A stretch of DNA of 64,000 bases from the NCBI RefSeq assembly GCF_900113245.1, contig NZ_FOOQ01000005.1, positions 62,001 through 126,000 of the forward strand. Direction: 5' to 3'. Positions 1 through 64,000 of this stretch are shown piece after piece (the stretch's first letter is position 1; each line of letters starts with the position of its first letter). A program made the position numbers and the translations under genes. The notes under the pieces were generated by a model. It did no database searches and was not told the origin of the DNA. It saw only the letters and a program-made list of their open reading frames with translations. The stretch comes from Halopelagius inordinatus (GTDB taxonomy: Archaea > Halobacteriota > Halobacteria > Halobacteriales > Haloferacaceae).

Positions 1-899
1 AAGATGGCCGCCGCCATCGATATCACTATCATCGCCATCCCGAGCGTGTAGGCCCGCGAGAACTGGAGGTTCACGTAGGCCGTCTCGTACGTGAGGATGC
101 TCATGAGCATCGTCCGAGTACCGGGTCCACCGCCGGTCAACTCGAACGGCTGCGCGAACTCGGCGACGTTCCACGCCGTCCGAAGCGCGAGGATGACTAT
201 CGTCGGCGTCACGAGGTGCGGCAGGGTCACGTCACGGAACCGCCGAAGCCGTCCCGCCCCGGCCAACGCCGCCGCCTCGTACTGTTCGCGCGGGATGCCG
301 ACGATGGCCGCGGCGTAGATGATTCCGGCGTACCCGTAGTCGTGCCACGACTGCGCGACGATGAGCGACACGTACGGCCACAGGTCCTCCGCGAGGAACG
401 CCGGTGTCGCCACCCCGAAGACGTCCGTGATGAGTCTCGGAAGCATCCCGAAGTCGCTGTTGAGGAACCACAGCCAGATGACACCCCCCGCCAGCGGTGC
501 GGAGAAGTACGGGGACATGACGACTGCGCTGGCCCACTCTCTCCATCCGCTCGTGAGTTCGCTCAACAGGAGCGCCGCGAACAGGCCGATGATCAACTGC
601 AGGAACGTCGTCCCGAACACGAACACCAGCGTCCACCCGAACGCGAAGTGAAACAGGTCGTTCGTCAACAGCCACATGTAGTTGTCGAGGCCCACGAACG
701 TCCCGACTCCCCCCAAGCGCGTGTTGGTGAACGTCATGTAGACGCCCCGCACGATGGGGAAGTAAAACAGGAGCGTGAACATCAGGAACGTGGGGAGAAT
801 GAACAGGTAGCCTATCCAGTTCTCCCGCGCGCGGTCCATCAGCGTGGTCTCCTCCATTCCGTACTTCTCTCTGACGTGCTGTGTGGTTTCTTGTGCCAA
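1..899 (-). CDS. Sugar ABC transporter permease, MalF type (CUT1), partial
   Basis: Inner-membrane permease of a carbohydrate ABC importer; the C-terminus runs off the left edge. Read on the minus strand it gives several hydrophobic segments and the permease coupling motif EAAALAGAG, followed by a typical proline-rich helix (LPHLVTPT). I chose the TTG at 897-899 because the upstream element gtggtaaaaacg at 923-934 has the same spacing to it as the identical element has to the ATG of the ATPase gene at 11253. An ATG at 855-857 is an alternative start. It follows the binding-protein gene 1035-2606 in the same direction, so the two probably belong to one transporter. The substrate cannot be told from sequence. 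Confidence 0.9.
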   Translation of the reverse strand, partial: MAQETTQHVREKYGMEETTLMDRARENWIGYLFILPTFLMFTLLFYFPIVRGVYMTFTNTRLGGVGTFVGLDNYMWLLTNDLFHFAFGWTLVFVFGTTFLQLIIGLFAALLLSELTSGWREWASAVVMSPYFSAPLAGGVIWLWFLNSDFGMLPRLITDVFGVATPAFLAEDLWPYVSLIVAQSWHDYGYAGIIYAAAIVGIPREQYEAAALAGAGRLRRFRDVTLPHLVTPTIVILALRTAWNVAEFAQPFELTGGGPGTRTMLMSILTYETAYVNLQFSRAYTLGMAMIVISMAAAI

Positions 900-922
900 G
901 GTAGTAATCCGATGCCCGCCTA

Positions 923-934
923 GTGGTAAAAACG
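923..934 (-). promoter_or_regulatory. TATA-like element before the permease
   Basis: On the minus strand this reads CGTTTTTACCAC, about 24 nt before the TTG start. The same 12-mer occurs at 11274-11285, and close relatives at 15535-15546 and 24015-24026. It fits an archaeal BRE/TATA element for a leaderless transcript. The permease may therefore have its own promoter as well as readthrough from the binding-protein gene. Confidence 0.5.
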
Positions 935-1011
935 TTGGGGAGAGAATTCGGCCGGTTTGGCGGGTTACAGGCCGTTAGCAGTAGCTATCGCGGTCGAGGT
1001 GAAGCGGTCGA

Positions 1012-1030
1012 AGTACGTCGGAGACGTACT
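1012..1030 (-). other. Intergenic stem-loop between binding protein and permease
   Basis: A perfect inverted repeat with 8-bp arms (AGTACGTC and GACGTACT) and a 3-nt loop lies 5 nt after the stop codon of the binding-protein gene. A hairpin here could stabilise or terminate the abundant binding-protein mRNA before the permease, as is known for other binding-protein-dependent operons. That role is inference. Confidence 0.5.
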
Positions 1031-1034
1031 CGAC

Positions 1035-2606
1035 TTACTGCCCCAGTCGTTCGAGGATTCGCTCGCGGACGAGCGACGGCGTCTCATCGACGGAGTGTTG
1101 CCCCGCGATGGCCTCGCTTATCGTCTCGTTGATGTCGGTCCACCGGATGGGGTCGACGTCCGGCACGTCCCACGCCGCGCCCGTGGTGGAGTACTGGACG
1201 CCGTACTCGTCGGCGTTCTTGTACGCTTGCTCCGTGCTCTGGGCGAGGTCGTACTCGTCGAGGACCTCCTGCAGTTTGGGTTCGAGACCCGGAAGCGCCT
1301 CGTAGTACTCGCCCCACGCGGGCAGGACGAACTCGTTGTCGCTGAGCAGGAACATGTTGAGGTCCCACGCGGCGTTCTGTTCGGCGTCGCTGGCCTCGAA
1401 GATGCACTGCTGCTGTTCGAGCGCCCACATGTGCCCGCCGTGTTCGCCCTCGACGCCTTCGAGTTCGCTGATTCCGAAGTTGCTGCCGAACTCGGAGTCG
1501 ACCTTCGGATGCGGCAGGAGCATGAAGTCGCCCTCGCCGTCGTTCCAGCCGAACTGCACGTCCTCTTTGACGGACGTCCACCGACTGGCGGTCGGAACCG
1601 CGTAGTTGAACGAGGCGACGCGGCCGGTGAGCATGAGCGATGGGATGTCCTCGTCGCCGCGTTGGGCCGCCTCTTCGCTGCTGAACTCGTTGGCCATCTT
1701 CACGCAGGTCTTTATCATCCCGTCCGTCTTGCCTTGGTCCTCGTGGTCGTCATTCCCGACGACGACCGTCTTGTCGTCGCCCTCGCCGCGCATCCACGGG
1801 TCGGTTCCCTCGGTGTACGCGGTCCGCGCGTAGCCCCAGTAGGACTCTAAGTCGCCGGGGACGCCCGTCTCCTCGTAGGCGATGATGTCCTGCTCTTCGT
1901 CGATTCGCTGGACGGCCTCGAGGAACCCGCTCCACGTCGAGAGGTCCTCCATCGGGTCACTGACGCCGGCTTGGCTGAACGATTTCGGACGGATGCCGAG
2001 GTTGCTGTTCGTGTGACGCATCCCGCCGCCCGACCAGTACTCGCCGCGGTACTGCGCGGACTCCTTGTTCGCCTGCGTGAAGTCGTCCGGCAGGTTGTCG
2101 GTCGATTCGATGAACGGCGCGTGGTCCGGAACGCTGTCGTTGAGGTAAAACTGGAGGCCGCCCCCGCCCGCCTCGGCGAACGTCGGCGGGTTACCCGACG
2201 ACACCGTCGAGGAGAGCTTCGACCGGATGTCCCCGTAGGACGCGGTCTGAAGGCTCACGGAGACGTTCCCGTTCTTCTCTTCGAACACCTTCATCGAATC
2301 CTGGAAGTGCGACTTCATCCCGGCGTTCTCGACCGCCTGTGCGCTCAGGTAGTCGATGCTGACGCTCTCGGACCCGCCCGAATCCGAATCGGTGTCGCCT
2401 CCCGAATCGGTCGAACCGCCGCCCCCTTCGTTCGGTTCCGGCGTGCCGTCGCCCTGTTCGCCGCTACACCCCGCGAGGGCTCCGAGCGCACCGACTGTCG
2501 CCGTGGCAGCAGTCGCCTGTACGAACTGCCGTCGCGACGGTTTGTCACTCGGCGGCCCCTCGGTGTGCTCTGTACTCTCCCTGTCACTCGTGTTACTCTG
2601 TGACAT
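1035..2606 (-). CDS. Sugar ABC transporter substrate-binding lipoprotein (CUT1)
   Basis: Extracellular solute-binding protein of a CUT1 sugar importer, 523 aa. The N-terminus has a twin-arginine leader (RRQFVQA, residues 25-31), a hydrophobic stretch and a lipobox LAGC with Cys47, then an acidic Ser/Gly/Asp linker typical of haloarchaeal lipoproteins. The rest is a long extracellular-binding-protein-1-type fold. The start at 2606 was chosen over a longer upstream ORF because a TATA element (catttattat, minus strand) lies 25-34 nt away. The permease gene follows downstream after a stem-loop. Export by Tat and membrane anchoring by lipid are inferred from the signal. Confidence 0.93.
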   Translation of the reverse strand: MSQSNTSDRESTEHTEGPPSDKPSRRQFVQATAATATVGALGALAGCSGEQGDGTPEPNEGGGGSTDSGGDTDSDSGGSESVSIDYLSAQAVENAGMKSHFQDSMKVFEEKNGNVSVSLQTASYGDIRSKLSSTVSSGNPPTFAEAGGGGLQFYLNDSVPDHAPFIESTDNLPDDFTQANKESAQYRGEYWSGGGMRHTNSNLGIRPKSFSQAGVSDPMEDLSTWSGFLEAVQRIDEEQDIIAYEETGVPGDLESYWGYARTAYTEGTDPWMRGEGDDKTVVVGNDDHEDQGKTDGMIKTCVKMANEFSSEEAAQRGDEDIPSLMLTGRVASFNYAVPTASRWTSVKEDVQFGWNDGEGDFMLLPHPKVDSEFGSNFGISELEGVEGEHGGHMWALEQQQCIFEASDAEQNAAWDLNMFLLSDNEFVLPAWGEYYEALPGLEPKLQEVLDEYDLAQSTEQAYKNADEYGVQYSTTGAAWDVPDVDPIRWTDINETISEAIAGQHSVDETPSLVRERILERLGQ

Positions 2607-2630
2607 GTGATATTCGAATGATAGACGGTG

Positions 2631-2640
2631 ATAATAAATG
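2631..2640 (-). promoter_or_regulatory. TATA box of the CUT1 binding-protein gene
   Basis: Minus-strand catttattat lies 25-34 nt before the ATG at 2606, the expected distance for a leaderless haloarchaeal transcript. Confidence 0.6.
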
Positions 2641-2714
2641 TTTCTCACACGAGAACCGATTTCGCGGGTTCTATCCGCCGACTTCGGACGAATTCGGCTG
2701 TTCCGTCCCTCACA

Positions 2715-2722
2715 CTTATGAA
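2715..2722 (+). promoter_or_regulatory. TATA-like element of the chaperonin-like gene
   Basis: The sequence cttatgaa lies 23-30 nt before ATG 2745. It contains an in-frame upstream ATG (2718) that a simple ORF caller could choose. The spacing argues that 2718 is promoter sequence and 2745 the real start. Confidence 0.45.
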
Positions 2723-2744
2723 CGGTGAAGCGAACACGGGGAGT

Positions 2745-4301
2745 ATGAACTCCGACGCACGGCACGCGTTACTCGACGACGTGGACCGCGTCTGCGACCT
2801 CGTCGGCACGACGCTCGGTCCGTTCGGGACGAACAAACTCGTCGTGGAGTCGGGCGGGCGAGTGACGGCGACGTCCTCCGGGGCGATGCTCCTCGACCGC
2901 CTCGAACTGGAGGACCCGGCGACGACCCTCCTCGAACGGGCGGCTGACGACTTTCGCGAGACGCACGGCGACGGCGCGACGACGCTCACGCTTCTGACGG
3001 GCGCGTTGCTCCGCGAGGCGGACGGCTTGATCGACCGGGGCCTCCACCCGACGACGGTCGCGCGCGGGTACCGAGAGGCGCTCTCCGTCGCCGCCGACCG
3101 ACTCGAATCGCGCGCGCGCCCGCTCTCGGTCGTCGGCCCGGACGCCGTCGCGCGGACGGCGCTCACCGGGACGCGAAACCCGACGACGAGACGGCGCGTG
3201 AGCGAGGCGATAGCGGACGCCGCGACGACGGTATCGAACGCCGACGCTCCGAACGGCGGGCGCGCGGACCTGAACGTGCTCGCGCGCCTCGGCGGCGTCG
3301 GGGACACCGACCTCGTCTCCGGCGTCGTCTTGGAGACGCCCCTCGTCTCGGACGCGATGCCCCGACGCCTCCCCGATTCGGGCGTCGCCCTCCTCTCTTC
3401 GACCGTCGACGTCCCCAAACTCGGCGGTGCCACGGAGTCCGCGGACCGAAAGCTGTCTTTGGACGCGGACACGTTCGATGAACGCGCCGCGATCGGCGAG
3501 TACGAACGCGACGAGTTCCGCCAGATACTCTCGTCGGCCGTCGCGTCCGGTTGCCGATTCGTCGCGACGAAAGGCGGCGTCAACGACCGCGTGAAGACGC
3601 GACTGGCCGACGCGGGAGTCGCCGCGATAGACCGCGTCGAAGACGGGGCGATGGAGCGTCTCGTCCGGAACACCGGGGGTCGAGTGGTTCCCTCTCTCGC
3701 CGAGGTGTCCCCGGAGACGATGGGCTCTGCGGACGTGCGCGTCGAACGCCTCGCCGGGCGCGAGTTCGTCTACGTCGAGGGCGACGACGCGCCGCAGTTT
3801 TCTTTGCTCTGTCGCGCGCCGGACCCGCGGTCGGTCGCCGCCTTCGAAGAGAGCGCGGAGAGCGCCGTCGCGGCCACGTTCCGAGCGCTCGACGACGAAC
3901 GCGTCGTTCCGGGCGGCGGCGCGACCGAAATCGACCTCGAACGCGCGGTTCGGGAGGCGGCCAGAGGAATTCCCGGCCGCGAGCAACTCGCGATGGAGGG
4001 GTTCGCGAGAGCGTTGGCGGCGGTTCCGAAGCGACTCGCGGAAAGCGCGGGTCTGGACGGGTGGTCCGGCGTCATCCGTCTCCGCGTCGCGCACGACGAG
4101 GGCCGGTCCGCCGTCGGCGTCGACGCGCTAGCGGGCGAGATTCGGGACGTTCTCGACGGCGACGCCGTCGCGGAACCTCTCGGACTCAAGCGCGACGTGG
4201 TGGCCTCGGCGACGGACCTCGCGACGCAGTTGCTCCGCATCGACGACCGAGTCCCGGCGAACGACCTCTCCGACGACGATTCGGCCGCCGCGGCCAGATA
4301 A
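2745..4301 (+). CDS. Divergent group II chaperonin (thermosome/TCP-1-like) protein A
   Basis: A 518-aa relative of the thermosome subunit, an ATP-driven cytosolic protein-folding ring. Recognisable landmarks in order: TLGPFGTNK (residues 23-31), GDGAT (75-79), PGGGATEIDL (about 389-398) and the C-terminal ATDLATQLLRIDD. Two nucleotide-site positions are altered by my alignment: the NDG of canonical subunits reads SSG (44-46), and the aspartate of the ERSxxDA helix aligns to Ser373. It also lacks a Gly/Met-rich tail. It probably folds as a chaperonin subunit but may hydrolyse ATP poorly. It is convergent with a second divergent paralog at 4346-6031. An ordinary housekeeping thermosome is unlikely. 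Confidence 0.85.
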   Translation: MNSDARHALLDDVDRVCDLVGTTLGPFGTNKLVVESGGRVTATSSGAMLLDRLELEDPATTLLERAADDFRETHGDGATTLTLLTGALLREADGLIDRGLHPTTVARGYREALSVAADRLESRARPLSVVGPDAVARTALTGTRNPTTRRRVSEAIADAATTVSNADAPNGGRADLNVLARLGGVGDTDLVSGVVLETPLVSDAMPRRLPDSGVALLSSTVDVPKLGGATESADRKLSLDADTFDERAAIGEYERDEFRQILSSAVASGCRFVATKGGVNDRVKTRLADAGVAAIDRVEDGAMERLVRNTGGRVVPSLAEVSPETMGSADVRVERLAGREFVYVEGDDAPQFSLLCRAPDPRSVAAFEESAESAVAATFRALDDERVVPGGGATEIDLERAVREAARGIPGREQLAMEGFARALAAVPKRLAESAGLDGWSGVIRLRVAHDEGRSAVGVDALAGEIRDVLDGDAVAEPLGLKRDVVASATDLATQLLRIDDRVPANDLSDDDSAAAAR

Positions 4302-4345
4302 AAACCGCGTCTCCTCTCCGCTTCTCGAATCTCCGCCGTCCCGAC

Positions 4346-6031
4346 TCAATCGTGTTCGGTCTGCGGCGTGAACGGACCGGGTTCGACGCCCGGGGAGACG
4401 ACGGCGTCGACGGTTGTCAGTTGTTCGGCCGTCGCGACGGCGGTGTCGACGGCCTGCGAGAACACGCGCCGCGGTTCGACGACGCCCATCTCCCACGCGT
4501 CCGCCGCCGCGCCGGTTTCGACGTCCACGCCGACGGGCGCGGGCCGTTCGTCGGACTCGGCGTGCGCGCTTCGTAGCGCCGCCCGGACGTCGAGAGGGTC
4601 GTAGCCCGCGTTTCGAGCGAGCGTCGTCGTCAGCGACTCGCAGGCGTCCGCGAACGCTTCGACGGCCAACTGCTCTTTGCCCTCCACGCCGCGAGCGAAC
4701 TCCCGAAGGTCGCGGGCGACTGCGAGAGAGGGTGCGCCGGCCCCCGGGAGCACTTGCCCGTCCATCGCGGCGATGGCCGTCGTTTCGACCGCGTCTTCGA
4801 CCAGTCGTTCGTGCGTCGTCCGCCCCTTCTCGGTCGGCGCGCCGACCAGAAGCGTGAACACCGGGCCGTCGCACTCCTCGAAGCGCGCCCACTTCTCGTC
4901 GCCGACGCGCCGTTCGGACACCCGTCCGGCCCGCCCCAGTTTCGACTCGTCGAGGTCGGAGACGTGACCGACGACGCTCGCACCCGTCGCGCGGGCGACG
5001 CGATGGACGTCCGATTTCGGGTACTGCGCTCTGTCGACGACGGCGACGCCGTGCGATTTGAGCGCGGCTTTCACCTCGTCGTCGAGTTCCGCCCGGACGA
5101 CCAGCACGTCCGTTCCCACCTCGGCCACCGACGCGGCGACGGAGTCGACGGCGGCGTCGCGGGAGTCGGCGTACGCCGCGACTGACCCCGCCGAGTCCAG
5201 CGTCACGCCCGATTTCCCCTCCCCGCCGAAACTCGTCGCTGACTCCTCGACGTCGATGCCGCGTTCGAGGACTGCGACTCTGGCGTCCGTGAGGACGCCC
5301 TCGATGGCGGGCGACCAGTCGAACGAGAGACGACTCCGGTCGCTCGTCTCGTGTGCGCCGGGGCGGCGACGGACGACGTGCCCGCGCGAGAGGGTGCACT
5401 CGGCGTCGACGCGCGTTCGGACGGTGATGTCGTCCGTGTCGAACCAGCCGTCGTCGCTCTCGCGGGCGAGACTCGAGACGGCCGCAGAGACGGCGTCGGC
5501 GTACTCTCGGCGGCGTCGCTCCGAGAGGTCCGCCGTCATCGTCGTCGCGGCAACCTGCGAGAGCAGTTCTCGGTCCGTCGCCTCGACCGGACGCGCCAGG
5601 TCGTCCAAGACGGCCCCCGCCCGGTTGGCCGCCATCGCGTACCCGACGACGATACTGCCGGGATGGAGACCGTCGGCCGCCAACTCCGCCCCGGAGTCGA
5701 GGAGTCTCGCCGCCAGGAGGGCCGCCGCCGTCGTCCCGTCGTGCAGACTCCGCCGCACGGAGTCGAGTCCGTCGACGAACAGGGCAGCGACGGGGTGACC
5801 GAACCCGCCGCCGCGTTCGATGGCTTCGAGCAGGTGCCCGGCGTCTCTCGTCACGACCGTCTCCGGCACGTCTTGCGGGTCTACCGTCTCGACGAGCGTC
5901 GTCCCGCCCGACGGACCGTACGTCGAAGCGACGAGCGATTCGACCGCACGGGCCGCCTCGACGACGTACTCCCGCGCCGCCTCGTCGCGGGTGAGCCACG
6001 ACCCCGCCTCGCTCTCGCCGTCGTGTGTCAT
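4346..6031 (-). CDS. Divergent group II chaperonin (thermosome/TCP-1-like) protein B
   Basis: A 561-aa chaperonin-like protein with low similarity to canonical thermosome subunits. Landmarks: STYGPSG (36-42), TRDAG (61-65, aligned to TNDGA), HDGTT (97-101, aligned to GDGTT), HERLVEDAV (aligned to ERSLHDAL, keeping the Asp at about 413), VLPGAGAPSL (427-436) and GKEQLAVEAF. By eye it keeps all three acidic residues of the ATP site that paralog A partly lost. A central apical-like domain is present, but the C-terminal LRIDD motif is not. ATG 6031 is supported by a TATA element 25-31 nt upstream. The two genes end 44 nt apart, tail to tail. They may form a mixed ring, but that is inference. Confidence 0.83.
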   Translation of the reverse strand: MTHDGESEAGSWLTRDEAAREYVVEAARAVESLVASTYGPSGGTTLVETVDPQDVPETVVTRDAGHLLEAIERGGGFGHPVAALFVDGLDSVRRSLHDGTTAAALLAARLLDSGAELAADGLHPGSIVVGYAMAANRAGAVLDDLARPVEATDRELLSQVAATTMTADLSERRRREYADAVSAAVSSLARESDDGWFDTDDITVRTRVDAECTLSRGHVVRRRPGAHETSDRSRLSFDWSPAIEGVLTDARVAVLERGIDVEESATSFGGEGKSGVTLDSAGSVAAYADSRDAAVDSVAASVAEVGTDVLVVRAELDDEVKAALKSHGVAVVDRAQYPKSDVHRVARATGASVVGHVSDLDESKLGRAGRVSERRVGDEKWARFEECDGPVFTLLVGAPTEKGRTTHERLVEDAVETTAIAAMDGQVLPGAGAPSLAVARDLREFARGVEGKEQLAVEAFADACESLTTTLARNAGYDPLDVRAALRSAHAESDERPAPVGVDVETGAAADAWEMGVVEPRRVFSQAVDTAVATAEQLTTVDAVVSPGVEPGPFTPQTEHD

Positions 6032-6054
6032 GCTTTGGCGGAGCGGACCGCGGG

Positions 6055-6062
6055 ATATAAAA
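6055..6062 (-). promoter_or_regulatory. TATA box of chaperonin-like gene B
   Basis: Minus-strand TTTTATAT lies 24-31 nt before ATG 6031, fitting a leaderless transcript. Confidence 0.6.
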
Positions 6063-6161
6063 CTACCTGACGGTGAAGCCTCCCCTCTCCGGGATGTTTG
6101 ACCGACGAATCTGTCTCGCGGTAGCACCGAACGACGAGCGCCCCGAACGCACCGTCACGAA

Positions 6162-6182
6162 CTGTGCGACGATATCGCACAG
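6162..6182. repeat. Operator-like palindrome
   Basis: Perfect 8-bp inverted repeats (CTGTGCGA and TCGCACAG) are separated by 5 bp, a geometry typical of a dimeric regulator site. It lies about 130 nt upstream of chaperonin-like gene B. No regulator gene adjoins it, so its owner is unknown. Confidence 0.5.
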
Positions 6183-6700
6183 AGTTGCGAAACCATACCA
6201 CGGCACCCTCCGACCCGAGAGCGGGCGGACGTCAGAATCGCTCGGCCCGTCTCCCGCCTCACCTGCGCTGATACGCTCTCTCGAACGAACGCGACGGGCG
6301 AAACCGAGCTCGTTCGTCCATCGGGACAGCTGTTCATCATGAATAAACACATACTTTGGTCGATAAATTCGACCGTCAGATAGTTTCGACAAGTAGATTT
6401 TCCGGGTCGTTCGGTTCGATATCCGCTCTCCTCGAGCGAGTAACCGACGATATATCAACAGCTAGCCAGACTTTTCGAGCTCTGCACGGCTGCCAAAAGC
6501 CTTATTTACGGGACGATTTCGCCGCTTGTATTACGATAATAGTACTGTAATAGTAACTCGGATTCGCCGCCTGTTCGCCCCGAACCCCGCGTCGTCCTGC
6601 GGTCTGCGAACCACGTGCGACGATGGTGAACGATATCGCCGCGGAGGCGTCGGTGCGTCCGACGGACGTTCGACGCGGGCGGGGCGCGACTCGAACCAGC

Positions 6701-6710
6701 ATTTATTACG
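6701..6710 (+). promoter_or_regulatory. TATA box of the racemase-family operon
   Basis: The sequence atttattacg lies 22-31 nt before ATG 6732, consistent with leaderless transcription of 6732-9004 and perhaps 9895. Confidence 0.6.
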
Positions 6711-6731
6711 GTTCCACGTGTCGGGCGAACC

Positions 6732-7907
6732 ATGGCACCGACGATCACGCGGATAGAGAGCACGGAGTTCCGATACCCATTGGAGGACGTCGGGACGGAC
6801 GGACACGGATTCAACCTCTCCTACGAACCGGGAACGACGACGGAGCGGAAACTGTTCGCGCTGAAGATACACACGGACGAGGGCATCACCGGCGAGTACA
6901 TCGGCGGGAACTCTCCGGGCGCGGCGCAGATAAACACGTTCGCGGACTACCTCGTCGGGAAGAACCCCCTCGAACGGGAACGACACTGGAGCGAAGTCAA
7001 GCGGGCCCTCCGGAAGTACGACCGGATGGGAATCGGCCCCATCGACATCGCCCTGTGGGACTTCGCCGGGAAGTACTACGACGCCCCCATCCACGAACTC
7101 CTCGGGACGTACCGCACGCGACTTCCCGCGTACGCGTCCACCTACCACGCCGACGACAACGGCGGGCTAGACTCGCCGGAGGCGTACGCCGACTTCGCCG
7201 AAGAGTGTCGAGACGCGGGTTATCCCGGCTTCAAGATTCACGGCTGGGGAGGCAGCGACGAGGCCCGAGACGTGAGCCGAGAGGTGAAGACAGTTCGGGC
7301 CGTCGGCGAACGCGTCGGCGACGAGATGGACCTGATGGTAGACCCCGCCTGCGAACTTGAGACGTTCGCGGACGCACTCAAGGTCGGCCGCGCATGCGAC
7401 GAGTACGACTACCTCTGGTACGAGGACCCGTACCGAGACGGCGGCATCTCCCAGCACGGCCACAAGAAACTCCGCGAGATGATAGAGACGCCCCTCCTGC
7501 AGACCGAACACGTCCGCGGACTCGAACCGCACACGGACTTCATCGCGAACGGCGCGACGGACTTCGTCCGCGCGGACCCCGAGTACGACGGCGGAATCAC
7601 CGGCGCGATGAAGATTTCCCGCGTCGCCGAAGGGTTCGGCCTCGACGTGGAGTACCATGCGCCCGGCCCCGCACAACGCCACTGCATCGCGGCGACGCGC
7701 AACGCGAACTACTACGAACTCGCCTTGGTCCACCCGGAGGCACAGAACACGCAACCGCCGGTGTACGACGGTGACTATTCGGACATGTTCGACACCATCG
7801 ACGACGACGGAACGGTGCCGGTTCCCGACGGCCCCGGACTCGGCGTCGACTACGACTGGGAGTACGTCGAGGAAAACAGCACGGGTAGCGTCCACGTCTA
7901 CGAGTAA
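6732..7907 (+). CDS. Mandelate racemase/muconate lactonizing family sugar-acid dehydratase
   Basis: An enolase-superfamily enzyme (391 aa), expected to dehydrate an aldonic acid in the cytosol using one divalent metal. The capping domain occupies roughly 1-130. The barrel shows KIH (Lys168, His170) where many relatives have KxK, and metal-ligand candidates Asp204 (VDPAC), Glu231 (YEDPY) and Glu259 (TEH), plus His309 (EYHAPGP). Haloferax xylonate dehydratase belongs to this superfamily, so xylonate or a similar aldonate is a reasonable guess, but specificity is not readable here. Its stop overlaps the start of the Gfo/Idh gene (TAATG), showing tight translational coupling. Confidence 0.85.
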   Translation: MAPTITRIESTEFRYPLEDVGTDGHGFNLSYEPGTTTERKLFALKIHTDEGITGEYIGGNSPGAAQINTFADYLVGKNPLERERHWSEVKRALRKYDRMGIGPIDIALWDFAGKYYDAPIHELLGTYRTRLPAYASTYHADDNGGLDSPEAYADFAEECRDAGYPGFKIHGWGGSDEARDVSREVKTVRAVGERVGDEMDLMVDPACELETFADALKVGRACDEYDYLWYEDPYRDGGISQHGHKKLREMIETPLLQTEHVRGLEPHTDFIANGATDFVRADPEYDGGITGAMKISRVAEGFGLDVEYHAPGPAQRHCIAATRNANYYELALVHPEAQNTQPPVYDGDYSDMFDTIDDDGTVPVPDGPGLGVDYDWEYVEENSTGSVHVYE

Positions 7908-9004
7908 TGACGTTCGAGGCAGGAATCATCGGCACCGGCGGAATCGCGGGGATGGGAATCCTCGGCATGCACGACGAGGACCAGATAGGCAAAGAGAAGG
8001 TCAAAGCGAGTCACGCGGGCGGGTACGGCGCGACAGAAGAGATAGAACTCGTCGCCGTCGCCGACGTGGACGAGGGGAACCTCCGCCGATTCGGCGAGGC
8101 GTGGGACATCCCGGAAGACCGCCAGTACCTCGGCCACGAGGCGATGCTCGAATCCGAGGATTTAGACGTGCTCTCGGTCTGTACGCCGTCGTATCTCCAC
8201 CACGACCACGTGGTGGACGCCGCCCGGTCGGCGGCGGCCCCCGAGGTGATATGGTGCGAGAAACCCATCGCTTCGTCCGTCTCGGAGGCCGAAGCGATGG
8301 TATCGGCCTGCGCGGAGGCGGACACCGAACTCGTCGTCAACCACTCGTTTCGGTTCACCGACAAACTCCGCCGTCTCCGCGAGTTGATCGACGAGGAGGA
8401 CGTCCTCGGCGACGTTCGCTCCGTGAGCACGCAGTTCCGCATGGAGTTGATGCGGAACTCGACGCACCTGCTCGACACCCTCGTCTACCTCCTCGACGCG
8501 CGCGCGGACAGCGTATCCGGCTACATCACCGGCGAGAACGAGGCGGTCGATTCGCTCGACGCCGCGGCGGAGGTCGACGACTCCGGCGGCGGCGGCCACG
8601 TCGTCATGGACGACGGCACGTTCGTCACCGTCGACTGCACCGTCCCCCGCGACATCTCGTCTATGAGTCTCTCCTTTATCGGAACCGAGGGGAAACTCTA
8701 CATGAACAACGACGACGGCGAGTGGCGCTACTGGTCCTTGGAGGACGGCGACCACGTCGAGACGCCGTTGCCGGGCATCGAGGGCGCGTGGACGTGGGAC
8801 GACGACTACCGGACCGCGTTCCCGAACGCGGCGCGACGCATCGAAGCGATGCTCCGCGGCGACGCGGAGAACCCCTCGACGGGCGAGGAAGCGACTCGGT
8901 CGCTCGAAATCATCGTCGCGTTCTACGTCTCTCACTACACCGGCGGGCACGTGGACGTGCCCCTCGACAGACCGTTGCGGGACGTGGAGATAACGTCGTG
9001 GTGA
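7907..9004 (+). CDS. Gfo/Idh/MocA family NAD(P)-dependent oxidoreductase
   Basis: A cytosolic dehydrogenase of 365 aa. The N-terminal Rossmann fold starts with GTGGIAGMG (9-17), and the family motif CEKP lies about a third of the way in. The C-terminal beta-sheet domain would bind the substrate. Its ATG overlaps the stop of the racemase-family gene by one base, so both proteins probably act on the same sugar or sugar acid. The insert before LVAVADVD is longer than usual. The exact substrate is unknown. Confidence 0.87.
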   Translation: MTFEAGIIGTGGIAGMGILGMHDEDQIGKEKVKASHAGGYGATEEIELVAVADVDEGNLRRFGEAWDIPEDRQYLGHEAMLESEDLDVLSVCTPSYLHHDHVVDAARSAAAPEVIWCEKPIASSVSEAEAMVSACAEADTELVVNHSFRFTDKLRRLRELIDEEDVLGDVRSVSTQFRMELMRNSTHLLDTLVYLLDARADSVSGYITGENEAVDSLDAAAEVDDSGGGGHVVMDDGTFVTVDCTVPRDISSMSLSFIGTEGKLYMNNDDGEWRYWSLEDGDHVETPLPGIEGAWTWDDDYRTAFPNAARRIEAMLRGDAENPSTGEEATRSLEIIVAFYVSHYTGGHVDVPLDRPLRDVEITSW

Positions 9005-9046
9005 GGCGGGCGGCGGACGCCTGAAGAGAGCCTCGTCGAGAGGCGG

Positions 9047-9058
9047 CCCACCGGTGGG
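9047..9058. repeat. 12-bp perfect palindrome before the SDR gene
   Basis: CCCACCGGTGGG followed by TTCTT, 31 nt before ATG 9089. It may be a weak terminator for the upstream pair or an operator for the SDR gene. Sequence alone does not decide. Confidence 0.4.
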
Positions 9059-9088
9059 TTCTTCATCGTGCGGTCGGATTCGTGTGCC

Positions 9089-9895
9089 ATGGTTGGACAT
9101 GCCGAGTACGATTACAGCGGCGAATCCGCAATCGTCACCGGGTCCACGAAGGGCATCGGCCGCGGTATCGCCGAGGGACTCGCCGACGCGGGCGCGAACG
9201 TCGTCGTCAACTCCCCGACGGAGGCGGAGGTGACGGCCGTCGCAGAGGAATTGGACGACTGCGGCGAGGGCGACGTCGTCGGCATCGCTGCGGACGTGGG
9301 TGACCCGGCCGCCGTCGAACGACTCGTCGAACGCGCCGTCGACGCCTTCGACGAAATCGATCTGTTGGTCAACAACGCCGCCGTCTGGCCCCGAGAGGAG
9401 TCACTCGTCGACGCGTCACTCGACGCGTGGGACGACACGATGGACGTCAACGTCCGAGCGCAGTACTACGCGTCGAAACTCGTCGCGAGTCACATGATAG
9501 ACCACGGCATCGAGGGTTGTATCGTCAACCACACGAGTCAGGCCGGGGACCGCCGAACCGGGCCGTTCGGCTTCTACGGCATCTCGAAGACGTCGATAAA
9601 CGGGCTGACGTGGCGGATGGCGCAGGAACTCGCGGAACACGGCATCCGGATGAACGCCGTCTCGACGGACGTGACCGAAACCGCCCAGACGCGGTACGAA
9701 GCGGAGATGGAAGCCGAAGAGACTCCGGACAAGACGGCCGACGACGTTCTCAGAGAACGGGGGGAGAAACGACCGCTCGGCCGCATCGGTCACCCGTCAG
9801 ACCTCGCCGACGCGGTTCTCTTTCTCGCGAGCGATAGAGCGTCCTACGTCGTCGGCGACGTTCTCCGCGTCAGTGGCGGCGGAAATCTGGAGTGA
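9089..9895 (+). CDS. Short-chain dehydrogenase/reductase (SDR)
   Basis: A classical SDR of 268 aa. The NAD(P) loop is TGSTKGIGRG, followed by the NNAA motif, a catalytic Ser in NHTSQ, and YGISK as the YxxxK pair. The C-terminal RIGHPSDLADAVLFLASD is typical. ATG 9089 gives a normal N-terminus; an in-frame ATG at 9068 would add seven residues without a family match. It follows the dehydratase and Gfo/Idh genes in the same direction and probably oxidises a sugar or polyol in the same pathway. The substrate is unknown. Confidence 0.88.
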   Translation: MVGHAEYDYSGESAIVTGSTKGIGRGIAEGLADAGANVVVNSPTEAEVTAVAEELDDCGEGDVVGIAADVGDPAAVERLVERAVDAFDEIDLLVNNAAVWPREESLVDASLDAWDDTMDVNVRAQYYASKLVASHMIDHGIEGCIVNHTSQAGDRRTGPFGFYGISKTSINGLTWRMAQELAEHGIRMNAVSTDVTETAQTRYEAEMEAEETPDKTADDVLRERGEKRPLGRIGHPSDLADAVLFLASDRASYVVGDVLRVSGGGNLE

Positions 9896-9994
9896 ACTCC
9901 GCGGTCGGTCTTCGCCCTCGGAACCTCGTTCTCGCCCCGCGTCGCCGTCGAACGGCCCCACAATAGTTAATCGACCCACCGCCGTATCGGACGT

Positions 9995-10450
9995 ATGACC
10001 CTCGAACGAATCCTGCTGTCGGTCGGTCCCGAGGACCGCGACCACCTCGACGGCCTCGTGGATTCGACGGCAGACGTCGCCGAATCGACGGGCGCGACGG
10101 TGTACGTGCTGTACGCGTTTTCGGACGACGAGTACGACGAACTACTGGAACGGATGGACGCCGACGAAAAGAGCGGTGGACTCTCCCCGGACGAAGTCGC
10201 GATGCGTCACGACAGCGTCCGGATACCCGGAGACCGGTTCGAAGAACTCGGTATCGACTTCGAGATACGGGGCGTCGCCGGTGGCGTCCCCTCGGCGCAA
10301 GTCGCCCGGAAGTCCGACGAACTCGACGCGGACGTCGTCGTCGTCGGCGGGGCCGAACGCTCCCCGGCGGGGAAGGCGGTGTTCGGCGACTACGCACAGC
10401 AGGTGTTACTCGACGCCCCGTGTCCGGTTCTCTACGTCAAACGGGAGTGA
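9995..10450 (+). CDS. Universal stress protein (UspA family)
   Basis: A 151-aa single-domain UspA protein. The N-terminus MTLERILLSVG is the family beta strand. The C-terminal VVVVGG, then a short spacer and GDYAQQVLLDAPCPVLYVK match the usual GxxG-x9-G(S/T) region, although the GS/T step is weakly conserved. This suggests a nucleotide-binding or stress-signalling role of unknown detail. It stands between the catabolic set and the CUT2 transporter and ends 5 nt from the convergent ATPase gene. Confidence 0.88.
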   Translation: MTLERILLSVGPEDRDHLDGLVDSTADVAESTGATVYVLYAFSDDEYDELLERMDADEKSGGLSPDEVAMRHDSVRIPGDRFEELGIDFEIRGVAGGVPSAQVARKSDELDADVVVVGGAERSPAGKAVFGDYAQQVLLDAPCPVLYVKRE

Positions 10451-10455
10451 CAGAC

Positions 10456-11253
10456 TCACGCGTCGGCGGCCCGTTCGTTCCGTTCCTCCTCCGGCATCCC
10501 GCCGACCATTCGTTTGACGATGTCGTCCTGGTCGGCGTCATCGCCGTCTATGACGCCGGCGCTGTGGCCCTGATGGAGGACGTGTATTCGGTCTGCAGCC
10601 CGCCGGACGTAGTCGAGGTTGTGCGAGATGAGGATGATGGAGATACCCTGACTCTGCATCCGCGCGATGAGTTCGAGGACCCGTTCGGCCCCCTCCACGG
10701 AGAGCGCGCTCGTCGGTTCGTCCATGATGACTATCTCGGGGTCCGAGAGGAGCGTCCGCGAGATACTGACGAGTTGCCGTTCGCCGCCCGAGAGGTTCTC
10801 CACCTTCTCGTCGATGTCGACGTCTATCTCCAAATCGTCGAGGAGTTCGCGGGCGCGTTTCCGCATCGACTTCTTGTCGAGGATTCCGAGCAGACTGTTC
10901 GGACCGGTGACCATCTCGCGGCCCAGAAAGATGTTCTGCGTGACGGTGAGGTTCCCCGCGACGGCGAGGTCCTGAAACGTCGTCTCGATGCCGAGGTCCT
11001 TCGCCCGACGGGGAGTGTCGATACTGACGACGTCGCCGTCGATCCGAATCGTCCCCGAATCGGGTTGGAGCGCTCCGGCGAGGCATTTTATGAGCGTCGA
11101 TTTGCCGGCCCCGTTGTCGCCCGCCAACGCGAGTACCTCGTTTCGGCGAAGTCGAAGCGTCACGTCCTCCAGTGCGACCACTTCGCCGAACGTCTTGGTG
11201 ATTCCCTCCATCTCGACGACGTACTCGCCGTCGCGTCCACTGACGTTCGCCAT
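10456..11253 (-). CDS. CUT2 sugar ABC transporter ATP-binding protein, single-domain
   Basis: The cytosolic ATPase of a ribose/fructose-type importer, 265 aa. It has one nucleotide-binding domain: Walker A GDNGAGKST, signature LSGGERQ, Walker B IVIMDEPTSAL and the H-loop ISHN, all intact. The single domain matches FrcA-like ATPases; RbsA/MglA proteins have two. It is transcribed away from the permease and binding-protein genes at 11389-13497, which lack any other ATPase, so the three likely form one system. ATG 11253 lies 21 nt from a TATA-like element. Confidence 0.92.
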   Translation of the reverse strand: MANVSGRDGEYVVEMEGITKTFGEVVALEDVTLRLRRNEVLALAGDNGAGKSTLIKCLAGALQPDSGTIRIDGDVVSIDTPRRAKDLGIETTFQDLAVAGNLTVTQNIFLGREMVTGPNSLLGILDKKSMRKRARELLDDLEIDVDIDEKVENLSGGERQLVSISRTLLSDPEIVIMDEPTSALSVEGAERVLELIARMQSQGISIILISHNLDYVRRAADRIHVLHQGHSAGVIDGDDADQDDIVKRMVGGMPEEERNERAADA

Positions 11254-11388
11254 GCGTGGTACGTATTCACGTGGTGGTAAAAACGTTCGGACGGACTAGC
11301 CGTCCGGCGGCGATGCGAGCGTCCCTCGATATGCGTCGAGGTCACACGTCCCAAAGATATAATATCACGCTGGCAGAAGCGCTCTGTC
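11254..11388. promoter_or_regulatory. Divergent promoter region of the CUT2 transporter
   Basis: On the minus strand, CGTTTTTACCAC (11274-11285) serves the ATPase gene. On the plus strand, the AT-rich agatataatatc (about 11355-11367) lies 22-34 nt before the permease ATG at 11389. The short shared region suggests coordinated control of both arms. Confidence 0.6.
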
Positions 11389-12369
11389 ATGTCTCAATCG
11401 GTCGCCTCCGGGTACCGAAACCGCTTCACGGTCAGCGCCATCAGCCAGTACGGGCCGATAATCGGACTCGTCGGGTTGTACGTGGCGTTCTCTCTTCTGA
11501 ACGACCGGTTCCTCACGGTGGGAAACCAGATGAACGTGCTCCAGCAGGTGTCGATAATCGGTATCATGGCCATCGGGGTCACTTTCCCCATCCTCTGTGC
11601 CGAAATCGACCTGAGCATCGCGCAGGTGATGGAAGTCGCGGGGCTGACCGTCGCCACACTCGCCGTCGGCGCGCGCCTCTTCGAGGGGTCCGCCGTTCCG
11701 GTCCCGATTGCGATTCTCGCGGGGCTGTCCGTCGGTGCCGCCTTCGGCGCGGTTTCGGGGTACGTCACCGCCCGGTTCGGCGTCCCCTCGTTCATGACGA
11801 CGCTCGCGGTGTTGTTCCTCGCGGACGGACTCGGACTCATCGTCTCCGGTAACCGCCCCATCATCGGACTGCCGGAGTCGATAACGAACATCGGGGGGTC
11901 GCGACTGTTCGGACTGCCCAGCATCGTCCTCGTGTTCTTCTCCTTGCTCGTCGTCTCGCAGTTGATGCTCTCGTACACCAAGTTCGGCCAGTACATCTAC
12001 GCTATCGGCGGTGACCGCCAGTCGGCCGAGCGGATGGGTATCAACGTCGCGGCCGTCCGTCTCGGCACCCTCGTCATCTCGGGAACGTTCGCCGCCGTCG
12101 CCGGACTGGTGACCCTCGGCCGTCTCGGGAGCGCCGTCCCGACGATGGGTGCGGGCCTGTTGCTTCCGCCCATCGCGGCGGTCATCCTCGGGGGGGCCGA
12201 CCTCTTCGGCGGGTCTGGAAACATGGTCGGAACGCTCATCGGCGTTCTCATCCTCGGCGTCCTCCAGAACGGACTCAATCTCATGGGCGTCGGCCCCTCG
12301 GGCCAACTCGTCGCACAGGGTATCGTCCTGATGTTGGCCGTTCTCGCGAACGTCTCCGGGGAGAACTGA
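11389..12369 (+). CDS. CUT2 sugar ABC transporter permease (RbsC/FrcC type)
   Basis: A polytopic membrane protein of 326 aa with about 8-10 hydrophobic segments. It carries family features such as EIDLSIAQVM in the first half, KFGQYIYAIGGDRQSAERMGI, and the glycine-rich AVILGGADLFGGSGNMVGTLIG near the end. It would form the sugar channel with the divergently encoded ATPase and the downstream lipoprotein. The order permease then binding protein is common in haloarchaea. Confidence 0.93.
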   Translation: MSQSVASGYRNRFTVSAISQYGPIIGLVGLYVAFSLLNDRFLTVGNQMNVLQQVSIIGIMAIGVTFPILCAEIDLSIAQVMEVAGLTVATLAVGARLFEGSAVPVPIAILAGLSVGAAFGAVSGYVTARFGVPSFMTTLAVLFLADGLGLIVSGNRPIIGLPESITNIGGSRLFGLPSIVLVFFSLLVVSQLMLSYTKFGQYIYAIGGDRQSAERMGINVAAVRLGTLVISGTFAAVAGLVTLGRLGSAVPTMGAGLLLPPIAAVILGGADLFGGSGNMVGTLIGVLILGVLQNGLNLMGVGPSGQLVAQGIVLMLAVLANVSGEN

Positions 12370-12441
12370 AAACTGGATTCCGAGAGGCGCGTCGCATCTA
12401 CCGATACTACTTTCTGCCCTCGGTGAGAATAACGTTACCGT

Positions 12442-13497
12442 ATGTCACAGAACGTTCGAAGACGGAGGTTCATCCGCACTGGCGTCATCGCCGGGACGGC
12501 TATGCTCGCTGGCTGTAGCGGCGACGGAGGCGATGGTGACTCCGAGACGACGGCGGGCGGCGGGTCCGACGGTACCGAGACGACAGACGAAACCGACGGT
12601 ACCGAGACGACGGGCGGGGAGTCGACGCCCACCGTCGCGCTCTCGGTTCCGTCGCTCGAATTCACGTTCTTCGCGCGCATGGAGAACGCCTTCGAACAGG
12701 CGCAAAGCGACGGCCTGATATCGTCCGAGTCGTCGTTCTACGACGCGAGCAACAACCAGTCGAATCAGGTGTCCGCCGTCGAGACGGCTATCTCGAACGA
12801 GGTGGACTTCCTCATGATATCCGCCATCACAGCGGAAGGCGTCATCAACGCCATTCAACAGGCCAACGACGCCGACATCCCCGTCGTCGCCATCGACCGC
12901 AACATCTCCCAAGGCGAGACGGTGACCTACGTCGCCTCGGACAACGTCCAACTCGGACAGCGTTCGACGGAACTCTGCCTCTCGTTCATGGAAGCGAACG
13001 GCGACGGAGACAGTTACGACGTGGTCCAACTGGAGGGAACGCCCGGAGCGAGCGTCACGAACGACAGGGGAGAGGGGTTCCAAAACGCCGTCAGCGAGAA
13101 CGACAGCCTCAACCAACTCGCCACGCAGACCGGCGAGTTCTCGACGCAGAACGCCCTCAGCGTGATGGAGGACTTCATCACGCAGTACGGCGACGAGATA
13201 GACGGCGTGTTCTGTCAGAACGACCTGATGGCCCTCGGCGCGCACCAGGCACTCCGGAACGCGAACATGTCGGTTCCGGTCACCGGCATCGACGGCACCG
13301 AGGCGTGGGTCGAACAGTTCTCGGACAACGAGTACTACGGAACGCTCGCTCAACTCCCCGAGGAGATGGTCACGACGGCGATAGAGAGCGGGAAGGCCCA
13401 CCTCGCGGGCGAGGACGTAGAGGACACCATCACCATCGAGGGTCTGGAGGTCACGCAGGACAACGCTTCGGACTACCTCAGCGACTACTTCGGGTGA
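12442..13497 (+). CDS. CUT2 sugar-binding lipoprotein (RbsB type)
   Basis: A 351-aa extracellular sugar-binding protein. The leader has RRRRFIR and a lipobox LAGC (Cys25), followed by a Thr/Glu/Gly linker to about residue 60. The mature part has the periplasmic-binding-protein fold with AIDRNIS, SVTNDRGEGF and GVFCQNDLMALGA, which form ligand and hinge segments in RbsB-like proteins. It lies 72 nt after the permease gene. The ligand cannot be named. Confidence 0.93.
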   Translation: MSQNVRRRRFIRTGVIAGTAMLAGCSGDGGDGDSETTAGGGSDGTETTDETDGTETTGGESTPTVALSVPSLEFTFFARMENAFEQAQSDGLISSESSFYDASNNQSNQVSAVETAISNEVDFLMISAITAEGVINAIQQANDADIPVVAIDRNISQGETVTYVASDNVQLGQRSTELCLSFMEANGDGDSYDVVQLEGTPGASVTNDRGEGFQNAVSENDSLNQLATQTGEFSTQNALSVMEDFITQYGDEIDGVFCQNDLMALGAHQALRNANMSVPVTGIDGTEAWVEQFSDNEYYGTLAQLPEEMVTTAIESGKAHLAGEDVEDTITIEGLEVTQDNASDYLSDYFG

Positions 13498-13542
13498 ACT
13501 ACCCCGGGAATTTACCACGTCGCCGACAGAGACTGTACCACG

Positions 13543-14406
13543 ATGACAGACGACACGGTACACTCGACGTGGGGCGATTGGCTCGTCACGGAGATAGCGG
13601 AGTCGGACCCCGACGGGGTCGCCGTCTGGTATCTCGGCTGTAACGGCTTCGTCCTCCGATCCGAGACGACGACGCTGTACGTCGATCCCTACTTCGGGGA
13701 CGGCGACCCGCCGAGACTCGTCCGGACGATTCCGGTGCCGATAGACCCGACCGCAGTCGCCGACTGCGACGCGGTGTTGGTCACGCACGAACACATAGAC
13801 CACATGCATCCGCCGTCGTACGGACCGCTACTCGACGACGGCGGTGACCTGTACGCGCCGAGTGCGTCGTACGACTCGCCGGATTACGACGGGGACCTGC
13901 GCGTCGGCGACGACAGAAGCGAGACCGTCTCGGTCGGTGACTCGTTCGCCGTCGGGGACTTCACCGTCCACGTTCGGGAGGCGAACGACGGCGACGCCAT
14001 CGAACCCGTCTCCTACGTCGTCGAACACGACGCCGGGACGTTCTTTCACCCCGGCGACAGCAAACCCACCTCGGCGTTCGAGTCCGTCGGCGAGGAGTTC
14101 GATATCGACGTCGGCGCTCTCGCGTTCGGGACCGTCGGTCGGATTCACTACCCGGAGGACGGCGAGACGCGACGCACCGAGTGGTACATGTCCGAGGGCG
14201 ACGTCGTCGAGGCGGCGAACGCGCTTCGACTCGACCGTCTGCTGCCCTCGCACTACGACATGTGGAAGGGCGTGGGCGGCGACCCGAAATCTCTCTTCGA
14301 GCACGCCGACTCCTACGAGTACCCGCGCACTCTGGAGGTCGTCCGCATCGGAGACAGAGTCGATTTGGGGTCTCCAGGCGTCGTCCCGCCCTCGACCCAT
14401 CGGTGA
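13543..14406 (+). CDS. Metallo-beta-lactamase-fold hydrolase, UlaG-like
   Basis: A 287-aa cytosolic metal hydrolase. It shows the motif THEHIDHMH after a Gly-rich strand (WYLGCNGFVL), a downstream FFHPGD, and a C-terminal LPSHYDMWKG. UlaG-type lactonases (L-ascorbate 6-phosphate) share this architecture, so a sugar-lactone hydrolase is plausible but not shown. It follows the CUT2 binding-protein gene by 45 nt and probably belongs to that operon. A 54-residue C-terminal fragment of a close paralog survives at 24512-24673. Confidence 0.85.
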   Translation: MTDDTVHSTWGDWLVTEIAESDPDGVAVWYLGCNGFVLRSETTTLYVDPYFGDGDPPRLVRTIPVPIDPTAVADCDAVLVTHEHIDHMHPPSYGPLLDDGGDLYAPSASYDSPDYDGDLRVGDDRSETVSVGDSFAVGDFTVHVREANDGDAIEPVSYVVEHDAGTFFHPGDSKPTSAFESVGEEFDIDVGALAFGTVGRIHYPEDGETRRTEWYMSEGDVVEAANALRLDRLLPSHYDMWKGVGGDPKSLFEHADSYEYPRTLEVVRIGDRVDLGSPGVVPPSTHR

Positions 14407-14433
14407 CCGTTCCGTCGGTCGGGTTCGACCCCG

Positions 14434-15516
14434 TCAGTCGAGTTCGACGGTCTCGCCCGACTCGGCCGCCTCGTAGACGGCTTTGATCGCTCTGATGTCG
14501 GTGAGGCCGTGTTCGCCGTCGGCGTGCGGTTCGGCGTCGGTCAAAAGACAGTGCGCGAAGTACTCGAACTCCTCTTGCATCTGGTCTCTCTGTTCGAACT
14601 CTATCTGCACGTCGGCGTCGCCGTGCGAGAGGTGGAGTTTGCGGTCGTCCCACGGGTAGAACGCCGGTTCGATGCGGAGTTGCCCCTCGGTGCCGGTCAC
14701 GCGGATGTGACTCGCCATGTGCGCGTTCTGACTGGCCGTACAGAGCGCGAACGTGTTGCCGGGGAAGTCGAGTTGGAACGCCGCGTGTTCGTCGGGCACG
14801 TCGTCGAACTCCGGTTGCACGGACGCGACCGACCCCCGAACGCGCAGGGGGTCGTCGTCCAAGAGGAACCGGGCGGTGTTCAAAGAGTAGATGCCGATGT
14901 CCATCGCCGCACATCCTCCCGAGAGGTCCCAGTCGAGTCGCCACTGGTCGGGGTTCGGGACCAACTCCAGAATCGGCTCGGTCATGTTCCCGTGGACGAA
15001 CACCGGATCGCCGACGTATCCCGCAGATATCAGCTCTTTGGCCCTCCGAACGGCCGGTTCGGTCTGCATCCGGTAGGCTATCATGAGCGTCGCGTCGTGT
15101 TCGTCGCACACCTCGACCATCCGCTCTGCGCGTTCGACGGTGGCCTCCATCGGCTTCTCACAGAGGACCGCCTTCCCGAGTTCGGCGGCCGTCTCGACGT
15201 ACTCTAAGTGACGCGCGTTCGGCGTCACCACGTAGACGGCGTCGTAGGCGTCGCTCGCGACGCCGTCGTGGAACTCGTCGTACGTGAGTGCGTGTTCGAC
15301 CGTCTCGGACTCGGACGCCACGGATTCTGCCTTTTCGCGGTCACCGCTGACGAGGACGGTCGTCTCGGAGAGGTCGCTCGCGACGACGGCCGGCATCGCT
15401 TGCTCGCGCGTCCACCATCCGACCCCGACCATCGCAAAGCGCACGGGGTCGTCCGTCTCGGTCACGTCCTGCCAGTCGCGCCGGTCGAAGTCGTCGGTCA
15501 GTGAGGATAGTTCCAT
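14434..15516 (-). CDS. gfo6: NADP-dependent D-xylose 1-dehydrogenase (Gfo6 type)
   Basis: A 360-aa Gfo/Idh/MocA enzyme that oxidises D-xylose to xylonolactone at the head of the haloarchaeal pentose pathway. It starts with a family-specific region (FDRRDWQ), then the Rossmann [14 protein letters not shown] (31-44), CEKPMEAT (Glu120-Lys121-Pro122) and the substrate-domain motif MDIGIYSLN. Length and wording agree closely with what I recall of characterised haloarchaeal Gfo6/XDH enzymes. It heads a long minus-strand run and has its own TATA-like element. Activity on other sugars cannot be excluded. Confidence 0.88.
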
Positions 15517-15534
15517 ACCGACCCATCAGGCGTG

Positions 15535-15546
15535 GCGGTAAAAGAA
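15535..15546 (-). promoter_or_regulatory. TATA-like element of gfo6
   Basis: Minus-strand TTCTTTTACCGC begins 19 nt before ATG 15516. It is a variant of the element seen at 923, 11274 and 24015. Confidence 0.5.
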
Positions 15547-15585
15547 ATGTCGGACGGATGTCGGTCGGACGGCGGCGACCGCCGG

Positions 15586-16368
15586 TCAGAATATCTGCCA
15601 CCCGCCGTCGACGTGGACGAGTTCGCCGGTGACGTAGCCCGCGTCGTCGCTCGCGAGATAGAGGTACGCCCCCGCGACGTCCGCTGGCGTCCCGGCGCGT
15701 CCGAGCGGAACCGGCTTTATGAGGTCGCCGCTTTCCGCTTTCTCGTGTGCCTCCTCGGACCAGCCGTCGGTGAACTCGGTGGCGATTTGGCCGGGAGCGA
15801 CGGCGTTGACGCGGATGCCGTGTTCGGCCAACTCCAAGGCGGCCCCGCGCGTTATCATCCGCACCGCGCCCTTCGAGGAGTCGTACTGCACTTGGTCGAA
15901 CTGCGCGGAGTTCGAACTTATCGACGCCGTGTTGAGGACGACGCCGGGGTCCTCTCGGTCCAGCATATCGTTTGCGGCCACCTGCGTCCCGAAGTAGACG
16001 CCTCTCGCGTTGACGGCGTGTATCGCGTCGAACTCCTCGGGGTCGAGTTCGAGGATGGAGCCGTTGACTATCAGTCCCGCGTTGTTGACCATCACGTCGA
16101 CGCCGCCGAACTCTCTGGCCGCCTCGACCAGAGCGCGGAGTTGTTCGCGGTCGGTCACGTCCGTCTCGACGAACTCGGCGGTGCCGCCGTCGTCGCGGAT
16201 GGCCTCGTGCGTCGGCGCGTCGGCGTCCTTCGGTTCCTCGTCTAAGTCGGCGACGACGACTGTCGCGCCCGCGTCGCCGAAGCGCAGGGCCACCTCTCGT
16301 CCGATACCGGAGGCACCGCCGGTCACGATTACGGTTTCGTCGGTGAAGTCGGGTCGTATTCGTCCCAT
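15586..16368 (-). CDS. Short-chain dehydrogenase/reductase (SDR)
   Basis: A classical SDR of 260 aa. It has TGGASGIGRE for cofactor binding, ADLDEE at the end of the second strand (suggesting NAD), NNAG, a Ser in TASISS, and YDSSK as YxxxK. The C-terminus ends in VDGGWQIF. It lies between gfo6 and uxuA on the same strand, so oxidation of a sugar acid (for example a fructuronate/mannonate-type step) or of a sugar is likely. The substrate is not determinable from sequence. Confidence 0.88.
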   Translation of the reverse strand: MGRIRPDFTDETVIVTGGASGIGREVALRFGDAGATVVVADLDEEPKDADAPTHEAIRDDGGTAEFVETDVTDREQLRALVEAAREFGGVDVMVNNAGLIVNGSILELDPEEFDAIHAVNARGVYFGTQVAANDMLDREDPGVVLNTASISSNSAQFDQVQYDSSKGAVRMITRGAALELAEHGIRVNAVAPGQIATEFTDGWSEEAHEKAESGDLIKPVPLGRAGTPADVAGAYLYLASDDAGYVTGELVHVDGGWQIF

Positions 16369-16439
16369 CGTTCACGCTTCCATTCTCCGAGTTGATAGTT
16401 ATACGTTCGCATCCCACAAGCGGGACGGAGCGTCCGCGG

Positions 16440-17393
16440 TCAGTCGGTGGCTTCCAGCAGACCCTTCATGTAGCCGACGGCGTAGAGACGTCCGAGCGTC
16501 ATGTACCCGGGGTTCGAGTTCTCCTCGCCCGCCATCGTCGGGACGTGGTCGGGGCGGGCGGGGCCGTCGAAGCCGATGTCCCGGTACGCCTCGATACAGG
16601 CGCGCATGTCCGTCGGCCCGTCGTCGTGCCACGTCTCGACGAACTTCCGCGCGTCCCCCTCCACGTCGCGGAAGTGGACGAAGTTGATTCGGTCGCCGAA
16701 GTGGCGGATGGTCTCGGGGACGTCGGCCCCCATCGCCGCGAAGTTACCCTGACAGAACGTGATGCCGTTGTACTCGCTTTCGTACATCTCCATCACGCGG
16801 TCGTAGTTCTCCGGCGAGGTGACGATGCGGTCCACGCCGCGGATGCTGTCTATCGGCGGGTCGTCGGGGTGAAGCGCGAGTTTCACGCCCGCCTCCTCGG
16901 CGACGGGAACCACCTCGTTCAGGAAGTGTTCGAGGGCGTCCCAGAGTCGTTCGGCGTCCACGGGCGCGATGTCTTGGTCGGGCGCGCCAGCCATCAGTTC
17001 GTCGTCGTACGCGGTGGTAACCGAGTCGCCGCGGATGGGGACGGCCGTAGAGGTGCGCGCCCACCGCTTGCCCGCCATCCAGTCGTAGGCGACGACGGGG
17101 ACGTCGAGTTCGCCGAGGTTCCGCAGGTACCGCTTGAACCGCGCTATCTCCTCGTCGCGGCCCTCCCGGCCGAGTCGGGTGTCGTCGGAGATGGGGACGC
17201 ACCCCTCTATGACGCCGAGTTCGAGGCCGTAGTCGCGGAACTCCTGCGTGAGTTCGAGGAGTTCGTCGTACCGCCACGGCCGCGACCCGTCACCGATTTC
17301 GAGCGAGTGGTAGACGGCCGTCTCGACGCCCATCTGTTTCGCCAAATCCCAACGTTCGTCGCGCTCTGCGGGCAGGATGAGTGCTGGCTCCAT
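16440..17393 (-). CDS. uxuA: D-mannonate dehydratase
   Basis: A xylose-isomerase-like TIM barrel enzyme of 317 aa that dehydrates D-mannonate to 2-keto-3-deoxy-D-gluconate in hexuronate catabolism. Metal-binding and catalytic segments of UxuA are visible: LALHPDDPP, ITFCQGNFAAMG, VHFRDVEGD and RPDHVPTM. It is shorter than the roughly 390-aa E. coli enzyme, as in many archaeal forms. ATG 17393 is preferred over a longer ORF to 17420 because a TATA element lies 24-33 nt upstream of it. The neighbouring acid-sugar genes support the role. Confidence 0.9.
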   Translation of the reverse strand: MEPALILPAERDERWDLAKQMGVETAVYHSLEIGDGSRPWRYDELLELTQEFRDYGLELGVIEGCVPISDDTRLGREGRDEEIARFKRYLRNLGELDVPVVAYDWMAGKRWARTSTAVPIRGDSVTTAYDDELMAGAPDQDIAPVDAERLWDALEHFLNEVVPVAEEAGVKLALHPDDPPIDSIRGVDRIVTSPENYDRVMEMYESEYNGITFCQGNFAAMGADVPETIRHFGDRINFVHFRDVEGDARKFVETWHDDGPTDMRACIEAYRDIGFDGPARPDHVPTMAGEENSNPGYMTLGRLYAVGYMKGLLEATD

Positions 17394-17416
17394 GCGCAGT
17401 CTCTCTCGCCGAACGG

Positions 17417-17426
17417 TCAAAAAACC
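17417..17426 (-). promoter_or_regulatory. TATA-like element of uxuA
   Basis: Minus-strand GGTTTTTTGA lies 24-33 nt before ATG 17393. The T-run may also help end the transcript of the upstream LarA-like gene. Confidence 0.45.
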
Positions 17427-17457
17427 ACCCCGCCCCCGCCGCGCCGACGGGCGCGAC

Positions 17458-18801
17458 TCACGCGCCCAGAACGTCCTCTCGAAGTTGGCCGTCCTCGAAG
17501 GCGACGGGTTCCGCCTCCTCGACGACGCGCAGGTCGTCGCGTTCGCGCGCCTCCGCGAGGAGGGCGGGCGACGCCTCGATTCGTTCGAGATGCATCGTGT
17601 CGCGGATGCGGACGACCCGCGGCGCGTCGAGACTCTCGACGCCGATGGTAGAGAGGCAGGTGACGATGCCGGCGCGGTCAGTCTCGACGGCCGGCGGAAC
17701 GTGCGCGCCCCGCAACGTACTCGCGGTAATCGTGTTCATCAGCATGTCGTGGAGGTCTATCTCCTCGAACAGGTCGGCGTGTATCACGTCGGCGGACCCC
17801 GTACCCGTGGCGTTGCCGTGAGAGGCGGGGGTGAGACCGCGAACGAAGATGCGCTTTACGTTCGGCGTCTCCGGTTCCGGTTCGGGACCGAACACCAGTC
17901 GTCCGATGACGTTCGTGTCCAACCCGGCCCCGGAGATGTCCTTTCCCATCCGGTCTACGACGAGGACGTCAACTTCGTCGAACGGTATCGTCGGCAGGTG
18001 GTCGTAGGCCCGTTCGAGGAGTTCGGCCTCCCTGTCGAGGAACCCGGAGGGGGGGACGCCTTCGAGGTGTGCGGTGTCGTCGTGTTCGTCTTCGACGATC
18101 GCGACGCCGCCCGCGACGGGCAGTTCCGCCACCAGAAGCGACGCGATTTCGGGGAGCATGTTGCGGAAACTCCAGTCGGTCGCCCACTCGTGGGCCGTCT
18201 TCGCGCCTCGCTGTTTCCCCATCCCGATGACGAGCATCTTCGAGAGGCCCGACTCCACGTCGCCCTGAAAGTCCGTGTGGGGTTTCACCCGGTTGACGGG
18301 GACGATGGCGTCCGCGGCGGCGGCGTTCGCGTCGGCGTGGACCGCCACGTCGCGGTCCGCCGTCCGCCCGACGACGACGGTGTCCATCGTCGCCCGTATC
18401 TCGCACCCGAGAGTCGATTCGGTCATGCCGAGAGACTCGAGCATCTCTCGTTGTCCCTCGGCGGTGGCCCCGCCGTGACTCCCCATCGCCGGGAAGACGA
18501 ACGGGTCGTACCCCCGTTCTCGGAGTCCGTCCACGACGCCGCCGACGATGTCGGGGATGTTCGCGATGCCCCGACTCCCCGCGCCGACGGCCACCTCGCC
18601 GCCGTCGGGAACGCCGTCCAACTCCAACGCGGAGACGGCCTCTGCCGCCCGGTCGCGCACCTCGTCGGTCGGAATCGGGTCAGTCTCCCACACCTGCTCT
18701 ATGACGCCCATCTCGGGGACGGACGTCTCCCCGCAGGCGTCCAGAATCGGTTCCTCCGCGACGGGCGTCGGCCCCGACCCGTCGTTGTCACTTCTTGCCA
18801 T
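17458..18801 (-). CDS. LarA-like nickel-pincer isomerase family protein (DUF2088)
   Basis: A 447-aa relative of lactate racemase LarA. It has GAGSRGIAN (Arg77), the AMGSHGGAT loop (His109) and NRVKPHTDFQG...SGLSKM (His175, Lys188), which match the arginine, histidine and lysine positions that bind substrate and the nickel-pincer cofactor in LarA. It probably racemises or epimerises a 2-hydroxy acid. It sits next to lactate-utilisation-type genes and four-carbon acid-sugar genes, so the substrate may be a sugar acid rather than lactate. The cofactor genes larB, larC and larE are not in this window. Confidence 0.78.
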   Translation of the reverse strand: MARSDNDGSGPTPVAEEPILDACGETSVPEMGVIEQVWETDPIPTDEVRDRAAEAVSALELDGVPDGGEVAVGAGSRGIANIPDIVGGVVDGLRERGYDPFVFPAMGSHGGATAEGQREMLESLGMTESTLGCEIRATMDTVVVGRTADRDVAVHADANAAAADAIVPVNRVKPHTDFQGDVESGLSKMLVIGMGKQRGAKTAHEWATDWSFRNMLPEIASLLVAELPVAGGVAIVEDEHDDTAHLEGVPPSGFLDREAELLERAYDHLPTIPFDEVDVLVVDRMGKDISGAGLDTNVIGRLVFGPEPEPETPNVKRIFVRGLTPASHGNATGTGSADVIHADLFEEIDLHDMLMNTITASTLRGAHVPPAVETDRAGIVTCLSTIGVESLDAPRVVRIRDTMHLERIEASPALLAEARERDDLRVVEEAEPVAFEDGQLREDVLGA

Positions 18802-18822
18802 GCCAAATCAAACCACTTCGCC

Positions 18823-18834
18823 GGATAAAAAAGC
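18823..18834 (-). promoter_or_regulatory. TATA-like element of the LarA-like gene
   Basis: Minus-strand GCTTTTTTATCC lies 22-33 nt before ATG 18801, suggesting a separate promoter for this gene inside the minus-strand run. Confidence 0.5.
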
Positions 18835-18876
18835 TGACGCCGCCGAGAGCGTCGCGCCCGCCCGTCCGCGCCGAAG

Positions 18877-21093
18877 TTACCCGTCGGGCGCGACGAGTTC
18901 GACGGGGTGGGTCACGTCGCGGGCGAACAGGTCGCCCATCTGTTCGGTGCAGGACGTTCCGCTGGCGACGAGGGTTCTGTCGTCGGTGTCTGCGAACTCC
19001 TCGCGCAGGTCCTCGCCGACGTCCATACTGAGTTCGTAGTACTCCGATTTGTAGCCGAAACTCCCCGCCATGCCGCAGCACTCCACGTCCGAAGACAGCA
19101 CGTCGTATCCGAGATTCGCGAGGACGGCTTCGGTGTACGCTTCGACGCCGAGCGTTCGCTGTTGGCAGTGACTGTGGTAGGCGACGCGTTCGGTGTCCGC
19201 GCCGGGCGACGAGAGGACGCCCGGATCGGCACCGTTCTCGACGAGGCCGTAGACGTACTCCATCACCTCGTAGGCGTTCTCGGAGAGTCGTTCGTGGGTC
19301 TCACCGTCCAGCAGTTTCTCGTACTCGCGGCGGAACGCGGCGAGGTCCGAGGGTTCGACGACGACCACGTCGAACCCCGCATCGAGGTAGGGGTCCAAGT
19401 CGGCGGCGACGGCGCGCGCGTTCTCTCTCGCCGTCTCGACCATCCCCTGCGAAAGGGGTGCGCGCCCGCTCTCTCTCGGCGTCGCGAGTTCCACGTGCGC
19501 GCCGAGGGCTTCGAGCGTTCGGACGGCCGCTTTTCCCCTCTCGACGAGGACGTAGTTCGTGTACGTGTCGGGGTAGAGAACGACGCTCCGGCCGGCGGTG
19601 GCGTCCGAGTGGGTTGCGCCGTCTCGCTTCTCGAACCAGTCGACGAGCGTCTCCCGGCGGAACTGGGGCAAGTCGCGGCGGGCGTCCACGCCGAGGAGTC
19701 GGTCCATCGCGGCCCGGACCGGTCCGAGGTTCGAGACGGCGTTCGAGAGCGGTGCCGTCGCGGAGCCGACTCTGGCGAGGGTTCCGAAGTTCCCGAAGAG
19801 ACGCTTCTGTACGTCCATCCCGCCGGGTTCGGCGTCGGGCGTGAGACCCTCCACGAGGAAGTCGAACTCGCTGGCGTCGCTCTGGCGGTTCAACCGGTCG
19901 CGGACGACGGTGTTTATCCACGGGATGTCTATCTTCACCGGGCAGGCGTTGACGCACCGCGAACAGCCCGTACAGAGGTCGTTGAACTCGTCTGCGCTCT
20001 CGAGTCCGTGGACGCCCGTCTCCCACCCGCCCGCGATACCGCCGGTGTACGTCTCCCCGCCGAAGGCGTGGCCGCCGACGTGTTGGAAGTTCCCGCAGGA
20101 GTTCGCACACGCCCCGCACCGGATGCAGTAGAGCGTCTCCTTCAGGTGGTCGTCCTCGCGCATGTCGAGTCTGCCGTTGTCCACGAGGACGAGGTGGAAA
20201 TCTCGCTCGTCCGCGCTTCCGAGCGGTTCGTCCGGGCTGTCGAAGTCGATTGTCGGCGACGACACGGGCGGCGTGAGCATCGTGACGTACTGCGCGATGG
20301 GTTGCCCCGTCGCCGCCTTGGCGATGAGTTCGACGAACGGTTGTAGTTCCTCGGCCCCCGGAATCAGTTTCTCCAGGCCCGCCACGGCGACGTGCGTGTC
20401 GGGAGTGACAGCCGACTTCCGAGCGTTGCCCTCGTTCGTCACGAGGGTGATGGTGCCGGAGTCCGCGAGGACGAAGTTCGCGCCCGTCATCCCCACGTCG
20501 GCGTCTCGGATGCGTTCGCCGAGGTAGTCGCGGGCAAACTCCGTGAGTTCCTGCGGCGTCTCGAACGGTTCCTCGGGGTCGAACGTCTCGTTGAACAGGC
20601 GGGCCACGTCCGCTCTCGATTTGTGAAGCGAGGGTCCGACGAGGTGAGAGGGCGCTTCGTCGGCCACCTGCAGGACGAACTCCCCGAGGTCCGTCTCCCA
20701 GACGTCCACGCCGCGAGATTCGAGGTGTTCGTTCACGTCCAACTCCTCGGTGGTCATCGACTTGCTCTTGACCAGCGTTTCGGCGTCCTCGTCCTCGACG
20801 ACCGTCTCTATGTAGCGGTTCGCGTCCGCCGCGTCGTCCGCGACGTACACCGTTCCGCCGTTCGCCTCGACGCTCTCGCGGACCCGTTCGACGAGTTCCG
20901 GGAGGCGTTCGATGGCGTCTTCCTTGATGGCCCGCGCCTCCGTCCGCAGGTCCTCGTACTCTTCGAATCCGGCGGTGACCTCGTATCTGTCGTCGTTGAA
21001 GACGGTGGTGTTGGCGTGGATGGCGTCGCCCTCCGTCTCCAACAGGTGGCGTATCTTCTGGGCCTTCCGACGGCGTTCTCTCTGTGCGCTCAT
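18877..21093 (-). CDS. Fused LutB-LutA iron-sulfur oxidoreductase
   Basis: A 738-aa protein that joins two subunits of the LutABC lactate-oxidising complex. Residues about 60-300 are the LUD domain. Two 4Fe-4S clusters follow: Cys323/326/329/333 (CIRCGACANSC) and Cys374/377/380/384 (CTGCSRCVNACP). The C-terminal third holds two CCG-type cysteine-rich modules ending in HSHCQQRTLG and ECCGMAGSFGY, as in LutA/GlpC. It would pass electrons from a 2-hydroxy acid to the quinone pool. Its start overlaps the stop of the LutC-like gene by four bases (ATGA). The substrate may be lactate or another hydroxy acid. Confidence 0.9.
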   Translation of the reverse strand: MSAQRERRRKAQKIRHLLETEGDAIHANTTVFNDDRYEVTAGFEEYEDLRTEARAIKEDAIERLPELVERVRESVEANGGTVYVADDAADANRYIETVVEDEDAETLVKSKSMTTEELDVNEHLESRGVDVWETDLGEFVLQVADEAPSHLVGPSLHKSRADVARLFNETFDPEEPFETPQELTEFARDYLGERIRDADVGMTGANFVLADSGTITLVTNEGNARKSAVTPDTHVAVAGLEKLIPGAEELQPFVELIAKAATGQPIAQYVTMLTPPVSSPTIDFDSPDEPLGSADERDFHLVLVDNGRLDMREDDHLKETLYCIRCGACANSCGNFQHVGGHAFGGETYTGGIAGGWETGVHGLESADEFNDLCTGCSRCVNACPVKIDIPWINTVVRDRLNRQSDASEFDFLVEGLTPDAEPGGMDVQKRLFGNFGTLARVGSATAPLSNAVSNLGPVRAAMDRLLGVDARRDLPQFRRETLVDWFEKRDGATHSDATAGRSVVLYPDTYTNYVLVERGKAAVRTLEALGAHVELATPRESGRAPLSQGMVETARENARAVAADLDPYLDAGFDVVVVEPSDLAAFRREYEKLLDGETHERLSENAYEVMEYVYGLVENGADPGVLSSPGADTERVAYHSHCQQRTLGVEAYTEAVLANLGYDVLSSDVECCGMAGSFGYKSEYYELSMDVGEDLREEFADTDDRTLVASGTSCTEQMGDLFARDVTHPVELVAPDG

Positions 21094-21596
21094 AGTCCCT
21101 CCACGAGAATCACGCGGACGGTGCTCGGTCCGTGGACGCCCTCGACCAACGCGCCCATGTCGCCGGTGGAACTGACGCCCGTGGCGAAGACGGCGGACTC
21201 CCCGCTCTCGAACCGGTCTGTGAGGTACGGGACGGACGACTCGACGTCCGCTTCCACGTCGCTCTCGCGGACGACGCCGACGTGCGTCGGCGGGTAGAGC
21301 GCGACGAACTCGTTTCCGGCGGCGTTCGACTCCACGACGAGCGTTCCGTACTCCGCGACGGCGCGTCCGACGGGCGTGACGCCCGTCTCCGCCTCGGTGA
21401 GGCGACGAGGGGTGAGGTCGGTCCGCACGGGCGTGTCGTCGAGCGAGACGCCATCGAACCCGAGTGGCGTCCCGACTGCCGGTTCCTCTACTGCGTCCGT
21501 GACGGCCGCTGCGAACCCGTCGGGGTCGGTTCGCGTCAGCGTCACGTCCAGATTCGAAAGCGACGACTCGAAGGCCGATACCGCGTCTGTGGACAT
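21090..21596 (-). CDS. LutC-like LUD domain protein
   Basis: A 168-aa LUD-domain protein, the small subunit of the LutABC-type complex. The domain motif TPVGRAVAEYGTLVV and the C-terminal VHGPSTVRVILVEG are visible. It is translated first in the pair: its last four bases overlap the start of the LutB-LutA fusion. Alone it has no known catalysis, so it is expected to work in that complex. Confidence 0.87.
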   Translation of the reverse strand: MSTDAVSAFESSLSNLDVTLTRTDPDGFAAAVTDAVEEPAVGTPLGFDGVSLDDTPVRTDLTPRRLTEAETGVTPVGRAVAEYGTLVVESNAAGNEFVALYPPTHVGVVRESDVEADVESSVPYLTDRFESGESAVFATGVSSTGDMGALVEGVHGPSTVRVILVEGL

Positions 21597-21665
21597 GGGT
21601 CACAGTTCCGTCACTACCGTGTTAACTCTTGCCGATACAGGCGCGGCCGAGATACCGCGCCGTCG

Positions 21666-22682
21666 CTACTTCGCGTCCTCTCGGCGGTTGTCCACCGCCG
21701 TCGCCGCCACTCTGATGGCGTCGACCATGCTCGCTTCGCTCGCGATACCCTCGCCCGCGATGTCGAAGGCGGTTCCGTGGTCGACGCTCGTGCGGACGAT
21801 GGGGAGGCCGACGGTCATGTTGACTCCACTCACGCCCCCGGACCCGTCGAACCCGAGCATCTTCAGCGGGATGTGTCCCTGGTCGTGGTACATCGAGACG
21901 ACGCAGTCGAAGTCCCCGCGCGCCGCGCGGACGTAGACGGTGTCCGGCGAGAGGGGTCCGTCGGCGTCGATACCCTCCTCGCGGGCGCGTTCGACCGCGG
22001 GCGCTATCTCCGCTTCGTCCTCGTCGCCGAGAAGTCCGCCGTCCCCGGCGTGGGGGTTCAACCCCGCGACGGCGACGCGCGGCGAGTCGAGACCGAGTTC
22101 GCGGAGGGCGTCGTCTGTCACTCGAATCGTGTCGAGGACGTTCTCGGTCGTCACGAGGTTGCAGGCGTCTCTGAGGGGGACGTGGGTGCTCACGTGGGTC
22201 ACGCGCAGGTCCTCCTCTATCAGCATCATCGAGTAGTTCTCGGTGTCGGTTCGCTCCGCGAGGAGGCCGGTGTGACCGGCGTGGTCGCTCCCCGCCATCC
22301 GCGTCGCCTGCTTGTTGATGGGGGCCGTCGCGATGGCGTCTACTTCGCCCGCGACGGCGAGTTCGATGGCGCGTTCGACGTACTCCAGACTCGCCTCTCC
22401 GTACTCCGCGCGCAACTCGCCGTGGACGAGTTCGTCCACGTTGTCGAGGTCCAACACCGAGAGCGTCGAGGGGTCGTCGTCCACGTCGCCGACCGAATCG
22501 ACCGTGCGCACGTCGAGAGAGGCGTCGCACACCTGGACGGCCGTCCGAATCGCGTCCGCGTCGCCGACGACGACGACTCGCGCGAACTCGGTTGCATCGC
22601 GGTACGCATCGACGGCGACTTCCGCGCCGACCCCCGCCGGGTCGCCCATCGTCACGGCGACGAGCGGTTTACTCGAAGTCAT
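21666..22682 (-). CDS. pdxA2: PdxA2-type 4-phospho-acid-sugar dehydrogenase
   Basis: A 338-aa member of the PdxA family. It has VAVTMGDPAGVG at the N-terminus, TAPINKQA, GHTGLLAE, GLNPHAGDGG and MYHDQGHIPLK, the last two carrying metal-binding histidines. True PdxA makes vitamin B6. PdxA2 enzymes paired with a DUF1537 kinase instead oxidise 4-phospho-threonate or erythronate. The start overlaps the end of the DUF1537 kinase gene by 14 nt, which favours the catabolic assignment. Confidence 0.88.
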   Translation of the reverse strand: MTSSKPLVAVTMGDPAGVGAEVAVDAYRDATEFARVVVVGDADAIRTAVQVCDASLDVRTVDSVGDVDDDPSTLSVLDLDNVDELVHGELRAEYGEASLEYVERAIELAVAGEVDAIATAPINKQATRMAGSDHAGHTGLLAERTDTENYSMMLIEEDLRVTHVSTHVPLRDACNLVTTENVLDTIRVTDDALRELGLDSPRVAVAGLNPHAGDGGLLGDEDEAEIAPAVERAREEGIDADGPLSPDTVYVRAARGDFDCVVSMYHDQGHIPLKMLGFDGSGGVSGVNMTVGLPIVRTSVDHGTAFDIAGEGIASEASMVDAIRVAATAVDNRREDAK

Positions 22683-23994
22683 CACGTCCCCCGAGACGGG
22701 CGGCGCACTTACGTATTGCCCCGGAACTGCCGAACGCGCCCGCCTTCGTGACCACCGGCGTCCCGTCGGCGACGCCGCCCGCGACGCGTCCGAGAGGGAT
22801 TCCCTCTTCGACCGACTCCCCGGTGAGGAGGACGCCCCTCGCGTCCAAGGCGTCGAACACGTCGGCGGCGACCGCACCGCCCGTAACGAAAAGCGACTCC
22901 GGCGAACTCCCGTCGGCCGCGTTCCCGCCACCGTCGTCTTCGCTCTCGCCGCCGCGCCACAGTCGCTCTACGGTCCCGGCCAACGCCTCGCCGACGCGCG
23001 CGCGCACCTCCGCGCCGTCCAGACCGAGTCGCCGTCCCGCCTCGGCCGCACGATTCGGGGCGTCCGGGTCCGGCGCGGAGACGAGTGCGGCGAGGCCGGA
23101 CCGCTTCAGGCGGGCTTCGCAGTCCGCCGCGGCGTCGTCGCTGGCCGTCGCGGGGGACTCCACGGCCGTCTCTACGTCGAGGGAGACGACCGACGCGTCG
23201 GGAAGGGCGCGAATCTGCTCGACCGTCGCGGGGTTCGTACTCCCGACGACGCAGAGGACGCTCCGCTCTCGTCCGGGGACGGACGGCGGGCCGTCCGCGG
23301 CGGGCGGCGGCGTCTCGACGTACCGCGCGAGGCCCGCACTCCCGACGTAGACGACGGAACAGTCCGCCCGTGCTCCTCCCGACGCCACCGCGTCGAGGTG
23401 GCGTTCGTTCGAGGCGTCGGCGACGACCACTGTTCGACCCTCCGCGGCCGTCGCTTCGAGGTCCGCGGCGACGGCGGCCGCACCGGCCGCGACGCGGTTC
23501 ACCGGGAGGCGGACGACCGGGAACGACGACGGCGCGAACCGCGTCGGGAGGTGCGATGTTTCGACCGGCTTGTCGGGGTCGTTCCCGGCGTCCGTCTCCG
23601 AGACGGGGACGCCGTCGACGAGGTGGTACCCCTCGACCGTCGTCCGTCCGTTGCGCGGTGAGGCGGGGGCGACGAGGGCGACGTCGGCACCGGTCGCGTT
23701 CACCGCGGCGTCCACTTCCGCGACCAGGTTCCCCCTGAGCGTCGAATCGACCTTCTTGTAGACGAACCCGGCGTCGCCGTCGGAAATCACGCGTTCGACC
23801 CGCACGGCGGCGTCCGTCGGGTCGGCGTACCGGGAGTCGGTGTCGACGACGCGAACGTCTGTCTGACTGCCCGCGTCGGTCGTCGATGCGTCGAACGTGG
23901 AGACGAGCGTCCGGAGGCCGCGAGCGGCGAACTCGTGGCCGGTGTCGGTCGCCCCGGTCAGGTCGTCCGCGACGACGAGGGCCGAGGGGTGCAT
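22669..23994 (-). CDS. DUF1537 four-carbon acid sugar kinase
   Basis: A 441-aa kinase of the DUF1537 (DtnK/OtnK/LtnK) family, known to phosphorylate four-carbon acid sugars such as threonate and erythronate. The N-terminal domain shows ADDLTGATDTG (9-19) and KKVDSTLRGN. The C-terminal nucleotide domain shows FVTGGAVAADVFDAL and VTKAGAFG. It is translationally coupled to the pdxA2 gene. No isomerase or epimerase partner of the bacterial Otn pathway is seen nearby, so the full route here is unclear. Confidence 0.88.
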   Translation of the reverse strand: MHPSALVVADDLTGATDTGHEFAARGLRTLVSTFDASTTDAGSQTDVRVVDTDSRYADPTDAAVRVERVISDGDAGFVYKKVDSTLRGNLVAEVDAAVNATGADVALVAPASPRNGRTTVEGYHLVDGVPVSETDAGNDPDKPVETSHLPTRFAPSSFPVVRLPVNRVAAGAAAVAADLEATAAEGRTVVVADASNERHLDAVASGGARADCSVVYVGSAGLARYVETPPPAADGPPSVPGRERSVLCVVGSTNPATVEQIRALPDASVVSLDVETAVESPATASDDAAADCEARLKRSGLAALVSAPDPDAPNRAAEAGRRLGLDGAEVRARVGEALAGTVERLWRGGESEDDGGGNAADGSSPESLFVTGGAVAADVFDALDARGVLLTGESVEEGIPLGRVAGGVADGTPVVTKAGAFGSSGAIRKCAARLGGRDDFE

Positions 23995-24014
23995 GTGACA
24001 GGGTTCCGCGAGTA

Positions 24015-24026
24015 GCGGTAAAAACC
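24015..24026 (-). promoter_or_regulatory. TATA-like element of the kinase-pdxA2 pair
   Basis: Minus-strand GGTTTTTACCGC begins 21 nt before ATG 23994. It lies just beyond the broken 3' end of the truncated cyclase gene. Confidence 0.55.
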
Positions 24027-24052
24027 TGTCTCGGAAGGACGCGATACTCCTT

Positions 24053-24520
24053 CGGCCGAACGAGGAGACGAACTTGCGACCCGTCTCGGCCGGCGTACGG
24101 TATCGGCGTGCAGACGACGTCGTAGCGCCCCGGTTCGACCGCGTCGAGGTTCGCTACGCCCTCGACGATACGGACGCCTCCGGGGAGGAGCGTTCGGTGA
24201 ACCACGTGGTCCGCGATAGCCGCGCCGGGAGCGCCGACGCCGAGAGCGTCTATCGCCACGCAGGCCACGTCGCGTTCGACGAGGTACTCCGCGGCGTCGC
24301 GCGACGGGTGGACGTACTCGTCGGTCGGACGCGGCGGATTGCCGCAGTCGAGGATTACGAAGTCGCCTCCCCGCAGTCCCCGTCGGTCGGCCTCCGATTC
24401 CATCGCTTCGCGCTCGATTTTCGTGCCGGGAGCGTGGTCGGTGAAGTCCAACACGACGCCCTCCGTCACCATCTCGTCGGGAGTGACTTCGTCCAACTCG
24501 CTCGCTTTCTCCCGTCTCAC
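24053..24520 (-). pseudogene. Truncated cyclase-family hydrolase remnant
   Basis: About 155 residues of a cyclase/kynurenine-formamidase-like protein survive: VVLDFTDHAPGTKIE, DYV-type segments, VACVAIDALGVGAPGA, DHVVHRTLLPGG and a C-terminal YDVVCTPIPYAGRDGS. The N-terminal third, with the metal motif HxGTHxDAPxH, is missing, and the frame runs without a stop into the promoter of the kinase gene. It is therefore a broken gene. Its middle part is a diverged direct repeat of 30410-30640. Confidence 0.8.
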
Positions 24521-24673
24521 TACGATATGTGGAAAGGCGTGCTCACCGACCCGAGATCAGTATACGAATATGCTGCATCCTTCGAGTACCCGCGCAGTCT
24601 CGAAGTTGCGCGTATCGGTGACCGTCTCGATCTGGAATCACCTGGCGTCATTCCACTCTCGTCCCACCGTTGA
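24512..24673 (+). pseudogene. C-terminal remnant of an UlaG-like metallo-hydrolase
   Basis: The last 53 residues of a metallo-beta-lactamase-fold protein: PSHYDMWKG, then EYPRSLEVARIGDR and a normal stop. They closely match the C-terminus of the intact gene 13543-14406, but no start or catalytic part is present. It abuts the truncated cyclase on the other strand at about 24510, which marks a rearrangement junction. Confidence 0.75.
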
Positions 24674-24697
24674 ACTGAGAACTGGTAATACGCTTCA

Positions 24698-24737
24698 GGT
24701 CAGCCAAGTTCGACAGCGGATCCGGATTTGGCTGACC
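24698..24737. repeat. 10-bp perfect inverted repeat
   Basis: GGTCAGCCAA and TTGGCTGACC are separated by 20 nt, just inside the left edge of the variable block. It could be a terminator, an operator or the trace of a mobile element. No transposase or target duplication was seen. Confidence 0.5.
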
Positions 24738-24785
24738 CTTTGCATGCTCTTACTGGCCCTATGATGAGTCCGTCGTTTGTGGAGC

Positions 24786-25187
24786 TCAGTCCGTAAGTGA
24801 CTCGACGAGCTCGATTCGCGTATTATCGGGACCGGTGCAGAACGCGTAACGTGTATCACCGAGATCGAAAGGCTCCATGAGAACCGTGTCGTCACTCCAG
24901 TCATCGAGTGCGGCGTCTATGCTGTCAACCTCGACTCCATAGTGAGCAATACCGGGGTCAAGCGGCTCAACGAGTCCTGCGGCCTCGTAAGGTGTGGGAT
25001 GAACGACGAAAATTGTCTTGTCGGCCAGTTCGAGAGTAGCGTACTGAACGTCACGTTCCCAGTCGGCGTTTGTGATTTCACCGCGGTCTACGACGTTGAC
25101 CCCTATGAGGTGTTCAAGCGAAGCAGTAGTGCTATCGACATCTGCCGCCCGGAGACCGATGTGAGAGAACGCCTTTGGAACGACCAT
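24786..25187 (-). CDS. VOC (glyoxalase/bleomycin resistance) family protein
   Basis: A 133-aa vicinal-oxygen-chelate fold protein, probably a metal-dependent isomerase, lyase or dioxygenase acting on a small molecule. The N-terminal FSHIGLRAAD gives the first metal His. GIAHYGVEVD gives the second His in the second half, and a C-terminal NTRIELVE carries the usual Glu. The start at 25187 gives a normal VOC N-terminus; the longer frame to 25370 does not. It is divergent from the island's CUT2 transporter. Codon use is less GC-biased than in flanking genes. Confidence 0.82.
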   Translation of the reverse strand: MVVPKAFSHIGLRAADVDSTTASLEHLIGVNVVDRGEITNADWERDVQYATLELADKTIFVVHPTPYEAAGLVEPLDPGIAHYGVEVDSIDAALDDWSDDTVLMEPFDLGDTRYAFCTGPDNTRIELVESLTD

Positions 25188-25338
25188 ACTCGATAACGGG
25201 CGATGACGGAGGAAAACGTTACCCCGCAGAGATGGGCGAGTAGTCGTTATTGAGTATCTGTTACCATTTTTATATAATATTCTATAATGTATAACCGGGA
25301 GTTTTTTATTGGGGGGGTTGTATATCTCACAATTGTAT
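25188..25338. promoter_or_regulatory. AT-rich divergent promoter region
   Basis: This separates the VOC gene from the binding-protein gene. It contains atttttatataatattctataatgt (about 25266-25290), a T-run at 25302-25307, and the direct repeat TTGTATAT at 25318 and 25334. A TATA element for either gene is likely here, but I cannot assign it exactly. Confidence 0.5.
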
Positions 25339-26715
25339 ATGGGACGACATGACAAGGGTGACGGTATCAATCAACATAGACGTCGGTACCTACGGGCTGT
25401 CAGTGGGGCGGTTGGTGCGACAACGATAACCTCCCTCGCTGGCTGTTCCGGTAATTCTGACAGTGGGTCAAGTAACGGTGGAACGGGAACGACGAACGGA
25501 GGTGGGGAGGAGAACAGTTACGACAGGCCGATAGACAAGGCGTTCATGTCCCCTGACAGCCTAAAGATCGACCTCTGGAAAGCCTTCCGCAACGGTATGG
25601 AGGAGGCGGCCAACGACTTCGGCCTTTCCGCGAACGCACAAGATCACGGTGGTCAACTGAGCCAGCAGATATCCCAGATTGAGGGCGCCATCACCAGCGG
25701 TGCGGATATGGTCGCCGCGACCGCACCTAGCGACTCGGGCGTTCGATCGCTCGCGGAGACGGCCGTGAATAACGGCGTCCCATTCTTCGAATATTGGTCG
25801 ATGGGTAAGTGGCTGGTGCCGTCTTCCGTGGGCCCGGAGTTCGTCCAGTACCAGATTCCGGAGACGTACCATGCCGGCGCAATCCCCGCCAAAATCCTCT
25901 TCGAGGAGATGGGCGGTTCAGGAAACGTCGTCGTTATCCTCGGTCCGAAGGGACACATCGGTTCGTACCGGTACGAGGGCTTCAAGCAGGCCGCAAAGGA
26001 GTATCCCGACATCAACGTTCTGGCCCACCAGTACTCCGGCGGGTGGACCCGCCAGTTAGGCCGCGAAGTGATGTCGGCGTTCGTCTCGAACCACGGCGAC
26101 GACATCGACGGCGTCTACTGCAACAACGGCACGCTCGGACTCGGTGCGGCATCGATTCTCTCCGAGAACGACATGGCGATTCCGTTCACCGGATTCGACG
26201 GTGCACTCTCGAATATCGAATACATCCGCAACAACGGCCCGGATTCCGGTGAACCGTACCAGGTGCAGGAGCAGGCCGCCCCCCCGTTCTGGCAAGGCGG
26301 CTGGGCCGTCGCCAAGGCCTGGGACTGGCTCCATGGCTGGCGACCCCAGATACCGGAGCGCATGCTCTGGGTGCGGACGCTGACGGTTCTCAACCCCGAA
26401 CTTGACCAGTCAAAGTTCAGTGACCTCGACACCGAGTTCGCCACGCCGGAGAAGTATCTGTCCGTGGCGTACTCTGACGGCCACTCCCCGTACGATTGGA
26501 AGGCGATGTCAGTCCACGAGAGCGGTGACGACTGGGATCCCCAGCGTAGCCTCGCACCCATCCGCAAGTCCGAGTGGGAGCAGCTCAAATGGACGGAGGA
26601 CAACAAGCCGAACAACCTGGAGATTCCGGACGCCTACGACGACCAGGCCCTCTTCGACGAGGTCGAAGAGGACTACCAGCAGCGGAATCAGAACGGGCAG
26701 AACCCGTACCTATAA
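25339..26715 (+). CDS. CUT2 sugar-binding lipoprotein of the island
   Basis: A 458-aa extracellular binding protein. The leader has RRRYLRA and a lipobox LAGC (Cys36), then a Ser/Gly/Asn-rich linker. The fold matches RbsB-like proteins (AATAPSDSGVRSLAETAVNNGVP, GVYCNNGTLGLGAA). It is about 100 residues longer than the 12442 protein because of a Trp-rich C-terminal extension (GGWAVAKAWDWLHGW and beyond). ATG 25339 was chosen over a TTG ten codons upstream. ATPase and permease follow. The ligand is unknown. Confidence 0.9.
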   Translation: MGRHDKGDGINQHRRRYLRAVSGAVGATTITSLAGCSGNSDSGSSNGGTGTTNGGGEENSYDRPIDKAFMSPDSLKIDLWKAFRNGMEEAANDFGLSANAQDHGGQLSQQISQIEGAITSGADMVAATAPSDSGVRSLAETAVNNGVPFFEYWSMGKWLVPSSVGPEFVQYQIPETYHAGAIPAKILFEEMGGSGNVVVILGPKGHIGSYRYEGFKQAAKEYPDINVLAHQYSGGWTRQLGREVMSAFVSNHGDDIDGVYCNNGTLGLGAASILSENDMAIPFTGFDGALSNIEYIRNNGPDSGEPYQVQEQAAPPFWQGGWAVAKAWDWLHGWRPQIPERMLWVRTLTVLNPELDQSKFSDLDTEFATPEKYLSVAYSDGHSPYDWKAMSVHESGDDWDPQRSLAPIRKSEWEQLKWTEDNKPNNLEIPDAYDDQALFDEVEEDYQQRNQNGQNPYL

Positions 26716-26797
26716 ACGGAGTTATCGTGATTTTTAGTGATTACAGTCTGAGTACTGAACAACCGGCATTCGAAGCCAGATCGTTCCGATTCACGCC

Positions 26798-28381
26798 ATG
26801 AGCGCAAACACAGATCTCTCCGAACGCACTGTACAGGACTCGGCGGTCCGGTTCGAAGTTGAGAATATCCGAAAGGAGTTCACGAACGTCGTCGCACTAG
26901 ACGACGTTAACTTCGAGTTACGGACCGGTGAGGTCGTCGGACTCGTGGGCGAGAACGGAGCCGGGAAGAGCACCCTACTAAACATCCTCAGTGGTATCTA
27001 CCAGCAAGATCGGGGCCACATCTACGTCGACGGTGAGAGGGTGTCGATCACGAACCCCCGGGAGGCATCCCAACACGGCGTCGCCATCGTCCACCAGGAA
27101 CACAACATCATCCCGAACCTCTCGGGTTACGAGAACTTGTTCCTAGAGCAGTTCCCGGACTATTCGACCGCCGGCGTCCTCGACTCTAATACTCTCAAAC
27201 GCGAGGGCGCACAGATTCTAGATACGCTTGGGATCGACCTCGATCTGGAGAAACGCGTCTCGAACTACTCGTTCAGCGACCGGCAGATGCTGAGTATCGC
27301 GAAAGCGTTCACCGAGACGGTCCACACCGACCACCCCATAATCCTGCTCGACGAACCGACTGCGGGCCTCGAGGAAGACGGACGTGACCTTCTGTTCGAC
27401 CGTATCGAGGACCTCCGCGACCAGGCCTCGTTCGTGTTCGTCTCCCACGAACTCGACGAAGTCCTTGAAATCAGCGACCGCATCTACGTCCTTCGGGACG
27501 GCAAAGTCGTTAACCATCTCCAGCGGGGGGACGCCACCGAGGACAAACTCCAGCAGAGCATGGTCGGTCGCGAGGTCTCGGACGAGTACTATCAGGTCTC
27601 CGACCAGCGAGGCGTCGAGGGCAACGAGTCCGTCCTCACGGTGTCGAACCTCGGCAACGAGGGGCACTTCGAGGACGTCTCGTTCGACGTCCACGAGGGC
27701 GAGATATTCGGGATCTGTGGCGTGATGGGTAGCGGGAAGAGCGCCCTCGGCCGCGTGCTGAGCGGCGTTGACGCCGCGGACACCGGTGAACTCACCGTCG
27801 ACGGCACTCCCGTCGAGACGGGGTCCGTCCATCGGATGGTCAACCAAGGCGTCGGCTATGTCCCCAAGGAGCGCCAGTCCGAGGGAACATTGCTCTACCA
27901 ACCGTTGCGCGTCAACGTCTCGTTGCCGAGCATCGGAACCGACCTCGTCGCCGACAAGTTGCCTGGGCTGGGAACGGTCAACTGGCTTATCGACTTCGAG
28001 AAGGAAGACGAGATGGCAGAGGACGTGATCGAGCAACTCAACGTCAAGGCGCCCAGCATCGAGTCGCCGCTCATCCAACTCAGCGGTGGCAACCAGCAGA
28101 AAGTCGTCCTCGGGAAGAACCTCCAGCGCGAGGTATCGGTCCTCGTCATGGATAACGTGACCCGCGGTATCGACGTCGGCGCCAAAGAAGAAGTGTACCG
28201 CATCCTTCGTCAACTCGCCGACGACGGCGTGTCGATGGTCTTCATCGCGGACGAACTCCCGGAACTCATCGGGATGAGCAATCGCATCGGCGTGATGCAC
28301 GAGGGCGAGATGGTCGAGATCGTTGACGCACCGCCCGATGACAAACCGACGGAATCGGAAATAATCAAAAAGATGATCTAA
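26798..28381 (+). CDS. CUT2 ABC transporter double ATPase with one degenerate site
   Basis: A 527-aa RbsA/MglA-like ATPase with two nucleotide-binding domains. Domain 1 has Walker A GENGAGKST, Walker B IILLDEPT and the H-loop VSHE, but its signature reads YSFSDRQ. Domain 2 has GVMGSGKSA and an intact signature LSGGNQQ, but Walker B reads VLVMDN (catalytic Glu replaced by Asn) and the switch His is missing (FIADE). One composite ATP site should thus work and the other be degenerate. It ends 1 nt before the permease start. Confidence 0.92.
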   Translation: MSANTDLSERTVQDSAVRFEVENIRKEFTNVVALDDVNFELRTGEVVGLVGENGAGKSTLLNILSGIYQQDRGHIYVDGERVSITNPREASQHGVAIVHQEHNIIPNLSGYENLFLEQFPDYSTAGVLDSNTLKREGAQILDTLGIDLDLEKRVSNYSFSDRQMLSIAKAFTETVHTDHPIILLDEPTAGLEEDGRDLLFDRIEDLRDQASFVFVSHELDEVLEISDRIYVLRDGKVVNHLQRGDATEDKLQQSMVGREVSDEYYQVSDQRGVEGNESVLTVSNLGNEGHFEDVSFDVHEGEIFGICGVMGSGKSALGRVLSGVDAADTGELTVDGTPVETGSVHRMVNQGVGYVPKERQSEGTLLYQPLRVNVSLPSIGTDLVADKLPGLGTVNWLIDFEKEDEMAEDVIEQLNVKAPSIESPLIQLSGGNQQKVVLGKNLQREVSVLVMDNVTRGIDVGAKEEVYRILRQLADDGVSMVFIADELPELIGMSNRIGVMHEGEMVEIVDAPPDDKPTESEIIKKMI

Positions 28382-28382
28382 C

Positions 28383-29390
28383 ATGACCGGAGAAACCTCA
28401 GACAACCCAGTCGCCGATTGGCTCGGAGAGTACCGACAGAACCGCTCGTCCATGGACATCCTCGTAGACTTGGGTCCGTTCCTGATGCTGTTGATACTGA
28501 TGGGTATCTTCACAATCACGTCGGATGTGTTCTTGACCTACAACAACCTGGTCGGGAACGTGATGATGAACAGCATGATTCTGCTGCTTGTCGCCCTCGC
28601 CGGGACGTTCCCCATCCTCCAGCAGAGTATCGACCTGTCCGTCGCCTCTATCGTCTCGCTGTCGGGCGTCGTCACTGCGTTACTTATCAACGATTATCAG
28701 CTTGGCCTGCTCGCTCTCTTGGTGGGCGTCCTCGCGGGGACGGGCGTCGGCTTGTTGAACGGCGTCGTGTTCGCGAAGGGAAAGATTCCCTCCTTCCTCG
28801 TCACGTTGGGTTCGCTGTCCATCTTCAGTGGATCGGCCCTGTTGATGACCGGTGGCTACTCGGTACCGTTTAACGCATCGGGTATCAGACAGATTGCCAT
28901 CGGTAACACCATCCCCAATGTCCCCAACCTTGTCATCTGGGGTCTGGTTGTCTACGTGTTGGTGTCGCTGCTAGCGTGGAAGACAACGTTCGGGCGATAC
29001 ACGTACGCCCTTGGCGAGAACGAGCGGGTTGCCGACTTCTCGGGCGTGGACGTCGACCGGTACAAGATCGGCGCGTTCGTCGTCTCGGGGACGCTCTGTG
29101 GTCTTGCCGGCGTCCTGCTGACCGCACGCATCTCCTCGGCGACGCCGGGCATGGGTGAGGGTCTGCTCCTCCAGTCTATCGCGGCCATCGTGATGGGCGG
29201 CACCGCGCTGACCGGCGGTGTCGGCGGTCCGCACCGGACGATTCTCGGCGTGATGGTCATCGGCGTGCTGACCAACGGGATGAACCTGCTGGGCATCCAG
29301 TCGTTTGTTCAAGAGATCATCCTCGGGTTCGTCGTCATCTTCGCTGTCGCGATGTCGATGGACCGTGACAAGATCGAAATCGTGAAATGA
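28383..29390 (+). CDS. CUT2 sugar ABC transporter permease of the island
   Basis: A 335-aa polytopic membrane protein of the RbsC type, with motifs LQQSIDLSVASIVSLSG, GKIPSFLVTLGSL, FGRYTYALGENERVADFSGVD and the late AIVMGGTALTGGVGG. It pairs with the double ATPase just upstream and the lipoprotein at 25339. It is followed after 164 nt by the intact cyclase gene in the same direction. Confidence 0.93.
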   Translation: MTGETSDNPVADWLGEYRQNRSSMDILVDLGPFLMLLILMGIFTITSDVFLTYNNLVGNVMMNSMILLLVALAGTFPILQQSIDLSVASIVSLSGVVTALLINDYQLGLLALLVGVLAGTGVGLLNGVVFAKGKIPSFLVTLGSLSIFSGSALLMTGGYSVPFNASGIRQIAIGNTIPNVPNLVIWGLVVYVLVSLLAWKTTFGRYTYALGENERVADFSGVDVDRYKIGAFVVSGTLCGLAGVLLTARISSATPGMGEGLLLQSIAAIVMGGTALTGGVGGPHRTILGVMVIGVLTNGMNLLGIQSFVQEIILGFVVIFAVAMSMDRDKIEIVK

Positions 29391-29554
29391 CAGATTAAGC
29401 CCTCTCACGATTGGCCGGGCAGTTCGCCCGACTGTCGTGGACTTCGACCAACGAAAGACAACTGGCAGCCGATACAAAGCCCAATGACAGAATTACTAAC
29501 TCGCTACACCGAATCAGACAGAGAGCGCACCGCACACTCGCGGAGTGACCGACG

Positions 29555-30274
29555 ATGAGCGACGACAACAAGCTATCGAATGCGCTCAGCGCGCTCGTCG
29601 ATAGTGAGGTCGTTGACCTCTCCCAGACACTCGAAGAGGGAATGCCCGTCGTTCCCACCCACGCCCGTTACGGCCATACACTGTATGAATCCTACGAACA
29701 GGGGGATGTTGCCTGCCATTATCGGTTGACGCTCGGTGAACACACCGGGACGCACATGGATGCCCCGCTCCACTTTATCGCAGAGGGCGACGCACACAAC
29801 GATATCGCGTCTATCGATCTCGACAGCCTCATCGGTCGGGCGGCAACCATCGATGTCGCAGATATCGAGCGAAATGCCACCGTCCCCGTCGAACGCATCG
29901 AGCAGTGGGAAACAAAACATGGAGATCTCAGGGAGGATGATCGCGTCCTCTTCCGGTTTGGCTGGGATCGCCACTGGGCCACTGGCTCTGACGGCACCCA
30001 GTACATGGCCGACTGGCCAGGACTCTCCGAGAAAGCGGCCGAATATCTCACCGATACTGGAATCGCCCTCGTCGGCTGTGACACTGCCGCTATCGATGTG
30101 GCACACGACGAGTCGTTCCCCGCGCACTACGAACTACTAGGGAACGAGACATACATCGTAGAGAATCTCACGAGTCTCGACGAACTTCCACCGTTCTCCT
30201 TGCTGGTCACCCTCCCACTCAAGATTGAGGATGGCTCCGGATCACCCATCCGGGCCGTCGCCATCGTCGACTAA
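29555..30274 (+). CDS. Cyclase/kynurenine formamidase-like metal hydrolase
   Basis: A complete 239-aa cyclase-family protein. It has the metal motif HTGTHMDAPLHF near residue 65, FRFGWDRHW, a central GCDTAAIDVAH, HYELLGNE and the C-terminal LPLKIEDGSGSPIRAVAI. These enzymes hydrolyse amides or lactones, or dehydrate cyclic polyols. Next to a sugar transporter, a role on a sugar or lactone is likelier than tryptophan breakdown. Two broken relatives on the other strand flank this block, at 24053 and 30410. Confidence 0.87.
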   Translation: MSDDNKLSNALSALVDSEVVDLSQTLEEGMPVVPTHARYGHTLYESYEQGDVACHYRLTLGEHTGTHMDAPLHFIAEGDAHNDIASIDLDSLIGRAATIDVADIERNATVPVERIEQWETKHGDLREDDRVLFRFGWDRHWATGSDGTQYMADWPGLSEKAAEYLTDTGIALVGCDTAAIDVAHDESFPAHYELLGNETYIVENLTSLDELPPFSLLVTLPLKIEDGSGSPIRAVAIVD

Positions 30275-30409
30275 CCGGCTGTCGTCCACGGTGAACCGAC
30301 GGCAAACCATAGCCAATTTGTTTGAATCTCCGTAGGTTCCGTTTCGGGACAGACAAAAAGCGTCCCAGCCGGTGAAACAACAAACCGCCATCCCATCGTG
30401 AGTCCCGCG

Positions 30410-30640
30410 TCAATACCGAAACGAAACGGCTTCGGATTCGACGATACGGACTCCCCCGGGGAGGAGCGTCCGGTGGACGACGTGGTCCTCGATAGTCGCG
30501 CCGGGGGCGTCCGCACCGAGTGCGTCCGTCGCTACACAGGCCACCTCGCGTTCGACGAGGAACTCGGGTGCTGGACGGTTCGGGGGTCGGGTGGGACAGT
30601 CCGGACCGAGCGTCTGAGTCAGATCTATCCAATCGGTCAT
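30410..30640 (-). pseudogene. Internally deleted cyclase-family remnant
   Basis: Encodes a normal cyclase N-terminus (MTDWIDLTQTLGPD) joined directly to the late part of the protein (EFLVEREVACVATDALG, DHVVHRTLLPGGVRIVE). It then ends prematurely. Most of the catalytic domain, including the HxGTHxDAPxH motif, is lost. The late part is clearly similar in DNA to 24150-24300 in the same orientation. It probably came from the same ancestral gene as 24053-24520, or a close paralog. Confidence 0.75.
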
Positions 30641-30747
30641 ACCACCCCGTTCTCGGGGTTCTGACTAATACGTTGGCGGCGCGTTCCACTTCGCTCCGAG
30701 GGCGGGGAGGCGGTTCGGGGCCAGTCCCCGAGGCGACGGGCGAAAAG

Positions 30748-31950
30748 TTAGTAGGTGATGTTCTCGCCCGTCCGTTCGTCGAACAGGTGTATCTTCTCGA
30801 GGTTGGCGGCGAGCGATATCGACTCGCCCGGAGCGACGGTGCTCTCGGGCGAGACGCGCGCGCTGAACTCCGTGGTGTCGTCGGTCGGCGACGTCAGCGT
30901 GAGGAACTTGTCGGACCCCATCGGCTCGACGACTTTCACGGAGGCGTCGAGCGTGCTGTTTTCGGTGTACTCGTCGTGGTCCAGAACGGACAGGTTGCTC
31001 AGGTCTTCCGGACGGACGCCGAGGGTGACGTGGTCGAGCGAACCGTCCCACTCGTCTATGTCCCGAACGACGTCCCGGGGGAGTTCGAACTCGAAGAACT
31101 CCCCGACGGCGTCGTAGCCGTCGTTCGTCTCCCGAATCGACACCGGGAGGAAGTTCATCGGCGGTTCCCCGATGAACCCCGCGACGAACCGATTCACCGG
31201 ATTGTCGTAGAGGTACTGCGGCGGACCGATCTGTTGGAGTGTCCCGTCGTTCAACACGGCGACACGGTCACCGAGCGTCATCGCCTCAGCTTGGTCGTGC
31301 GTGACGTAAATCGTCGTCTTCCCGACACGCTGGTGTATCTCGTTGAGTTCCGTCCGCATCTGAACCCGGAGCTTCGCGTCGAGGTTCGAGAGCGGTTCGT
31401 CCATCAGGAACACGGACGGTTCGCGGACGATGGCGCGCCCGAGAGCGACGCGCTGTTGTTGGCCGCCAGAGAGCTGTGACGGCTTCCGGTCGAGCAGGTC
31501 GTCTATCTCCAGCAGTTCGGCCGCTTCGTCGACGCGGTCGTCTATCTCGTCGGACGGGTAGTTCCGGATGCGGAGCGGGAACGACATGTTCTCTGCGACC
31601 GTCATGTGGGGGTACAGCGCGTAGTTTTGGAACACCATCGCGATACCCCGTTCGCGGGGGTCGTAGCCGGTCACGTCTTCGTCTTCGATGCGGATTTTCC
31701 CCTCCGTCGGCGTCTCTAAGCCGGCGACCATCCGCAGCGACGTGGTCTTGCCGCACCCGGAGGGACCCACGAACACGAGGAACTCGCCGCGGCGGATGTC
31801 GATATCGAGGTCCTCGACGGCGACGATATCGTTGCCCTCGTCGTTTTGGAACACCTTCGTGACGTCCTCTATCTGGACGTTGATGTCCTCGTTCGCACTG
31901 GCGGTACCACTTCTCGTCTCGTCTGTCGACGTCGGTTTGGATTCACTCAT
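30748..31950 (-). CDS. CUT1 sugar ABC transporter ATPase (MalK/UgpC/MsmK type)
   Basis: A 400-aa ATPase with Walker A VGPSGCGKTT, Q-loop FQNYALYPHMT, signature LSGGQQQRVALGRA, Walker B FLMDEPLSNLDAKLR and H-loop VTHDQ, all intact. A C-terminal TOBE-type regulatory domain follows (LGVRPEDL). It is the last gene of a four-gene minus-strand operon after two permeases and a binding protein. MalK-type ATPases can serve several CUT1 systems, so it might also energise the transporter at 1-2606. Confidence 0.94.
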   Translation of the reverse strand: MSESKPTSTDETRSGTASANEDINVQIEDVTKVFQNDEGNDIVAVEDLDIDIRRGEFLVFVGPSGCGKTTSLRMVAGLETPTEGKIRIEDEDVTGYDPRERGIAMVFQNYALYPHMTVAENMSFPLRIRNYPSDEIDDRVDEAAELLEIDDLLDRKPSQLSGGQQQRVALGRAIVREPSVFLMDEPLSNLDAKLRVQMRTELNEIHQRVGKTTIYVTHDQAEAMTLGDRVAVLNDGTLQQIGPPQYLYDNPVNRFVAGFIGEPPMNFLPVSIRETNDGYDAVGEFFEFELPRDVVRDIDEWDGSLDHVTLGVRPEDLSNLSVLDHDEYTENSTLDASVKVVEPMGSDKFLTLTSPTDDTTEFSARVSPESTVAPGESISLAANLEKIHLFDERTGENITY

Positions 31951-31971
31951 TGTCGGAGATTCGCTTCGGTC

Positions 31972-32850
31972 TCATTCTTTCAGCGCTCCCGCGGTCAGTC
32001 CGCTGACGATGTACCGCTGGAAGAACACCACCACGAGGATGGTGGGGATGATGGCGATGATGCTCGCGGCCGCGAGCGACGCCCACTGCACGGAGACGTC
32101 GCCGACGAACTGGTAGACGGCGACCGATATCGGCATCGACTGGAGGTCCGTCGTGACGATGAGCGAAAACAGGAACTCACGCCACGAGTAGAGGAACGTC
32201 AGTATCGAGCACGCCGCGACCCCGGGGAGCGCCAACGGGAGCGCTATCTTCCGGAACGCCTGCAGTTGCGTACAGCCGTCCACGCGCGCCGACTCGTCTA
32301 GGTCCTGCGGAATCGACATGAAGAAGTTCCGCATGATGTAGATCATCAGCGGCAACCAGAGGTAGGTCTGTGCGATGATGATGCCCGGCAGCGTGTTCAA
32401 CAGGCCGAGCCAAGACATGATCTGGTAGTACGGGACGATCAGTCCGATAGGGGGGAACAGCCGGGAGAACAACACGCCGATGAAAAGCACGTTGTCGCCC
32501 CGGAATCGGTACCGACTGAACGCGTACCCCGCCGGCACAGCGAGCGTTATCACGGCTATCGTCGTCGCGGACGAGATGATGATGCTGTTCAGCACCGCCC
32601 GCCAGTAGCTCTCACCGATGAGCACCTGATAGTACGACGAGAGCGTCGGGTCCCGCGGGAAGTAGTTGAGGTTGTACACCGCCTCGTTGGTCTTCAGCGA
32701 GGTGAGCACCTCCCAGAATATCGGGACGATGACGGTCAAGACCGCCAGAGCCAACACGAAGTGGACGACTTTCGGACTCTCCACGATGTCCCAAAAGCCC
32801 TGTTTTCTGTCGTAACTGATCCGTTCGTAGGTTTCGTCTGGTGTGCTCAT
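31972..32850 (-). CDS. CUT1 sugar ABC transporter permease (MalG type)
   Basis: A 292-aa membrane protein with six predicted helices and the coupling motif ESARVDGCTQLQAFRKIALPLALPGV. The C-terminus ends in LTAGALKE, typical of MalG-like proteins. Its start overlaps the stop of the MalF-type gene by four bases, so the two are co-translated and form the membrane channel. Confidence 0.94.
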   Translation of the reverse strand: MSTPDETYERISYDRKQGFWDIVESPKVVHFVLALAVLTVIVPIFWEVLTSLKTNEAVYNLNYFPRDPTLSSYYQVLIGESYWRAVLNSIIISSATTIAVITLAVPAGYAFSRYRFRGDNVLFIGVLFSRLFPPIGLIVPYYQIMSWLGLLNTLPGIIIAQTYLWLPLMIYIMRNFFMSIPQDLDESARVDGCTQLQAFRKIALPLALPGVAACSILTFLYSWREFLFSLIVTTDLQSMPISVAVYQFVGDVSVQWASLAAASIIAIIPTILVVVFFQRYIVSGLTAGALKE

Positions 32851-33800
32851 TGTCCTTCCATGCCTCCCATGACCTTGGTCACGTAGAACGTCGCGACCAC
32901 GAGCGTGATGCCGATGATGAACACGGCGACGGCGGAGGCGTAACCGTAGTTGAAGTTGATCATACCCTCACGGTAGATGTGGATGCTGAAGATGGTCGTA
33001 GACGTTCCGGGTCCGCCCGACGTCATCGGGAAGACGACGGCGAACGCGCGGAACGCGAACATCCAGTTTATCAACGCGACGATGGCGATGTACGGACGCA
33101 GATACTGAATCGTAATCGCGCGGAACGTCTGGAACGTCGTCGCGCCGTCGACTTTCGCCGCGTCGTACATGTGTTGGGGGATGGACTGCAACCCGGCCAA
33201 CAACAGCAGCATCGCGAACGGCATTCGGGCCCACGCGTCGGTCAACGTGACCGCGAGCATCGCGAATTCGGGCGTCGCCAACCAGGCGATGGGATTGGAG
33301 ATGAGTCCCAAGTCCAGCATCACCATGTTGAAGAAGCCGAGTTCGTTGCCGGTGAACATCCACTTCCAGATGAGGGCGACGACGGCCAGCGGAATCGCCC
33401 ACGAGAACATCAAGAGAGTCGAGTACGCGTCCCGCAGTCTGGAGTGAGCCACGTGGTTGATCGCGAGTGCGAGTATCAGACCGCTCCCGAGGCTGATGGC
33501 CAGAGAGCCGAACGAGTAGACGAGCGTGTTCACGAAGTAGTCCCAGAACGCCGACGCCTGGAACATGGTGACGAAGTTATCGAGCCCCACGAACCGCTCG
33601 ACTGCGCCGGGAATCGTCAGGTACAGCGACTGCTGGAAGAGGTAGAACACGGGATAGACGAATATCGCCGTGATGACCAAGAGCGCGGGTCCCAAAAGGA
33701 CCAGCAGGATGTGGTCGTTCGCGAACTGAGAGAGGCGGTGGCGTAGCTTCTCGTACCTCGTGTCGGGAGTGGTGAACCGGGTCTCTGATTCGAGGGACAT
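32847..33800 (-). CDS. CUT1 sugar ABC transporter permease (MalF type)
   Basis: A 317-aa membrane protein with about six hydrophobic segments and the coupling motif YDAAKVDGATTFQTFRAITI. Also visible is the TSGGPGTSTTIFSIHIYREG segment common to CUT1 permeases. It lies 27 nt after the binding-protein gene and overlaps the MalG-type gene by four bases. Confidence 0.94.
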   Translation of the reverse strand: MSLESETRFTTPDTRYEKLRHRLSQFANDHILLVLLGPALLVITAIFVYPVFYLFQQSLYLTIPGAVERFVGLDNFVTMFQASAFWDYFVNTLVYSFGSLAISLGSGLILALAINHVAHSRLRDAYSTLLMFSWAIPLAVVALIWKWMFTGNELGFFNMVMLDLGLISNPIAWLATPEFAMLAVTLTDAWARMPFAMLLLLAGLQSIPQHMYDAAKVDGATTFQTFRAITIQYLRPYIAIVALINWMFAFRAFAVVFPMTSGGPGTSTTIFSIHIYREGMINFNYGYASAVAVFIIGITLVVATFYVTKVMGGMEGQ

Positions 33801-33827
33801 GCTATATCGAGTTTCCCATCACGGTGG

Positions 33828-35393
33828 TTACTGGTCGAGGACCGTGTCGATGTAGTCTTGGGCCGCGTCGAGCGCTTCCTCGGGGGACTTCGATCCCGAG
33901 ATGGCCTGCTGACACTCCTGGCTGATGTTCTGCTTGATCGAACGCTGCTGTGGGAACACCTCCGCCTTGTTGAGCTTGGCCTGCTGACCGCGGATGTCGG
34001 GGTAGAGCGCGGCCCCGGTTTCGGACGCTTCCTCGTAGACGGACGTGTGCCACGACTGGTTGCCTTCGACGACGAACTCCCACCACGCGGCGGGCTGAGA
34101 GATGCGCGCGTCCATGTATATCATGGTTGCCAGTTTCGCGGCGTCCGGCGCGTTCACGTTGAGACCCACCGCGTTGGGCGACGAGAGACCCGCACGCGTC
34201 GGGCTCGGGGCGTCGGAGCCGCCCTCGGGCGTCAGCGTCGGCTGGTAGTCGTCGCCGAACTCGGCTTCCGCCTGTGCGGTCAGGTCGCCGTACACCGGAA
34301 CCATGGCGAACTGCCCCGAGGTGAAGCCGTCGGCCAAGTCCCCCTGCCCGAAGTTGACCACCGAGTCCGGAACCCAGCCGTTGTCGAGCCACTCGACCAT
34401 CTTGTTGAGGGTGTAGTATCCGGCTTCGTCGTTGACCGTGACGGTTCCGTCGTCGTTGACGAACTCGCCGCCGGCTTGGTAGTAATGCTTGTTGAAGTCG
34501 CGCATCGTGTACGTTCGAGACGCCCCGCGGTACGCCCACGCGTACGCGCCCGTTCCCTCGAACGCCTGCATGCACGTCTCCAGGTCGTCCCACGACCACT
34601 CGCCGTTGGTGATGCTGTCGATGACCGACTGGTCGATGCCCTGGTCTTCGAGCATCCCGACGTTGACGTGGACGAGGTCGCCTTCGAGGTAGGCGGGCCC
34701 GCCGTAGAGGCTGTCGTTGTAGTTCAGGGTCTGCTGTCCGACGGGCTGAATCGGGTCCCACATCGAGCTGTCGGCGAACAACGGACCGACCGGCTGAAGG
34801 TGACCCGCCTCCGCGAACGAGGACATCGAGTCGGTCACGACGACCTGGAACGCCTCGGGTTTCGCCTCGTCGGCTTGGAGGAACGCCGTCTCCTTCGGAA
34901 TCGCCTGATCGACGGTGATTTCGAGCGGATTGATGGTGATTCCCGTCCGGTCTTCGAACATACCGTGGGCCGCCACCGTCGCCGGGTCGTACTCCAAGGA
35001 ACCGAAGTTGAGGAGCTGAATCTCCTCGATGTCTCCGGCGGCCGTCTCGTCCCATCCCTCGGGAGGCTGCCACGGTGCCGACTGGACCGCTTCGGACTCG
35101 GCCCACGCGCTCGAATCGGCGCGATTCCCCTCGTCCGGAATCGCCTGTCGCTTTTCGAGGCTCCACTCGTCGAGCGATGTCAGACGCCTATCTTGCCAGT
35201 TCTCCTCGAATCCGATGCTGCTCGCCTGCTCTATGAACTCGCTCGAACCGCCGCCGGACGAACCACCACCGCCGCCGCCACCGCCCCCGCCGCCACCGCC
35301 TCCGATGCCGCTACAGCCCGCGAGGCCGAGAATCCCGGCCGTCGCAGTCGCTTTAATCACGTCTCTCCGATCTGGCATGCGATCTCTTGCCAT
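33828..35393 (-). CDS. CUT1 sugar-binding lipoprotein with polyglycine linker
   Basis: A 521-aa extracellular solute-binding protein. The leader DRRDVIKATA is Tat-like, with lipobox LAGC (Cys27). It is followed by an unusual run of 14 glycines (31-44), then Ser/Gly to about residue 51, which tethers the protein above the membrane. The rest is a family-1 solute-binding fold. ATG 35393 is supported by a strong TATA element 23-35 nt upstream. It heads the operon with two permeases and an ATPase. The ligand is unknown; neighbouring UxaA genes suggest a sugar acid or polymer fragment. Confidence 0.92.
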   Translation of the reverse strand: MARDRMPDRRDVIKATATAGILGLAGCSGIGGGGGGGGGGGGGGSSGGGSSEFIEQASSIGFEENWQDRRLTSLDEWSLEKRQAIPDEGNRADSSAWAESEAVQSAPWQPPEGWDETAAGDIEEIQLLNFGSLEYDPATVAAHGMFEDRTGITINPLEITVDQAIPKETAFLQADEAKPEAFQVVVTDSMSSFAEAGHLQPVGPLFADSSMWDPIQPVGQQTLNYNDSLYGGPAYLEGDLVHVNVGMLEDQGIDQSVIDSITNGEWSWDDLETCMQAFEGTGAYAWAYRGASRTYTMRDFNKHYYQAGGEFVNDDGTVTVNDEAGYYTLNKMVEWLDNGWVPDSVVNFGQGDLADGFTSGQFAMVPVYGDLTAQAEAEFGDDYQPTLTPEGGSDAPSPTRAGLSSPNAVGLNVNAPDAAKLATMIYMDARISQPAAWWEFVVEGNQSWHTSVYEEASETGAALYPDIRGQQAKLNKAEVFPQQRSIKQNISQECQQAISGSKSPEEALDAAQDYIDTVLDQ

Positions 35394-35628
35394 AGACGGG
35401 CCAATGAACTATTGTCATAAATATATTTTGACAGCATTCGAGATGGAGTGTTCAGTCACACGGATCGAAAATACCGCACCCGACGCGCCCCGCCGGTTGG
35501 GCGACTCCCCACGGGAGGAGACGCCAGTGTACGCGTTCGGGGGCCTAACCGCCGCGCGCGCCCCTCGGGGCCGGTTCGGTCCGTCATCGGCGAAAAGACT
35601 AACACTATCCTAAGCGACGGTTGTTCCC
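35394..35628. promoter_or_regulatory. Divergent promoter region, CUT1 operon and UxaA operon
   Basis: For the minus-strand operon, aaatatatttatg (35416-35428 on the minus strand) is a clear TATA box at the right distance from ATG 35393. For the plus strand, the stretch gaaaagactaacac (about 35590-35604) precedes ATG 35629 by about 25 nt. The shared region suggests co-regulation of transporter and dehydratase. Confidence 0.55.
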
Positions 35629-36816
35629 ATGGGCCACACATTTAGCGGCTACCGCAGGCCGAACGGCCGAGTGGGCGTCCGCAACCACGTCGCGGTGATT
35701 CCGACGTCGGTTGCCGCCTCCGCCGTCTCGTCTGCAGTCGCCGACGAAGCAGGCGCGTGGGCGCGGGCGACACCGCACCAACTCGGAACGAGCCAACCGG
35801 ACGCGGCGAGACGGCAGACAGAACGCGTGTTAGCGGGCGTCGGGCGGAACCCGAACGTCGGCGCTGCACTCGTCGTGGAACTCGGAACCGAAGATATCTC
35901 CGCCGACGCCGTCGCGGACCGAATCGCGGCCGACGGGACGGCGACGGAGACGCTCACCATCCGCGAGGCCGGCGGGACGGAAGCCGCCCTCTCGGAGGGG
36001 TCGGACCGACTCGCCCGTCTGAACGACGAGGCACAACGCGCCAGACGCGAGGAGGCGGACGTCTCCGAACTCGTCTTCGGCGTCGAGTGCGGCGGGAGCG
36101 ACGCGACGAGCGGAATCGCGGCCAACCCGGCCGTCGGCGCCGCCTGCGATCGACTCGTGGAGGCGGGGGGAACCGCCTGCTTCAGCGAGACGCCGGAGTT
36201 CATCGGCGCGGAACACATCCTCGCGGACCGGTGCGTCGACGACGAGACGCGGGACGAACTGCTCGCACACGTGGACGCCCGCGAAGGGATGGCCGAACTG
36301 ATGGGCGTCGACCTCCGCGGCGCGCAACCCACGCCCGGAAACCAAGAGGGCGGCCTCACCACCATCGAGGAAAAGAGCCTCGGAGCCATCTCGAAGGGCG
36401 GAACGACACCCGTTCGCGGCATCGTAGAGTACGCCGAGGACCTGCCGGTCGGCGGCGGACTCACGCTGATGGACACGCCGGGGTACGACGTAGAGAGCGT
36501 CGTCGGGAAGGTGTCCGGCGGGGCGCAGATAATCGCGTTCACCACCGGGCGCGGAAGCACGACGGGCAACCCCATCGCGCCGGTCATCAAGGTGACCGGC
36601 AACCCGAAGACGTGGGGGAAGATGTCGAACAACATCGACGTGAACGCCGGAACGGTGTTCGACGGCGAGTCCATCGACTCCGTCGGCGAACGCGTCTTCG
36701 AGACGTTGGTCGAGGTGGCGGACGGACGGCGCACCGAGTCCGAACACCGGCGACTGGAGGAGTTCGCGATAAACGAGATTCAGCCGGAGGAACTCGACGC
36801 GGAGGCGGGAGCATGA
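35629..36816 (+). CDS. UxaA/altronate dehydratase family large-subunit homolog A
   Basis: A 395-aa protein of the UxaA family (altronate, galactarate or sulfolactate lyases). It keeps the central GVECGGSDATSGIAANPAVG (151-170), the EKSLGAISKGGTTP loop, and MDTPGYDVES with TTGRGSTTGNPIAP. The N-terminal His/Cys site is missing: the region reads TPHQLGTSQ (48-56), whereas homolog B has TPHDHGCAQ. It should form the main catalytic half of a complex with the SAF protein and homolog B. Altronate to 2-keto-3-deoxygluconate is a likely reaction, but others of the family are possible. Confidence 0.87.
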   Translation: MGHTFSGYRRPNGRVGVRNHVAVIPTSVAASAVSSAVADEAGAWARATPHQLGTSQPDAARRQTERVLAGVGRNPNVGAALVVELGTEDISADAVADRIAADGTATETLTIREAGGTEAALSEGSDRLARLNDEAQRARREEADVSELVFGVECGGSDATSGIAANPAVGAACDRLVEAGGTACFSETPEFIGAEHILADRCVDDETRDELLAHVDAREGMAELMGVDLRGAQPTPGNQEGGLTTIEEKSLGAISKGGTTPVRGIVEYAEDLPVGGGLTLMDTPGYDVESVVGKVSGGAQIIAFTTGRGSTTGNPIAPVIKVTGNPKTWGKMSNNIDVNAGTVFDGESIDSVGERVFETLVEVADGRRTESEHRRLEEFAINEIQPEELDAEAGA

Positions 36817-37127
36817 AGGGCCGCGTCCTCGACGATACCCTCCTCCTGTTGAGCGACTCCGACAACGTCGGAACGACCGTCGACGACCTCGATTCGGGCA
36901 CCGAAATCGAGTACGACGACCGGACCGTCGTCCTCTCTGCGGACGTTCCGTTCGGTCACAAGGTGGCGATCGAATCGCTCTCTGCGGGCGACGAGGTGCG
37001 GAAGTACGGCGAAGTCATCGGCACCGCGACGCAGGCGATAGCGCGCGGTGAGTGGGTCCACACGCACAACTGCGAGAGTACCCGCGGCCGCGGTGACCGC
37101 GCGGCCATCGGGGGTGAGACGGCGTGA
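36813..37127 (+). CDS. SAF-domain small subunit of UxaA-type dehydratase
   Basis: A 104-aa SAF domain protein, equivalent to the N-terminal domain of UxaA/GarD. It carries the substrate and subunit-contact segment EWVHTHNCES near residue 80, and VPFGHKVAIESLSAGDEVRKYG earlier. Its ATG overlaps the stop of homolog A (ATGA), and its end overlaps homolog B, so the three are made in fixed ratio. It cannot act alone. Confidence 0.9.
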   Translation: MKGRVLDDTLLLLSDSDNVGTTVDDLDSGTEIEYDDRTVVLSADVPFGHKVAIESLSAGDEVRKYGEVIGTATQAIARGEWVHTHNCESTRGRGDRAAIGGETA

Positions 37128-38236
37128 GCATCCCATCCATCACCGGACGGACGTTCGAGGGCGTCCCCCGCAAGGACGGGAGCGTCGGCGTCCGCGACAA
37201 CGTTCTCGTCCTCCCCTCTGTCATCTGTTCGCACATCGTCGCAGACCGCATCGCCTCGCGGGTGGACCACGCCGTCTCGACGCCGCACGACCACGGGTGC
37301 GCTCAACTGGGTGCCGACAACGAACAGACGCGGCGGACGTTCCTCTCTCTCGCGCAGAACCCGAACGTCGCGGGAACCGTCGTCGTCGGACTCGGGTGCG
37401 AGGAGGTCCAAAGCGCCGACGTGGCGGGAGCGCTCGAATCTCGGGACGTTCCGGTTCGAGAACTGTCGATACAGGGCGTCGGCGGAACCGACGAATGCGT
37501 CGAACGGGGCGTCGACGCGGCCACCGACCTCGTCGCCGCGCGCGAATCGGGCCGGTCCGACGCGACCATCGGCGACCTGACGCTCGGCATCGTATCGAGC
37601 GACTTAGACACCTCGACGGTGGACGTGGCGGACCCCCTCGTCGGCGACGTGGCGCGCGCCGTCGTCGCCGCCGGGGGCCGCGTCGTCGTCGCCGGGAACG
37701 AACGCGTCGTCGCTCACTCCGAGGCCGCCCGCGACGCGACGGACGAGGCCGCACGCGACTCGCTGGACGACCTGCTAGCGCGACACGAGGGGCACCCGCC
37801 GCGGGCCACGCGGGTCGGCCGTTTCGCCCGAAAGCGCTCGTTCGAGGAGGTGACGCGGTCGTGGGGGACGCGAGACGTATCCGAAGTGCTCGCGTACGGC
37901 GAACGCGCGGGCATCTCAGAGGGACTCGCCCTGGTCGACGCGCCGTCGCGGTTCGCGGAGGCGACGACGGCACTCGCCGCCGCGGGTGCGAACGTCGTCG
38001 TCCACGTCACCGGCGACGGCATCCTTGCCGGACACCCGCTCGTCCCGGTGGTGAAGGTGACCGGCGACCCCGGGACGGCGGCGGCACTCCCGGACGACGT
38101 GGACGTGGAGGCGGCGTCGGCCGACGCCGACGACTTGCTGGAGACGCTGGTCTCCGTGGCGAACGGCGAACGTTCCTGCGCGGAGAGACACGGACTCACG
38201 GAGTTCGCCATCACGCGCATCGGACCGTCGATGTGA
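37124..38236 (+). CDS. UxaA/altronate dehydratase family large-subunit homolog B
   Basis: A 370-aa UxaA-family paralog that keeps the N-terminal TPHDHGCAQLGADNEQTRRT (53-72), with His55, His57 and Cys59. It has lost the central ECGGSDAxSGxxANP block (here VSSDLDTSTVDVADP, 157-171) and the EKSLG and TTGRGSTTGNP motifs. Homolog A shows the opposite pattern. The simplest reading is that the two paralogs share one split active site with the SAF subunit. Alternatively B is a decaying copy, but the tight overlap with the SAF gene argues for retained use. Confidence 0.83.
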   Translation: MSIPSITGRTFEGVPRKDGSVGVRDNVLVLPSVICSHIVADRIASRVDHAVSTPHDHGCAQLGADNEQTRRTFLSLAQNPNVAGTVVVGLGCEEVQSADVAGALESRDVPVRELSIQGVGGTDECVERGVDAATDLVAARESGRSDATIGDLTLGIVSSDLDTSTVDVADPLVGDVARAVVAAGGRVVVAGNERVVAHSEAARDATDEAARDSLDDLLARHEGHPPRATRVGRFARKRSFEEVTRSWGTRDVSEVLAYGERAGISEGLALVDAPSRFAEATTALAAAGANVVVHVTGDGILAGHPLVPVVKVTGDPGTAAALPDDVDVEAASADADDLLETLVSVANGERSCAERHGLTEFAITRIGPSM

Positions 38237-38250
38237 GTTCGGGTCGGCGT

Positions 38251-38260
38251 CCTCTTTTTT
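38251..38260 (+). terminator. T-tract terminator
   Basis: cctctttttt follows the UxaA operon by 15 nt and precedes the convergent SDR gene end. Archaeal transcription commonly stops at such T-runs. Confidence 0.5.
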
Positions 38261-38272
38261 GCCGGTCGCGAT

Positions 38273-39064
38273 TCAGAACGCGCTCGGAGTGAAGCCGCCG
38301 TCGACGGTAATCGTCTCACCCGTGACGTACGACGCGGCGTCGCTTGCGAGGTAGACGACGGCCCCGGCGACGTCTTCGGGCCGTCCGATGCGCCCCGACG
38401 GCGCGCGTTCGGTGACTCGTTCGTACCGGTGCGTGTCCTCGGCGTAGGCGTCCGCCGTCTGCGCCGTGGCGATGAAACCCGGACGGACGGCGTTGACGCG
38501 CACCTCCGGTCCGAGGTCCTTCGCCGCCGCGTGGGTGTAGCCGTCGATACCGCCCTTTGCGGACGAGTACGCCGCCAACTCGTCGATACCGAGGACGGAC
38601 GAGAGCGACGCGATGTTGACGACGCTCTCTACGTCGGTGCGGGTGACGAACGTCTGGACCGTCCGGTGGGTGCCGGTCAGTTGCACGTCGAGGACGTGTT
38701 CCCACTCTTCGTCTGTCACCTCGGAGACGGACGACCGGGCGATGGCGCTGGAGGAGTTGACGACGACGTCGACGCCGCCGAAGCGGTCGATGGTCGCGTC
38801 GGCGAGCGATTCGAGCGAGTCGCGGTCGGTCACGTCGCAGGTGACTTCTAACGCCTCGCTCCCGCGTTCGCGCACTTCCTCGGCGGTGGCGGCGACTCGC
38901 TCTTCGGTCCGACTCGTCGGGACGACGTTCGCTCCCTCTTCTGCGAACGCGAGTGCGATTGCTCGTCCGATACCGCTCGTTCCGCCGACGACGACGGCCG
39001 TCTTTCCGTCGACTGTCACCGGGTCGTACGTGAACGCCGCGCGTTCGCTACTCTCGTCGGGCAT
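38273..39064 (-). CDS. Short-chain dehydrogenase/reductase (SDR)
   Basis: A classical SDR of 263 aa: VVGGTSGIGRA, SRTEERV, VVNSSS (in place of NNAG), a Ser in IASLSS, and YSSAK as YxxxK. It ends in VDGGFTPSAF. ATG 39064 is preferred over 39112 because minus-strand cgtatatcac lies 23-32 nt before it. It is convergent with the UxaA operon and may oxidise a sugar acid that feeds it. The substrate is unknown. Confidence 0.87.
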   Translation of the reverse strand: MPDESSERAAFTYDPVTVDGKTAVVVGGTSGIGRAIALAFAEEGANVVPTSRTEERVAATAEEVRERGSEALEVTCDVTDRDSLESLADATIDRFGGVDVVVNSSSAIARSSVSEVTDEEWEHVLDVQLTGTHRTVQTFVTRTDVESVVNIASLSSVLGIDELAAYSSAKGGIDGYTHAAAKDLGPEVRVNAVRPGFIATAQTADAYAEDTHRYERVTERAPSGRIGRPEDVAGAVVYLASDAASYVTGETITVDGGFTPSAF

Positions 39065-39086
39065 GGGTACCGATGCGTCACCGACC

Positions 39087-39096
39087 GTGATATACG
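39087..39096 (-). promoter_or_regulatory. TATA box of the SDR gene
   Basis: Minus-strand cgtatatcac lies 23-32 nt before ATG 39064; this decides the start codon. Confidence 0.6.
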
Positions 39097-39175
39097 TTGG
39101 TGTTGGACACACCGCGAGGAGGGCGACTGTAGAGTCGTGGGAGTCGAAGATGCGGGCCCGAGGGCCGGCGTCCAG

Positions 39176-39940
39176 TTACGAGTACGTCAGGTTCAGTTCG
39201 ATGACGTTCGCCGCGCTCTGGACGCGTTCGGGTACCTCGGAGCGGAACGTTTCGCCTTTCATCCGACTGGTCGGCCCCGAGACGCTGACGGCGCCGATGG
39301 CGTGTCCGTCGGGGTTCGTGATGGGCGCGGCGACGCACCGGAGTCCAGAGAGGCGTTCCCCGTTGTCGGTGGCGTATCCGCGTTCGCGGATGGCCGCGAG
39401 TTCCTCGTCGAGTTCCTCCCGCGTCGAGACGGTGTTGGCCGTCCGCGCCGGGAGTCCCCATCGGTCGACTATCTCGTCGATTCGTTCCTCGGGGAGGTGT
39501 GCGAGAACCGCCTTTCCGAGCGACGTGCAGTGCAGACCGACGCGCATCCCCGCGTGCGTGTCGAGATTGACCGCCTGCTCGCCTTTGGCGCGAAAGAGGT
39601 AGACCCCCTCGCCGTGTTCTTCGACCAGGAGGTTCGCCAACTCCCCCGTCTCGTCGGCCAGCGCCTGAACCTCCGGTTTCGCGACGTCGTAGATTCGCAT
39701 CCGGTTGCGCGTGTGTTCGCCGAAGTCGAGGAACTTCAAACCGATACAGTACGTCTCGTCGTGCCAGTCGACGTACTCGTGTTCGCGAAGCGTCCGGAGA
39801 TGGCTGTAGACGGTGCTTTTCGGCAGGTCGAGTTCGTTCGCCAACTCCGTCACGCCGGCGTTACCCTTCTCTTTCAACGCTTCGAGGATTCGAAGCGACG
39901 TTCCCAACGCCCCTATCGTGTTCGCGGTGTTTGTTCCCAT
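39176..39940 (-). CDS. IclR family transcriptional regulator
   Basis: A 254-aa regulator. A winged helix-turn-helix occupies about 10-65 (SLRILEALKEKGNAGVTELANELDLPKSTVYSHLRTL), followed by the IclR effector domain to the end with GLHCTSLGKAVLA and CVAAPI. Haloarchaeal IclR proteins, such as XacR in Haloferax, control pentose genes, so this is the best candidate regulator of the sugar-acid genes here. It is the only such regulator seen in the catabolic part. Direct repeats upstream may be its own site. Confidence 0.92.
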   Translation of the reverse strand: MGTNTANTIGALGTSLRILEALKEKGNAGVTELANELDLPKSTVYSHLRTLREHEYVDWHDETYCIGLKFLDFGEHTRNRMRIYDVAKPEVQALADETGELANLLVEEHGEGVYLFRAKGEQAVNLDTHAGMRVGLHCTSLGKAVLAHLPEERIDEIVDRWGLPARTANTVSTREELDEELAAIRERGYATDNGERLSGLRCVAAPITNPDGHAIGAVSVSGPTSRMKGETFRSEVPERVQSAANVIELNLTYS

Positions 39941-39956
39941 GACGAGGTATCATTAC

Positions 39957-39982
39957 TGTTCATTACACATAGTGTTTGTTCA
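39957..39982. promoter_or_regulatory. Candidate IclR operator, two direct TGTTCA repeats
   Basis: TGTTCA occurs at 39957-39962 and again at 39977-39982, exactly 20 bp apart (two helical turns). This lies 17-42 nt upstream of the regulator's start, overlapping its promoter. Such spacing would put two protein dimers on one DNA face and suggests autoregulation. Confidence 0.45.
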
Positions 39983-40061
39983 TCCTCGCAAAACGTGTTT
40001 CCCGTCATGGTGGTGGCCTTACCGACATCGCCGTTCGGGTCCGCGACCGCCGGATCCCCTC

Positions 40062-41012
40062 TCAGTCGAGTTCGTTCACCGGATTCTGCGGTTCGTCACC
40101 GTGGAGGACGCCGAGAACGTCCGACGTCACCGTTCGTCTGAGTTCCTCGTAGGAGTCCTCCGAGTACCACGAGACGTGCGGCGTCGCGACGACGTTTTCG
40201 AGTTCGAAGAGCGACCGGTCTTCGGGGGGTTCGGTCGGCATCACGTCGATGCCCGCTCCGCCGATTCGGCCCCCGGTGAGGGCGTCGTACAGGTCGTCTA
40301 CGTCGACGACGGACCCGCGGGCAGTGTTGACGAGAATCGCGGCGTCGTCCATCGCGTCGAAGGCGTCGGCGTCGAACATCCGCTCTGTCTCCTCCGTCAA
40401 CGGGGCGTGGACGGAGACGAAGTCCGAGCGTTCGAGCAGTTCCTCGAACTCGACCTTCTCCGCGCCGTGACTCTCGACGTCCTCGGCGTCCACGTACGGG
40501 TCGTAGACCACGACGTCTAAGTCGAACGCCCGCGCCTTCTCCGTCACCGCGCGCGGAATCTTCCCGAACCCGGCGAGTCCGAGCGTCCGCCCCGCGAACC
40601 GGCGAATCGGCTTGCCGACGGTCCAATCCCACGTTCCGTCGCGTATCTCCCGGTCGTACCGCGCGACGTTGCGGACGCAGGCCAACAGAAGCGAGAAGGC
40701 GTGCGTCGATACCTCGTCGATGCAGTACGCGGGGACGTTGAGGACGGAGACGCCGTGTTCCGTCGCGGCCTCTACGTCCACGCTGTCGACGCCGATTCCG
40801 TACCGCCCGACTGCGCGGAGGTCGGTCGATTCGAACACCGACTCGTCCACCCGCGCGTACTGGACCAAAAGCGCGTCGGCCCCCTCTGCGGCCGCCGCGA
40901 CTTCGTCTGGCGACTTCGCCTGCGCCGCCTCCAGTTCGACGCCCGCCTCCTCCGCGAGTTCGCGTTCTATCGAGAGGTCCGGAAAGTCGTAGTCCGTGAC
41001 GACGACTTTCAT
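40062..41012 (-). CDS. D-2-hydroxyacid dehydrogenase (CtBP/PGDH type)
   Basis: A 316-aa NAD(P)-dependent 2-hydroxyacid dehydrogenase. It has the cofactor motif GLAGFGKIPRAV, the catalytic Arg in NTARGSVVD, a Glu in GIDVMPTEPPED, and His in ATPHVSWYSE. It is close to C-terminal-binding-protein-like dehydrogenases. It would interconvert a 2-oxo acid and a D-2-hydroxy acid, probably in sugar-acid breakdown. ATG 41012 gives the standard MKVVVTDYDFP start. It is divergent from the FAH-fold gene. Confidence 0.9.
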   Translation of the reverse strand: MKVVVTDYDFPDLSIERELAEEAGVELEAAQAKSPDEVAAAAEGADALLVQYARVDESVFESTDLRAVGRYGIGVDSVDVEAATEHGVSVLNVPAYCIDEVSTHAFSLLLACVRNVARYDREIRDGTWDWTVGKPIRRFAGRTLGLAGFGKIPRAVTEKARAFDLDVVVYDPYVDAEDVESHGAEKVEFEELLERSDFVSVHAPLTEETERMFDADAFDAMDDAAILVNTARGSVVDVDDLYDALTGGRIGGAGIDVMPTEPPEDRSLFELENVVATPHVSWYSEDSYEELRRTVTSDVLGVLHGDEPQNPVNELD

Positions 41013-41169
41013 GCGTCGCCTCGTTCGGTACTCGTGCGTCCGAGAGTTGGTTTCGAGATGCCGTTCATCGTCTCTCAGTACCTCGGCCCGGAGTGGATTC
41101 AACGTTTCCCCCGTCGGGGTCGCTGTCGCTTCCAGAACTGTTTTGTCGCGGGCACGAGACGCCACCTGT

Positions 41170-41901
41170 ATGCACCGCGTACGATTCCGCGATCCTGCCG
41201 GGAGCGTCAGAACCGGACGGTGGACGGACGATGGACTCGCGTTCGGCGGCGAGACGTTCGACCCGGACGACGTCGACGTACTCCCCCCCTGCGAACCGAC
41301 CAAGATAGTCTGCGTCGGCCTCAACTACGCGAAACACGCGGCGGAGTCCGGGATGGATATTCCGGACCGACCGCTCCTGTTTCTCAAACCGCCGAACGCG
41401 CTGGCCGCCCACGGCGACACCGTGACGCTCCCCGCCGGCAAAGAACGAGTGGACTACGAGGCGGAACTGGCCGTCGTCATCGGCGAGCAGTGCCGAAACG
41501 TCTCGGAGGACGAGGCGATGGACTACGTCGCCGGCTTTACCTGCCTGAACGACATCTCGAACCGCGACGACCAAGACGTCGAACAGAACTGGATCCGCGG
41601 AAAGGCGTTCGACAACAGCGCACCCCTCGGCCCGGTTCTCGCGACGCCCGACGAGGTACCCGACGACGCGAGCATCGAACTGCGCGTGAACGGCGAGACG
41701 AAACAGGACTCCTCGCGGGCGGACTTCATCTTCTCGATCCCCGAACTCGTGGCCGAGATTACGGAGTACATGACGCTCGAACCCGGCGACGTCATCTCGA
41801 CGGGGACGCCCGAGGGCGTCGGCCCCCTCTCGGGCGGCGACAGGGTCGAAATCGACATCGAAGGCATCGGCGTCCTCGAACACACCGTCCGCGAGGACTG
41901 A
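41170..41901 (+). CDS. Fumarylacetoacetate hydrolase-fold protein
   Basis: A 243-aa FAH-fold enzyme. The metal-binding ExE is in DYEAELAVVIG, and FTCLNDISNRDDQ and VISTGTPEGVG are family motifs. It starts at KIVCVGLNYAKHAAE after a short N-terminal domain. Such proteins hydrolyse acylpyruvates, decarboxylate oxaloacetate or dehydrate keto-deoxy acids. In this neighbourhood a keto-deoxy sugar-acid substrate is plausible. ATG 41170 follows a TATA-like aactgttttg about 26 nt upstream. It is distinct from the XacE-like protein at 43670. Confidence 0.87.
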   Translation: MHRVRFRDPAGSVRTGRWTDDGLAFGGETFDPDDVDVLPPCEPTKIVCVGLNYAKHAAESGMDIPDRPLLFLKPPNALAAHGDTVTLPAGKERVDYEAELAVVIGEQCRNVSEDEAMDYVAGFTCLNDISNRDDQDVEQNWIRGKAFDNSAPLGPVLATPDEVPDDASIELRVNGETKQDSSRADFIFSIPELVAEITEYMTLEPGDVISTGTPEGVGPLSGGDRVEIDIEGIGVLEHTVRED

Positions 41902-42086
41902 CAGAGACGCGCTGCGCGATCCGAAGATTCATGTGGTTTGGTGACACACTACCCTCTGCGGTCGGAGGAGAGCCTGCGGGGTCAGTCAGCAGCCACGTGC
42001 CACTATCAGATCAACCAGCCTGCTTTCGCCCTCTCCTCCGTCTCGAACGGCGCGAAAAAGAAAGATGACGAGCCGCAGTACCCGAC

Positions 42087-43529
42087 TCAGTAGTTGTCGT
42101 AGACCGTCTTCGTCGTCGTGAAGAATTCGAGCGCGTCGTCGCCCTGTTCGCGGTAGGTGTTGCTCGAAGAGTTCTTCATCCCGCCGAAGGGGACGTGAAG
42201 TTCGAGTCCGGTCGTCTTCTCGTTCAGTTTGACGACGCCCGCCTCGATGTCCTCCACGTATCGGTTGGCCTCGGAGTGGTCGTCCGTCACGATGCTGGCG
42301 GCGAGGCCGTAGTCGACGCCGTTTGCGACTTCGACGGCTTCCTCGTAGTTCTCGACGCGGATGACGGAGAGGACGGGACCGAATACCTCCTCTTGGGCGA
42401 TGTCCATCTCGGGGTCCACGTCCGAGAAGACGGCCGGCGAGACGAAGTAGCCGTCCGCGTCGTCGAGTTCGACTTCCTCGCCGCCCGTTTCGAGCGTCGC
42501 ACCTTCGTCCTGCCCGATGTCGACGTACTCGAGCGTCGACTCCAGTTCGCTCTCGCTCACGTGCGGCCCCATGTCGTAGCCGTCGAGTCCGGGACCGACC
42601 TCGATGTCTTCGGCGGCGGCGACGACGCCGTCGACGAACTCGTCGTAGACGTCGTCGTAGACGATGGCTCGGGAGGTGGCGGTACACGCCTGTCCGGTGA
42701 CGCCGAACGCGCCCGACGCGACGATGTCTACGGCTTCCTCTACGTCCGCCGTGTCGGAGACCACCGTCGGGTTCTTCCCGCCCATCTCCGTCTGGATGCG
42801 CTTTTGGTCGTCCGTCGCCGCGTCGTAGACGTGGTGTCCGACCGCGGAACTGCCGGTGAAGGAGACGGCGTCCACCGCGTCGTGGTCCGTGATGACGCCG
42901 CCGACGTCGCTTCCGGAACCGATGACCATGTTCAAAGCGCCGTCAGGGATACCCGCCTCGTCGAGACATTCGACGATTCCCTTCGCGACGCCCGGTGCGA
43001 GCGATGCGGGTTTGATCACGACGGCGTTACCCGTCGCGAGCGCGGGCGCTATCTTCCACGCCGGGATGGCGATGGGGTAGTTCCACGGCGTGATGAGACC
43101 GGCGACGCCGAGCGGTTCCTTCCGCGTGTAGAGGTTCTTGCTGCGTCCGCTGGCGGCTTTCACCGTCCCGCCGTGGTCCGAGGCCTTCTGCGCGTAGTAG
43201 TAGAAGATATCGATGGCTCGCTGTACTTCGGGTCCGGCCTCCGCGGGCGTCTTCCCCTCCTCTCGCACCAGCGTCTCGGTCAGTTCGTCCTTTCTGTCTT
43301 CGAGGAGGCGCGCGGTCTGATTGAGAATCGCGCCGCGTTCCGGCCCGGGCGTGGCCCCCCACTCCTCGGAGGCCGCCGCCGCGGCCTCGATGGCGGCCTC
43401 GGCGTCCTCGGCCGAGCCTTTCGCGTACTCCGCGACGACTTCGTCCGGATACGCCGGGTTCGTCACCTCGAGCGTCTCTCCGGACTCTGCGTCGGTCCAC
43501 TCTCCGTCGATGTAGTTCGTTGTGGGCAT
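42087..43529 (-). CDS. xacF: Alpha-ketoglutarate semialdehyde dehydrogenase (XacF-like)
   Basis: A 480-aa aldehyde dehydrogenase with all catalytic residues: Asn150 in TPWNYP, Lys173 in VIKPAS, Glu248 in QTEMGGKN and Cys282 in GQACTATS. The last step of the haloarchaeal pentose pathway oxidises alpha-ketoglutarate semialdehyde to alpha-ketoglutarate. The divergent XacE-like dehydratase at 43670 makes its substrate, which supports this call over a generic aldehyde dehydrogenase. The gene starts at 43529. Confidence 0.87.
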   Translation of the reverse strand: MPTTNYIDGEWTDAESGETLEVTNPAYPDEVVAEYAKGSAEDAEAAIEAAAAASEEWGATPGPERGAILNQTARLLEDRKDELTETLVREEGKTPAEAGPEVQRAIDIFYYYAQKASDHGGTVKAASGRSKNLYTRKEPLGVAGLITPWNYPIAIPAWKIAPALATGNAVVIKPASLAPGVAKGIVECLDEAGIPDGALNMVIGSGSDVGGVITDHDAVDAVSFTGSSAVGHHVYDAATDDQKRIQTEMGGKNPTVVSDTADVEEAVDIVASGAFGVTGQACTATSRAIVYDDVYDEFVDGVVAAAEDIEVGPGLDGYDMGPHVSESELESTLEYVDIGQDEGATLETGGEEVELDDADGYFVSPAVFSDVDPEMDIAQEEVFGPVLSVIRVENYEEAVEVANGVDYGLAASIVTDDHSEANRYVEDIEAGVVKLNEKTTGLELHVPFGGMKNSSSNTYREQGDDALEFFTTTKTVYDNY

Positions 43530-43669
43530 GCGCGAAAAGCTACGCTCGCCTCACTTAGGGGCTTTTCGGTCAGGGAACCCGCAGGGACCGTCGTCCCCTC
43601 CGAAGAGGGGCGACCGACCGCCGCAGTTTGTTGCTAACAATTATGTAGGAGTGTCTGGTAACAGGAGTC
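43530..43669. promoter_or_regulatory. Divergent promoter region of xacF- and xacE-like genes
   Basis: On the plus strand acaattatgta (43637-43647) lies 23-33 nt before ATG 43670, a good TATA box. The minus-strand promoter is less clear; the best stretch is around 43550-43565. The shared region fits co-induction of two consecutive pathway steps. Confidence 0.5.
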
Positions 43670-44539
43670 ATGCAGTACTACGCAGTTGCGGGCGCAGAGC
43701 GTCCAGCACTCGTCGCGCGAGACGGCAGGGATGCGTTCGATCTGACCAGTGCGAATCCGAACGTCGAGACGTTCTCCGACCTCGCGCGGGCGGCGAACGT
43801 CACGAATCAGTCCATCGACGACGTGGCCCGCGGACTACTCGACGAGGCGGAGTCGTTCTCTGCGGACGACCTATCCGAACGGGCCAGGCGGCCCGCCGCG
43901 CCGGACGAGGTGTGGGCCGCGGGCGTGACGTACCACATCAGCGAACAGGCGCGAGAGGCCGAGAGCGGAATGCCGGACGTCTATCTCGACGTCTACGAGG
44001 GGGAACGCCCCGAGATATTCTTCAAGGCGACGGAGAGTCGGACGGTCGGACCGAACGACGCCGTCGGAATCCGCGAGGACTCGACGTGGGACGTTCCCGA
44101 ACCCGAACTCGGCGTCGTCCTCTACCGCGGTGACATCGTCGGGTACACCATCGGCAACGACGTGAGCAGTCGTTCGATCGAAGGGGCGAATCCGCTTTAC
44201 CTCCCGCAAGCGAAGGTGTACGACCGGTGTTGCTCCATCGGTCCCTGCATCGCGTCTCCCGACGACGTCGGCGACCCGCAGAACCTCGAAATGACGATGA
44301 CCATCGAACGCGACGGCGAGATACAGTACGAAGATTCGACGTCCACCTCGGAGATGGTCAAGTCGTGCGAAGAACTCGTCTCGTACCTCTCGCGGCACAA
44401 CACGGTTCCCGAGACGGCGGTTCTCCTCACCGGGACGGCACTCGTCCCGAGCGAGGAGTTCACCTTAGCGGAAGGCGACGTCGTCCGCATCGAAATGGAC
44501 GGTATCGGCGTTCTCGAAAACACGGTCACGGTCGTATAG
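43670..44539 (+). CDS. xacE: 2-keto-3-deoxy-pentonate dehydratase (XacE-like, FAH fold)
   Basis: A 289-aa FAH-superfamily protein. The known haloarchaeal 2-keto-3-deoxyxylonate dehydratase is of this fold and, as I recall, of this size. Visible segments: VWAAGVTYHISEQARE, PEIFFKATESRTVG, metal-binding ExE in PEPELGVVLY, and IGNDVSSRSIEGANPLYLPQAK. It converts 2-keto-3-deoxy-pentonate to alpha-ketoglutarate semialdehyde, the substrate of the divergent XacF-like enzyme. The L-arabinose branch would use the same step. Confidence 0.85.
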   Translation: MQYYAVAGAERPALVARDGRDAFDLTSANPNVETFSDLARAANVTNQSIDDVARGLLDEAESFSADDLSERARRPAAPDEVWAAGVTYHISEQAREAESGMPDVYLDVYEGERPEIFFKATESRTVGPNDAVGIREDSTWDVPEPELGVVLYRGDIVGYTIGNDVSSRSIEGANPLYLPQAKVYDRCCSIGPCIASPDDVGDPQNLEMTMTIERDGEIQYEDSTSTSEMVKSCEELVSYLSRHNTVPETAVLLTGTALVPSEEFTLAEGDVVRIEMDGIGVLENTVTVV

Positions 44540-45133
44540 AACCGGTCCGAACCACCGTCGCCCGGTACTCGGCTATTCGGCGTCGGCTCCGACCCCAGAG
44601 AACGAAGGCGCAGGGACGACCGATATCCGTTGCGGCTCGTCCTGTTCGACATGGTCGCACAGGACAGTACCATCGAGACACGAACGAACGGCCCGTCGAG
44701 TCCATCGACATCGGCTATAACAGGTGATACAACGGAAAAAACGGATATCGGGGCCACCGTATCCGGTTCGACAACGCCGCACGAAAGTTCGTCTCCGTCG
44801 ATGAACGTTACAAGCCTACTTCCGTAATAGAAGCCGCGTCGTGTCGAACGAAGCGGAGACACCATCTCCGTCGAGTGGCAACGTATTCCGTTGATATCGC
44901 GAGTTTTGAGGCCTTTTACGCGAATTCAGTCTCGACGCCGTGAGCGAGTTTCTCGGTCCGTCGAGAACGCTTCACCGCTCTCCGTCGTCTCTCTCCGACC
45001 GCCGCTCTCCGATGAAGCTGTTCGGCGATGATGAACAGAGCCGTTCCCTCTTCGGACGGGAACCGACCGTGAGCGGTGCAACCTTCCGCAACATTCATAA
45101 TAGTCGGCCGTAAGTCTCGAACCAGACGAATTT
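44540..45133. other. Non-coding gap of about 590 nt
   Basis: Between the xacE-like gene and tctC. Short frames exist on both strands, but none shows haloarchaeal codon bias or a recognisable family. The AT-rich ttcataatag (45094-45103) may be the promoter of the Tct operon, though it is 31-40 nt from ATG 45134, slightly far. Confidence 0.45.
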
Positions 45134-46132
45134 ATGACAAGGAAAGAGACCTCCACTCGCACCGATCGACGTAGTTTCCTGAAGGCGACCGGCGGCGTCG
45201 CCGCGGCGGCGGGACTCGCGGGCTGTACCGGCGCTCTCCAGAGCTCGTCGTCGTACCCGAGCGAGCAGGTTGAGATGATCGTTCCGTGGTCCGCGGGCGG
45301 CGGTACGGACCGGACGGGACGGAAACTCGCGAATCTCGCCGGAGAACACATGGACACCGAGTTCTTCGTCTCGAACCAGACCGGCGGGAGCGGAAGCGTC
45401 GGGTTCAACGCCATCGCGAACGCCGACCCCGACGGCTACACGGTGGGCGTGACGACGGTCGAAATCTGTACGATCTCCCATCTCGGCATCGCGGAGGTCA
45501 ACCCCGAAGACCTGACCTCCGTGATGCAGTACAACTTCGACCCGGCGTCGCTCACCGTGCCGGAGGACGCGCCGTACGACACTGTCGAGGAGTTCGTCCA
45601 GTACGCGAAGGACAACCCCGGCGAGATAAGCATCTCTAACTCGGGCATCGGCGCTATCTGGCATCTCTCCGCCGCCGGGTTCGCACAGCAGGCCGGTATC
45701 GACGTCAAACACGTCGGATACGACGGCGGTGCACCGGCGACGAAAGCCGTCCTCAACGGGGAGGTACAGGCCACGACGGCGAGTGCGGCCGAAGTCGCCG
45801 GGCAGGTGCAGGACGGACCGCTCAAGACGCTCGGCGTCTTCGGTGACGAACGCGTGAGCATCTTCCCCGACGTCCCGACGCTCAAAGAGGCGGGGTACGA
45901 CTTCACGATGGGTGCGTGGCGCGGCCTGACGGTCCCGAACGACACGCCGGACGAACGCATCTCGCAGCTTCACGACGCCTACAAGTCGGTGTACGACTCC
46001 GACGACTTCAAGAGCTTCATGGACGAGAACGGCTTCGGAACCGTCTACCGCGACACCGAGGAGTTCTCCTCGTTCATGGACTCCGAGTACGACCGCTTCG
46101 CCGACATCATAGAGAGTCTGGACCTGAACTGA
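45134..46132 (+). CDS. tctC: Tripartite tricarboxylate transporter binding protein (TctC)
   Basis: A 332-aa extracellular binding protein with an exact Tat motif RRSFLKA (12-18) and lipobox LAGC (Cys31). The mature domain shows YPSEQVEMIVPWSAGGGTDRTGRKLA, NQTGGSGSVGFNAIANADPDGYTVG and FPDVPTLKEAGYDF, all hallmarks of TctC/Bug proteins. It captures a carboxylate for the TctA/TctB membrane complex encoded next. The ligand could be a tricarboxylate or a sugar acid. Confidence 0.93.
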   Translation: MTRKETSTRTDRRSFLKATGGVAAAAGLAGCTGALQSSSSYPSEQVEMIVPWSAGGGTDRTGRKLANLAGEHMDTEFFVSNQTGGSGSVGFNAIANADPDGYTVGVTTVEICTISHLGIAEVNPEDLTSVMQYNFDPASLTVPEDAPYDTVEEFVQYAKDNPGEISISNSGIGAIWHLSAAGFAQQAGIDVKHVGYDGGAPATKAVLNGEVQATTASAAEVAGQVQDGPLKTLGVFGDERVSIFPDVPTLKEAGYDFTMGAWRGLTVPNDTPDERISQLHDAYKSVYDSDDFKSFMDENGFGTVYRDTEEFSSFMDSEYDRFADIIESLDLN

Positions 46133-46209
46133 GCGGACGCCGTCGAATCGAACAGCGAACGAACGCCGCAGATTTCGGCCGCGGCCGGTCCGCCCACCGA
46201 TCTACACGA

Positions 46210-46725
46210 ATGACACTCACACTCGAACGTTCGAACGAACTCGCCTCGGTCCTGTTGCTCGGTCTCTGTCTCGCCGTCTTCGCGGTGACCGCCGACTTCC
46301 CCGAGGGGCCGAACACGGGGTCGCCAGGGGCCGCGTTCTTCCCGAGACTCATCGTCGCAGGTATCGGCATCCTCGCCGTGGTACAGTTGGTACAGAGCCT
46401 CCGTGCCGACGAGACGCGAACGCACGTTATCGACGCCGAGACGACCAAGCGCGTCGCGACGGTGACGGCGTTCCTCGTCGTCTACGTCGCGCTCATGCCC
46501 GTGCTCGGGTTCCTCGTCGATACCGCCGTATTCCTCGTGCTGTTCGGTCGATACTCCGGCGTCGACGACGCGGGCAAGTCCGTCGGCATCGCTCTGGTGT
46601 CGACGATAGTGCTCTACTACGCGTTCGTCGACTTCCTCAACGTCCCGCTGCCGGAGAGCGCTATCTTACCGATATCGAGGCTGCTCCCGTCGCTGACGGG
46701 GACGCTGGTGGTGGTCGGCCCGTGA
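46210..46725 (+). CDS. tctB: Tripartite tricarboxylate transporter small membrane subunit (TctB)
   Basis: A 171-aa membrane protein with four hydrophobic segments and the family-typical GSPGAAFFPRLIVAGIGILA early on. It accompanies TctA in all such transporters. It starts 77 nt after tctC, and its stop overlaps the GTG start of tctA, so it is co-translated with it. Confidence 0.88.
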   Translation: MTLTLERSNELASVLLLGLCLAVFAVTADFPEGPNTGSPGAAFFPRLIVAGIGILAVVQLVQSLRADETRTHVIDAETTKRVATVTAFLVVYVALMPVLGFLVDTAVFLVLFGRYSGVDDAGKSVGIALVSTIVLYYAFVDFLNVPLPESAILPISRLLPSLTGTLVVVGP

Positions 46726-48218
46726 GCGCCGTCGCCAACCTCCTCGAAGGAATCGCGCTCGTGGCGCAACCGCTGGCGCTGCTTCTCATCGTCGTCGGCG
46801 TCCTCATCGGCGTGACGATGGGGTCGATTCCGGGGATGACGGCGACGATGACCGTCGCAGTCCTCGTCTCTTTCACCTTCGGGATGCAGCCCGTGGAGGG
46901 GATGATGCTCCTTCTCGGTATCTACGGCGGGGCGCTCTACGCGGGGTCGATTCCGGCCATCCTCATCCGAACGCCCGGCACCCCGAGCGCCGCCGCCACG
47001 GTGTTCGACGGGTTCCCACTCGCTCAGAACGGCGACGCGGGGCGGGCCATCGGCGTCGCGACCATCGCCTCGTTCGTCGGGGGCGCTATCAGCGTCGCCA
47101 TGCTGATGCTCCTGTCGCCGCAGATTGCCAACGTCGCGTTGGAGTTCGGGTCCAGCGAGTACTTCGCACTCGCGTTTTTCGGCCTCACCATCATCGCGAG
47201 CGTGAGCGGCGACTCGCTCGTGAAAGGGCTCATCTCCGGACTTCTCGGAATGCTGTTGGCGACGGTCGGACTCGACCCGATGCTCGGCTACCCGCGGTTC
47301 TCGTTCGACATCACCGCCCTCACGTCCGGCATCCAGTTCATCGCGGTGATGATCGGTCTCTTCGGCGTCGCGGAGGCGCTTCACCGGTACCGAGAGGGCC
47401 TCTCCGGCCGCGACGTGGAGCAGCGGATCTCGGGCATCATGCCGAATCTCGAAGATATCAGAGAGATTCAGAACGTCTCGCTCGCGTCGAGCGTCGTCGG
47501 CACGTTCATCGGCGCGATTCCCGGCGCGGGCGGCGACATCGCCTCGTTCGTGACGTACAACGAGGCCAAACGGTGGCTGAGCGAGGCGGTTCCACCCTTC
47601 GGCGAGGGGAACGTCAACGGCGTCGCCGCCGCCGAGTCGGGGAACAACGCCAGCACGGGCGGCGCTCTCATCCCGACGCTGACTCTCGGCATCCCCGGCG
47701 ACTCCGTGACGGCCATCCTCATCGGTGCGCTGATGGTCCACGGCATCCGCCCCGGCCCCGGACTCTTCGAGAGCGAAGCGCCCCTCGTGTACGCCATCTT
47801 CGTCGGGTTCTTCCTCGTCTACGTCGTCATCCTCGTGGTCGGACTCCTCGCCGCCCCGGCGTGGGCGCGCGTCATCAACCTCCCGCCGAAGTACATCTGG
47901 CCTCTCATCGTCGTCCTCTCCGTGGTGGGCGCGTTCGCCCTCCGCGGGAACGTCTTCGACGTCTGGGTCATGCTCGGGGCGGGCGTCCTCGGCTACTTGA
48001 TGCGCGCCGACGACTACCCCCTCGCCCCGATGGTTCTGGGGTTGATTCTCGGCCCCATCGCCGAGTCGAACCTCCGGCGGGCGCTGACCATCTCAGACGG
48101 CTCTCTCGCCGTCTTCTATCAGAACCCGCTGACGATGGTCATCCTCGCACTCGCCGTTCTGTCGCTTCTCTCGCCTCTCCTCCGGGACCGGTTCGGCCGG
48201 TGGACGGAGGCGCGGTGA
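46722..48218 (+). CDS. tctA: Tripartite tricarboxylate transporter large membrane subunit (TctA)
   Basis: A 498-aa protein with about 11-12 hydrophobic segments. TctA motifs visible: GVTMGSIPGMTATM near the start, GIYGGALYAGSIPAILIRTPGTPSAAATVFDGFPLAQNG, and GAIPGAGGDIASFVTYNEAKR with GNNASTGGALIPTLTLGIPGDS. GTG at 46722 overlaps the tctB stop (GTGA). It performs sodium- or proton-driven uptake of the carboxylate bound by TctC. Confidence 0.93.
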   Translation: MSAVANLLEGIALVAQPLALLLIVVGVLIGVTMGSIPGMTATMTVAVLVSFTFGMQPVEGMMLLLGIYGGALYAGSIPAILIRTPGTPSAAATVFDGFPLAQNGDAGRAIGVATIASFVGGAISVAMLMLLSPQIANVALEFGSSEYFALAFFGLTIIASVSGDSLVKGLISGLLGMLLATVGLDPMLGYPRFSFDITALTSGIQFIAVMIGLFGVAEALHRYREGLSGRDVEQRISGIMPNLEDIREIQNVSLASSVVGTFIGAIPGAGGDIASFVTYNEAKRWLSEAVPPFGEGNVNGVAAAESGNNASTGGALIPTLTLGIPGDSVTAILIGALMVHGIRPGPGLFESEAPLVYAIFVGFFLVYVVILVVGLLAAPAWARVINLPPKYIWPLIVVLSVVGAFALRGNVFDVWVMLGAGVLGYLMRADDYPLAPMVLGLILGPIAESNLRRALTISDGSLAVFYQNPLTMVILALAVLSLLSPLLRDRFGRWTEAR

Positions 48219-48280
48219 GGGGGCGGCTTCCGCCCGCCGCCGCACGGTAGACGTTTCGCGCGGCGGACAGTTTCCGCCAC

Positions 48281-48290
48281 GTATTTACAG
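48281..48290 (+). promoter_or_regulatory. TATA box of the aldolase-kinase operon
   Basis: gtatttacag lies 22-31 nt before ATG 48312, supporting this start over the in-frame position at 48297. Confidence 0.55.
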
Positions 48291-48311
48291 CCGACAGTGG
48301 TGTGTCCAACA

Positions 48312-49310
48312 ATGCCATACGCCAGCGGTGCCGAACTGTCGGACGTCTACGGTCGGGCCAGAGAGAACGGGTACGGCTTCGTCGCGAGCAACGTCACCGA
48401 GACGAACATCCTCGCGGGGTTGGTCGACGGCGCGGAGCGTGCCGAATCCGACCTCGTCGTGCAGGTGAAACGAGACACGGCGTCGTTCGTCGGGAACGGC
48501 GACCCCGAGACGGGGTTGGAGATACTGGGGACGCACGCTCAAAAACTCGGCGACGACGCCGACGTCGGCGTCTTTCTCAACGTCGACCACGTTCCCGCCG
48601 ACGACGGGGAGTTTCTGTCCGCCTGCGTCGAATCGGACGTCCCCTCCTCTCTGATGATAGACGCGTCGCACGAACCGTTCGAGGAGAACGTCGAGCGAAC
48701 GCGAGAGGTCGTCGAGATGGTCGAAGAGGCGGGGACGGACGCACTCGTCGAAGCGGAACTCGGGACGATAAAGGGCGTCGAGAGCGGCGTCGAGACGACG
48801 GAGGCGTACTACACGGACCCCGAGGAAGCCGTCGAGTTCGTCGACCGAACCGGGTGTGACCTCCTCGCTATCTCCGTCGGGACGGAACACGGCGTCTCGA
48901 AGGGGAAGAACCTCGAACTCCGGCCGGACATCGCCCGAGACGTCGGACAGGCCCTCGCAGACCACGGCCTCGACACCCCTCTCGTCGTCCACGGGTCCTC
49001 GGGCCTCTCGGACGAACAGGTCCGAGAACTGCTCTCGACGGGCGTCTGCAAACTCAACAAGAACACCCGCTACCAGTACGAGTTCGCGCGGACCGCCTGC
49101 GAATTCTACCGCGACCACGAGTCGGCCATCCTCCCGCCGGAGGGCGTCGAAGACGACAGGCAGGGCTTTTTCGCCGACTCCGAGTGGTCGCCCGACAAAT
49201 CCCAGTTCACCCCGCACCGCGTCTGCACGGAGATTCGAGAGCGAATCGCCGACGTGATGGTCGAAGTGTCGGACCTCTCGCAAAGCGCGGGCGAGAGCCT
49301 GTACGCCTGA
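48312..49310 (+). CDS. Class II (zinc-dependent) fructose-bisphosphate-type aldolase
   Basis: A 332-aa class II aldolase fold. Metal and catalytic segments: LNVDHVP (first His), MIDASHEPFEEN, AELGTIKG (Glu), ISVGTEHGVSKG (second His) and VVHGSSGL (third His). These enzymes cleave ketose phosphates such as fructose-, tagatose- or related sugars. The immediate FGGY kinase downstream (3 nt) suggests it splits the phosphorylated product of that kinase. Which sugar is unknown. Confidence 0.88.
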   Translation: MPYASGAELSDVYGRARENGYGFVASNVTETNILAGLVDGAERAESDLVVQVKRDTASFVGNGDPETGLEILGTHAQKLGDDADVGVFLNVDHVPADDGEFLSACVESDVPSSLMIDASHEPFEENVERTREVVEMVEEAGTDALVEAELGTIKGVESGVETTEAYYTDPEEAVEFVDRTGCDLLAISVGTEHGVSKGKNLELRPDIARDVGQALADHGLDTPLVVHGSSGLSDEQVRELLSTGVCKLNKNTRYQYEFARTACEFYRDHESAILPPEGVEDDRQGFFADSEWSPDKSQFTPHRVCTEIRERIADVMVEVSDLSQSAGESLYA

Positions 49311-49313
49311 GCC

Positions 49314-50852
49314 ATGACCGACGAACGACTCCTCCTCGGCGTCGACGCGGGCCTGACTAACGTCAAGGCCGCCGTCTTCGACGCCGAGGGTCGAGAACGG
49401 GCGGTCGCCGTCCGACCGACGCCGAACGAACGGCCCGAACCGAACCGAGTGGAACGGGACCTCTCTGCGTTCTTTCGGGTGACCTGCGAGACGATTCGAG
49501 AGGCCGTCGGTTCGCCCGACGTGGATGCGGACCGAATCGCGGGCGTCGGCATAGCCGGACACGGCCACGGTCTCTACGCCCTCGACGAGGCGGGCGACCC
49601 GATACGAGACGGAATCACCTCGTTGGATAGCCGCGCGTCCGACGTCGTGGCGTCGTGGCGAGAGGACGGCCGCTTAGAGGAGGTGCGCGACGAAATCGGC
49701 TACGAACCGTTCGTCGCGGACCCGTTGAGTCTCCTCGGGTGGATGAAGCGCGAGGAACCGGACGCTTACGACGACATCGACCGAATTCTGTCCTGTAAGG
49801 ACTACCTCAAATACCGCCTGACCGACGTCGTCTGTACCGACGAGATGGAAGCCAGCGTCTTCTACGACGTGTCGCGGGAGACGTACTCCGAGACGGCGTT
49901 CGAGATTCTCGGCCTCGAAGACCGCTTCGACGCCCTGCCCGACGTCGTCCCGAGTTGGGAGACGTGCGGCGAAGTGACCGCCGAGGCGTCCGAGAAGACG
50001 GGGCTTCCGGTCGGAACGCCTGTGGCGTCCGGCCTCCACGACGTCGGGGCCGTCGCACTCGGCGCGGGCGCGTTCCGGACGGGACAGGCGACGCTCATCG
50101 TCGGGACGTGGGGTCAGAGCATCTACGTGACCGACGACCCGGACCCGGGTTCCGAGGGGTTGAGCCGTCGGTTCCTGCGCGACTCGTGGCTTCGATATCG
50201 GGGGACGCGGTCCGCCGCCGCGGCGGTCGATTGGTTCACAGACGAGTACTGCGGAGACTGGCGCGACGCCGCGGACTCCGAGGCGGCGTTCTACGACCGA
50301 CTGAACGACTCGGTCGCGGACGTGCCCATCGGGTCGAACGGACTACTCTTTCTCCCGTACCTCCGCGGGTCGACCGACGACCCGGACGCGCGGGGCGGGT
50401 TCGTGGGCCTCACCGCCGAACACGGCCGACCCGAGATGCTCCGGTCGATATACGAGGGCGTCGCCCTCTCGTCTATCGACCGCCTGCGGGAACTGACCGC
50501 GGGAAAGCGACTGACCGACGTCCGACTCGGCGGGGGCGGCGCGAAGAGTCGCGTCTGGTCGCAGATGTTCGCCGACGTCCTCGGCGAACAGGTCGTCGTT
50601 CCGTCGGGCGAAGAGACCGGTGCTCGGGGTGTCGCCATCTGCGCCGGAATCGCCGCCGGACTCTACGAGGACCACGAGACTGCGGTCGAACGGACGGTCG
50701 GCGTGGCGCGGCGACACGACCCGACGGAGGCGAGAACCGAGGCGTACCGGTCGGTCCGCGACGCCTTCCGGACGACGGTTTCGGGAACCGAGGCGACGTG
50801 GGAAAAGTTGAAAGCGATAGAACAGGAGAATCAGACAGATGACGATAGATAA
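49314..50852 (+). CDS. FGGY family carbohydrate kinase
   Basis: A 512-aa sugar kinase. It has the ATPase-fold phosphate motif LLLGVDAGLTNVKAAVFD, GIAGHGHGLYAL, SLDSRASDVVASW, the catalytic Asp probably in SGLHDVGAVALGAG, and a late LGGGGAKSRVWSQMFADVLG. Overall it resembles the L-xylulokinase (LyxK) branch more than glycerol kinase. It is sandwiched between an aldolase and a hydroxyacid dehydrogenase in one operon, overlapping the latter by 14 nt. The ketose substrate is not determinable. Confidence 0.9.
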   Translation: MTDERLLLGVDAGLTNVKAAVFDAEGRERAVAVRPTPNERPEPNRVERDLSAFFRVTCETIREAVGSPDVDADRIAGVGIAGHGHGLYALDEAGDPIRDGITSLDSRASDVVASWREDGRLEEVRDEIGYEPFVADPLSLLGWMKREEPDAYDDIDRILSCKDYLKYRLTDVVCTDEMEASVFYDVSRETYSETAFEILGLEDRFDALPDVVPSWETCGEVTAEASEKTGLPVGTPVASGLHDVGAVALGAGAFRTGQATLIVGTWGQSIYVTDDPDPGSEGLSRRFLRDSWLRYRGTRSAAAAVDWFTDEYCGDWRDAADSEAAFYDRLNDSVADVPIGSNGLLFLPYLRGSTDDPDARGGFVGLTAEHGRPEMLRSIYEGVALSSIDRLRELTAGKRLTDVRLGGGGAKSRVWSQMFADVLGEQVVVPSGEETGARGVAICAGIAAGLYEDHETAVERTVGVARRHDPTEARTEAYRSVRDAFRTTVSGTEATWEKLKAIEQENQTDDDR

Positions 50853-51879
50853 CGTGCTTCTCTGCGGCGACCCGCAGCAACCGAGCGAGTACATGTACGA
50901 GAGCGCGTCCTTCCTCGAATCGGAGGGCGTCTCCTTCTCGCAGATAGACTGGAAAGCGGACGTCTCCGCGGAGCGATTCCGGGAAGTGACGATGGAGATG
51001 GAGTCGCGCGGCCCGGCGGCCTACGACACATCCATCATCGAGGAGAACCTCGACGGCGTGGACGCACTCGTCGTCCACAAAGCGCCCGTCTCGAAATCGG
51101 TCGTCGAGGCTGGCGAGGACCTGCAGGTGGTCGGTGCCGCGCGCGGCGGCGTCGAGAACGTCGATATCGAGGCGGCGAGAGCAAACGACGTGACCGTCCT
51201 CCACGCGCCCGGCCGGAACCGGAACGCAGTCTCCGACTACGCGGTGAGTCTCCTCCTCGCGAAAGTCCGCGAGATTCCGCGGCACACGAAGGCGCTTCAC
51301 GAGGGCGAGTGGAGCCAAGAGTTCGACCCGTCGCGACTGCCGCGGGACATCGAAGCGTTGACCGTCGGCATCGTCGGGTTCGGGAACATCGGCCAACAGG
51401 TCGCGAGGCGACTCGACGGGTTCGGCCCCGACCTGTTGGCGTACGACCCGTACCAAGACGACGAGACGTTCGCCGAACGGGGCGTCGAGGGTGTCGAACT
51501 CCCCGAACTCCTCGAACGGGCCGACGCCGTGACGCTTCACGCCCGACTCACCGACGAGACGGCGAACCTCCTCGGTACAGAGGAGTTCGCGCAGATGCGG
51601 GACTCCGCGATACTCGTCAACTCGGCGCGCGGCGGACTCGTGGACGAAGACGCGTTGGTGGACGCTCTGCGCGACGGCGAGATAGCGGGCGCCGCCCTCG
51701 ACGTGTTCGAGACCGAACCGCTTCCGGAGGACCACCCGTTCCTCGACATGGAGAACGTCGTCCTCTCGCCGCACACCGCCGGATCGACGCGCGACGCCGT
51801 AACGAACGGTCCCCGAATCGTCGCGGAGGGGTTGGCGGACATTCTCGCCGACGAGGAACCGACGCACCGAGTCGACTGA
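50839..51879 (+). CDS. D-2-hydroxyacid dehydrogenase (phosphoglycerate dehydrogenase family)
   Basis: A 346-aa NAD-dependent dehydrogenase: cofactor motif GIVGFGNIGQQVARRL, catalytic Arg in NSARGGLVDED, Glu in DVFETEPLPEDHP and His in LSPHTAGSTRDA. There is no C-terminal ACT domain, so it is not a regulated SerA. It would reduce or oxidise a 2-oxo/2-hydroxy acid made by the aldolase-kinase pathway. It overlaps the kinase gene by 14 nt and ends the operon. Confidence 0.9.
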   Translation: MTIDNVLLCGDPQQPSEYMYESASFLESEGVSFSQIDWKADVSAERFREVTMEMESRGPAAYDTSIIEENLDGVDALVVHKAPVSKSVVEAGEDLQVVGAARGGVENVDIEAARANDVTVLHAPGRNRNAVSDYAVSLLLAKVREIPRHTKALHEGEWSQEFDPSRLPRDIEALTVGIVGFGNIGQQVARRLDGFGPDLLAYDPYQDDETFAERGVEGVELPELLERADAVTLHARLTDETANLLGTEEFAQMRDSAILVNSARGGLVDEDALVDALRDGEIAGAALDVFETEPLPEDHPFLDMENVVLSPHTAGSTRDAVTNGPRIVAEGLADILADEEPTHRVD

Positions 51880-52321
51880 AGCCGGGCCGTCGTCTCTTCC
51901 GACGCCGGTGTATTTCAGAATATATTGGACATACCACCGAAAACGTACAGGCGGTACGGTTACTACGGGTGAGATTACGCGTGTATGATTACTTCTCGGT
52001 TATCCGCCCATATTAGTTTTTGGGCGGTTAAAATGAGCTTCAGACCACGAATATCCCAAATCGTACCGACACATACACAGATACAGCAAGACACAATCCG
52101 TACGGTTCGGTATATACTCTGTGTCGTCACCGGTATTCCGGTTCCATCACCGTATTAGGCGAGGACAGACGAAGACACCACGTTCTCGACTCACGGATCA
52201 AGAATTACAACTGATTACGTCTATACTTCTCTAGCGACGTCTCGGCCACCGGCACGGATTACAAGCGTATCGTTGTAACACCACCGCGCACGGGGACGGT
52301 GCCGACGGAAGCAGAGCGGAG
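51880..52321. other. AT-rich non-coding gap with a hairpin
   Basis: About 440 nt between two convergent genes. I see no coding frame. A perfect 7-bp inverted repeat (CCGCCCA at 52004-52010 and TGGGCGG at 52021-52027) with a T-rich loop lies in it and could terminate transcription from either side. The lower GC suggests unconstrained or foreign sequence. Confidence 0.45.
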
Positions 52322-53635
52322 TTATCCGAGCACGTCGGCCAACTGCCGAGACCACGCTAACAGGTCCTCGTCGGCGCCGAACGGCGCGCTACACTGCACT
52401 CCGAGTGGAAGTCCGGCATCGGTTTCGGCGGCGGGTAGCGCGGCGGTCGGAACTCCGGCGTGGGTCCACGGCAGATTCATCACGGGGTCACCGGTGGAGT
52501 CGATGCCGCGCGGTGCGGGACCCCTCGCGGCGGGGGCGACCCACAGGTCGATTCCCGACTCTCCCATCCGTGTTTCGAGCGTCGCGCGGAGTTCTCGGCG
52601 TCCCTCTCGTCCTCTCGCGATTTCGGCTGCGGCTACGTCTCGACCCTCCTCTATTAGTTCGCGAGTCGTCTCGGCGTATCTATCGGCGTATTCGCCGTAC
52701 CACGCTTCGTGACCGATGGCCATCTCCGCCGCGTTCAGTCGCTCGTGCCGTTCGTTTATCTCCGCTATGTTCTCGAAGACCGAGACTCGTTCGACGTCGT
52801 ACCCCGCCGTTCGCAACTGCGCTACCTGTTCTTCGAACGCGTCGAGTCCGACGTCGCTGGCCTGTTCGAGATACGGTCCCTCCGGCACGCCGACGGTGGG
52901 ACGTCCCCGCGGGGTCGGGAGCGACCGCCAGTCGTCACAGAGGTGGGCGGCCGCGAGAGTCGCTCCCTCGACGTCCTGCGTGAAGAACCCGACGTGGTCG
53001 ACGGAGGGGGAGAAGGAAACGACACCGTCGGAGGGGATTCGGTCGTAACTCGGTTTGAACCCGACGACGCCGCAGAACGCGGCGGGCCGAATCACGGACC
53101 CGACCGTCTGCGTCCCGAGGGCTAACGGACAGAGTCCCGCGGCGACGGCCGCGGCCGAACCGCTACTGGACCCGCCGGGCGTGTGCTCCGGGTCGTGTGG
53201 GTTTCGCGTCGGTCCCGGTTCGAAGTACGCGAACTCCGTGGTCACCGTCTTTCCGAGTACGAGCGCACCGGCTCTCCGAAGTCGTCCGACCGCGTCGCCC
53301 TCCTGGCCGGTCAGCGTCTCCGCGGGGAGTTTCGACCCCGCCCGGGTGGGTAACCCCCGGGCGTGGAAGACGTCTTTCACCCCGACCGGAACGCCGTACA
53401 GCGGCGGTCTCTCCGCTGAACTTTGGAATCGCTCTTCGAGATTTCTCGCCGCCTCTCCGAGGCGGTCCCACCTGCGCTCTTCCGGCACCAGAGACTCGAT
53501 GTCCGGTTCGACAGCCTCCGCGCGAGATTCGAGTCGTTCGACGTAAGCAACCGGGTCGAGGCGTCCGCGACGCAGGTCGTCGACAGCGTCGGCCAACGGG
53601 GCATCGTGTAGCATGCGGCTGTAATTCTGAGCCAT
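52322..53635 (-). CDS. Amidase signature family protein
   Basis: A 437-aa amidohydrolase with the Ser-Ser-Lys triad context: the Lys in GVPVGVKDVF (about residue 87), the signature GGSSSGSAAAVAAG and the nucleophile region TQTVGSVIRPAAFCG. Family members hydrolyse amides or act as GatA in tRNA-dependent amidation. No GatB/GatC partner is nearby and the Gat-specific tail is missing, so a catabolic amidase is likelier. The substrate is unknown. Confidence 0.9.
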   Translation of the reverse strand: MAQNYSRMLHDAPLADAVDDLRRGRLDPVAYVERLESRAEAVEPDIESLVPEERRWDRLGEAARNLEERFQSSAERPPLYGVPVGVKDVFHARGLPTRAGSKLPAETLTGQEGDAVGRLRRAGALVLGKTVTTEFAYFEPGPTRNPHDPEHTPGGSSSGSAAAVAAGLCPLALGTQTVGSVIRPAAFCGVVGFKPSYDRIPSDGVVSFSPSVDHVGFFTQDVEGATLAAAHLCDDWRSLPTPRGRPTVGVPEGPYLEQASDVGLDAFEEQVAQLRTAGYDVERVSVFENIAEINERHERLNAAEMAIGHEAWYGEYADRYAETTRELIEEGRDVAAAEIARGREGRRELRATLETRMGESGIDLWVAPAARGPAPRGIDSTGDPVMNLPWTHAGVPTAALPAAETDAGLPLGVQCSAPFGADEDLLAWSRQLADVLG

Positions 53636-53935
53636 TCTCTTGAATCTGGGTATTGCCGACGAATCCGACCTGTTCGGACCCCCTCGTATATCATTATACA
53701 GCTCATAAAACGGCCTCTGAGGGACTCGACAGACCCAGATACGTTCGAGTCAGTCACCCGACGAGTCACTTTTTCCGTCGGACTCGTTTTCGAACGCCGA
53801 TCAGTGCACTCCGTCTCGAAAATCGTCCCTTGGACGACGGGATACGAATATAATATCACGAAATATATAAAATAAGTAGTGACTGTGCGAAATTTTGGGC
53901 AGATAGTTTTTTAGTACATACGTCGATGAACAAGT
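53636..53935. promoter_or_regulatory. AT-rich region with the PadR-type gene promoter
   Basis: A 300-nt divergent gap. On the plus strand agttttttagt (53905-53915) lies 21-31 nt before ATG 53936 and is the likely TATA box. The stretch 53846-53876 is extremely AT-rich (ataatatcacgaaatatata). No gene is seen in it. Confidence 0.5.
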
Positions 53936-54229
53936 ATGTCGAACCAACTATTCGACCTGACCGGATTCCAACGCGACACGCTGACGGTAATCGCGGGGCT
54001 GGACGAACCGTCGGGTCAGCAAGTGAAAGAAGAATTAGAGAAACAACACGACGAGGTCAACCACGGTCGATTGTACCCGAATCTCGACGCTCTCGTCGAG
54101 GAAGGATACGTGGACAAGGGCGAAATAGACCGACGGACGAACTACTACGCGCTGTCCGAACGAGGCCACGAAGCGCTTCAGAACCGGCGCGAGTGGGAGA
54201 ACTCGACCGTTCCCCCCCTCGACGAGTAG
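53936..54229 (+). CDS. PadR-like winged-helix transcriptional regulator
   Basis: A 97-aa single winged-helix domain. The helices and wing correspond to LTGFQRDTLTVIAGLDEPSGQQVKEELEK and GRLYPNLDALVEEGYVDKG, ending with TNYYALSERGHEAL, the classic PadR wing. It has no effector domain, so any signal must act on the dimer itself or on another protein. Its targets are unknown; the amidase and BCCT genes are nearest. Confidence 0.88.
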   Translation: MSNQLFDLTGFQRDTLTVIAGLDEPSGQQVKEELEKQHDEVNHGRLYPNLDALVEEGYVDKGEIDRRTNYYALSERGHEALQNRREWENSTVPPLDE

Positions 54230-54655
54230 TCTGGCGCCGCCGGAGACGTTTCGGCCGAAGGTCCGACGGAACCCCCGGGGCGACTCCCTCCCATAATAAC
54301 AGATTATCCTCATCAATCGTGGCGGTCGGACCACGGTAAGAGTGGCATAAATGTGGTCTGAACCGAAAGATACAAATTGGAGGTCTCACCCGAGAGACGA
54401 ATCCGCGGGTGCACTCTACGTCCGGTTCTGACGAGAGGCCTTAGAGTCCGCCGATTCTTCGTCACTCGTCCGCGGCCGAGTCCAGACGGTGGAACGAGGG
54501 CGACGGGAGGGGTTGATGTTTCGGACGCGACCGGCCGGCCGCGTGCCCGTTTTTTGAATCCTGCGGTGCATCCGCATCGACAACCGCACTCCGAGGGAGT
54601 CTCGTATGGATTTCTGGTGAGAAACACTTATTGTATACGACGTTAATGGTGGCCA
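54230..54655. other. Gap upstream of the BCCT gene
   Basis: No supported gene over about 425 nt. It contains a GC-rich palindromic stretch (ccggccggccgcg, about 54531-54543) followed by T6 at 54550-54555, which looks like a terminator. It also holds the TATA box cttattgtata at 54626-54636. Confidence 0.45.
54626..54636 (+). promoter_or_regulatory. TATA box of the uORF-BCCT transcript
   Basis: cttattgtata lies 20-30 nt before ATG 54656, placing the transcript start at or very near that codon. The BCCT start lies 83 nt further on. Confidence 0.5.
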
Positions 54656-54745
54656 CATGCCATCACGCACCATGGTACACGAGAGGTGGAACTACGGTCG
54701 AACATCGAGCCTTCGTCCGGTTCGGGAGGTGAACCGAAATGAGTG
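54656..54745 (+). CDS. Leaderless 29-codon upstream ORF overlapping the BCCT start
   Basis: A 29-aa basic peptide (starts MPSRTMVHERW, ends VREVNRNE) whose stop lies inside the first codons of the BCCT gene (overlap 54739-54745). A TATA box sits 20-30 nt before its ATG, so it would be leaderless. The Shine-Dalgarno-like GGAGGTGA (54725-54732) for the BCCT gene lies within it. It may couple or tune translation of the transporter. Whether the peptide itself is functional is unknown. Confidence 0.5.
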
Positions 54746-56439
54746 ACGCCGAGAAGGGGGTAATCGGCGAGTTCCGCGAGGAGATCGACCCGCTGGTGTT
54801 CCTGTTCGGCGCGCTGCTAACCGTCGGCGTAATACTCGCGTTCTTCCTCAGTCCGAGCACCGTCGAGAACGGAATCTCGTCGCTGAACAGTTCGATGTTG
54901 GGCGCGTTCAACTGGGCGCTTCTGTTGATCGTGTTTCTCATCGTGCTGTTCCTTCTGTTCCTCATCGTCGGACCGTGGGGATCGATCAAGTTCGGCGACG
55001 AGTCGCCGGAGTACAGTTTCTTCTCGTTCTTCTCGATGCTCTACTCGGCGGGCTTCGCCGCGGGCGTCGTGTTCTGGGGGCCGACCGAGGCGCTCTTCTA
55101 CTACGCGAACCCGTCACCGTTGTTCGACGGGGTGCAGGGGAGTTCGGCCGAAGCGATGACCATCGCCGTCCAACAGACGCTTTTCCACTGGGCGTTACCG
55201 CAACTGGCCGTCTTCACCATCATGGGCATCGCCATCGGCTACTTCGCGTACAACTACGAGAACGTCCCGCTTCGGGTCTCGTCGGCGCTGACGCCGATCA
55301 TCGGGGCTGAGAACTTAGACGGTCCCGTCGCGAAAGTCGTCGACATCCTCGCCGTCTTCGCGACCATCGGCGGGGTGGCGACCTCTCTGGGCTTCATCGG
55401 GAGCCAGTTCGTCACCGGGTTGGACTACCAGTGGGGAATCAGCATGGGGAACATCGGCATCCTCCTCGTGGTCACGTTCATGACGTTGCTTTTCACCACG
55501 TCGATGGTTCTCGGAGTCGACAAGGGGATTCGCCGACTCTCGAACTTCAACATGATTCTGTTCGTCGTGCTCATGTTTTCGACGTTCATCGTCGGACCGA
55601 CGATGTTCCTCGTGTTGCTCGGTACGCAGGCGTTCGGTGGAATGATCACCGACTTCGTCTCGATGAGCCTCTTTACCGGGGCCGGAGCGATGGGCGGCGG
55701 AAACCCCGAGCCCACGAACTGGATGAACGCCTGGACCGTCTTCTACTGGGCGTGGGCGCTCTCGTGGTCGCCCTTCGCGGGCCTGTTCATCGCCCGCATC
55801 TCCAAGGGCCGCACCGTTCGCGAAGTCGCGTTTACGGGTATCGTCGCCACGTCGGCGGCGACCATCCCGTGGTTCACGTTCGTCGGCGGAACCGCCGTCT
55901 GGGCCCAACACAACGGCATCGCTGACTTCGCCGCGGTGATATCCGGCGAGGCCGGTGCCGAGGTGTCCGGCTTCATCCTCTTCGAGGCGCTGAACCTCAC
56001 GCTGAACGTCGGCGGTGCCTCGATGTCGCTGCCGGTCGGCACTCTCCTGATGTACATGTTCTTGATCCTCGTGACGACGTTCTTCGTCACCTCGGCGGAC
56101 TCCTCGACGCTGGCCGTCTCGATGATGACGACCGGCGGCAAAGCGCGTCCGTCGACCATCAACCGGATATTCTGGGGCGTCGTCCTCGGAATGACCGCCG
56201 CGATTCTGATGATCCTCGGGGGCACGGGAAGCGCGAACACGCTCCAGCAGGCGGCGATAATCACCGGCACGCCGTTCGCCTTCGTCTGCTTCCTCGCGAT
56301 GCTCTCTTTGATCAAGGACTTCGGCTCGAACTACGGGCGCGTGCTCCTGCAGGACGAAACCGTCCTCTACGGTCCGGACCGGAAGACCGAACCCGAGTCG
56401 CCGGGCCGAGGCGGTGCGGTCGAATCCGACGACGACTGA
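54739..56439 (+). CDS. BCCT family betaine/carnitine/choline transporter
   Basis: A 566-aa membrane transporter with about 12 helices. The BCCT signature lies in FYWAWALSWSPFAGLFIARISKGRTVREV. Also visible: SAGFAAGVVFWGPTEAL and, late, TTFFVTSADSSTLAVSMM. It takes up quaternary ammonium compatible solutes or nutrients with sodium or protons, which suits a halophile. It is unusual in having a strong ribosome-binding site (GGAGGTGA) 6 nt before its ATG, plus an overlapping upstream ORF. The aminotransferase gene follows. Confidence 0.93.
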   Translation: MSDAEKGVIGEFREEIDPLVFLFGALLTVGVILAFFLSPSTVENGISSLNSSMLGAFNWALLLIVFLIVLFLLFLIVGPWGSIKFGDESPEYSFFSFFSMLYSAGFAAGVVFWGPTEALFYYANPSPLFDGVQGSSAEAMTIAVQQTLFHWALPQLAVFTIMGIAIGYFAYNYENVPLRVSSALTPIIGAENLDGPVAKVVDILAVFATIGGVATSLGFIGSQFVTGLDYQWGISMGNIGILLVVTFMTLLFTTSMVLGVDKGIRRLSNFNMILFVVLMFSTFIVGPTMFLVLLGTQAFGGMITDFVSMSLFTGAGAMGGGNPEPTNWMNAWTVFYWAWALSWSPFAGLFIARISKGRTVREVAFTGIVATSAATIPWFTFVGGTAVWAQHNGIADFAAVISGEAGAEVSGFILFEALNLTLNVGGASMSLPVGTLLMYMFLILVTTFFVTSADSSTLAVSMMTTGGKARPSTINRIFWGVVLGMTAAILMILGGTGSANTLQQAAIITGTPFAFVCFLAMLSLIKDFGSNYGRVLLQDETVLYGPDRKTEPESPGRGGAVESDDD

Positions 56440-56543
56440 CTCTCCGCTCTCTCTTTTCGTCTCGGTGCGTCGGTCGTGCGTTTCGCCGCGCCCCCTCGAA
56501 ATCTGACAACAATGTTAATGTGCGATGTACGCATGATCTGTGT

Positions 56544-57905
56544 ATGGATAGGGACACGGCGGAACCCGACGCGAACGCGCTTCCGGGTCCGAACGCGCGG
56601 CGGTGGATCGACTTCCATCAGGAATACTCCGCGCCGAGCGAGTACTCCCACGAGTTCGTCTGGGACGTGACCGCGGAGGCGGACGGGCCGTTCGTGACTG
56701 ACGTGGACGGTAACGTCCTCCTCGATTTTACCTGTCACATCGGCGCGGCCCCGTTGGGCTACAACAACGAGAAGGTCCTCGGGAAACTTCGGGAGTTCGA
56801 CCTGGTCGAACCGATGAAGATAGCCGGACAGGACATGTACTTCGGCGCGGGCAGCGACCCCGAATCGACGGAGTTCCCCGGGTCGAGCCACTTGATGAAG
56901 GAACTCTGTGAGGTGTCCGACCAGTACGGGATGGACACCGTCTTCCTCTCGAACTCCGGCGCGGAGGCGATGGAGAACGCGATGAAGATATCTCACGACC
57001 GCAGAGCGCCCGCCAAGTACAGCGTCGCCTTCTCGGGAAGTTTCCACGGGCGCACGCTCGGGACGCTCTCCGTGACGAAGTCGAAGGAGGTGTACACCCG
57101 CCACTACCCCGAGATAAGCGGCGTCGAGACGGTGCCGTTCTGCGTGGACCGCAACTGCGACGCCGCGAGTTGCGACTGCGGGTTCTTCACGGGCGCGGGG
57201 TCGCAACTCCGGAACTCGCTCGCGCCCGAGGGCGGCCACCTCAACCCCGACGAGGTGGCGTTCCTGACGCTCGAACCGATACAGGGCGTCGGCGGCTATC
57301 GCTTCCCGAGCGACGAGTTCATGCGCGAAGTCGGCGACGTCACCGACGAGTACGACATCCCCCTCGTCGTCGACGAGATCCAGTCGGGCGTCGGCCGGAC
57401 GGGCGAGATGTGGGCCTCCGACCACTACCCCATCGAACCGGACGTCATCGCGAGTGCGAAGGGACTCCGCGTCGGCGCGACCATCTCCCGAAAGGAGATG
57501 TTCCCCGAGGAGAAGAACCGGCTGGGGTCGACGTTCGGCGGCGGCGACGTCCTCGGCTCGATGATGGGAGCGTTCACCCTCGGCGCGATTCGGGAACACG
57601 ACCTACTCGACAACGCCACTCGGCGCGGTGCGCAGGCGACGGAACTCCTCGAAGACGGCGCACCCGACTCCGTCGAGGACGTTCGCGGAAAGGGGCTGAT
57701 GCTGGCCGTCGATTTCGACAGCGCCGACCGCCGAAACGCGGTCGTTCGGGCGGCACTCGAACGCGGCCTCCTCACCCTCGGGTGCGGGAGGCGGACGATT
57801 CGACTGCTCCCACCGCTCGATTCGACCGCCCGCGAGATAGAACTCGGAATCGGCCTCTTTCTCGAAGCGGCCGAGTCGGTCGCGTCGAGTACGGCGCGGC
57901 CGTAG
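56544..57905 (+). CDS. Class III aminotransferase (PLP-dependent)
   Basis: A 453-aa fold-type I enzyme. It has SNSGAEAMENAMK for the cofactor phosphate, GSFHGRTLGTLS, VVDEIQSGVGRTG with the pyridine-binding Asp, and the Schiff-base Lys in IASAKGLRVG. Relatives act on 4-aminobutyrate or other omega-amino acids. A Cys-rich insertion (VDRNCDAASCDCGF, about 205-218) is notable. ATG 56544 has a TATA-like ttaatgtgcg about 24-30 nt upstream. Its position after the BCCT gene hints at an imported amino compound as substrate. Confidence 0.88.
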   Translation: MDRDTAEPDANALPGPNARRWIDFHQEYSAPSEYSHEFVWDVTAEADGPFVTDVDGNVLLDFTCHIGAAPLGYNNEKVLGKLREFDLVEPMKIAGQDMYFGAGSDPESTEFPGSSHLMKELCEVSDQYGMDTVFLSNSGAEAMENAMKISHDRRAPAKYSVAFSGSFHGRTLGTLSVTKSKEVYTRHYPEISGVETVPFCVDRNCDAASCDCGFFTGAGSQLRNSLAPEGGHLNPDEVAFLTLEPIQGVGGYRFPSDEFMREVGDVTDEYDIPLVVDEIQSGVGRTGEMWASDHYPIEPDVIASAKGLRVGATISRKEMFPEEKNRLGSTFGGGDVLGSMMGAFTLGAIREHDLLDNATRRGAQATELLEDGAPDSVEDVRGKGLMLAVDFDSADRRNAVVRAALERGLLTLGCGRRTIRLLPPLDSTAREIELGIGLFLEAAESVASSTARP

Positions 57906-58091
57906 CGGATTCGCGTTCCGAACAGCCGTCCCGAGTACTCCACCCCGCCGAAATCCGCTCTCGCGGCGTGACGGCGTGACCCGTCGGATAGCGGCGAAAC
58001 GATAGAACGGGTCAGCCAGTGCGAAGGGAGCGGAAGACGCCTCGGTGCTGTTTACGACGGGTTTTTACCCGAGAGAGACCCATCGTCTATC

Positions 58092-58136
58092 GAAGCGGGA
58101 GATTCCCGACGTAGGATACCGGGATGACCCCGCTTC
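58092..58136. repeat. Nested inverted repeat (structured element)
   Basis: Outer arms GAAGCGGG (58092-58099) and CCCGCTTC (58129-58136) enclose inner arms TCCCG (58104-58108) and CGGGA (58120-58124). A TATA-like gggtttttaccc lies about 23-35 nt upstream. It could be a terminator, an operator or the start of a small RNA. The surrounding gap (57906-58258) holds no gene. Confidence 0.45.
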
Positions 58137-58225
58137 ATCTTCTACGAAAGAGAGAGTTCTCCTACGGGGGTCGATGACGACCAGTGACCGACAGAACCGG
58201 TCACGGGAACGATGACGACGACACA

Positions 58226-58237
58226 ACTTATTTATCG
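58226..58237 (+). promoter_or_regulatory. TATA box of the CPBP gene
   Basis: acttatttatcg lies 22-33 nt before GTG 58259, which argues for that start rather than the longer GTG frame at 58184. Confidence 0.55.
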
Positions 58238-58258
58238 GCACTGGTACTCGGAACTGCT

Positions 58259-59068
58259 GTGTCCTCGACCGAGCGCATCTCCTCTTTCGCAAAGCGGTTC
58301 GGCCTGACGCTACTGGCGGGCATCCCTGGTATTCTCGCCCTCGTCGGGTATATCTACCTCACGACGCCGCCGACGGCAGTCCCCGCCGGACTGTCGCTTT
58401 CTCTCCTCGCCGTGTCTTCGGGCGTCAATTCGCTCCTCATACTCGTCGTTGCGTGTCTGGTCGGCGCGTACGCGGCCCCGCGTGCGGGGTTGCAATCGTA
58501 TCTCACGGACCGCGTGAGGACGGGAGACGGAATCTGGGGACGCCTCCGCCCCGAAGTCGGCCTCGCCGTCGGCTTGGGCGCGTTCGGAGGCGTACTCGTT
58601 CTTGTTCTCGACGTCGCGTTGGCGCCGTTCGTCGCTCAGGACCTCCCCCAGTCCGCAATCGGGGTGACCGAACCGACCGTGGCGAACGTCCTCGCGTACG
58701 CCCCAGTTCGCTTCCTCTACGGTGGTATCACGGAGGAGCTACTGCTTCGATACGGACTCATGTCGGCGCTCGCGTTCGTCGGCTGGTACGTCACGGGTCG
58801 GCGGTCGGACGGTCCCGGTTCGGTGGTCATGTGGGCCGCAATCGTGATATCCGCCGTGCTGTTCGGGATCGGCCATCTCCCGGCCCTCGCTCAGTCTGTC
58901 GGCTTGACTCCAGCACTCATCGCCCGAACGGTCCTGCTGAACGCGATTGCGGGCCTCCTCTTCGGGTGGCTGTACTGGCAGCGGAGTCTCGAAGCGGCGA
59001 TGGTGGGCCACGCCGCGTTCCACGTCCCGCTGGTGGTGCTCTCGCTCGTGCAAGTCACGCTGCTCTGA
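58259..59068 (+). CDS. CPBP family intramembrane glutamic protease
   Basis: A 269-aa integral membrane protein of the CAAX-protease/bacteriocin-processing family. The motifs are in place: EELLLR (Glu159, Glu160, Arg164), FGIGHLP (His206) and MVGHAAFH (His251, His255). About eight hydrophobic segments surround them. It would cleave or bind membrane peptides; the substrate in archaea is unknown. The start is GTG 58259, supported by the TATA box. Nothing nearby suggests a bacteriocin. Confidence 0.85.
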   Translation: MSSTERISSFAKRFGLTLLAGIPGILALVGYIYLTTPPTAVPAGLSLSLLAVSSGVNSLLILVVACLVGAYAAPRAGLQSYLTDRVRTGDGIWGRLRPEVGLAVGLGAFGGVLVLVLDVALAPFVAQDLPQSAIGVTEPTVANVLAYAPVRFLYGGITEELLLRYGLMSALAFVGWYVTGRRSDGPGSVVMWAAIVISAVLFGIGHLPALAQSVGLTPALIARTVLLNAIAGLLFGWLYWQRSLEAAMVGHAAFHVPLVVLSLVQVTLL

Positions 59069-59223
59069 GGGCGCTGCGGATGCTAGTATGCACTGTGCCG
59101 GTTGCCGACGAGCGATCGACCACGGGCGAGCCACCGAATCGGTCGCTACAGCCGTCTCGGTTGCGGCTACGCGGACGAGAGCGCAACGTAGCTCAACCCG
59201 AACAGGATCCTGTTGTAGGTCGC

Positions 59224-59463
59224 GTGGATGTCGTGGAGTTCCTCCCGGCGGCGCTCCTCACACTCGCTGCCGGGCGTGACGGGGGCGTTCTCGCGGATAT
59301 CGGAGCGTGGTTCCAGGGCGTCGGAACCGGGGTGCAGTCCGTCGGCGTCGAAGCGTTCCGACTCACGGCCAGTGGGTTGCTCGTGTTCGGAGCGGTCGTC
59401 GTCGCAGCCCTCTCGTACCGCCTGGCAGTGCGACGGTTCGACCGATACTCGCCGCCGACGTGA
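59224..59463 (+). CDS. Hypothetical small membrane protein or gene fragment
   Basis: A 79-aa frame with GTG start. It has a moderately hydrophobic N-terminus (EFLPAALLTLAAG) and a clear C-terminal membrane helix (ASGLLVFGAVVVAALSYRLAVRRF) ending in basic residues. That ending resembles the last helix of multi-span permeases, so this may be a decayed 3' fragment. The opposite strand also reads open and protein-like here, but it has no start codon and mirrors the hydrophobic frame. No promoter is evident. Confidence 0.3.
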   Translation: MDVVEFLPAALLTLAAGRDGGVLADIGAWFQGVGTGVQSVGVEAFRLTASGLLVFGAVVVAALSYRLAVRRFDRYSPPT

Positions 59464-59548
59464 GCGAATCGGGTTTCACCTCGACGAACCGTCCCCTCGT
59501 CGTGCGGCAGGGGGCTCTCGGAGCGGTCTCTCGCGACAGGAACTGATC

Positions 59549-60001
59549 TCAGCGGGTCGCGTCGGACGTGGTCTCTCGAATCGCGGTCGCCAACTCGTCG
59601 GGGCGCTGGCTCCCGACCAGCAGATCGCGGTCGCCGGGTCGAGTCAGGAGTACGCCGCGCGAGCCGCTAACGTTGTACGCGATTGCGTCCGGTCGCCAGC
59701 GGATTCCCCACCCGCCGTACTCGCGGAGCGGTCGATACGTCGTCGCCTCGACGGACCCGACCGCGGTCCAGGGCACTCGTCTGAACGACCGGTGGAGTGG
59801 AGCGAACCTGACGTAGAGTCCGTCGTCGCGGACCTCGGTGACCAACCGAAGCGACCACACGAATCCGCAAACGACCCCGGCGACGACGACGCCGAGCGGT
59901 CCCATCCCAACGACGGAGACGAGACTGACCACGCCCAACAGAGCCCAGAGCGGCCACTGTCGGAACCGTTGTTCTTCGCGGAACGGAACCTCGTAGGACA
60001 T
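59549..60001 (-). CDS. Membrane protein with PH-like domain
   Basis: A 150-aa protein. Two hydrophobic segments near the N-terminus (about 18-55) are followed by a beta-rich region starting EVRDDGLYVRFAPLHRSFRRVPW, ending with RGVLLTRPGDRDLLVGSQRPDELATAI. That ending matches the helix-capped end of bacterial-type PH domains. Its function is unknown; it is probably a small membrane-bound scaffold. It is divergent from the membrane protein at 60121. Confidence 0.7.
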   Translation of the reverse strand: MSYEVPFREEQRFRQWPLWALLGVVSLVSVVGMGPLGVVVAGVVCGFVWSLRLVTEVRDDGLYVRFAPLHRSFRRVPWTAVGSVEATTYRPLREYGGWGIRWRPDAIAYNVSGSRGVLLTRPGDRDLLVGSQRPDELATAIRETTSDATR

Positions 60002-60090
60002 ACCCGTAAATAGGGACGGTGAGATGTAAGCTGTCCGTCTTCCCGGCGACGTCGTCTCGGAGCGTGCGAATCGTCTTCGCCCGTCTGCCG

Positions 60091-60100
60091 TTTAAATAGT
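60091..60100 (+). promoter_or_regulatory. TATA box of the 60121 gene
   Basis: tttaaatagt lies 21-30 nt before ATG 60121. Confidence 0.6.
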
Positions 60101-60120
60101 CTCGGTGGGAATGTGAATCT

Positions 60121-60777
60121 ATGTCGGACCAGTCACAGGTCTCCGAGTCGACGTCGAACGCGCGTCGTCTGGGAGCCCTCGTCAATCACGATTCCGTCAC
60201 CGTCAGGTTCGTTTCGCTCTGGAGCCTCTGCTTTGCTCTGTTTCTCGCTGCGTGGACGGTCTCGTATCTGCTCCTCCCAGAGGGCCTGCTCCGACGTTCG
60301 GGCGGTCCAGGACCGCTCTCGACGACAGCCGATTCGGTCGCGACGGAGTTCCTGTCGATCTTCGCCCGGAATATAGGGTTCTGTCTCGTCGTGGTCGCGG
60401 CGAACACGTTTCGGTCGATTCGGACACCACTCGGGTATCTGGTCGTCCTCGTCACGTGGGTTCAGGGGGCCGTGGTTTGGGGCACGGATTCGCTCGCGAT
60501 CCAGACTGGACGACTCGCTCCCTCGCTATCGGTCGTCCTGAACCGAAGCGGCGTCTACGAACTCACAGCCCTCGTCGCCATCGCAGTCGCAACTCGCGGT
60601 GTCACGGTCTGGCACCAGGCGTCGGGGCCACGGTGGCGCGAAGAGTTCGAACGGGTGCGAGGGCCTCGGGAGTGGACTATCGAGCGTCGGGAAATCCTCG
60701 TCCTCGTCGCAGGACTCGCGTTGCTGGCGCTGGCGAACTATCGAGAGGCCCTGATGATTGTTGCTGCAGCGAGCTAG
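60121..60777 (+). CDS. Integral membrane protein of unknown function
   Basis: A 218-aa protein with about five hydrophobic segments. Its centre, ARNIGFCLVVVAANTFRSIRTPLGYLVVL, recalls SpoIIM-like membrane proteins, but the match is weak and I would not assign the family. It has a hydrophilic N-terminus (about 28 residues) and a C-terminal helix. It has its own promoter and no clear operon partner. Confidence 0.65.
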   Translation: MSDQSQVSESTSNARRLGALVNHDSVTVRFVSLWSLCFALFLAAWTVSYLLLPEGLLRRSGGPGPLSTTADSVATEFLSIFARNIGFCLVVVAANTFRSIRTPLGYLVVLVTWVQGAVVWGTDSLAIQTGRLAPSLSVVLNRSGVYELTALVAIAVATRGVTVWHQASGPRWREEFERVRGPREWTIERREILVLVAGLALLALANYREALMIVAAAS

Positions 60778-61126
60778 AGAACGTGGTCGGCAGGGCGTAA
60801 CTGAGAGACCGAGACGAACCCGCCGGGCGGCTACGTGGGTGCGATTGAACCGGTCGTAAACAGGTGGCTGACGAATAGCCGTGTTTGTCTGAGTCGAGAC
60901 TCTCTTTGGGGTTACAGACCCCGAATCGATCTGCCTGCTATTTTTCGTTTCAAAACTATCGGAGCCCCGATTCGCTCCAATGTGAAGTCGTGCGCCGACC
61001 CACCAACGTGCCAGATGACTGAAATCTGCGTTTTGGGGTCCGAGCGGACAGGGCGGAGTCGCTCGACCGTCTCTTGGATCGGTAGCCACAACGCAGGAAA
61101 AGCAGTCGGTCGTAGTACTGAACGCG
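60778..61126. other. Non-coding gap
   Basis: About 350 nt with mixed composition before the Cys-rich gene. A short GGGGT/ACCCC stem lies around 60915-60930. No coding frame, RNA gene or clear TATA box was recognised. Confidence 0.4.
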
Positions 61127-61465
61127 ATGGCTCAAGTCAACGATCTGCTCGACGATTCGACCCGCGAGTGTATCGACAACTGTCACGAAGCCGTGAAGGC
61201 GTGCGCCCACTGCGCCGACGAGTGCATCGGTAAGGGCGACGAGATGGCCGAGTGCCTCCGACTCTGCCGCGACGTTGTCACGGTCGCCTCGACGTGCGCT
61301 CAGCTCTGTGCGTCGGGCTCGCAGTTCAACGGCGACATCGCCGAGACGTGCGCCGAGGTGTGTGAAGCCTGCGCCGACGAGTGCGAACAGCACGACCACG
61401 ACCACTGCCAGGCCTGTGTCGAGCCCCTCCGCCAGTGTGCGGAGTCCTGCCGCTCGATGGCGTGA
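61127..61465 (+). CDS. Four-helix-bundle copper-storage-like protein (Csp/DUF326)
   Basis: A 112-aa protein with 17 cysteines, arranged as repeated CxxxC and CxxC pairs along predicted helices (ECIDNC, ACAHCADEC, LCRDVV, TCAEVCEACADEC, HCQAC, QCAESC), plus a His-rich DHDHC segment. This pattern is that of copper storage proteins, whose helices line a core of Cu(I)-thiolate sites. There is no signal peptide, so it would be cytosolic. A T-tract terminator follows. No copper chaperone or CopA is seen in the window. Confidence 0.87.
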   Translation: MAQVNDLLDDSTRECIDNCHEAVKACAHCADECIGKGDEMAECLRLCRDVVTVASTCAQLCASGSQFNGDIAETCAEVCEACADECEQHDHDHCQACVEPLRQCAESCRSMA

Positions 61466-61479
61466 GGCCACAGACGCGT

Positions 61480-61503
61480 CGATTATCCGACGTCGACTTT
61501 TTT
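61480..61503 (+). terminator. Terminator of the Cys-rich gene
   Basis: The palindromic cgacgtcgac is followed directly by T6, 15-35 nt after the stop codon: a compact terminator-like structure. Confidence 0.5.
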
Positions 61504-61603
61504 AGTCACTCTCCGACACTCGTCCGATCAACTGCGGATACGACAGTCCGGTCGTCCGCACGTGACCGAACGGCCTAACGTGGTGGGAGTCCTCCCCGTA
61601 CGT

Positions 61604-61876
61604 ATGACAGACGAGACGGACGAGGTTCGCGTGTGGCTCGTCGACCGCGGGTACGACAACCGCGACCTCATCGTCCTCAAATACGCGACCCCCGACGGCA
61701 CGCGACTCTTCCGGCGAGAGCTCGCCGCACAGGCTGTCGATCTGAGCTCCGTCACTGCTGCGAAGGACGTCTCGGCGTCCGATCTCGAAACCGTCGACGA
61801 CTCGGAACTCCGGGAACGATACGAAAAAGAAGTCGCACGAATGACCGCCCAGCACGACCCCGACGATACGATTTGA
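61604..61876 (+). CDS. Conserved-looking hypothetical protein
   Basis: A 90-aa acidic protein starting MTDETDEVRVWLVDRGYD. It has a beta-rich N-terminal half (LIVLKYATPDGTRLFRREL) and a charged C-terminal helix (SELRERYEKEVARM). Codon use is typical, so it is probably a real gene, but I do not recognise its family. A GTG at 61562 would add 14 residues; 61604 gives the better N-terminus. It is convergent with the GalT-like gene. Confidence 0.65.
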   Translation: MTDETDEVRVWLVDRGYDNRDLIVLKYATPDGTRLFRRELAAQAVDLSSVTAAKDVSASDLETVDDSELRERYEKEVARMTAQHDPDDTI

Positions 61877-61995
61877 AAGAGCAACTAACGGTTTCGGGAG
61901 TTCTGTTCGACGCAGATACTGCAATGCTACCGTTGTACGAGTAGGTGCACAGCGAGTTGGCGTTCTCGCGTCGGAGAGAGCGCTCCGACCCGATG

Positions 61996-63006
61996 TCAGA
62001 AGAACTTGTGCGCCTCGTAGCCGTACTCCTCGGGTGGAACGTCGACGACGCCCTCGTCGTGGAGCGAGGTGAAGAACGTCGCGTCGCTCCAGTAGTACTC
62101 GTCGAACACCGACCGCGCGGTGACGTTCAGTACGGGCGGGAGGGCGGGGTTGTCGCGTTCGAGAAAGAGGGCGACGTTGAAACTGTTCAGCCCGCAGGAG
62201 GCGTAGTACGAGAGGACGTTCACGAGTCCGCGCGCGAAGTCGTGGACCACGTCGCCGCTGGGTTCGGGGACGCCCGTGTGTATCTGCGCGGCGACGCCGA
62301 CGAGGTGACGGTGGTGCTTGGGGGCGAACGGCGCGAGCCAGTGGACGTTACCCGTCTCCGCGAGGTAGCGGTCGCCGCCGCGTTCCTCGATGGCGAGTTC
62401 CCCCCAGTAGTTCTCGTCGTGGTCCTCGTAGAAGGCGCGGGCGGCGTCGGCGACGCGACGCTGTTCGTTCGTCCCCCGGTCGTCAACCAACGTCTGCATG
62501 TGCGGGTGGATGAGGCTCGACCCGGCGGGCCGCAGGTAGTTCATGTTGACCGAGGCGAACCGGGCGTCGTCGTCCTGGTCGAACACCTGCCGAACGTACT
62601 CCAGCGCCGCGCAGAGGCCGTCCGAGAACTGCTCGGCGGTGAACTCGTCGATGGGGACGTAGTGGTCCTCGGTGAGGGCGACGACGTTCGAGTACGCGCC
62701 GTAGGGGTTCAGATTCGGGAACGAGGTGGCTTCACCGGTCTTCCCGCGGTCGGTCCCCACCCACTCGGGGTACGTCGGCGTCGACTCCTCGACGGTTCCG
62801 GGGCAGAAGAAACAGCCCTCGCTGTCGAGGACCGCGTCGTCGATTTCGGGGCTGTCGGGGAGGAGGAAGTTGTCGGTGACGACCCGAGCCGTCCGCCCGG
62901 TCAGCGGGTCCATCCTGATTTCCGTCTCCACCGTCGTCTCCGCGAACTCTTCGAGGGGACTGTGGAACGTCGCTTCCTGCACGTCGCGTTCGAACTCGAT
63001 GGGCAT
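61996..63006 (-). CDS. GalT-like nucleotidylyltransferase (HIT superfamily)
   Basis: A 336-aa relative of galactose-1-phosphate uridylyltransferase. It has CFFCPG (Cys65, Cys68, zinc-like), SFPNLNPYGAYSNVVAL, and the catalytic NMNYLRPAGSSLIHPHMQ with His167 and His169. The C-terminal half (HWLAPFAPKHHRHLVG) matches the second HIT-like domain. It transfers a nucleotidyl group between sugar phosphates. The sequence is unlike bacterial GalT in places, so the sugar may differ. A minus-strand TATA-like stretch near 63033-63042 supports ATG 63006. Confidence 0.85.
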   Translation of the reverse strand: MPIEFERDVQEATFHSPLEEFAETTVETEIRMDPLTGRTARVVTDNFLLPDSPEIDDAVLDSEGCFFCPGTVEESTPTYPEWVGTDRGKTGEATSFPNLNPYGAYSNVVALTEDHYVPIDEFTAEQFSDGLCAALEYVRQVFDQDDDARFASVNMNYLRPAGSSLIHPHMQTLVDDRGTNEQRRVADAARAFYEDHDENYWGELAIEERGGDRYLAETGNVHWLAPFAPKHHRHLVGVAAQIHTGVPEPSGDVVHDFARGLVNVLSYYASCGLNSFNVALFLERDNPALPPVLNVTARSVFDEYYWSDATFFTSLHDEGVVDVPPEEYGYEAHKFF

Positions 63007-63094
63007 GGGAGAGGGGTTCGACCGGTCGAGTCAAAAGGATACCTCCGGTCGGTCCGACTGTCTCCGACGGCGGACACCTCACGCGTGCGTTCCG

Positions 63095-63375
63095 TCACTC
63101 GGGGACGTGGGTCGATTCACCAAGTGGTCGGAGTTCCTCAAAATCAGAGTAGTGGTCAGTCATCTCTCGCGGATGGCTTCCATCGTCGTGGTATTCCAAC
63201 CCCGGGAGGTGTGCAACTGCTTCAACAGATGGAAAGACCCACAACTCGGTCGGAACCGGGACACCGTCGCCTACTCTAAAATGTCGAACACCTCGACTGC
63301 TTTGTACTCCTTCTCGTAGCGCTCTTGGAGATGACGGCTGCCGGGTGCTGAACCTTCGTCGGACGCGTTTCTCAC
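63095..63375 (-). pseudogene. Frameshifted small gene remnant
   Basis: Two protein-like blocks lie on the minus strand in different frames. The first runs from GTG 63375 (RNASDEGSAPGSRHLQERYEKEYK to VFDILE, stop at 63271-63273). The second runs from about 63273 to the stop at 63095 (VPTELWVFPSVEAVAHLPG, then HPREMTDHYSDFEELRPLG). Joined, they would give one protein of roughly 93 aa. A frameshift near 63272 is the simplest reading; two tiny genes are an alternative. Third positions are less GC-biased than in neighbours. The family is not recognised. Confidence 0.4.
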
Positions 63376-63452
63376 TGGACGTCGAGAAGCGACTCATCTC
63401 ACTGTCCTGGGCACTGACCACTAAGTCGTCTCCCAGCGTACTTCCAGTATCC

Positions 63453-64000
63453 ATGGCTGTCCCTTCCTCGGCAGACACCGAAAGCTGGTATTCGCGGGGG
63501 CTCAGCCAGATCTACGACCGGGTGGAATCCGATTCAGATGGTCTCTCGAGCGAGCAAGCCGCCTACCGCCTCTCTGAATACGGTCCCAATCGGCTGCCGA
63601 AAGCGAAGCCGGTCACTGTATGGCGGATCTTCTTTCGTCAGTTCAAGAATCCCCTCATCTACATTCTCGCTGTCGCAGCGATCGTCTCGTTCGCCGTCGG
63701 AGAAGTGACCGACGCTGGGTTCATCGCTGCCGTACTGTTGGTCAACGCGCTGGTCGGCGGGACCCAAGAATGGCGTGCAGAGCGCAGTAGCCAGGCACTC
63801 CAGCAACTAATCCGTACTCGCGCGACGGTCATCCGCGATGGGGAGACACGAGACATCGATGGAGAAGAAGTCGTCCCAGGTGATGTCGTCCTCCTCGAAT
63901 CGGGCTACCGCGTTCCCGCAGACATCCGTCTCGTCTCGACACACGGTCTAGAGATCGACGAGTCGGCGCTCACTGGCGAATCAGCTCCCGTCCTGAAAAA
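63453..64000 (+). CDS. P-type cation-transporting ATPase, N-terminal part
   Basis: The first 182 codons of a P-type ATPase, cut by the right window edge. The N-terminal cation-ATPase domain (SEQAAYRLSEYGPNRLP, about 33-49) is followed by two hydrophobic segments, the NALVGGTQEWRAERSSQALQQL linker, and the actuator domain ending in DESALTGES. There is no CxxC heavy-metal domain, so it resembles calcium or sodium/potassium-type (P2) pumps rather than copper exporters. Codon use is lower in GC3, hinting at transfer. The phosphorylation site lies outside the window. Confidence 0.9.
   Translation, partial: MAVPSSADTESWYSRGLSQIYDRVESDSDGLSSEQAAYRLSEYGPNRLPKAKPVTVWRIFFRQFKNPLIYILAVAAIVSFAVGEVTDAGFIAAVLLVNALVGGTQEWRAERSSQALQQLIRTRATVIRDGETRDIDGEEVVPGDVVLLESGYRVPADIRLVSTHGLEIDESALTGESAPVLK

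Follow-up and report, generated by a model that had tools for sequence, protein, structure and literature searches.

Two divergent chaperonin genes, A and B, in Halopelagius inordinatus form a conserved, co-inherited and functionally unequal pair that is coupled to one ABC transporter. Both lie in the window, the 64,000-nucleotide stretch of DNA that was analyzed. The pair is tentatively read, at a little under an even chance, as a group II chaperonin dedicated to a single ABC transporter in a sugar-acid catabolic cluster, with a mixed ring as its assembly and the solute-binding protein (SBP) of that transporter as its client.

Gene A (positions 2745–4301, plus strand) encodes a divergent group II chaperonin of 518 residues, and gene B (6031–4346, minus strand) encodes one of 561 residues. 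Both are complete open frames with full-length products; an alternative start for A, an in-frame ATG, is located nine codons upstream of position 2745. The first-pass annotation had described chaperonin-like genes that run tail to tail and end 44 nt apart, and these coordinates are borne out, with the convergent gap between the two stop codons at 4302–4345. A Cpn60_TCP1 domain spans the whole of A (E = 4e-101, 339.7 bits) and the whole of B (E = 8e-94, 315.6 bits; Pfam cut-off 34.3), and the closest solved structures to each protein are group II chaperonins. In the same Pfam search, which returned Cpn60_TCP1 only, neither an added DNA-binding or other domain nor a TorD-type domain was found in A or B. 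Both proteins fall under the NCBIfam thermosome alpha/beta cut-offs (best score 320.7 versus 450 for A and 300 versus 400 for B). The TIGR02339 scores are 315 and 313, respectively, relative to a cut-off of 671, and identity to thermosome and CCT sequences is approximately 30–37%. The host genome encodes six chaperonins, namely A, B and four others that score 456–625 bits, as compared with 340 and 316 bits for A and B. In the Halomarina and Haladaptatus plasmids, the public annotation reads only "TCP-1/cpn60 chaperonin family protein".

The apical region of both A and B aligns lengthwise with ACII through the lid segment. Based on this alignment, A is predicted to have an apical domain with a built-in lid. 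The same feature is predicted for B, for which an AlphaFold model (pLDDT 71) has Mm-Cpn and thermosomes as its best PDB matches and superposes on Mm-Cpn over 529 columns with a TM score of 0.74. The two termini at which the proteins depart from the canonical pattern differ. The N-terminus of A is short by approximately 20 residues: in the 24 copies with an identifiable LGP motif, 20–23 residues precede it, versus approximately 44 in host cct1. The N-terminal segment of the thermosome contributes to subunit contacts. At the opposite end, B carries a conserved C-terminal tail (4349–4384, minus strand), which in almost every B sequence reads P-x-x-E-[HR]-[DENA]-end and stands where host cct1 and cct2 carry a Gly-Met-rich tail.

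The ATP sites of the two proteins are unequal, and this inequality is conserved. In the window copy of A, Ser45 replaces the Asp of the NDG motif, Asp76 of the GDG motif is present and Ser373 replaces the Asp of the ERSxxDA motif, whereas the window copy of B contains all three acids (Asp63, Asp98 and Asp413). Relative to the acid set of ATP-hydrolyzing thermosomes, B is thus complete and A retains the GDG Asp only. These assignments had been made by eye, with SSG noted in place of NDG in A, and they hold for both proteins; for A, the pattern extends through the 28 orthologues. A tally of the motifs in 28 A and 30 B sequences shows that the NDG position in A is Ser in 25 sequences, Ala in three and Asp in none, while the GDG Asp is kept in every one of the 28. 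The catalytic Asp is gone from 27 of the 28 A sequences (14 Ser, eight Ala, two Arg, two Thr and one Gly), and the sole Asp at this position belongs to the orthologue from G261. No displaced acid was found near the motif sites of A, where the alignments of A and B have no gaps, and none of the missing acids was located elsewhere in A. Of 28 full-length copies of B, 27 have the NDG Asp; over 30 rows of B, the catalytic position is Asp in 26, Asn in three and Ser in one, the last being a partial copy.

A further change affects both proteins. The nucleotide-sensing Lys of the MTGK motif is replaced by Thr in all 28 A sequences and mostly by Asp, otherwise by Asn, Ala or a gap, in B, although the sensing loop itself is undeleted in both relative to ACII. 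In A, this Thr is directly followed by Arg144, which is invariant among six aligned A sequences, and the P-loop Lys is also invariant. According to a crystallographic study of a related chaperonin, water is activated by the aspartates of the NDG and ERSxxDA motifs, Mg2+ is bound by the GDG Asp and the gamma-phosphate is contacted by a basic loop residue; in a group III chaperonin, ATPase activity drops severely when the equivalent basic residue is changed to Glu or Leu (PMC5635000). Given these roles and the residues that A has lost, A should not hydrolyze ATP, although it may bind it. B may hydrolyze ATP, perhaps slowly, since the sensing Lys is missing and the corresponding mutants are impaired, such that B may be a weak ATPase.

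Profile searches for the pair covered 468 distinct genomes, drawn from the whole family (170 genomes) and from the order (392 genomes). A is present in 28 of these, from 17 genera and four families (608–928 bits; other chaperonins at most 355 bits). B is present in the identical 28 genomes (661–1024 bits; others at most 327 bits) and in two B-only genomes, G031 and G165. These two assemblies are 70% and 82% complete, and their copies of B are broken, one by an N gap and the other by a split across two frames. No genome with A but without B was found among the 468, so the question of whether the genes always co-occur is answered by 28 of 28, with the two fragmentary cases as the only exceptions. 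The hosts include Halogeometricum pallidum, Haloferax sulfurifontis, Hfx. denitrificans, Salinigranum salinum, Halegenticoccus soli, Haloplanus ruber, Halobium salinum and Haladaptatus, and in the larger of the 17 genera most species lack the pair. The co-occurrence counts are phylogenetically non-independent, though they span 17 genera and evident horizontal transfer. The tail-to-tail arrangement is seen in 26 of the 28 genomes, with 13–167 nt (median 65.5) between match ends. In the other two, both genes are also kept: B lies 31 kb from A in G272, and in G261 the SBP gene is located between A and B, which are on one strand. Among 72,556 plasmids in PLSDB, six haloarchaeal megaplasmids carry an orthologue of A, and these six are also the ones with orthologues of B and of the SBP. 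Of the six, three fall outside the 28 genomes, which makes this check partly independent; the matches for A and B also included more distant thermosome-like proteins. Within this scope of one order and one plasmid collection, A and B are an old, conserved pair. The first-pass annotation's view that they are not an ordinary housekeeping thermosome agrees with the restriction to 28 of 468 genomes, the canonical-type chaperonin subunits elsewhere in the host genome and the conserved inequality of the ATP sites.

The constant partner of the pair is an ABC transporter together with its SBP. A is transcribed divergently from the gene for this SBP (1035–2606, minus strand), a Tat-type lipoprotein of 523 residues that belongs to the SBP_bac_8 family and has a Tat motif at Arg25 and Arg26 and a lipobox Cys at position 47. 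An alignment of seven SBPs shows no variation in either the Tat motif or the lipobox Cys. The 138-bp intergenic region between the two genes (2607–2744) is probably a shared control region with a putative promoter function. Beyond the SBP gene lies the first permease gene of a CUT1-type ABC operon (1–974, minus strand), which is cut at the window edge and followed outside the window by a second permease gene, a MalK/UgpC-type ATPase gene and a tartrate-dehydrogenase-like gene. The partner thus comprises the CUT1-type set of an SBP, two MalFG-type permeases and a MalK/UgpC-type ATPase, and the same assignment appears in the independent annotation of the Halomarina and Haladaptatus plasmids. The missing sensing Lys in both proteins, the short N-terminus of A and the Tat-type SBP neighbor are features beyond those in the first-pass annotation. 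A second apparent Tat lipoprotein SBP is encoded in the window near 12445–13494, with no chaperonin adjoining.

Among 167 family and 392 order genomes searched, all 28 genomes with A and B have a member of the SBP family (470–926 bits; best score elsewhere below 90), and the SBP was not found in a genome that lacks the pair. A, B and the SBP therefore co-occur without exception in the intact genomes tested. G258 carries a second SBP copy at 546 bits. Transporter genes are found within approximately 9 kb of A in 24–26 of the 28 genomes. The missing cases are mostly explained by G113, in which the SBP gene is 25 kb away, and by G258, in which it is on another contig because the contig ends. In contrast, each catabolic enzyme tested lies within approximately 9 kb of A in just 3–16 of the 28 genomes. 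These variable enzymes include enolase-superfamily dehydratases, KdgD-like and GarR-like proteins, UxaA, PdxA2 with a DUF1537-type kinase, and aldolases; the enolase-superfamily sugar-acid dehydratase that adjoins B in the window (6732–7907, plus strand) is one such variable neighbor outside the core. Catabolic enzymes were accordingly rejected as the constant partner. The earlier suggestion of a specialized chaperone for this catabolic region therefore stands as to the link but not as to the partner, for which the evidence supports one ABC transporter and its SBP in place of the enzymes.

A and B co-evolve, apart from the housekeeping chaperonins. Over 26 genomes, the A and B distances correlate with r = 0.965, and with r = 0.94 after the host signal, taken from cct1, is removed; against host cct1, the values are 0.63 and 0.65. 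With the host signal removed, the SBP distances correlate with those of A at 0.65 and those of B at 0.72, and none of 2000 permutations reached correlations as high. G136 (on account of its cct1 entry) and G130 (which is without a full SBP) were excluded from this test. The window copies of A, B and the SBP share 90.5, 92.1 and 91.6% identity with those of H. pallidum but only 84.2, 88.3 and 83.1% with those of a congener, whereas for cct1 the order is reversed (92.5% with H. pallidum versus 97.9% with the congener). This opposition indicates that the three genes moved together. In a tree with canonical chaperonins, A forms one clade and B another, each with support of 100/100 and each on a long stem (1.13 and 1.03 changes per site, respectively). 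A joint split of A and B from all canonical chaperonins has support of 93/89. An origin of A and B in one recent duplication was considered and is unconfirmed, as this joint split could reflect long-branch attraction.

The same genomes encode further divergent chaperonins that likewise lie next to ABC operons with Tat-type lipoprotein SBPs. A clade C chaperonin and a different SBP occur in the same four of 79 genomes, with both proteins above 1000 bits and the next SBP at 97 bits; of these four genomes, G062 was a new find. Like A, clade D (L283 and L296) no longer has the NDG and catalytic acids; it adjoins a third type of ABC operon. It is plausible, although just short of an even prospect, that private chaperonins form a class in haloarchaea, in which each is inherited together with a single Tat-exported SBP and the ABC transporter of that SBP, and that A/B and clade C are members.

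In the mechanism proposed here, A and B probably share a ring, and hydrolysis of ATP by B, which from its residues would be the only ATPase of the pair, would drive the ring cycle. A, which keeps the Mg2+-binding Asp and has lost both water-activating residues, would bind nucleotide at most and would have a structural or regulatory role in the ring. The client is most likely the cognate SBP, a lipoprotein of approximately 50 kDa with a twin-arginine signal. Haloarchaea export proteins mainly through the Tat system, which transports them in the folded state (PMC2910488), so the SBP must fold in the cytoplasm before export. The chamber would fold the SBP, hold it back from the translocon until it is export-ready, or both. 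The proposal is favored by the retention of A, B and the SBP together where they are non-adjacent (G272, G261, G113 and G258). Several observations run against it. Coupling to the transporter does not in itself single out the SBP, as the client could be the permeases, the ATPase or an enzyme, and many haloarchaeal Tat SBPs are exported without a private chaperonin. In addition, the catalytic Asp is replaced by Asn in three orthologues of B, the A of G261 keeps its catalytic Asp, and the genes for A, B and the SBP are divergent or convergent and do not form a single operon.

The main rival is co-transfer: A and B would travel in a mobile sugar-acid catabolic island and fold its products, a broader client set, with no tie specific to the SBP. 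The island is indeed mobile, as the opposed identities of A/B/SBP and cct1 to H. pallidum and the congener show, it is on a megaplasmid in several hosts, and enzymes flank the pair everywhere. Those enzymes nevertheless vary, each being present in 3–16 of the 28 genomes, whereas A, B and the SBP are constant; the three are kept after separation in G272, G113 and G258, and a second chaperonin clade is likewise matched one-to-one to its own SBP. Co-transfer with general folding is consequently considered unlikely, though it is to be taken seriously. Haloarchaeal thermosomes are mixed rings. This general knowledge, and the group II fold and lid region kept by A and B, would suit a role in which one or both enter housekeeping CCT rings and shift their client range under certain carbon sources, with no ring of their own. 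That role is improbable given an A–B correlation of 0.965, as opposed to 0.63 and 0.65 with host cct1, and the movement of the pair among hosts whose cct1 differs by up to approximately 25%.

Decay of function raises two further alternatives. A and B could have lost their folding role and act as sensors or regulators of the cluster, a possibility suggested by the loss of the ATPase residues and the N-terminal segment in A and of the sensing Lys in both, and by the similar ATP-site decay of BBS-type chaperonin-like proteins (PMC2846930). B, however, retains its acids, its full length and the chaperonin fold, and the Pfam search gave Cpn60_TCP1 with no DNA-binding or other added domain, which leaves this reading more doubtful again. 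The long tree branches could also mark ordinary thermosome duplicates that are drifting to loss. The open frames and the loss pattern conserved across 28 genomes, the GDG Asp and P-loop Lys that never vary in A and the strict co-occurrence make such drift very improbable, and the 28-genome distribution and the motif conservation refute it in the main.

Chaperonins are taught as general folding machines. If the dedicated-chaperonin reading is true, such a chaperonin, bound to a single exported protein, would offer a clean natural model, small in genome footprint and with its client known, in which one could ask how a cage recognizes its substrate and what a non-hydrolyzing subunit contributes. 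It would also bear on how haloarchaea, which mostly secrete proteins already folded via Tat, prepare difficult clients. If the wider class is real, group II chaperonins would repeatedly have become devices that fold or proofread a specific substrate for Tat export. No paper on this chaperonin–SBP arrangement was found in the open-access literature.

Among known systems, the thermosome and its relatives (haloarchaeal CCT1–3, Mm-Cpn and the T. acidophilum thermosome) share with A and B the whole-length domain and the lid region. Unlike these proteins, A and B score under all NCBIfam thermosome cut-offs, lack the nucleotide-sensing Lys and, in the case of A, lack two catalytic aspartates and the N-terminal segment; they are also patchy, mobile and genomically tied to one transporter. 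Eukaryotic CCT/TRiC is a hetero-oligomer whose subunits differ in sequence and ATP use. It has eight essential subunits and broad clients, whereas A and B would be only two subunits, both accessory, that presumably serve one client. The group III chaperonins (Ch-CPN, PMC5635000) are likewise divergent and have a built-in lid, but they lack the six-residue nucleotide-sensing loop, whereas A and B keep the loop length and change its Lys. The vertebrate proteins BBS6, BBS10, BBS12 and CCT8L (PMC2846930) are also group II paralogues that evolve fast and whose ATP-hydrolysis motifs have decayed; the BBS proteins are linked to cilia, whereas A and B pair a decayed with an intact paralogue and are tied to an ABC transporter. 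Finally, the redox enzyme maturation proteins TorD and DmsD, for which a holding role before the export of redox enzymes has been proposed, resemble the logic suggested here in that a dedicated chaperone is encoded beside one Tat-exported protein (PMC3316669). Their fold is unrelated and their clients are cofactor-loaded redox enzymes, so the similarity to A and B would, hypothetically, be one of function only.

The horizontal-transfer history of the tail-to-tail chaperonin genes A and B and their solute-binding protein (SBP) partner was examined by comparing window positions 1035-6031 with the genomes of Halogeometricum pallidum (G087) and a congener of the window's host (G001). A, B and the SBP are all nearer to their counterparts in H. 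pallidum than to those in the same-genus species. In contrast, the housekeeping chaperonin gene cct1, used as the host signal, shows the opposite order, with the same-genus species nearer. This conflict in relatedness indicates that the A/B/SBP unit was horizontally transferred, as judged from sequence comparison.

A second divergent chaperonin clade, clade C (extracted loci L282, L284, L285, L286, L290 and L291), retains intact ATP-site Asp residues. The clade C chaperonin gene is convergent with an ABC operon that encodes a Tat-type lipoprotein SBP of its own, and GH3/GH42-like glycosidases lie nearby. The clade C chaperonin and its SBP occur in the identical 4 of 79 genomes.

In the chaperonins of clade D (L283:8044-9699 and L296:8549-10198), the NDG Asp is replaced by Gln or Ser and the catalytic Asp by Gln. 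Close to them lie SBP-permease-permease-ATPase genes, together with genes for an aldehyde dehydrogenase, a glyoxalase-type protein or an oxidoreductase. The catalytic Asp is Ala in two further divergent chaperonins: L295:8247-10265, with an ABC-transporter ATPase gene directly 3' in the same direction, and L288:8585-10351, where GDG also reads GDT and the cluster includes hydantoinase/dihydropyrimidinase-like and biotin-carboxylase-like genes. Other divergent chaperonins form a tandem pair (L293:8877-12333, genome G272, contig C3), which is repeated with identical scores on the same contig (324339-327609). The host's fourth non-pair chaperonin (L004; G000:C1:1165171-1166646) forms a separate clade with one Halostagnicola gene, and its nucleotide-sensing Lys is replaced by Arg.

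A conserved protein of ~360 aa (cluster c16; L203:1087-2175 and relatives), with no match in Pfam or NCBIfam, is encoded next to the transporter operon's tartrate-dehydrogenase-like gene in about half of the loci. Finally, the window contains a second apparent Tat lipoprotein SBP (12445-13494), adjoined by a sugar ABC ATPase (10456-11253, minus strand) and a permease (11389-12369, plus strand). This SBP has no adjoining chaperonin and offers a natural contrast with the one tied to A and B.

Follow-up and report, generated by a model that had tools for sequence, protein, structure and literature searches.

In the 64,000-nucleotide stretch of Halopelagius inordinatus DNA analysed here (the window), a run of genes for a putative sugar-acid pathway resembles several described systems in part. 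The D-threonate route of a DUF1537 kinase and PdxA2 (DtnK, PdxA2) employs the same two enzyme families as the run, yet both window proteins miss the DtnK and PdxA2 equivalog cut-offs; no LarA-type isomerase was found within the described D-threonate route in the literature searched. According to an excerpt of PMC11770544, LarA enzymes epimerise D-gluconate/D-mannonate and 4-deoxy-threonate/erythronate, and racemise lactate and glycerate. The LarA-type D-gluconate 2-epimerase GntE shares with the window protein the LarA superfamily, a sugar-acid setting and an adjoining hexonate/uronate enzyme, whereas its signature of E and V at the two positions after the catalytic His (excerpt of PMC11770544) is not in group 22, the group of the window protein, whose haloarchaeal members carry T and D/N at the two positions beside the second catalytic His. 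The LutABC/LdhH complex for L-lactate oxidation has LUD and Fe-S/CCG domains in common with the window Lut proteins; unlike in LutABC, the window LutB and LutA are fused, and the fusion scores under the equivalog cut-offs (TIGR00273, 333 bits against 444.8; LdhH, 439 bits against 800). Finally, the 317-aa UxuA-type protein belongs to the family of the mannonate dehydratase UxuA and has its key residues; it falls short of the uxuA equivalog TIGR00695 (166 bits, cut-off 199.55) but passes NF003027, the PRK03906 mannonate dehydratase subfamily model (228 bits against 191). Its metal and catalytic residues align with those of PDB 3ban.

The run comprises eight co-directional genes spaced by at most 75 bp, from the DUF1537 kinase to the Gfo6-type dehydrogenase (Table 1). 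The intergenic gaps of the gene calls, from the kinase end to the Gfo6 end, are 19, 69, -4, 75, 64, 71 and 69 bp, and an operon is plausible given such short gaps. All the gene types named in the original prediction (LarA-like, Lut, PdxA2 and DUF1537 kinase, co-directional beside mannonate dehydratase) are present, on the minus strand. Its Lut complex holds for the LutC, LutB and LutA parts, but not for a separate LutA, the CCG domain being joined to LutB.

Table 1. Genes of the run, its neighbours and the nickel-pincer cofactor genes of the same genome
Feature	Position	Strand	Evidence
DUF1537 four-carbon acid sugar kinase	22669-23994	-	PF07005 185 bits and PF17042 77 bits, both above cut-off
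PdxA-type dehydrogenase, read as PdxA2 (4-phospho-four-carbon-acid dehydrogenase)	21666-22649	-	TIGR00557 365 bits, cut-off 290 (longer frame 21666-22931)
LutC-type LUD-domain protein	21090-21596	-	PF02589 44.9 bits, cut-off 22.6
LutB fused to LutA-type CCG domain (LdhH-like)	18877-21093	-	PF02589 125.5 bits, Fer4_8, CCG
LarA-superfamily isomerase, NPN group 22	17458-18801	-	NF052515 497 bits, cut-off 400
UxuA-type (mannonate dehydratase family) enzyme	16440-17393	-	PF03786 278 bits (frame 16440-17420)
SDR oxidoreductase	15586-16368	-	NF005559 245 bits, cut-off 215
Gfo6-type sugar dehydrogenase (D-xylose 1-dehydrogenase family)	14434-15516	-	NF041392 572 bits, cut-off 350
MBL-fold hydrolase, possible sugar lactonase	13543-14406	+	PF12706 48.8 bits; convergent neighbour
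RbsA-type (CUT2) ABC transporter	25546-29390	+	divergent from run
Transporter binding protein	25546-26715	+	profile match
Transporter ATPase	26798-28381	+	profile match
Transporter permease	28383-29390	+	part of RbsA-type set
LarE	C1:169250-170026		
LarB	C1:175111-175746		
LarC	C2:558373-559713		

The window kinase reaches 237 bits with the NCBIfam D-threonate kinase model, whose cut-off is 450, and is thus filed as a DUF1537 kinase rather than as DtnK; the 3-oxo-tetronate kinase model gives 110 bits. Likewise, the adjacent PdxA scores 312 bits with the D-threonate 4-phosphate dehydrogenase model (longer frame 21666-22931; cut-off 583), and although it is not filed as an equivalog, its context suggests that it works like PdxA2. 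The absence of OtnI and OtnC had been taken as a pointer to a new route; it says little, because the PdxA2 route is not known to need either of them. A role of PdxA in vitamin B6 synthesis was rejected: the gene is present in just 43 of 292 haloarchaeal genomes, mostly adjoining the kinase, and archaea possess only the DXP-I pathway for this vitamin (PMC9997740).

Across the 292 haloarchaeal genomes, a DUF1537 kinase lies within 500 bp of PdxA in 39 of 47 PdxA loci, and a group-22 LarA (LarA22) was found within 6 kb of 21 of these 39 pairs, 19 times on the same strand, versus none of the 8 PdxA genes without a kinase. The link between kinase, PdxA and LarA is therefore conserved to a degree exceeding chance, even though LarA is missing from the 6-kb surroundings of the other 18 pairs. 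Moreover, LarA22 is present in 40 of the 45 genomes with a DUF1537 kinase, and the RefSeq annotation of Natronococcus sp. CG52 places the kinase, pdxA and a "lactate racemase domain" protein in succession, with a 14-base overlap and a 2-base gap. The counts over the 47 PdxA loci and the 292-genome tallies were selected independently of LarA. By comparison, the tree of 129 LarA rows includes loci L128-L173, which were fetched for the surroundings of PdxA, so that its row fractions are not population frequencies. Since the codon-based gene calls of the relatives missed some LarA genes, neighbourhood counts were made by tblastn.

The label "LarA-like" was right, as judged by the strong match to NF052515, "nickel pincer cofactor-dependent isomerase, group 22". 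The Pfam Lar_N model matched nothing in the whole genome, the window LarA included, while relatives in group-22 subclade B exceed its cut-off of 23.3 bits, with scores as high as 36. Neither phmmer with the single window sequence (no match in PDB) nor a profile of 44 LarA relatives (two irrelevant PDB matches, E about 0.6) mapped the protein onto a solved LarA, so that we turned to a profile comparison with the canonical haloarchaeal LarA and to a fold search. R77, H109, H175, K188 and H204 are invariant across 44 group-22 sequences and align with the R, H, H, K and H of the canonical enzyme (profile alignment, probability 47%), a set comprising two catalytic His, the cofactor-linking Lys, the nickel-ligand His and an Arg. 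In the same alignment (probability 47%), Asp72, which an excerpt of PMC7583248 lists among the key LarA residues, stands opposite an invariant Ser (Ser76). This lowers our confidence in the cofactor, but the protein was still counted as a LarA member, since the curated model, the remaining residues and the fold all agree. In fact, with the AlphaFold model (pLDDT 91), all 17 Foldseek matches in PDB at E<=0.001 are LarA-family chains, their TM-scores being modest (0.40-0.57; rmsd 4.4-11.1). The sequence and the predicted fold together make it probable that the window protein is a nickel-dependent isomerase of the LarA superfamily.

The original prediction had also reported larB, larC and larE as absent. 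This is true of the gene run and not of the genome, where a search for cofactor genes elsewhere, as it had proposed, found all three (Table 1); the argument for a missing cofactor was accordingly rejected. A LarC match occurs in 127 of 129 LarA22-bearing genomes and in 118 of the 163 that lack it (tables tallied by eye; Fisher p 5e-11, uncorrected for kinship), and in genome G234 (locus L182) LarA22, LarB and LarE are adjacent. On the other hand, genome G094 carries LarA22 with no LarB, LarC or LarE match over the cut-off. The larB/larE and Lar_N comparisons used 60 hand-picked genomes (33 with LarA22, 27 without), of which 2 of the 33 (G094 and G234) and 7 of the 27 were chosen for the absence of a LarC match; a further comparison set of 40 genomes was likewise hand-picked. 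About 15% of analysed genomes are reported to hold larB, larE and larC without larA (PMC11796402), and an excerpt of PMC8305020 counts among the open questions a possible Haloferax volcanii enzyme that carries the nickel-pincer cofactor from larBCE, without naming it there. A good candidate for such a client of larBCE in haloarchaea is group 22, which goes undetected in this genome with the Pfam LarA model.

The near-constant partner of kinase-PdxA is subclade B of group 22 (21 of 26 rows). The window LarA falls in subclade A, with a kinase or PdxA nearby in only 3 of 52 rows; among its seven closest rows, UxuA is a neighbour in six, Lut in five and kinase-PdxA in two. A UxuA-type gene also adjoins kinase-PdxA-LarA in two further genomes, G160 and G274 (loci L165 and L170), but the four-way set with Lut as direct neighbours turned up only in the window, its one same-genus relative (L128) and a genome of another family (L133). 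Thus, the expected conservation is borne out for LarA with kinase-PdxA, in 21 of 39 pairs, but for the four-way combination extends to three loci only.

Our preferred reading, which we consider about as probable as all others together, is a sugar-acid operon of two modules, one for four-carbon acids and one of LarA, UxuA and Lut, in which LarA is a nickel-dependent aldonate C2-epimerase. In the first module, the DUF1537 kinase would place a phosphate on C4 of a four-carbon acid, which PdxA2 would then oxidise and decarboxylate to dihydroxyacetone phosphate. The second (LutC, LutB/A, group-22 LarA and the UxuA-type enzyme) would handle aldonic acids: LarA, carrying the nickel-pincer nucleotide that LarB, LarE and LarC of this genome would supply, may invert C2 of a polyhydroxy acid by a hidden hydride transfer, turning an unusable epimer into one accepted by the dehydratase or the kinase, while Lut would oxidise a short 2-hydroxy acid. 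Gene content and order, the families, the conserved catalytic residues, the fold, the cofactor genes of the genome and the recurrent neighbourhoods elsewhere are observed, and from there we infer the action at C2 of an aldonate, the choice of aldonate and the Lut substrate; the original idea of Lut clearing away a hydroxy-acid end product is a guess. The idea of a LarA epimerase feeding the kinase gains from the recurrent link and the presence of the cofactor genes, and loses from the place of the window LarA outside the kinase-tied subclade and from the 18 of 39 pairs without LarA. The operon reading is further favoured by the UxuA neighbours, by the aldonate epimerisations of LarA enzymes (excerpt of PMC11770544) and by bacterial relatives (36-40% identity), whose neighbours are LarB/LarC/LarE together with altronate dehydratase or glucuronate isomerase. 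Against it, the substrate of a LarA cannot always be read from its genomic context (excerpt of PMC7583248).

Perhaps, and here we are more tentative, the haloarchaeal group-22 LarA proteins are clients of larBCE, one subclade being a nickel-dependent erythronate/threonate 2-epimerase that serves the kinase and PdxA2 so that both C2 epimers are burnt, and the window representing a second subclade with the same job in an operon with Lut and UxuA. If this is true, there would be a nickel branch of four-carbon-acid catabolism. The recurrent kinase-PdxA-LarA operon offers an assayable guess at the substrate, and would add four-carbon polyhydroxy acids to those of LarA.

LarA could instead pair with UxuA on hexonates, converting D-gluconate to D-mannonate (or another such pair) on the way to 2-keto-3-deoxygluconate, with kinase-PdxA acting on a separate four-carbon substrate. 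UxuA beside LarA in six of the seven closest rows and its conserved catalytic residues suit this, as do the known LarA-type gluconate 2-epimerases (excerpt of PMC7583248) and the settings of bacterial relatives, in the order uxaC-LarA-SDR-larE-larB-larC in Paenibacillus and directly after altronate dehydratase in Roseobacteraceae. Yet UxuA-type genes of this kind also occur away from LarA22 in many genomes, and the recurrent kinase-PdxA-LarA link would be left unexplained for the window operon. We regard this pairing as doubtful.

Somewhat less likely still, LarA would partner Lut, racemising a short 2-hydroxy acid (lactate or glycerate, both racemised by LarA enzymes in the excerpt of PMC11770544) for an L-specific Lut oxidase, with kinase-PdxA merely co-transcribed. 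Of the 129 tree rows, 14 have Lut genes no more than 6 kb from LarA22; they are spread over all three subclades and imply at least 5 changes along the tree. On Haloferax gibbonsii pHG3, LutC-LutBA is opposite LarA22; a glycerate 2-kinase is the neighbour in 12 of the 129 rows, and Haloferax volcanii grows less well on rhamnose, a lactate source, once LudBC is deleted (excerpt of PMC8305020). Against this, T and D/N by the second catalytic His differ from the F,F of lactate racemases (excerpt of PMC11770544), UxuA is kept more often than Lut in the closest rows, and the bacterial relatives adjoin aldonate and uronate enzymes. That group 22 is a DUF362-like protein of another function, and not an NPN enzyme, is very improbable: the weak Pfam DUF362 match (25.6 bits, cut-off 24), the same name often given by RefSeq, the Ser at the Asp72 equivalent and G094 are outweighed by the invariant catalytic and cofactor-linking residues, the LarA fold, the cofactor genes adjacent in G234 and bacterial relatives, and the subclade-B scores over the Lar_N cut-off.

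Around the run, what is left of a degraded cyclase gene upstream of the kinase was set aside as a route member; BLAST at E 1e-3 matched it to none of the intact cyclases in the window or in L128. No Rfam family was found within 12000-31000 of the window. The convergent MBL-fold hydrolase may take part in the route. The divergent transporter is of the monosaccharide type rather than an acid importer, which counts against the sugar-acid reading; in the same-genus relative (L128) it keeps the same divergent order by the kinase, with 46/58/68% identity.

The eight genes from the DUF1537 kinase to the Gfo6-type sugar dehydrogenase all lie on the minus strand with no intergenic gap above 75 bp (table), so the co-directional LarA-Lut-PdxA-kinase run of the original prediction is real. 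In the same-genus relative L128, the transporter order beside the kinase is as in the window, and a cyclase-like gene is found 3′ of the SDR gene. A PF04199 cyclase remnant (24000–24520, minus strand, profile positions 42–140 of 142, frame not intact) lies directly upstream of the kinase, and an intact PF04199 cyclase at 29555–30274 on the plus strand. The same genome encodes a second DUF1537 kinase at C2:660674–661414, on a contig with no PdxA match.

Genes of the run and the transporter (window coordinates) and lar cofactor genes of the same genome (contig coordinates)
Feature	Position	Strand	Placement
DUF1537 kinase	22669–23994	-	most upstream gene of run
PdxA	21666–22649	-	directly after kinase
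LutC	21090–21596	-	after PdxA
LutB/LutA fusion	18877–21093	-	after LutC
LarA-type protein	17458–18801	-	after LutB/LutA fusion
UxuA-type dehydratase	16440–17393	-	after LarA-type gene
SDR	15586–16368	-	after UxuA-type gene
Gfo6-type sugar dehydrogenase	14434–15516	-	most downstream gene of run
RbsA-type ABC transporter	25546–29390	divergent from run	upstream of kinase
larE	C1:169250–170026		own genome
larB	C1:175111–175746		own genome
larC	C2:558373–559713		own genome

Pfam assigns the LarA-type protein to DUF362 with a marginal score, and the Pfam Lar_N model has no match in the genome; it scores 497 bits, however, with the NCBIfam model of group-22 nickel-pincer nucleotide (NPN) isomerases, here LarA22, whose cut-off is 400. 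R77, H109, H175, K188 and H204 are invariant among 44 aligned sequences and stand, in a profile alignment, opposite the R, H, H, K and H that canonical haloarchaeal LarA carries; PMC7583248 and PMC11770544 describe the roles of residues of this kind. The key LarA residue Asp72 is not conserved, Ser76 standing opposite in this alignment. The predicted model (pLDDT 91) matched 17 PDB chains at E ≤ 0.001, all 17 of the LarA family, with modest TM-scores. Moreover, relatives in subclade B (below) score as much as 36 bits with the Lar_N model, above its cut-off of 23.3, which links group 22 to the LarA superfamily by sequence as well. Two more LarA22 genes are present in the genome (C5:49037–50206 and C6:84049–85227), one of them some 12 kb ahead of the window. 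The copy on C5 belongs to subclade B, yet kinase and PdxA are absent nearby.

The lar cofactor genes, which the original prediction noted as absent from the run, are all present elsewhere in the genome. LarA22 was found in 129 and a LarC match in 245 of 292 haloarchaeal genomes, the two together in 127 of the 129 (counted by eye from two tables), as against LarC in 118 of the 163 genomes without LarA22 (Fisher p 5e-11, uncorrected for kinship). A selected set of 60 genomes includes 33 with LarA22, two of these 33 having been picked for the absence of a LarC match; LarB was matched, and LarE scored above its cut-off, in 32 of the 33. The sole exception, G094, has a strong LarA22 but no LarB, LarC or LarE over cut-off, so that either function was lost or the cofactor comes from another source; in G234, LarA22, LarB and LarE adjoin one another. 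Eleven of the 48 genomes with a LarB match in this set lack both LarA22 and a strong canonical LarA, hence a different NPN client may exist there. Among bacterial plasmid relatives, LarC adjoins the LarA relative in Pseudosulfitobacter and Sulfitobacter, LarB and LarC in Loktanella, and LarE, LarB and LarC in Paenibacillus; altronate dehydratase or glucuronate isomerase adjoins these lar-associated relatives. The Rubrobacter copy neighbours mandelate-racemase-type and SDR genes, with no lar genes within 6 kb.

DUF1537 kinase and PdxA occur in 45 and 43 of the 292 genomes, both in 37, and LarA22 is present in 40 of the 45 kinase genomes. Among 47 PdxA loci, 46 of them retrieved in addition to that of the window, a kinase lies within 500 bp of PdxA in 39. 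The co-occurrence predicted for other haloarchaea holds in part: LarA22 is within 6 kb of 21 of these 39 pairs (same strand in 19) and of none of the eight PdxA loci without kinase, where chance would give, roughly, less than 1% per pair, given around two copies of LarA in 3.8 Mb. The remaining 18 pairs lack LarA within that distance; in the three Haloferax genomes of this group, one kinase-PdxA pair is located some 12 kb from LarA. The full set including Lut was observed in the window, L128 and L133. In Natronococcus sp. CG52, RefSeq names the members of the kinase-PdxA-LarA triad four-carbon acid sugar kinase, pdxA and "lactate racemase domain-containing protein". A GntP- or KdgT-type permease lies within 6 kb of nine of the 39 pairs; Halarchaeum acidiphilum has the order kinase-PdxA-KdgT-LarA22, and a NicO nickel transporter gene is found in the vicinity.

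A quick tree of 129 LarA22 rows, whose fractions are not population frequencies, gave three haloarchaeal subclades (A, 52 rows including the window protein; B, 26; C, 42) and nine bacterial rows. Neighbouring kinase or PdxA genes occur in 21 B rows, three A rows and no C row, a character requiring at least six changes on the tree. The order is kinase-PdxA-LutC-LutB/A-LarA-UxuA-SDR in L128 and LarA-kinase-PdxA-LutC-LutB/A in L133, of another family; UxuA also lies next to the triad in loci L165 and L170.

We consider the chances about even that the operon joins two modules, with LarA as a putative nickel-dependent C2 epimerase: kinase-PdxA2 would act on a four-carbon acid and Lut-LarA-UxuA on aldonic acids. 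LarA enzymes epimerise gluconate/mannonate and 4-deoxy-threonate/erythronate (PMC11770544), true threonate or erythronate not being among the substrates in the part of its table that was covered. In most haloarchaeal LarA22 rows, the second catalytic His is followed by T and then D or N, a pair that differs from every signature described in PMC11770544 (F,F in lactate racemases, E,V in gluconate epimerases); its polarity would fit a polyhydroxy substrate. It is less probable that LarA and UxuA form a hexonate pair while kinase-PdxA serves a separate four-carbon substrate. In favour of this, UxuA is nearby in six of the seven starred rows around the window protein, and kinase-PdxA in two; such a pair would not account for the recurrent proximity of LarA22 to kinase-PdxA pairs. 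A gene of locus L020, 73% identical and outside these rows, also adjoins UxuA, although it was matched in two pieces and has a long, poorly placed branch. That LarA racemises a short 2-hydroxy acid for Lut (nearby in five of the seven), kinase-PdxA being merely co-transcribed, is unlikely, the lactate racemase signature being absent.

Among the papers searched, none combines haloarchaea with LarA and racemase, or Haloferax with threonate; among the 15 papers listed of 92 matches, none pairs DUF1537 with LarA, and only PMC11770544 pairs LarA with threonate. In the passages considered, PMC8305020 leaves the haloarchaeal NPN enzyme unnamed and PMC3102087 discusses haloarchaeal mannonate dehydratase for glucuronate or mannose; PMC12540250 cites work from 2024 on alternative pathways for threonate and erythronate.

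Glycerate 2-kinase (DUF4147/MOFRL) adjoins subclade-A LarA22 in six loci (L006, L007, L008, L032, L221 and L223), a possible glycerate racemase context. Subclade C (rows within L188–L247) often lies near mandelate-racemase-type dehydratase and FAH hydrolase genes, which is a third sugar-acid context for LarA22.
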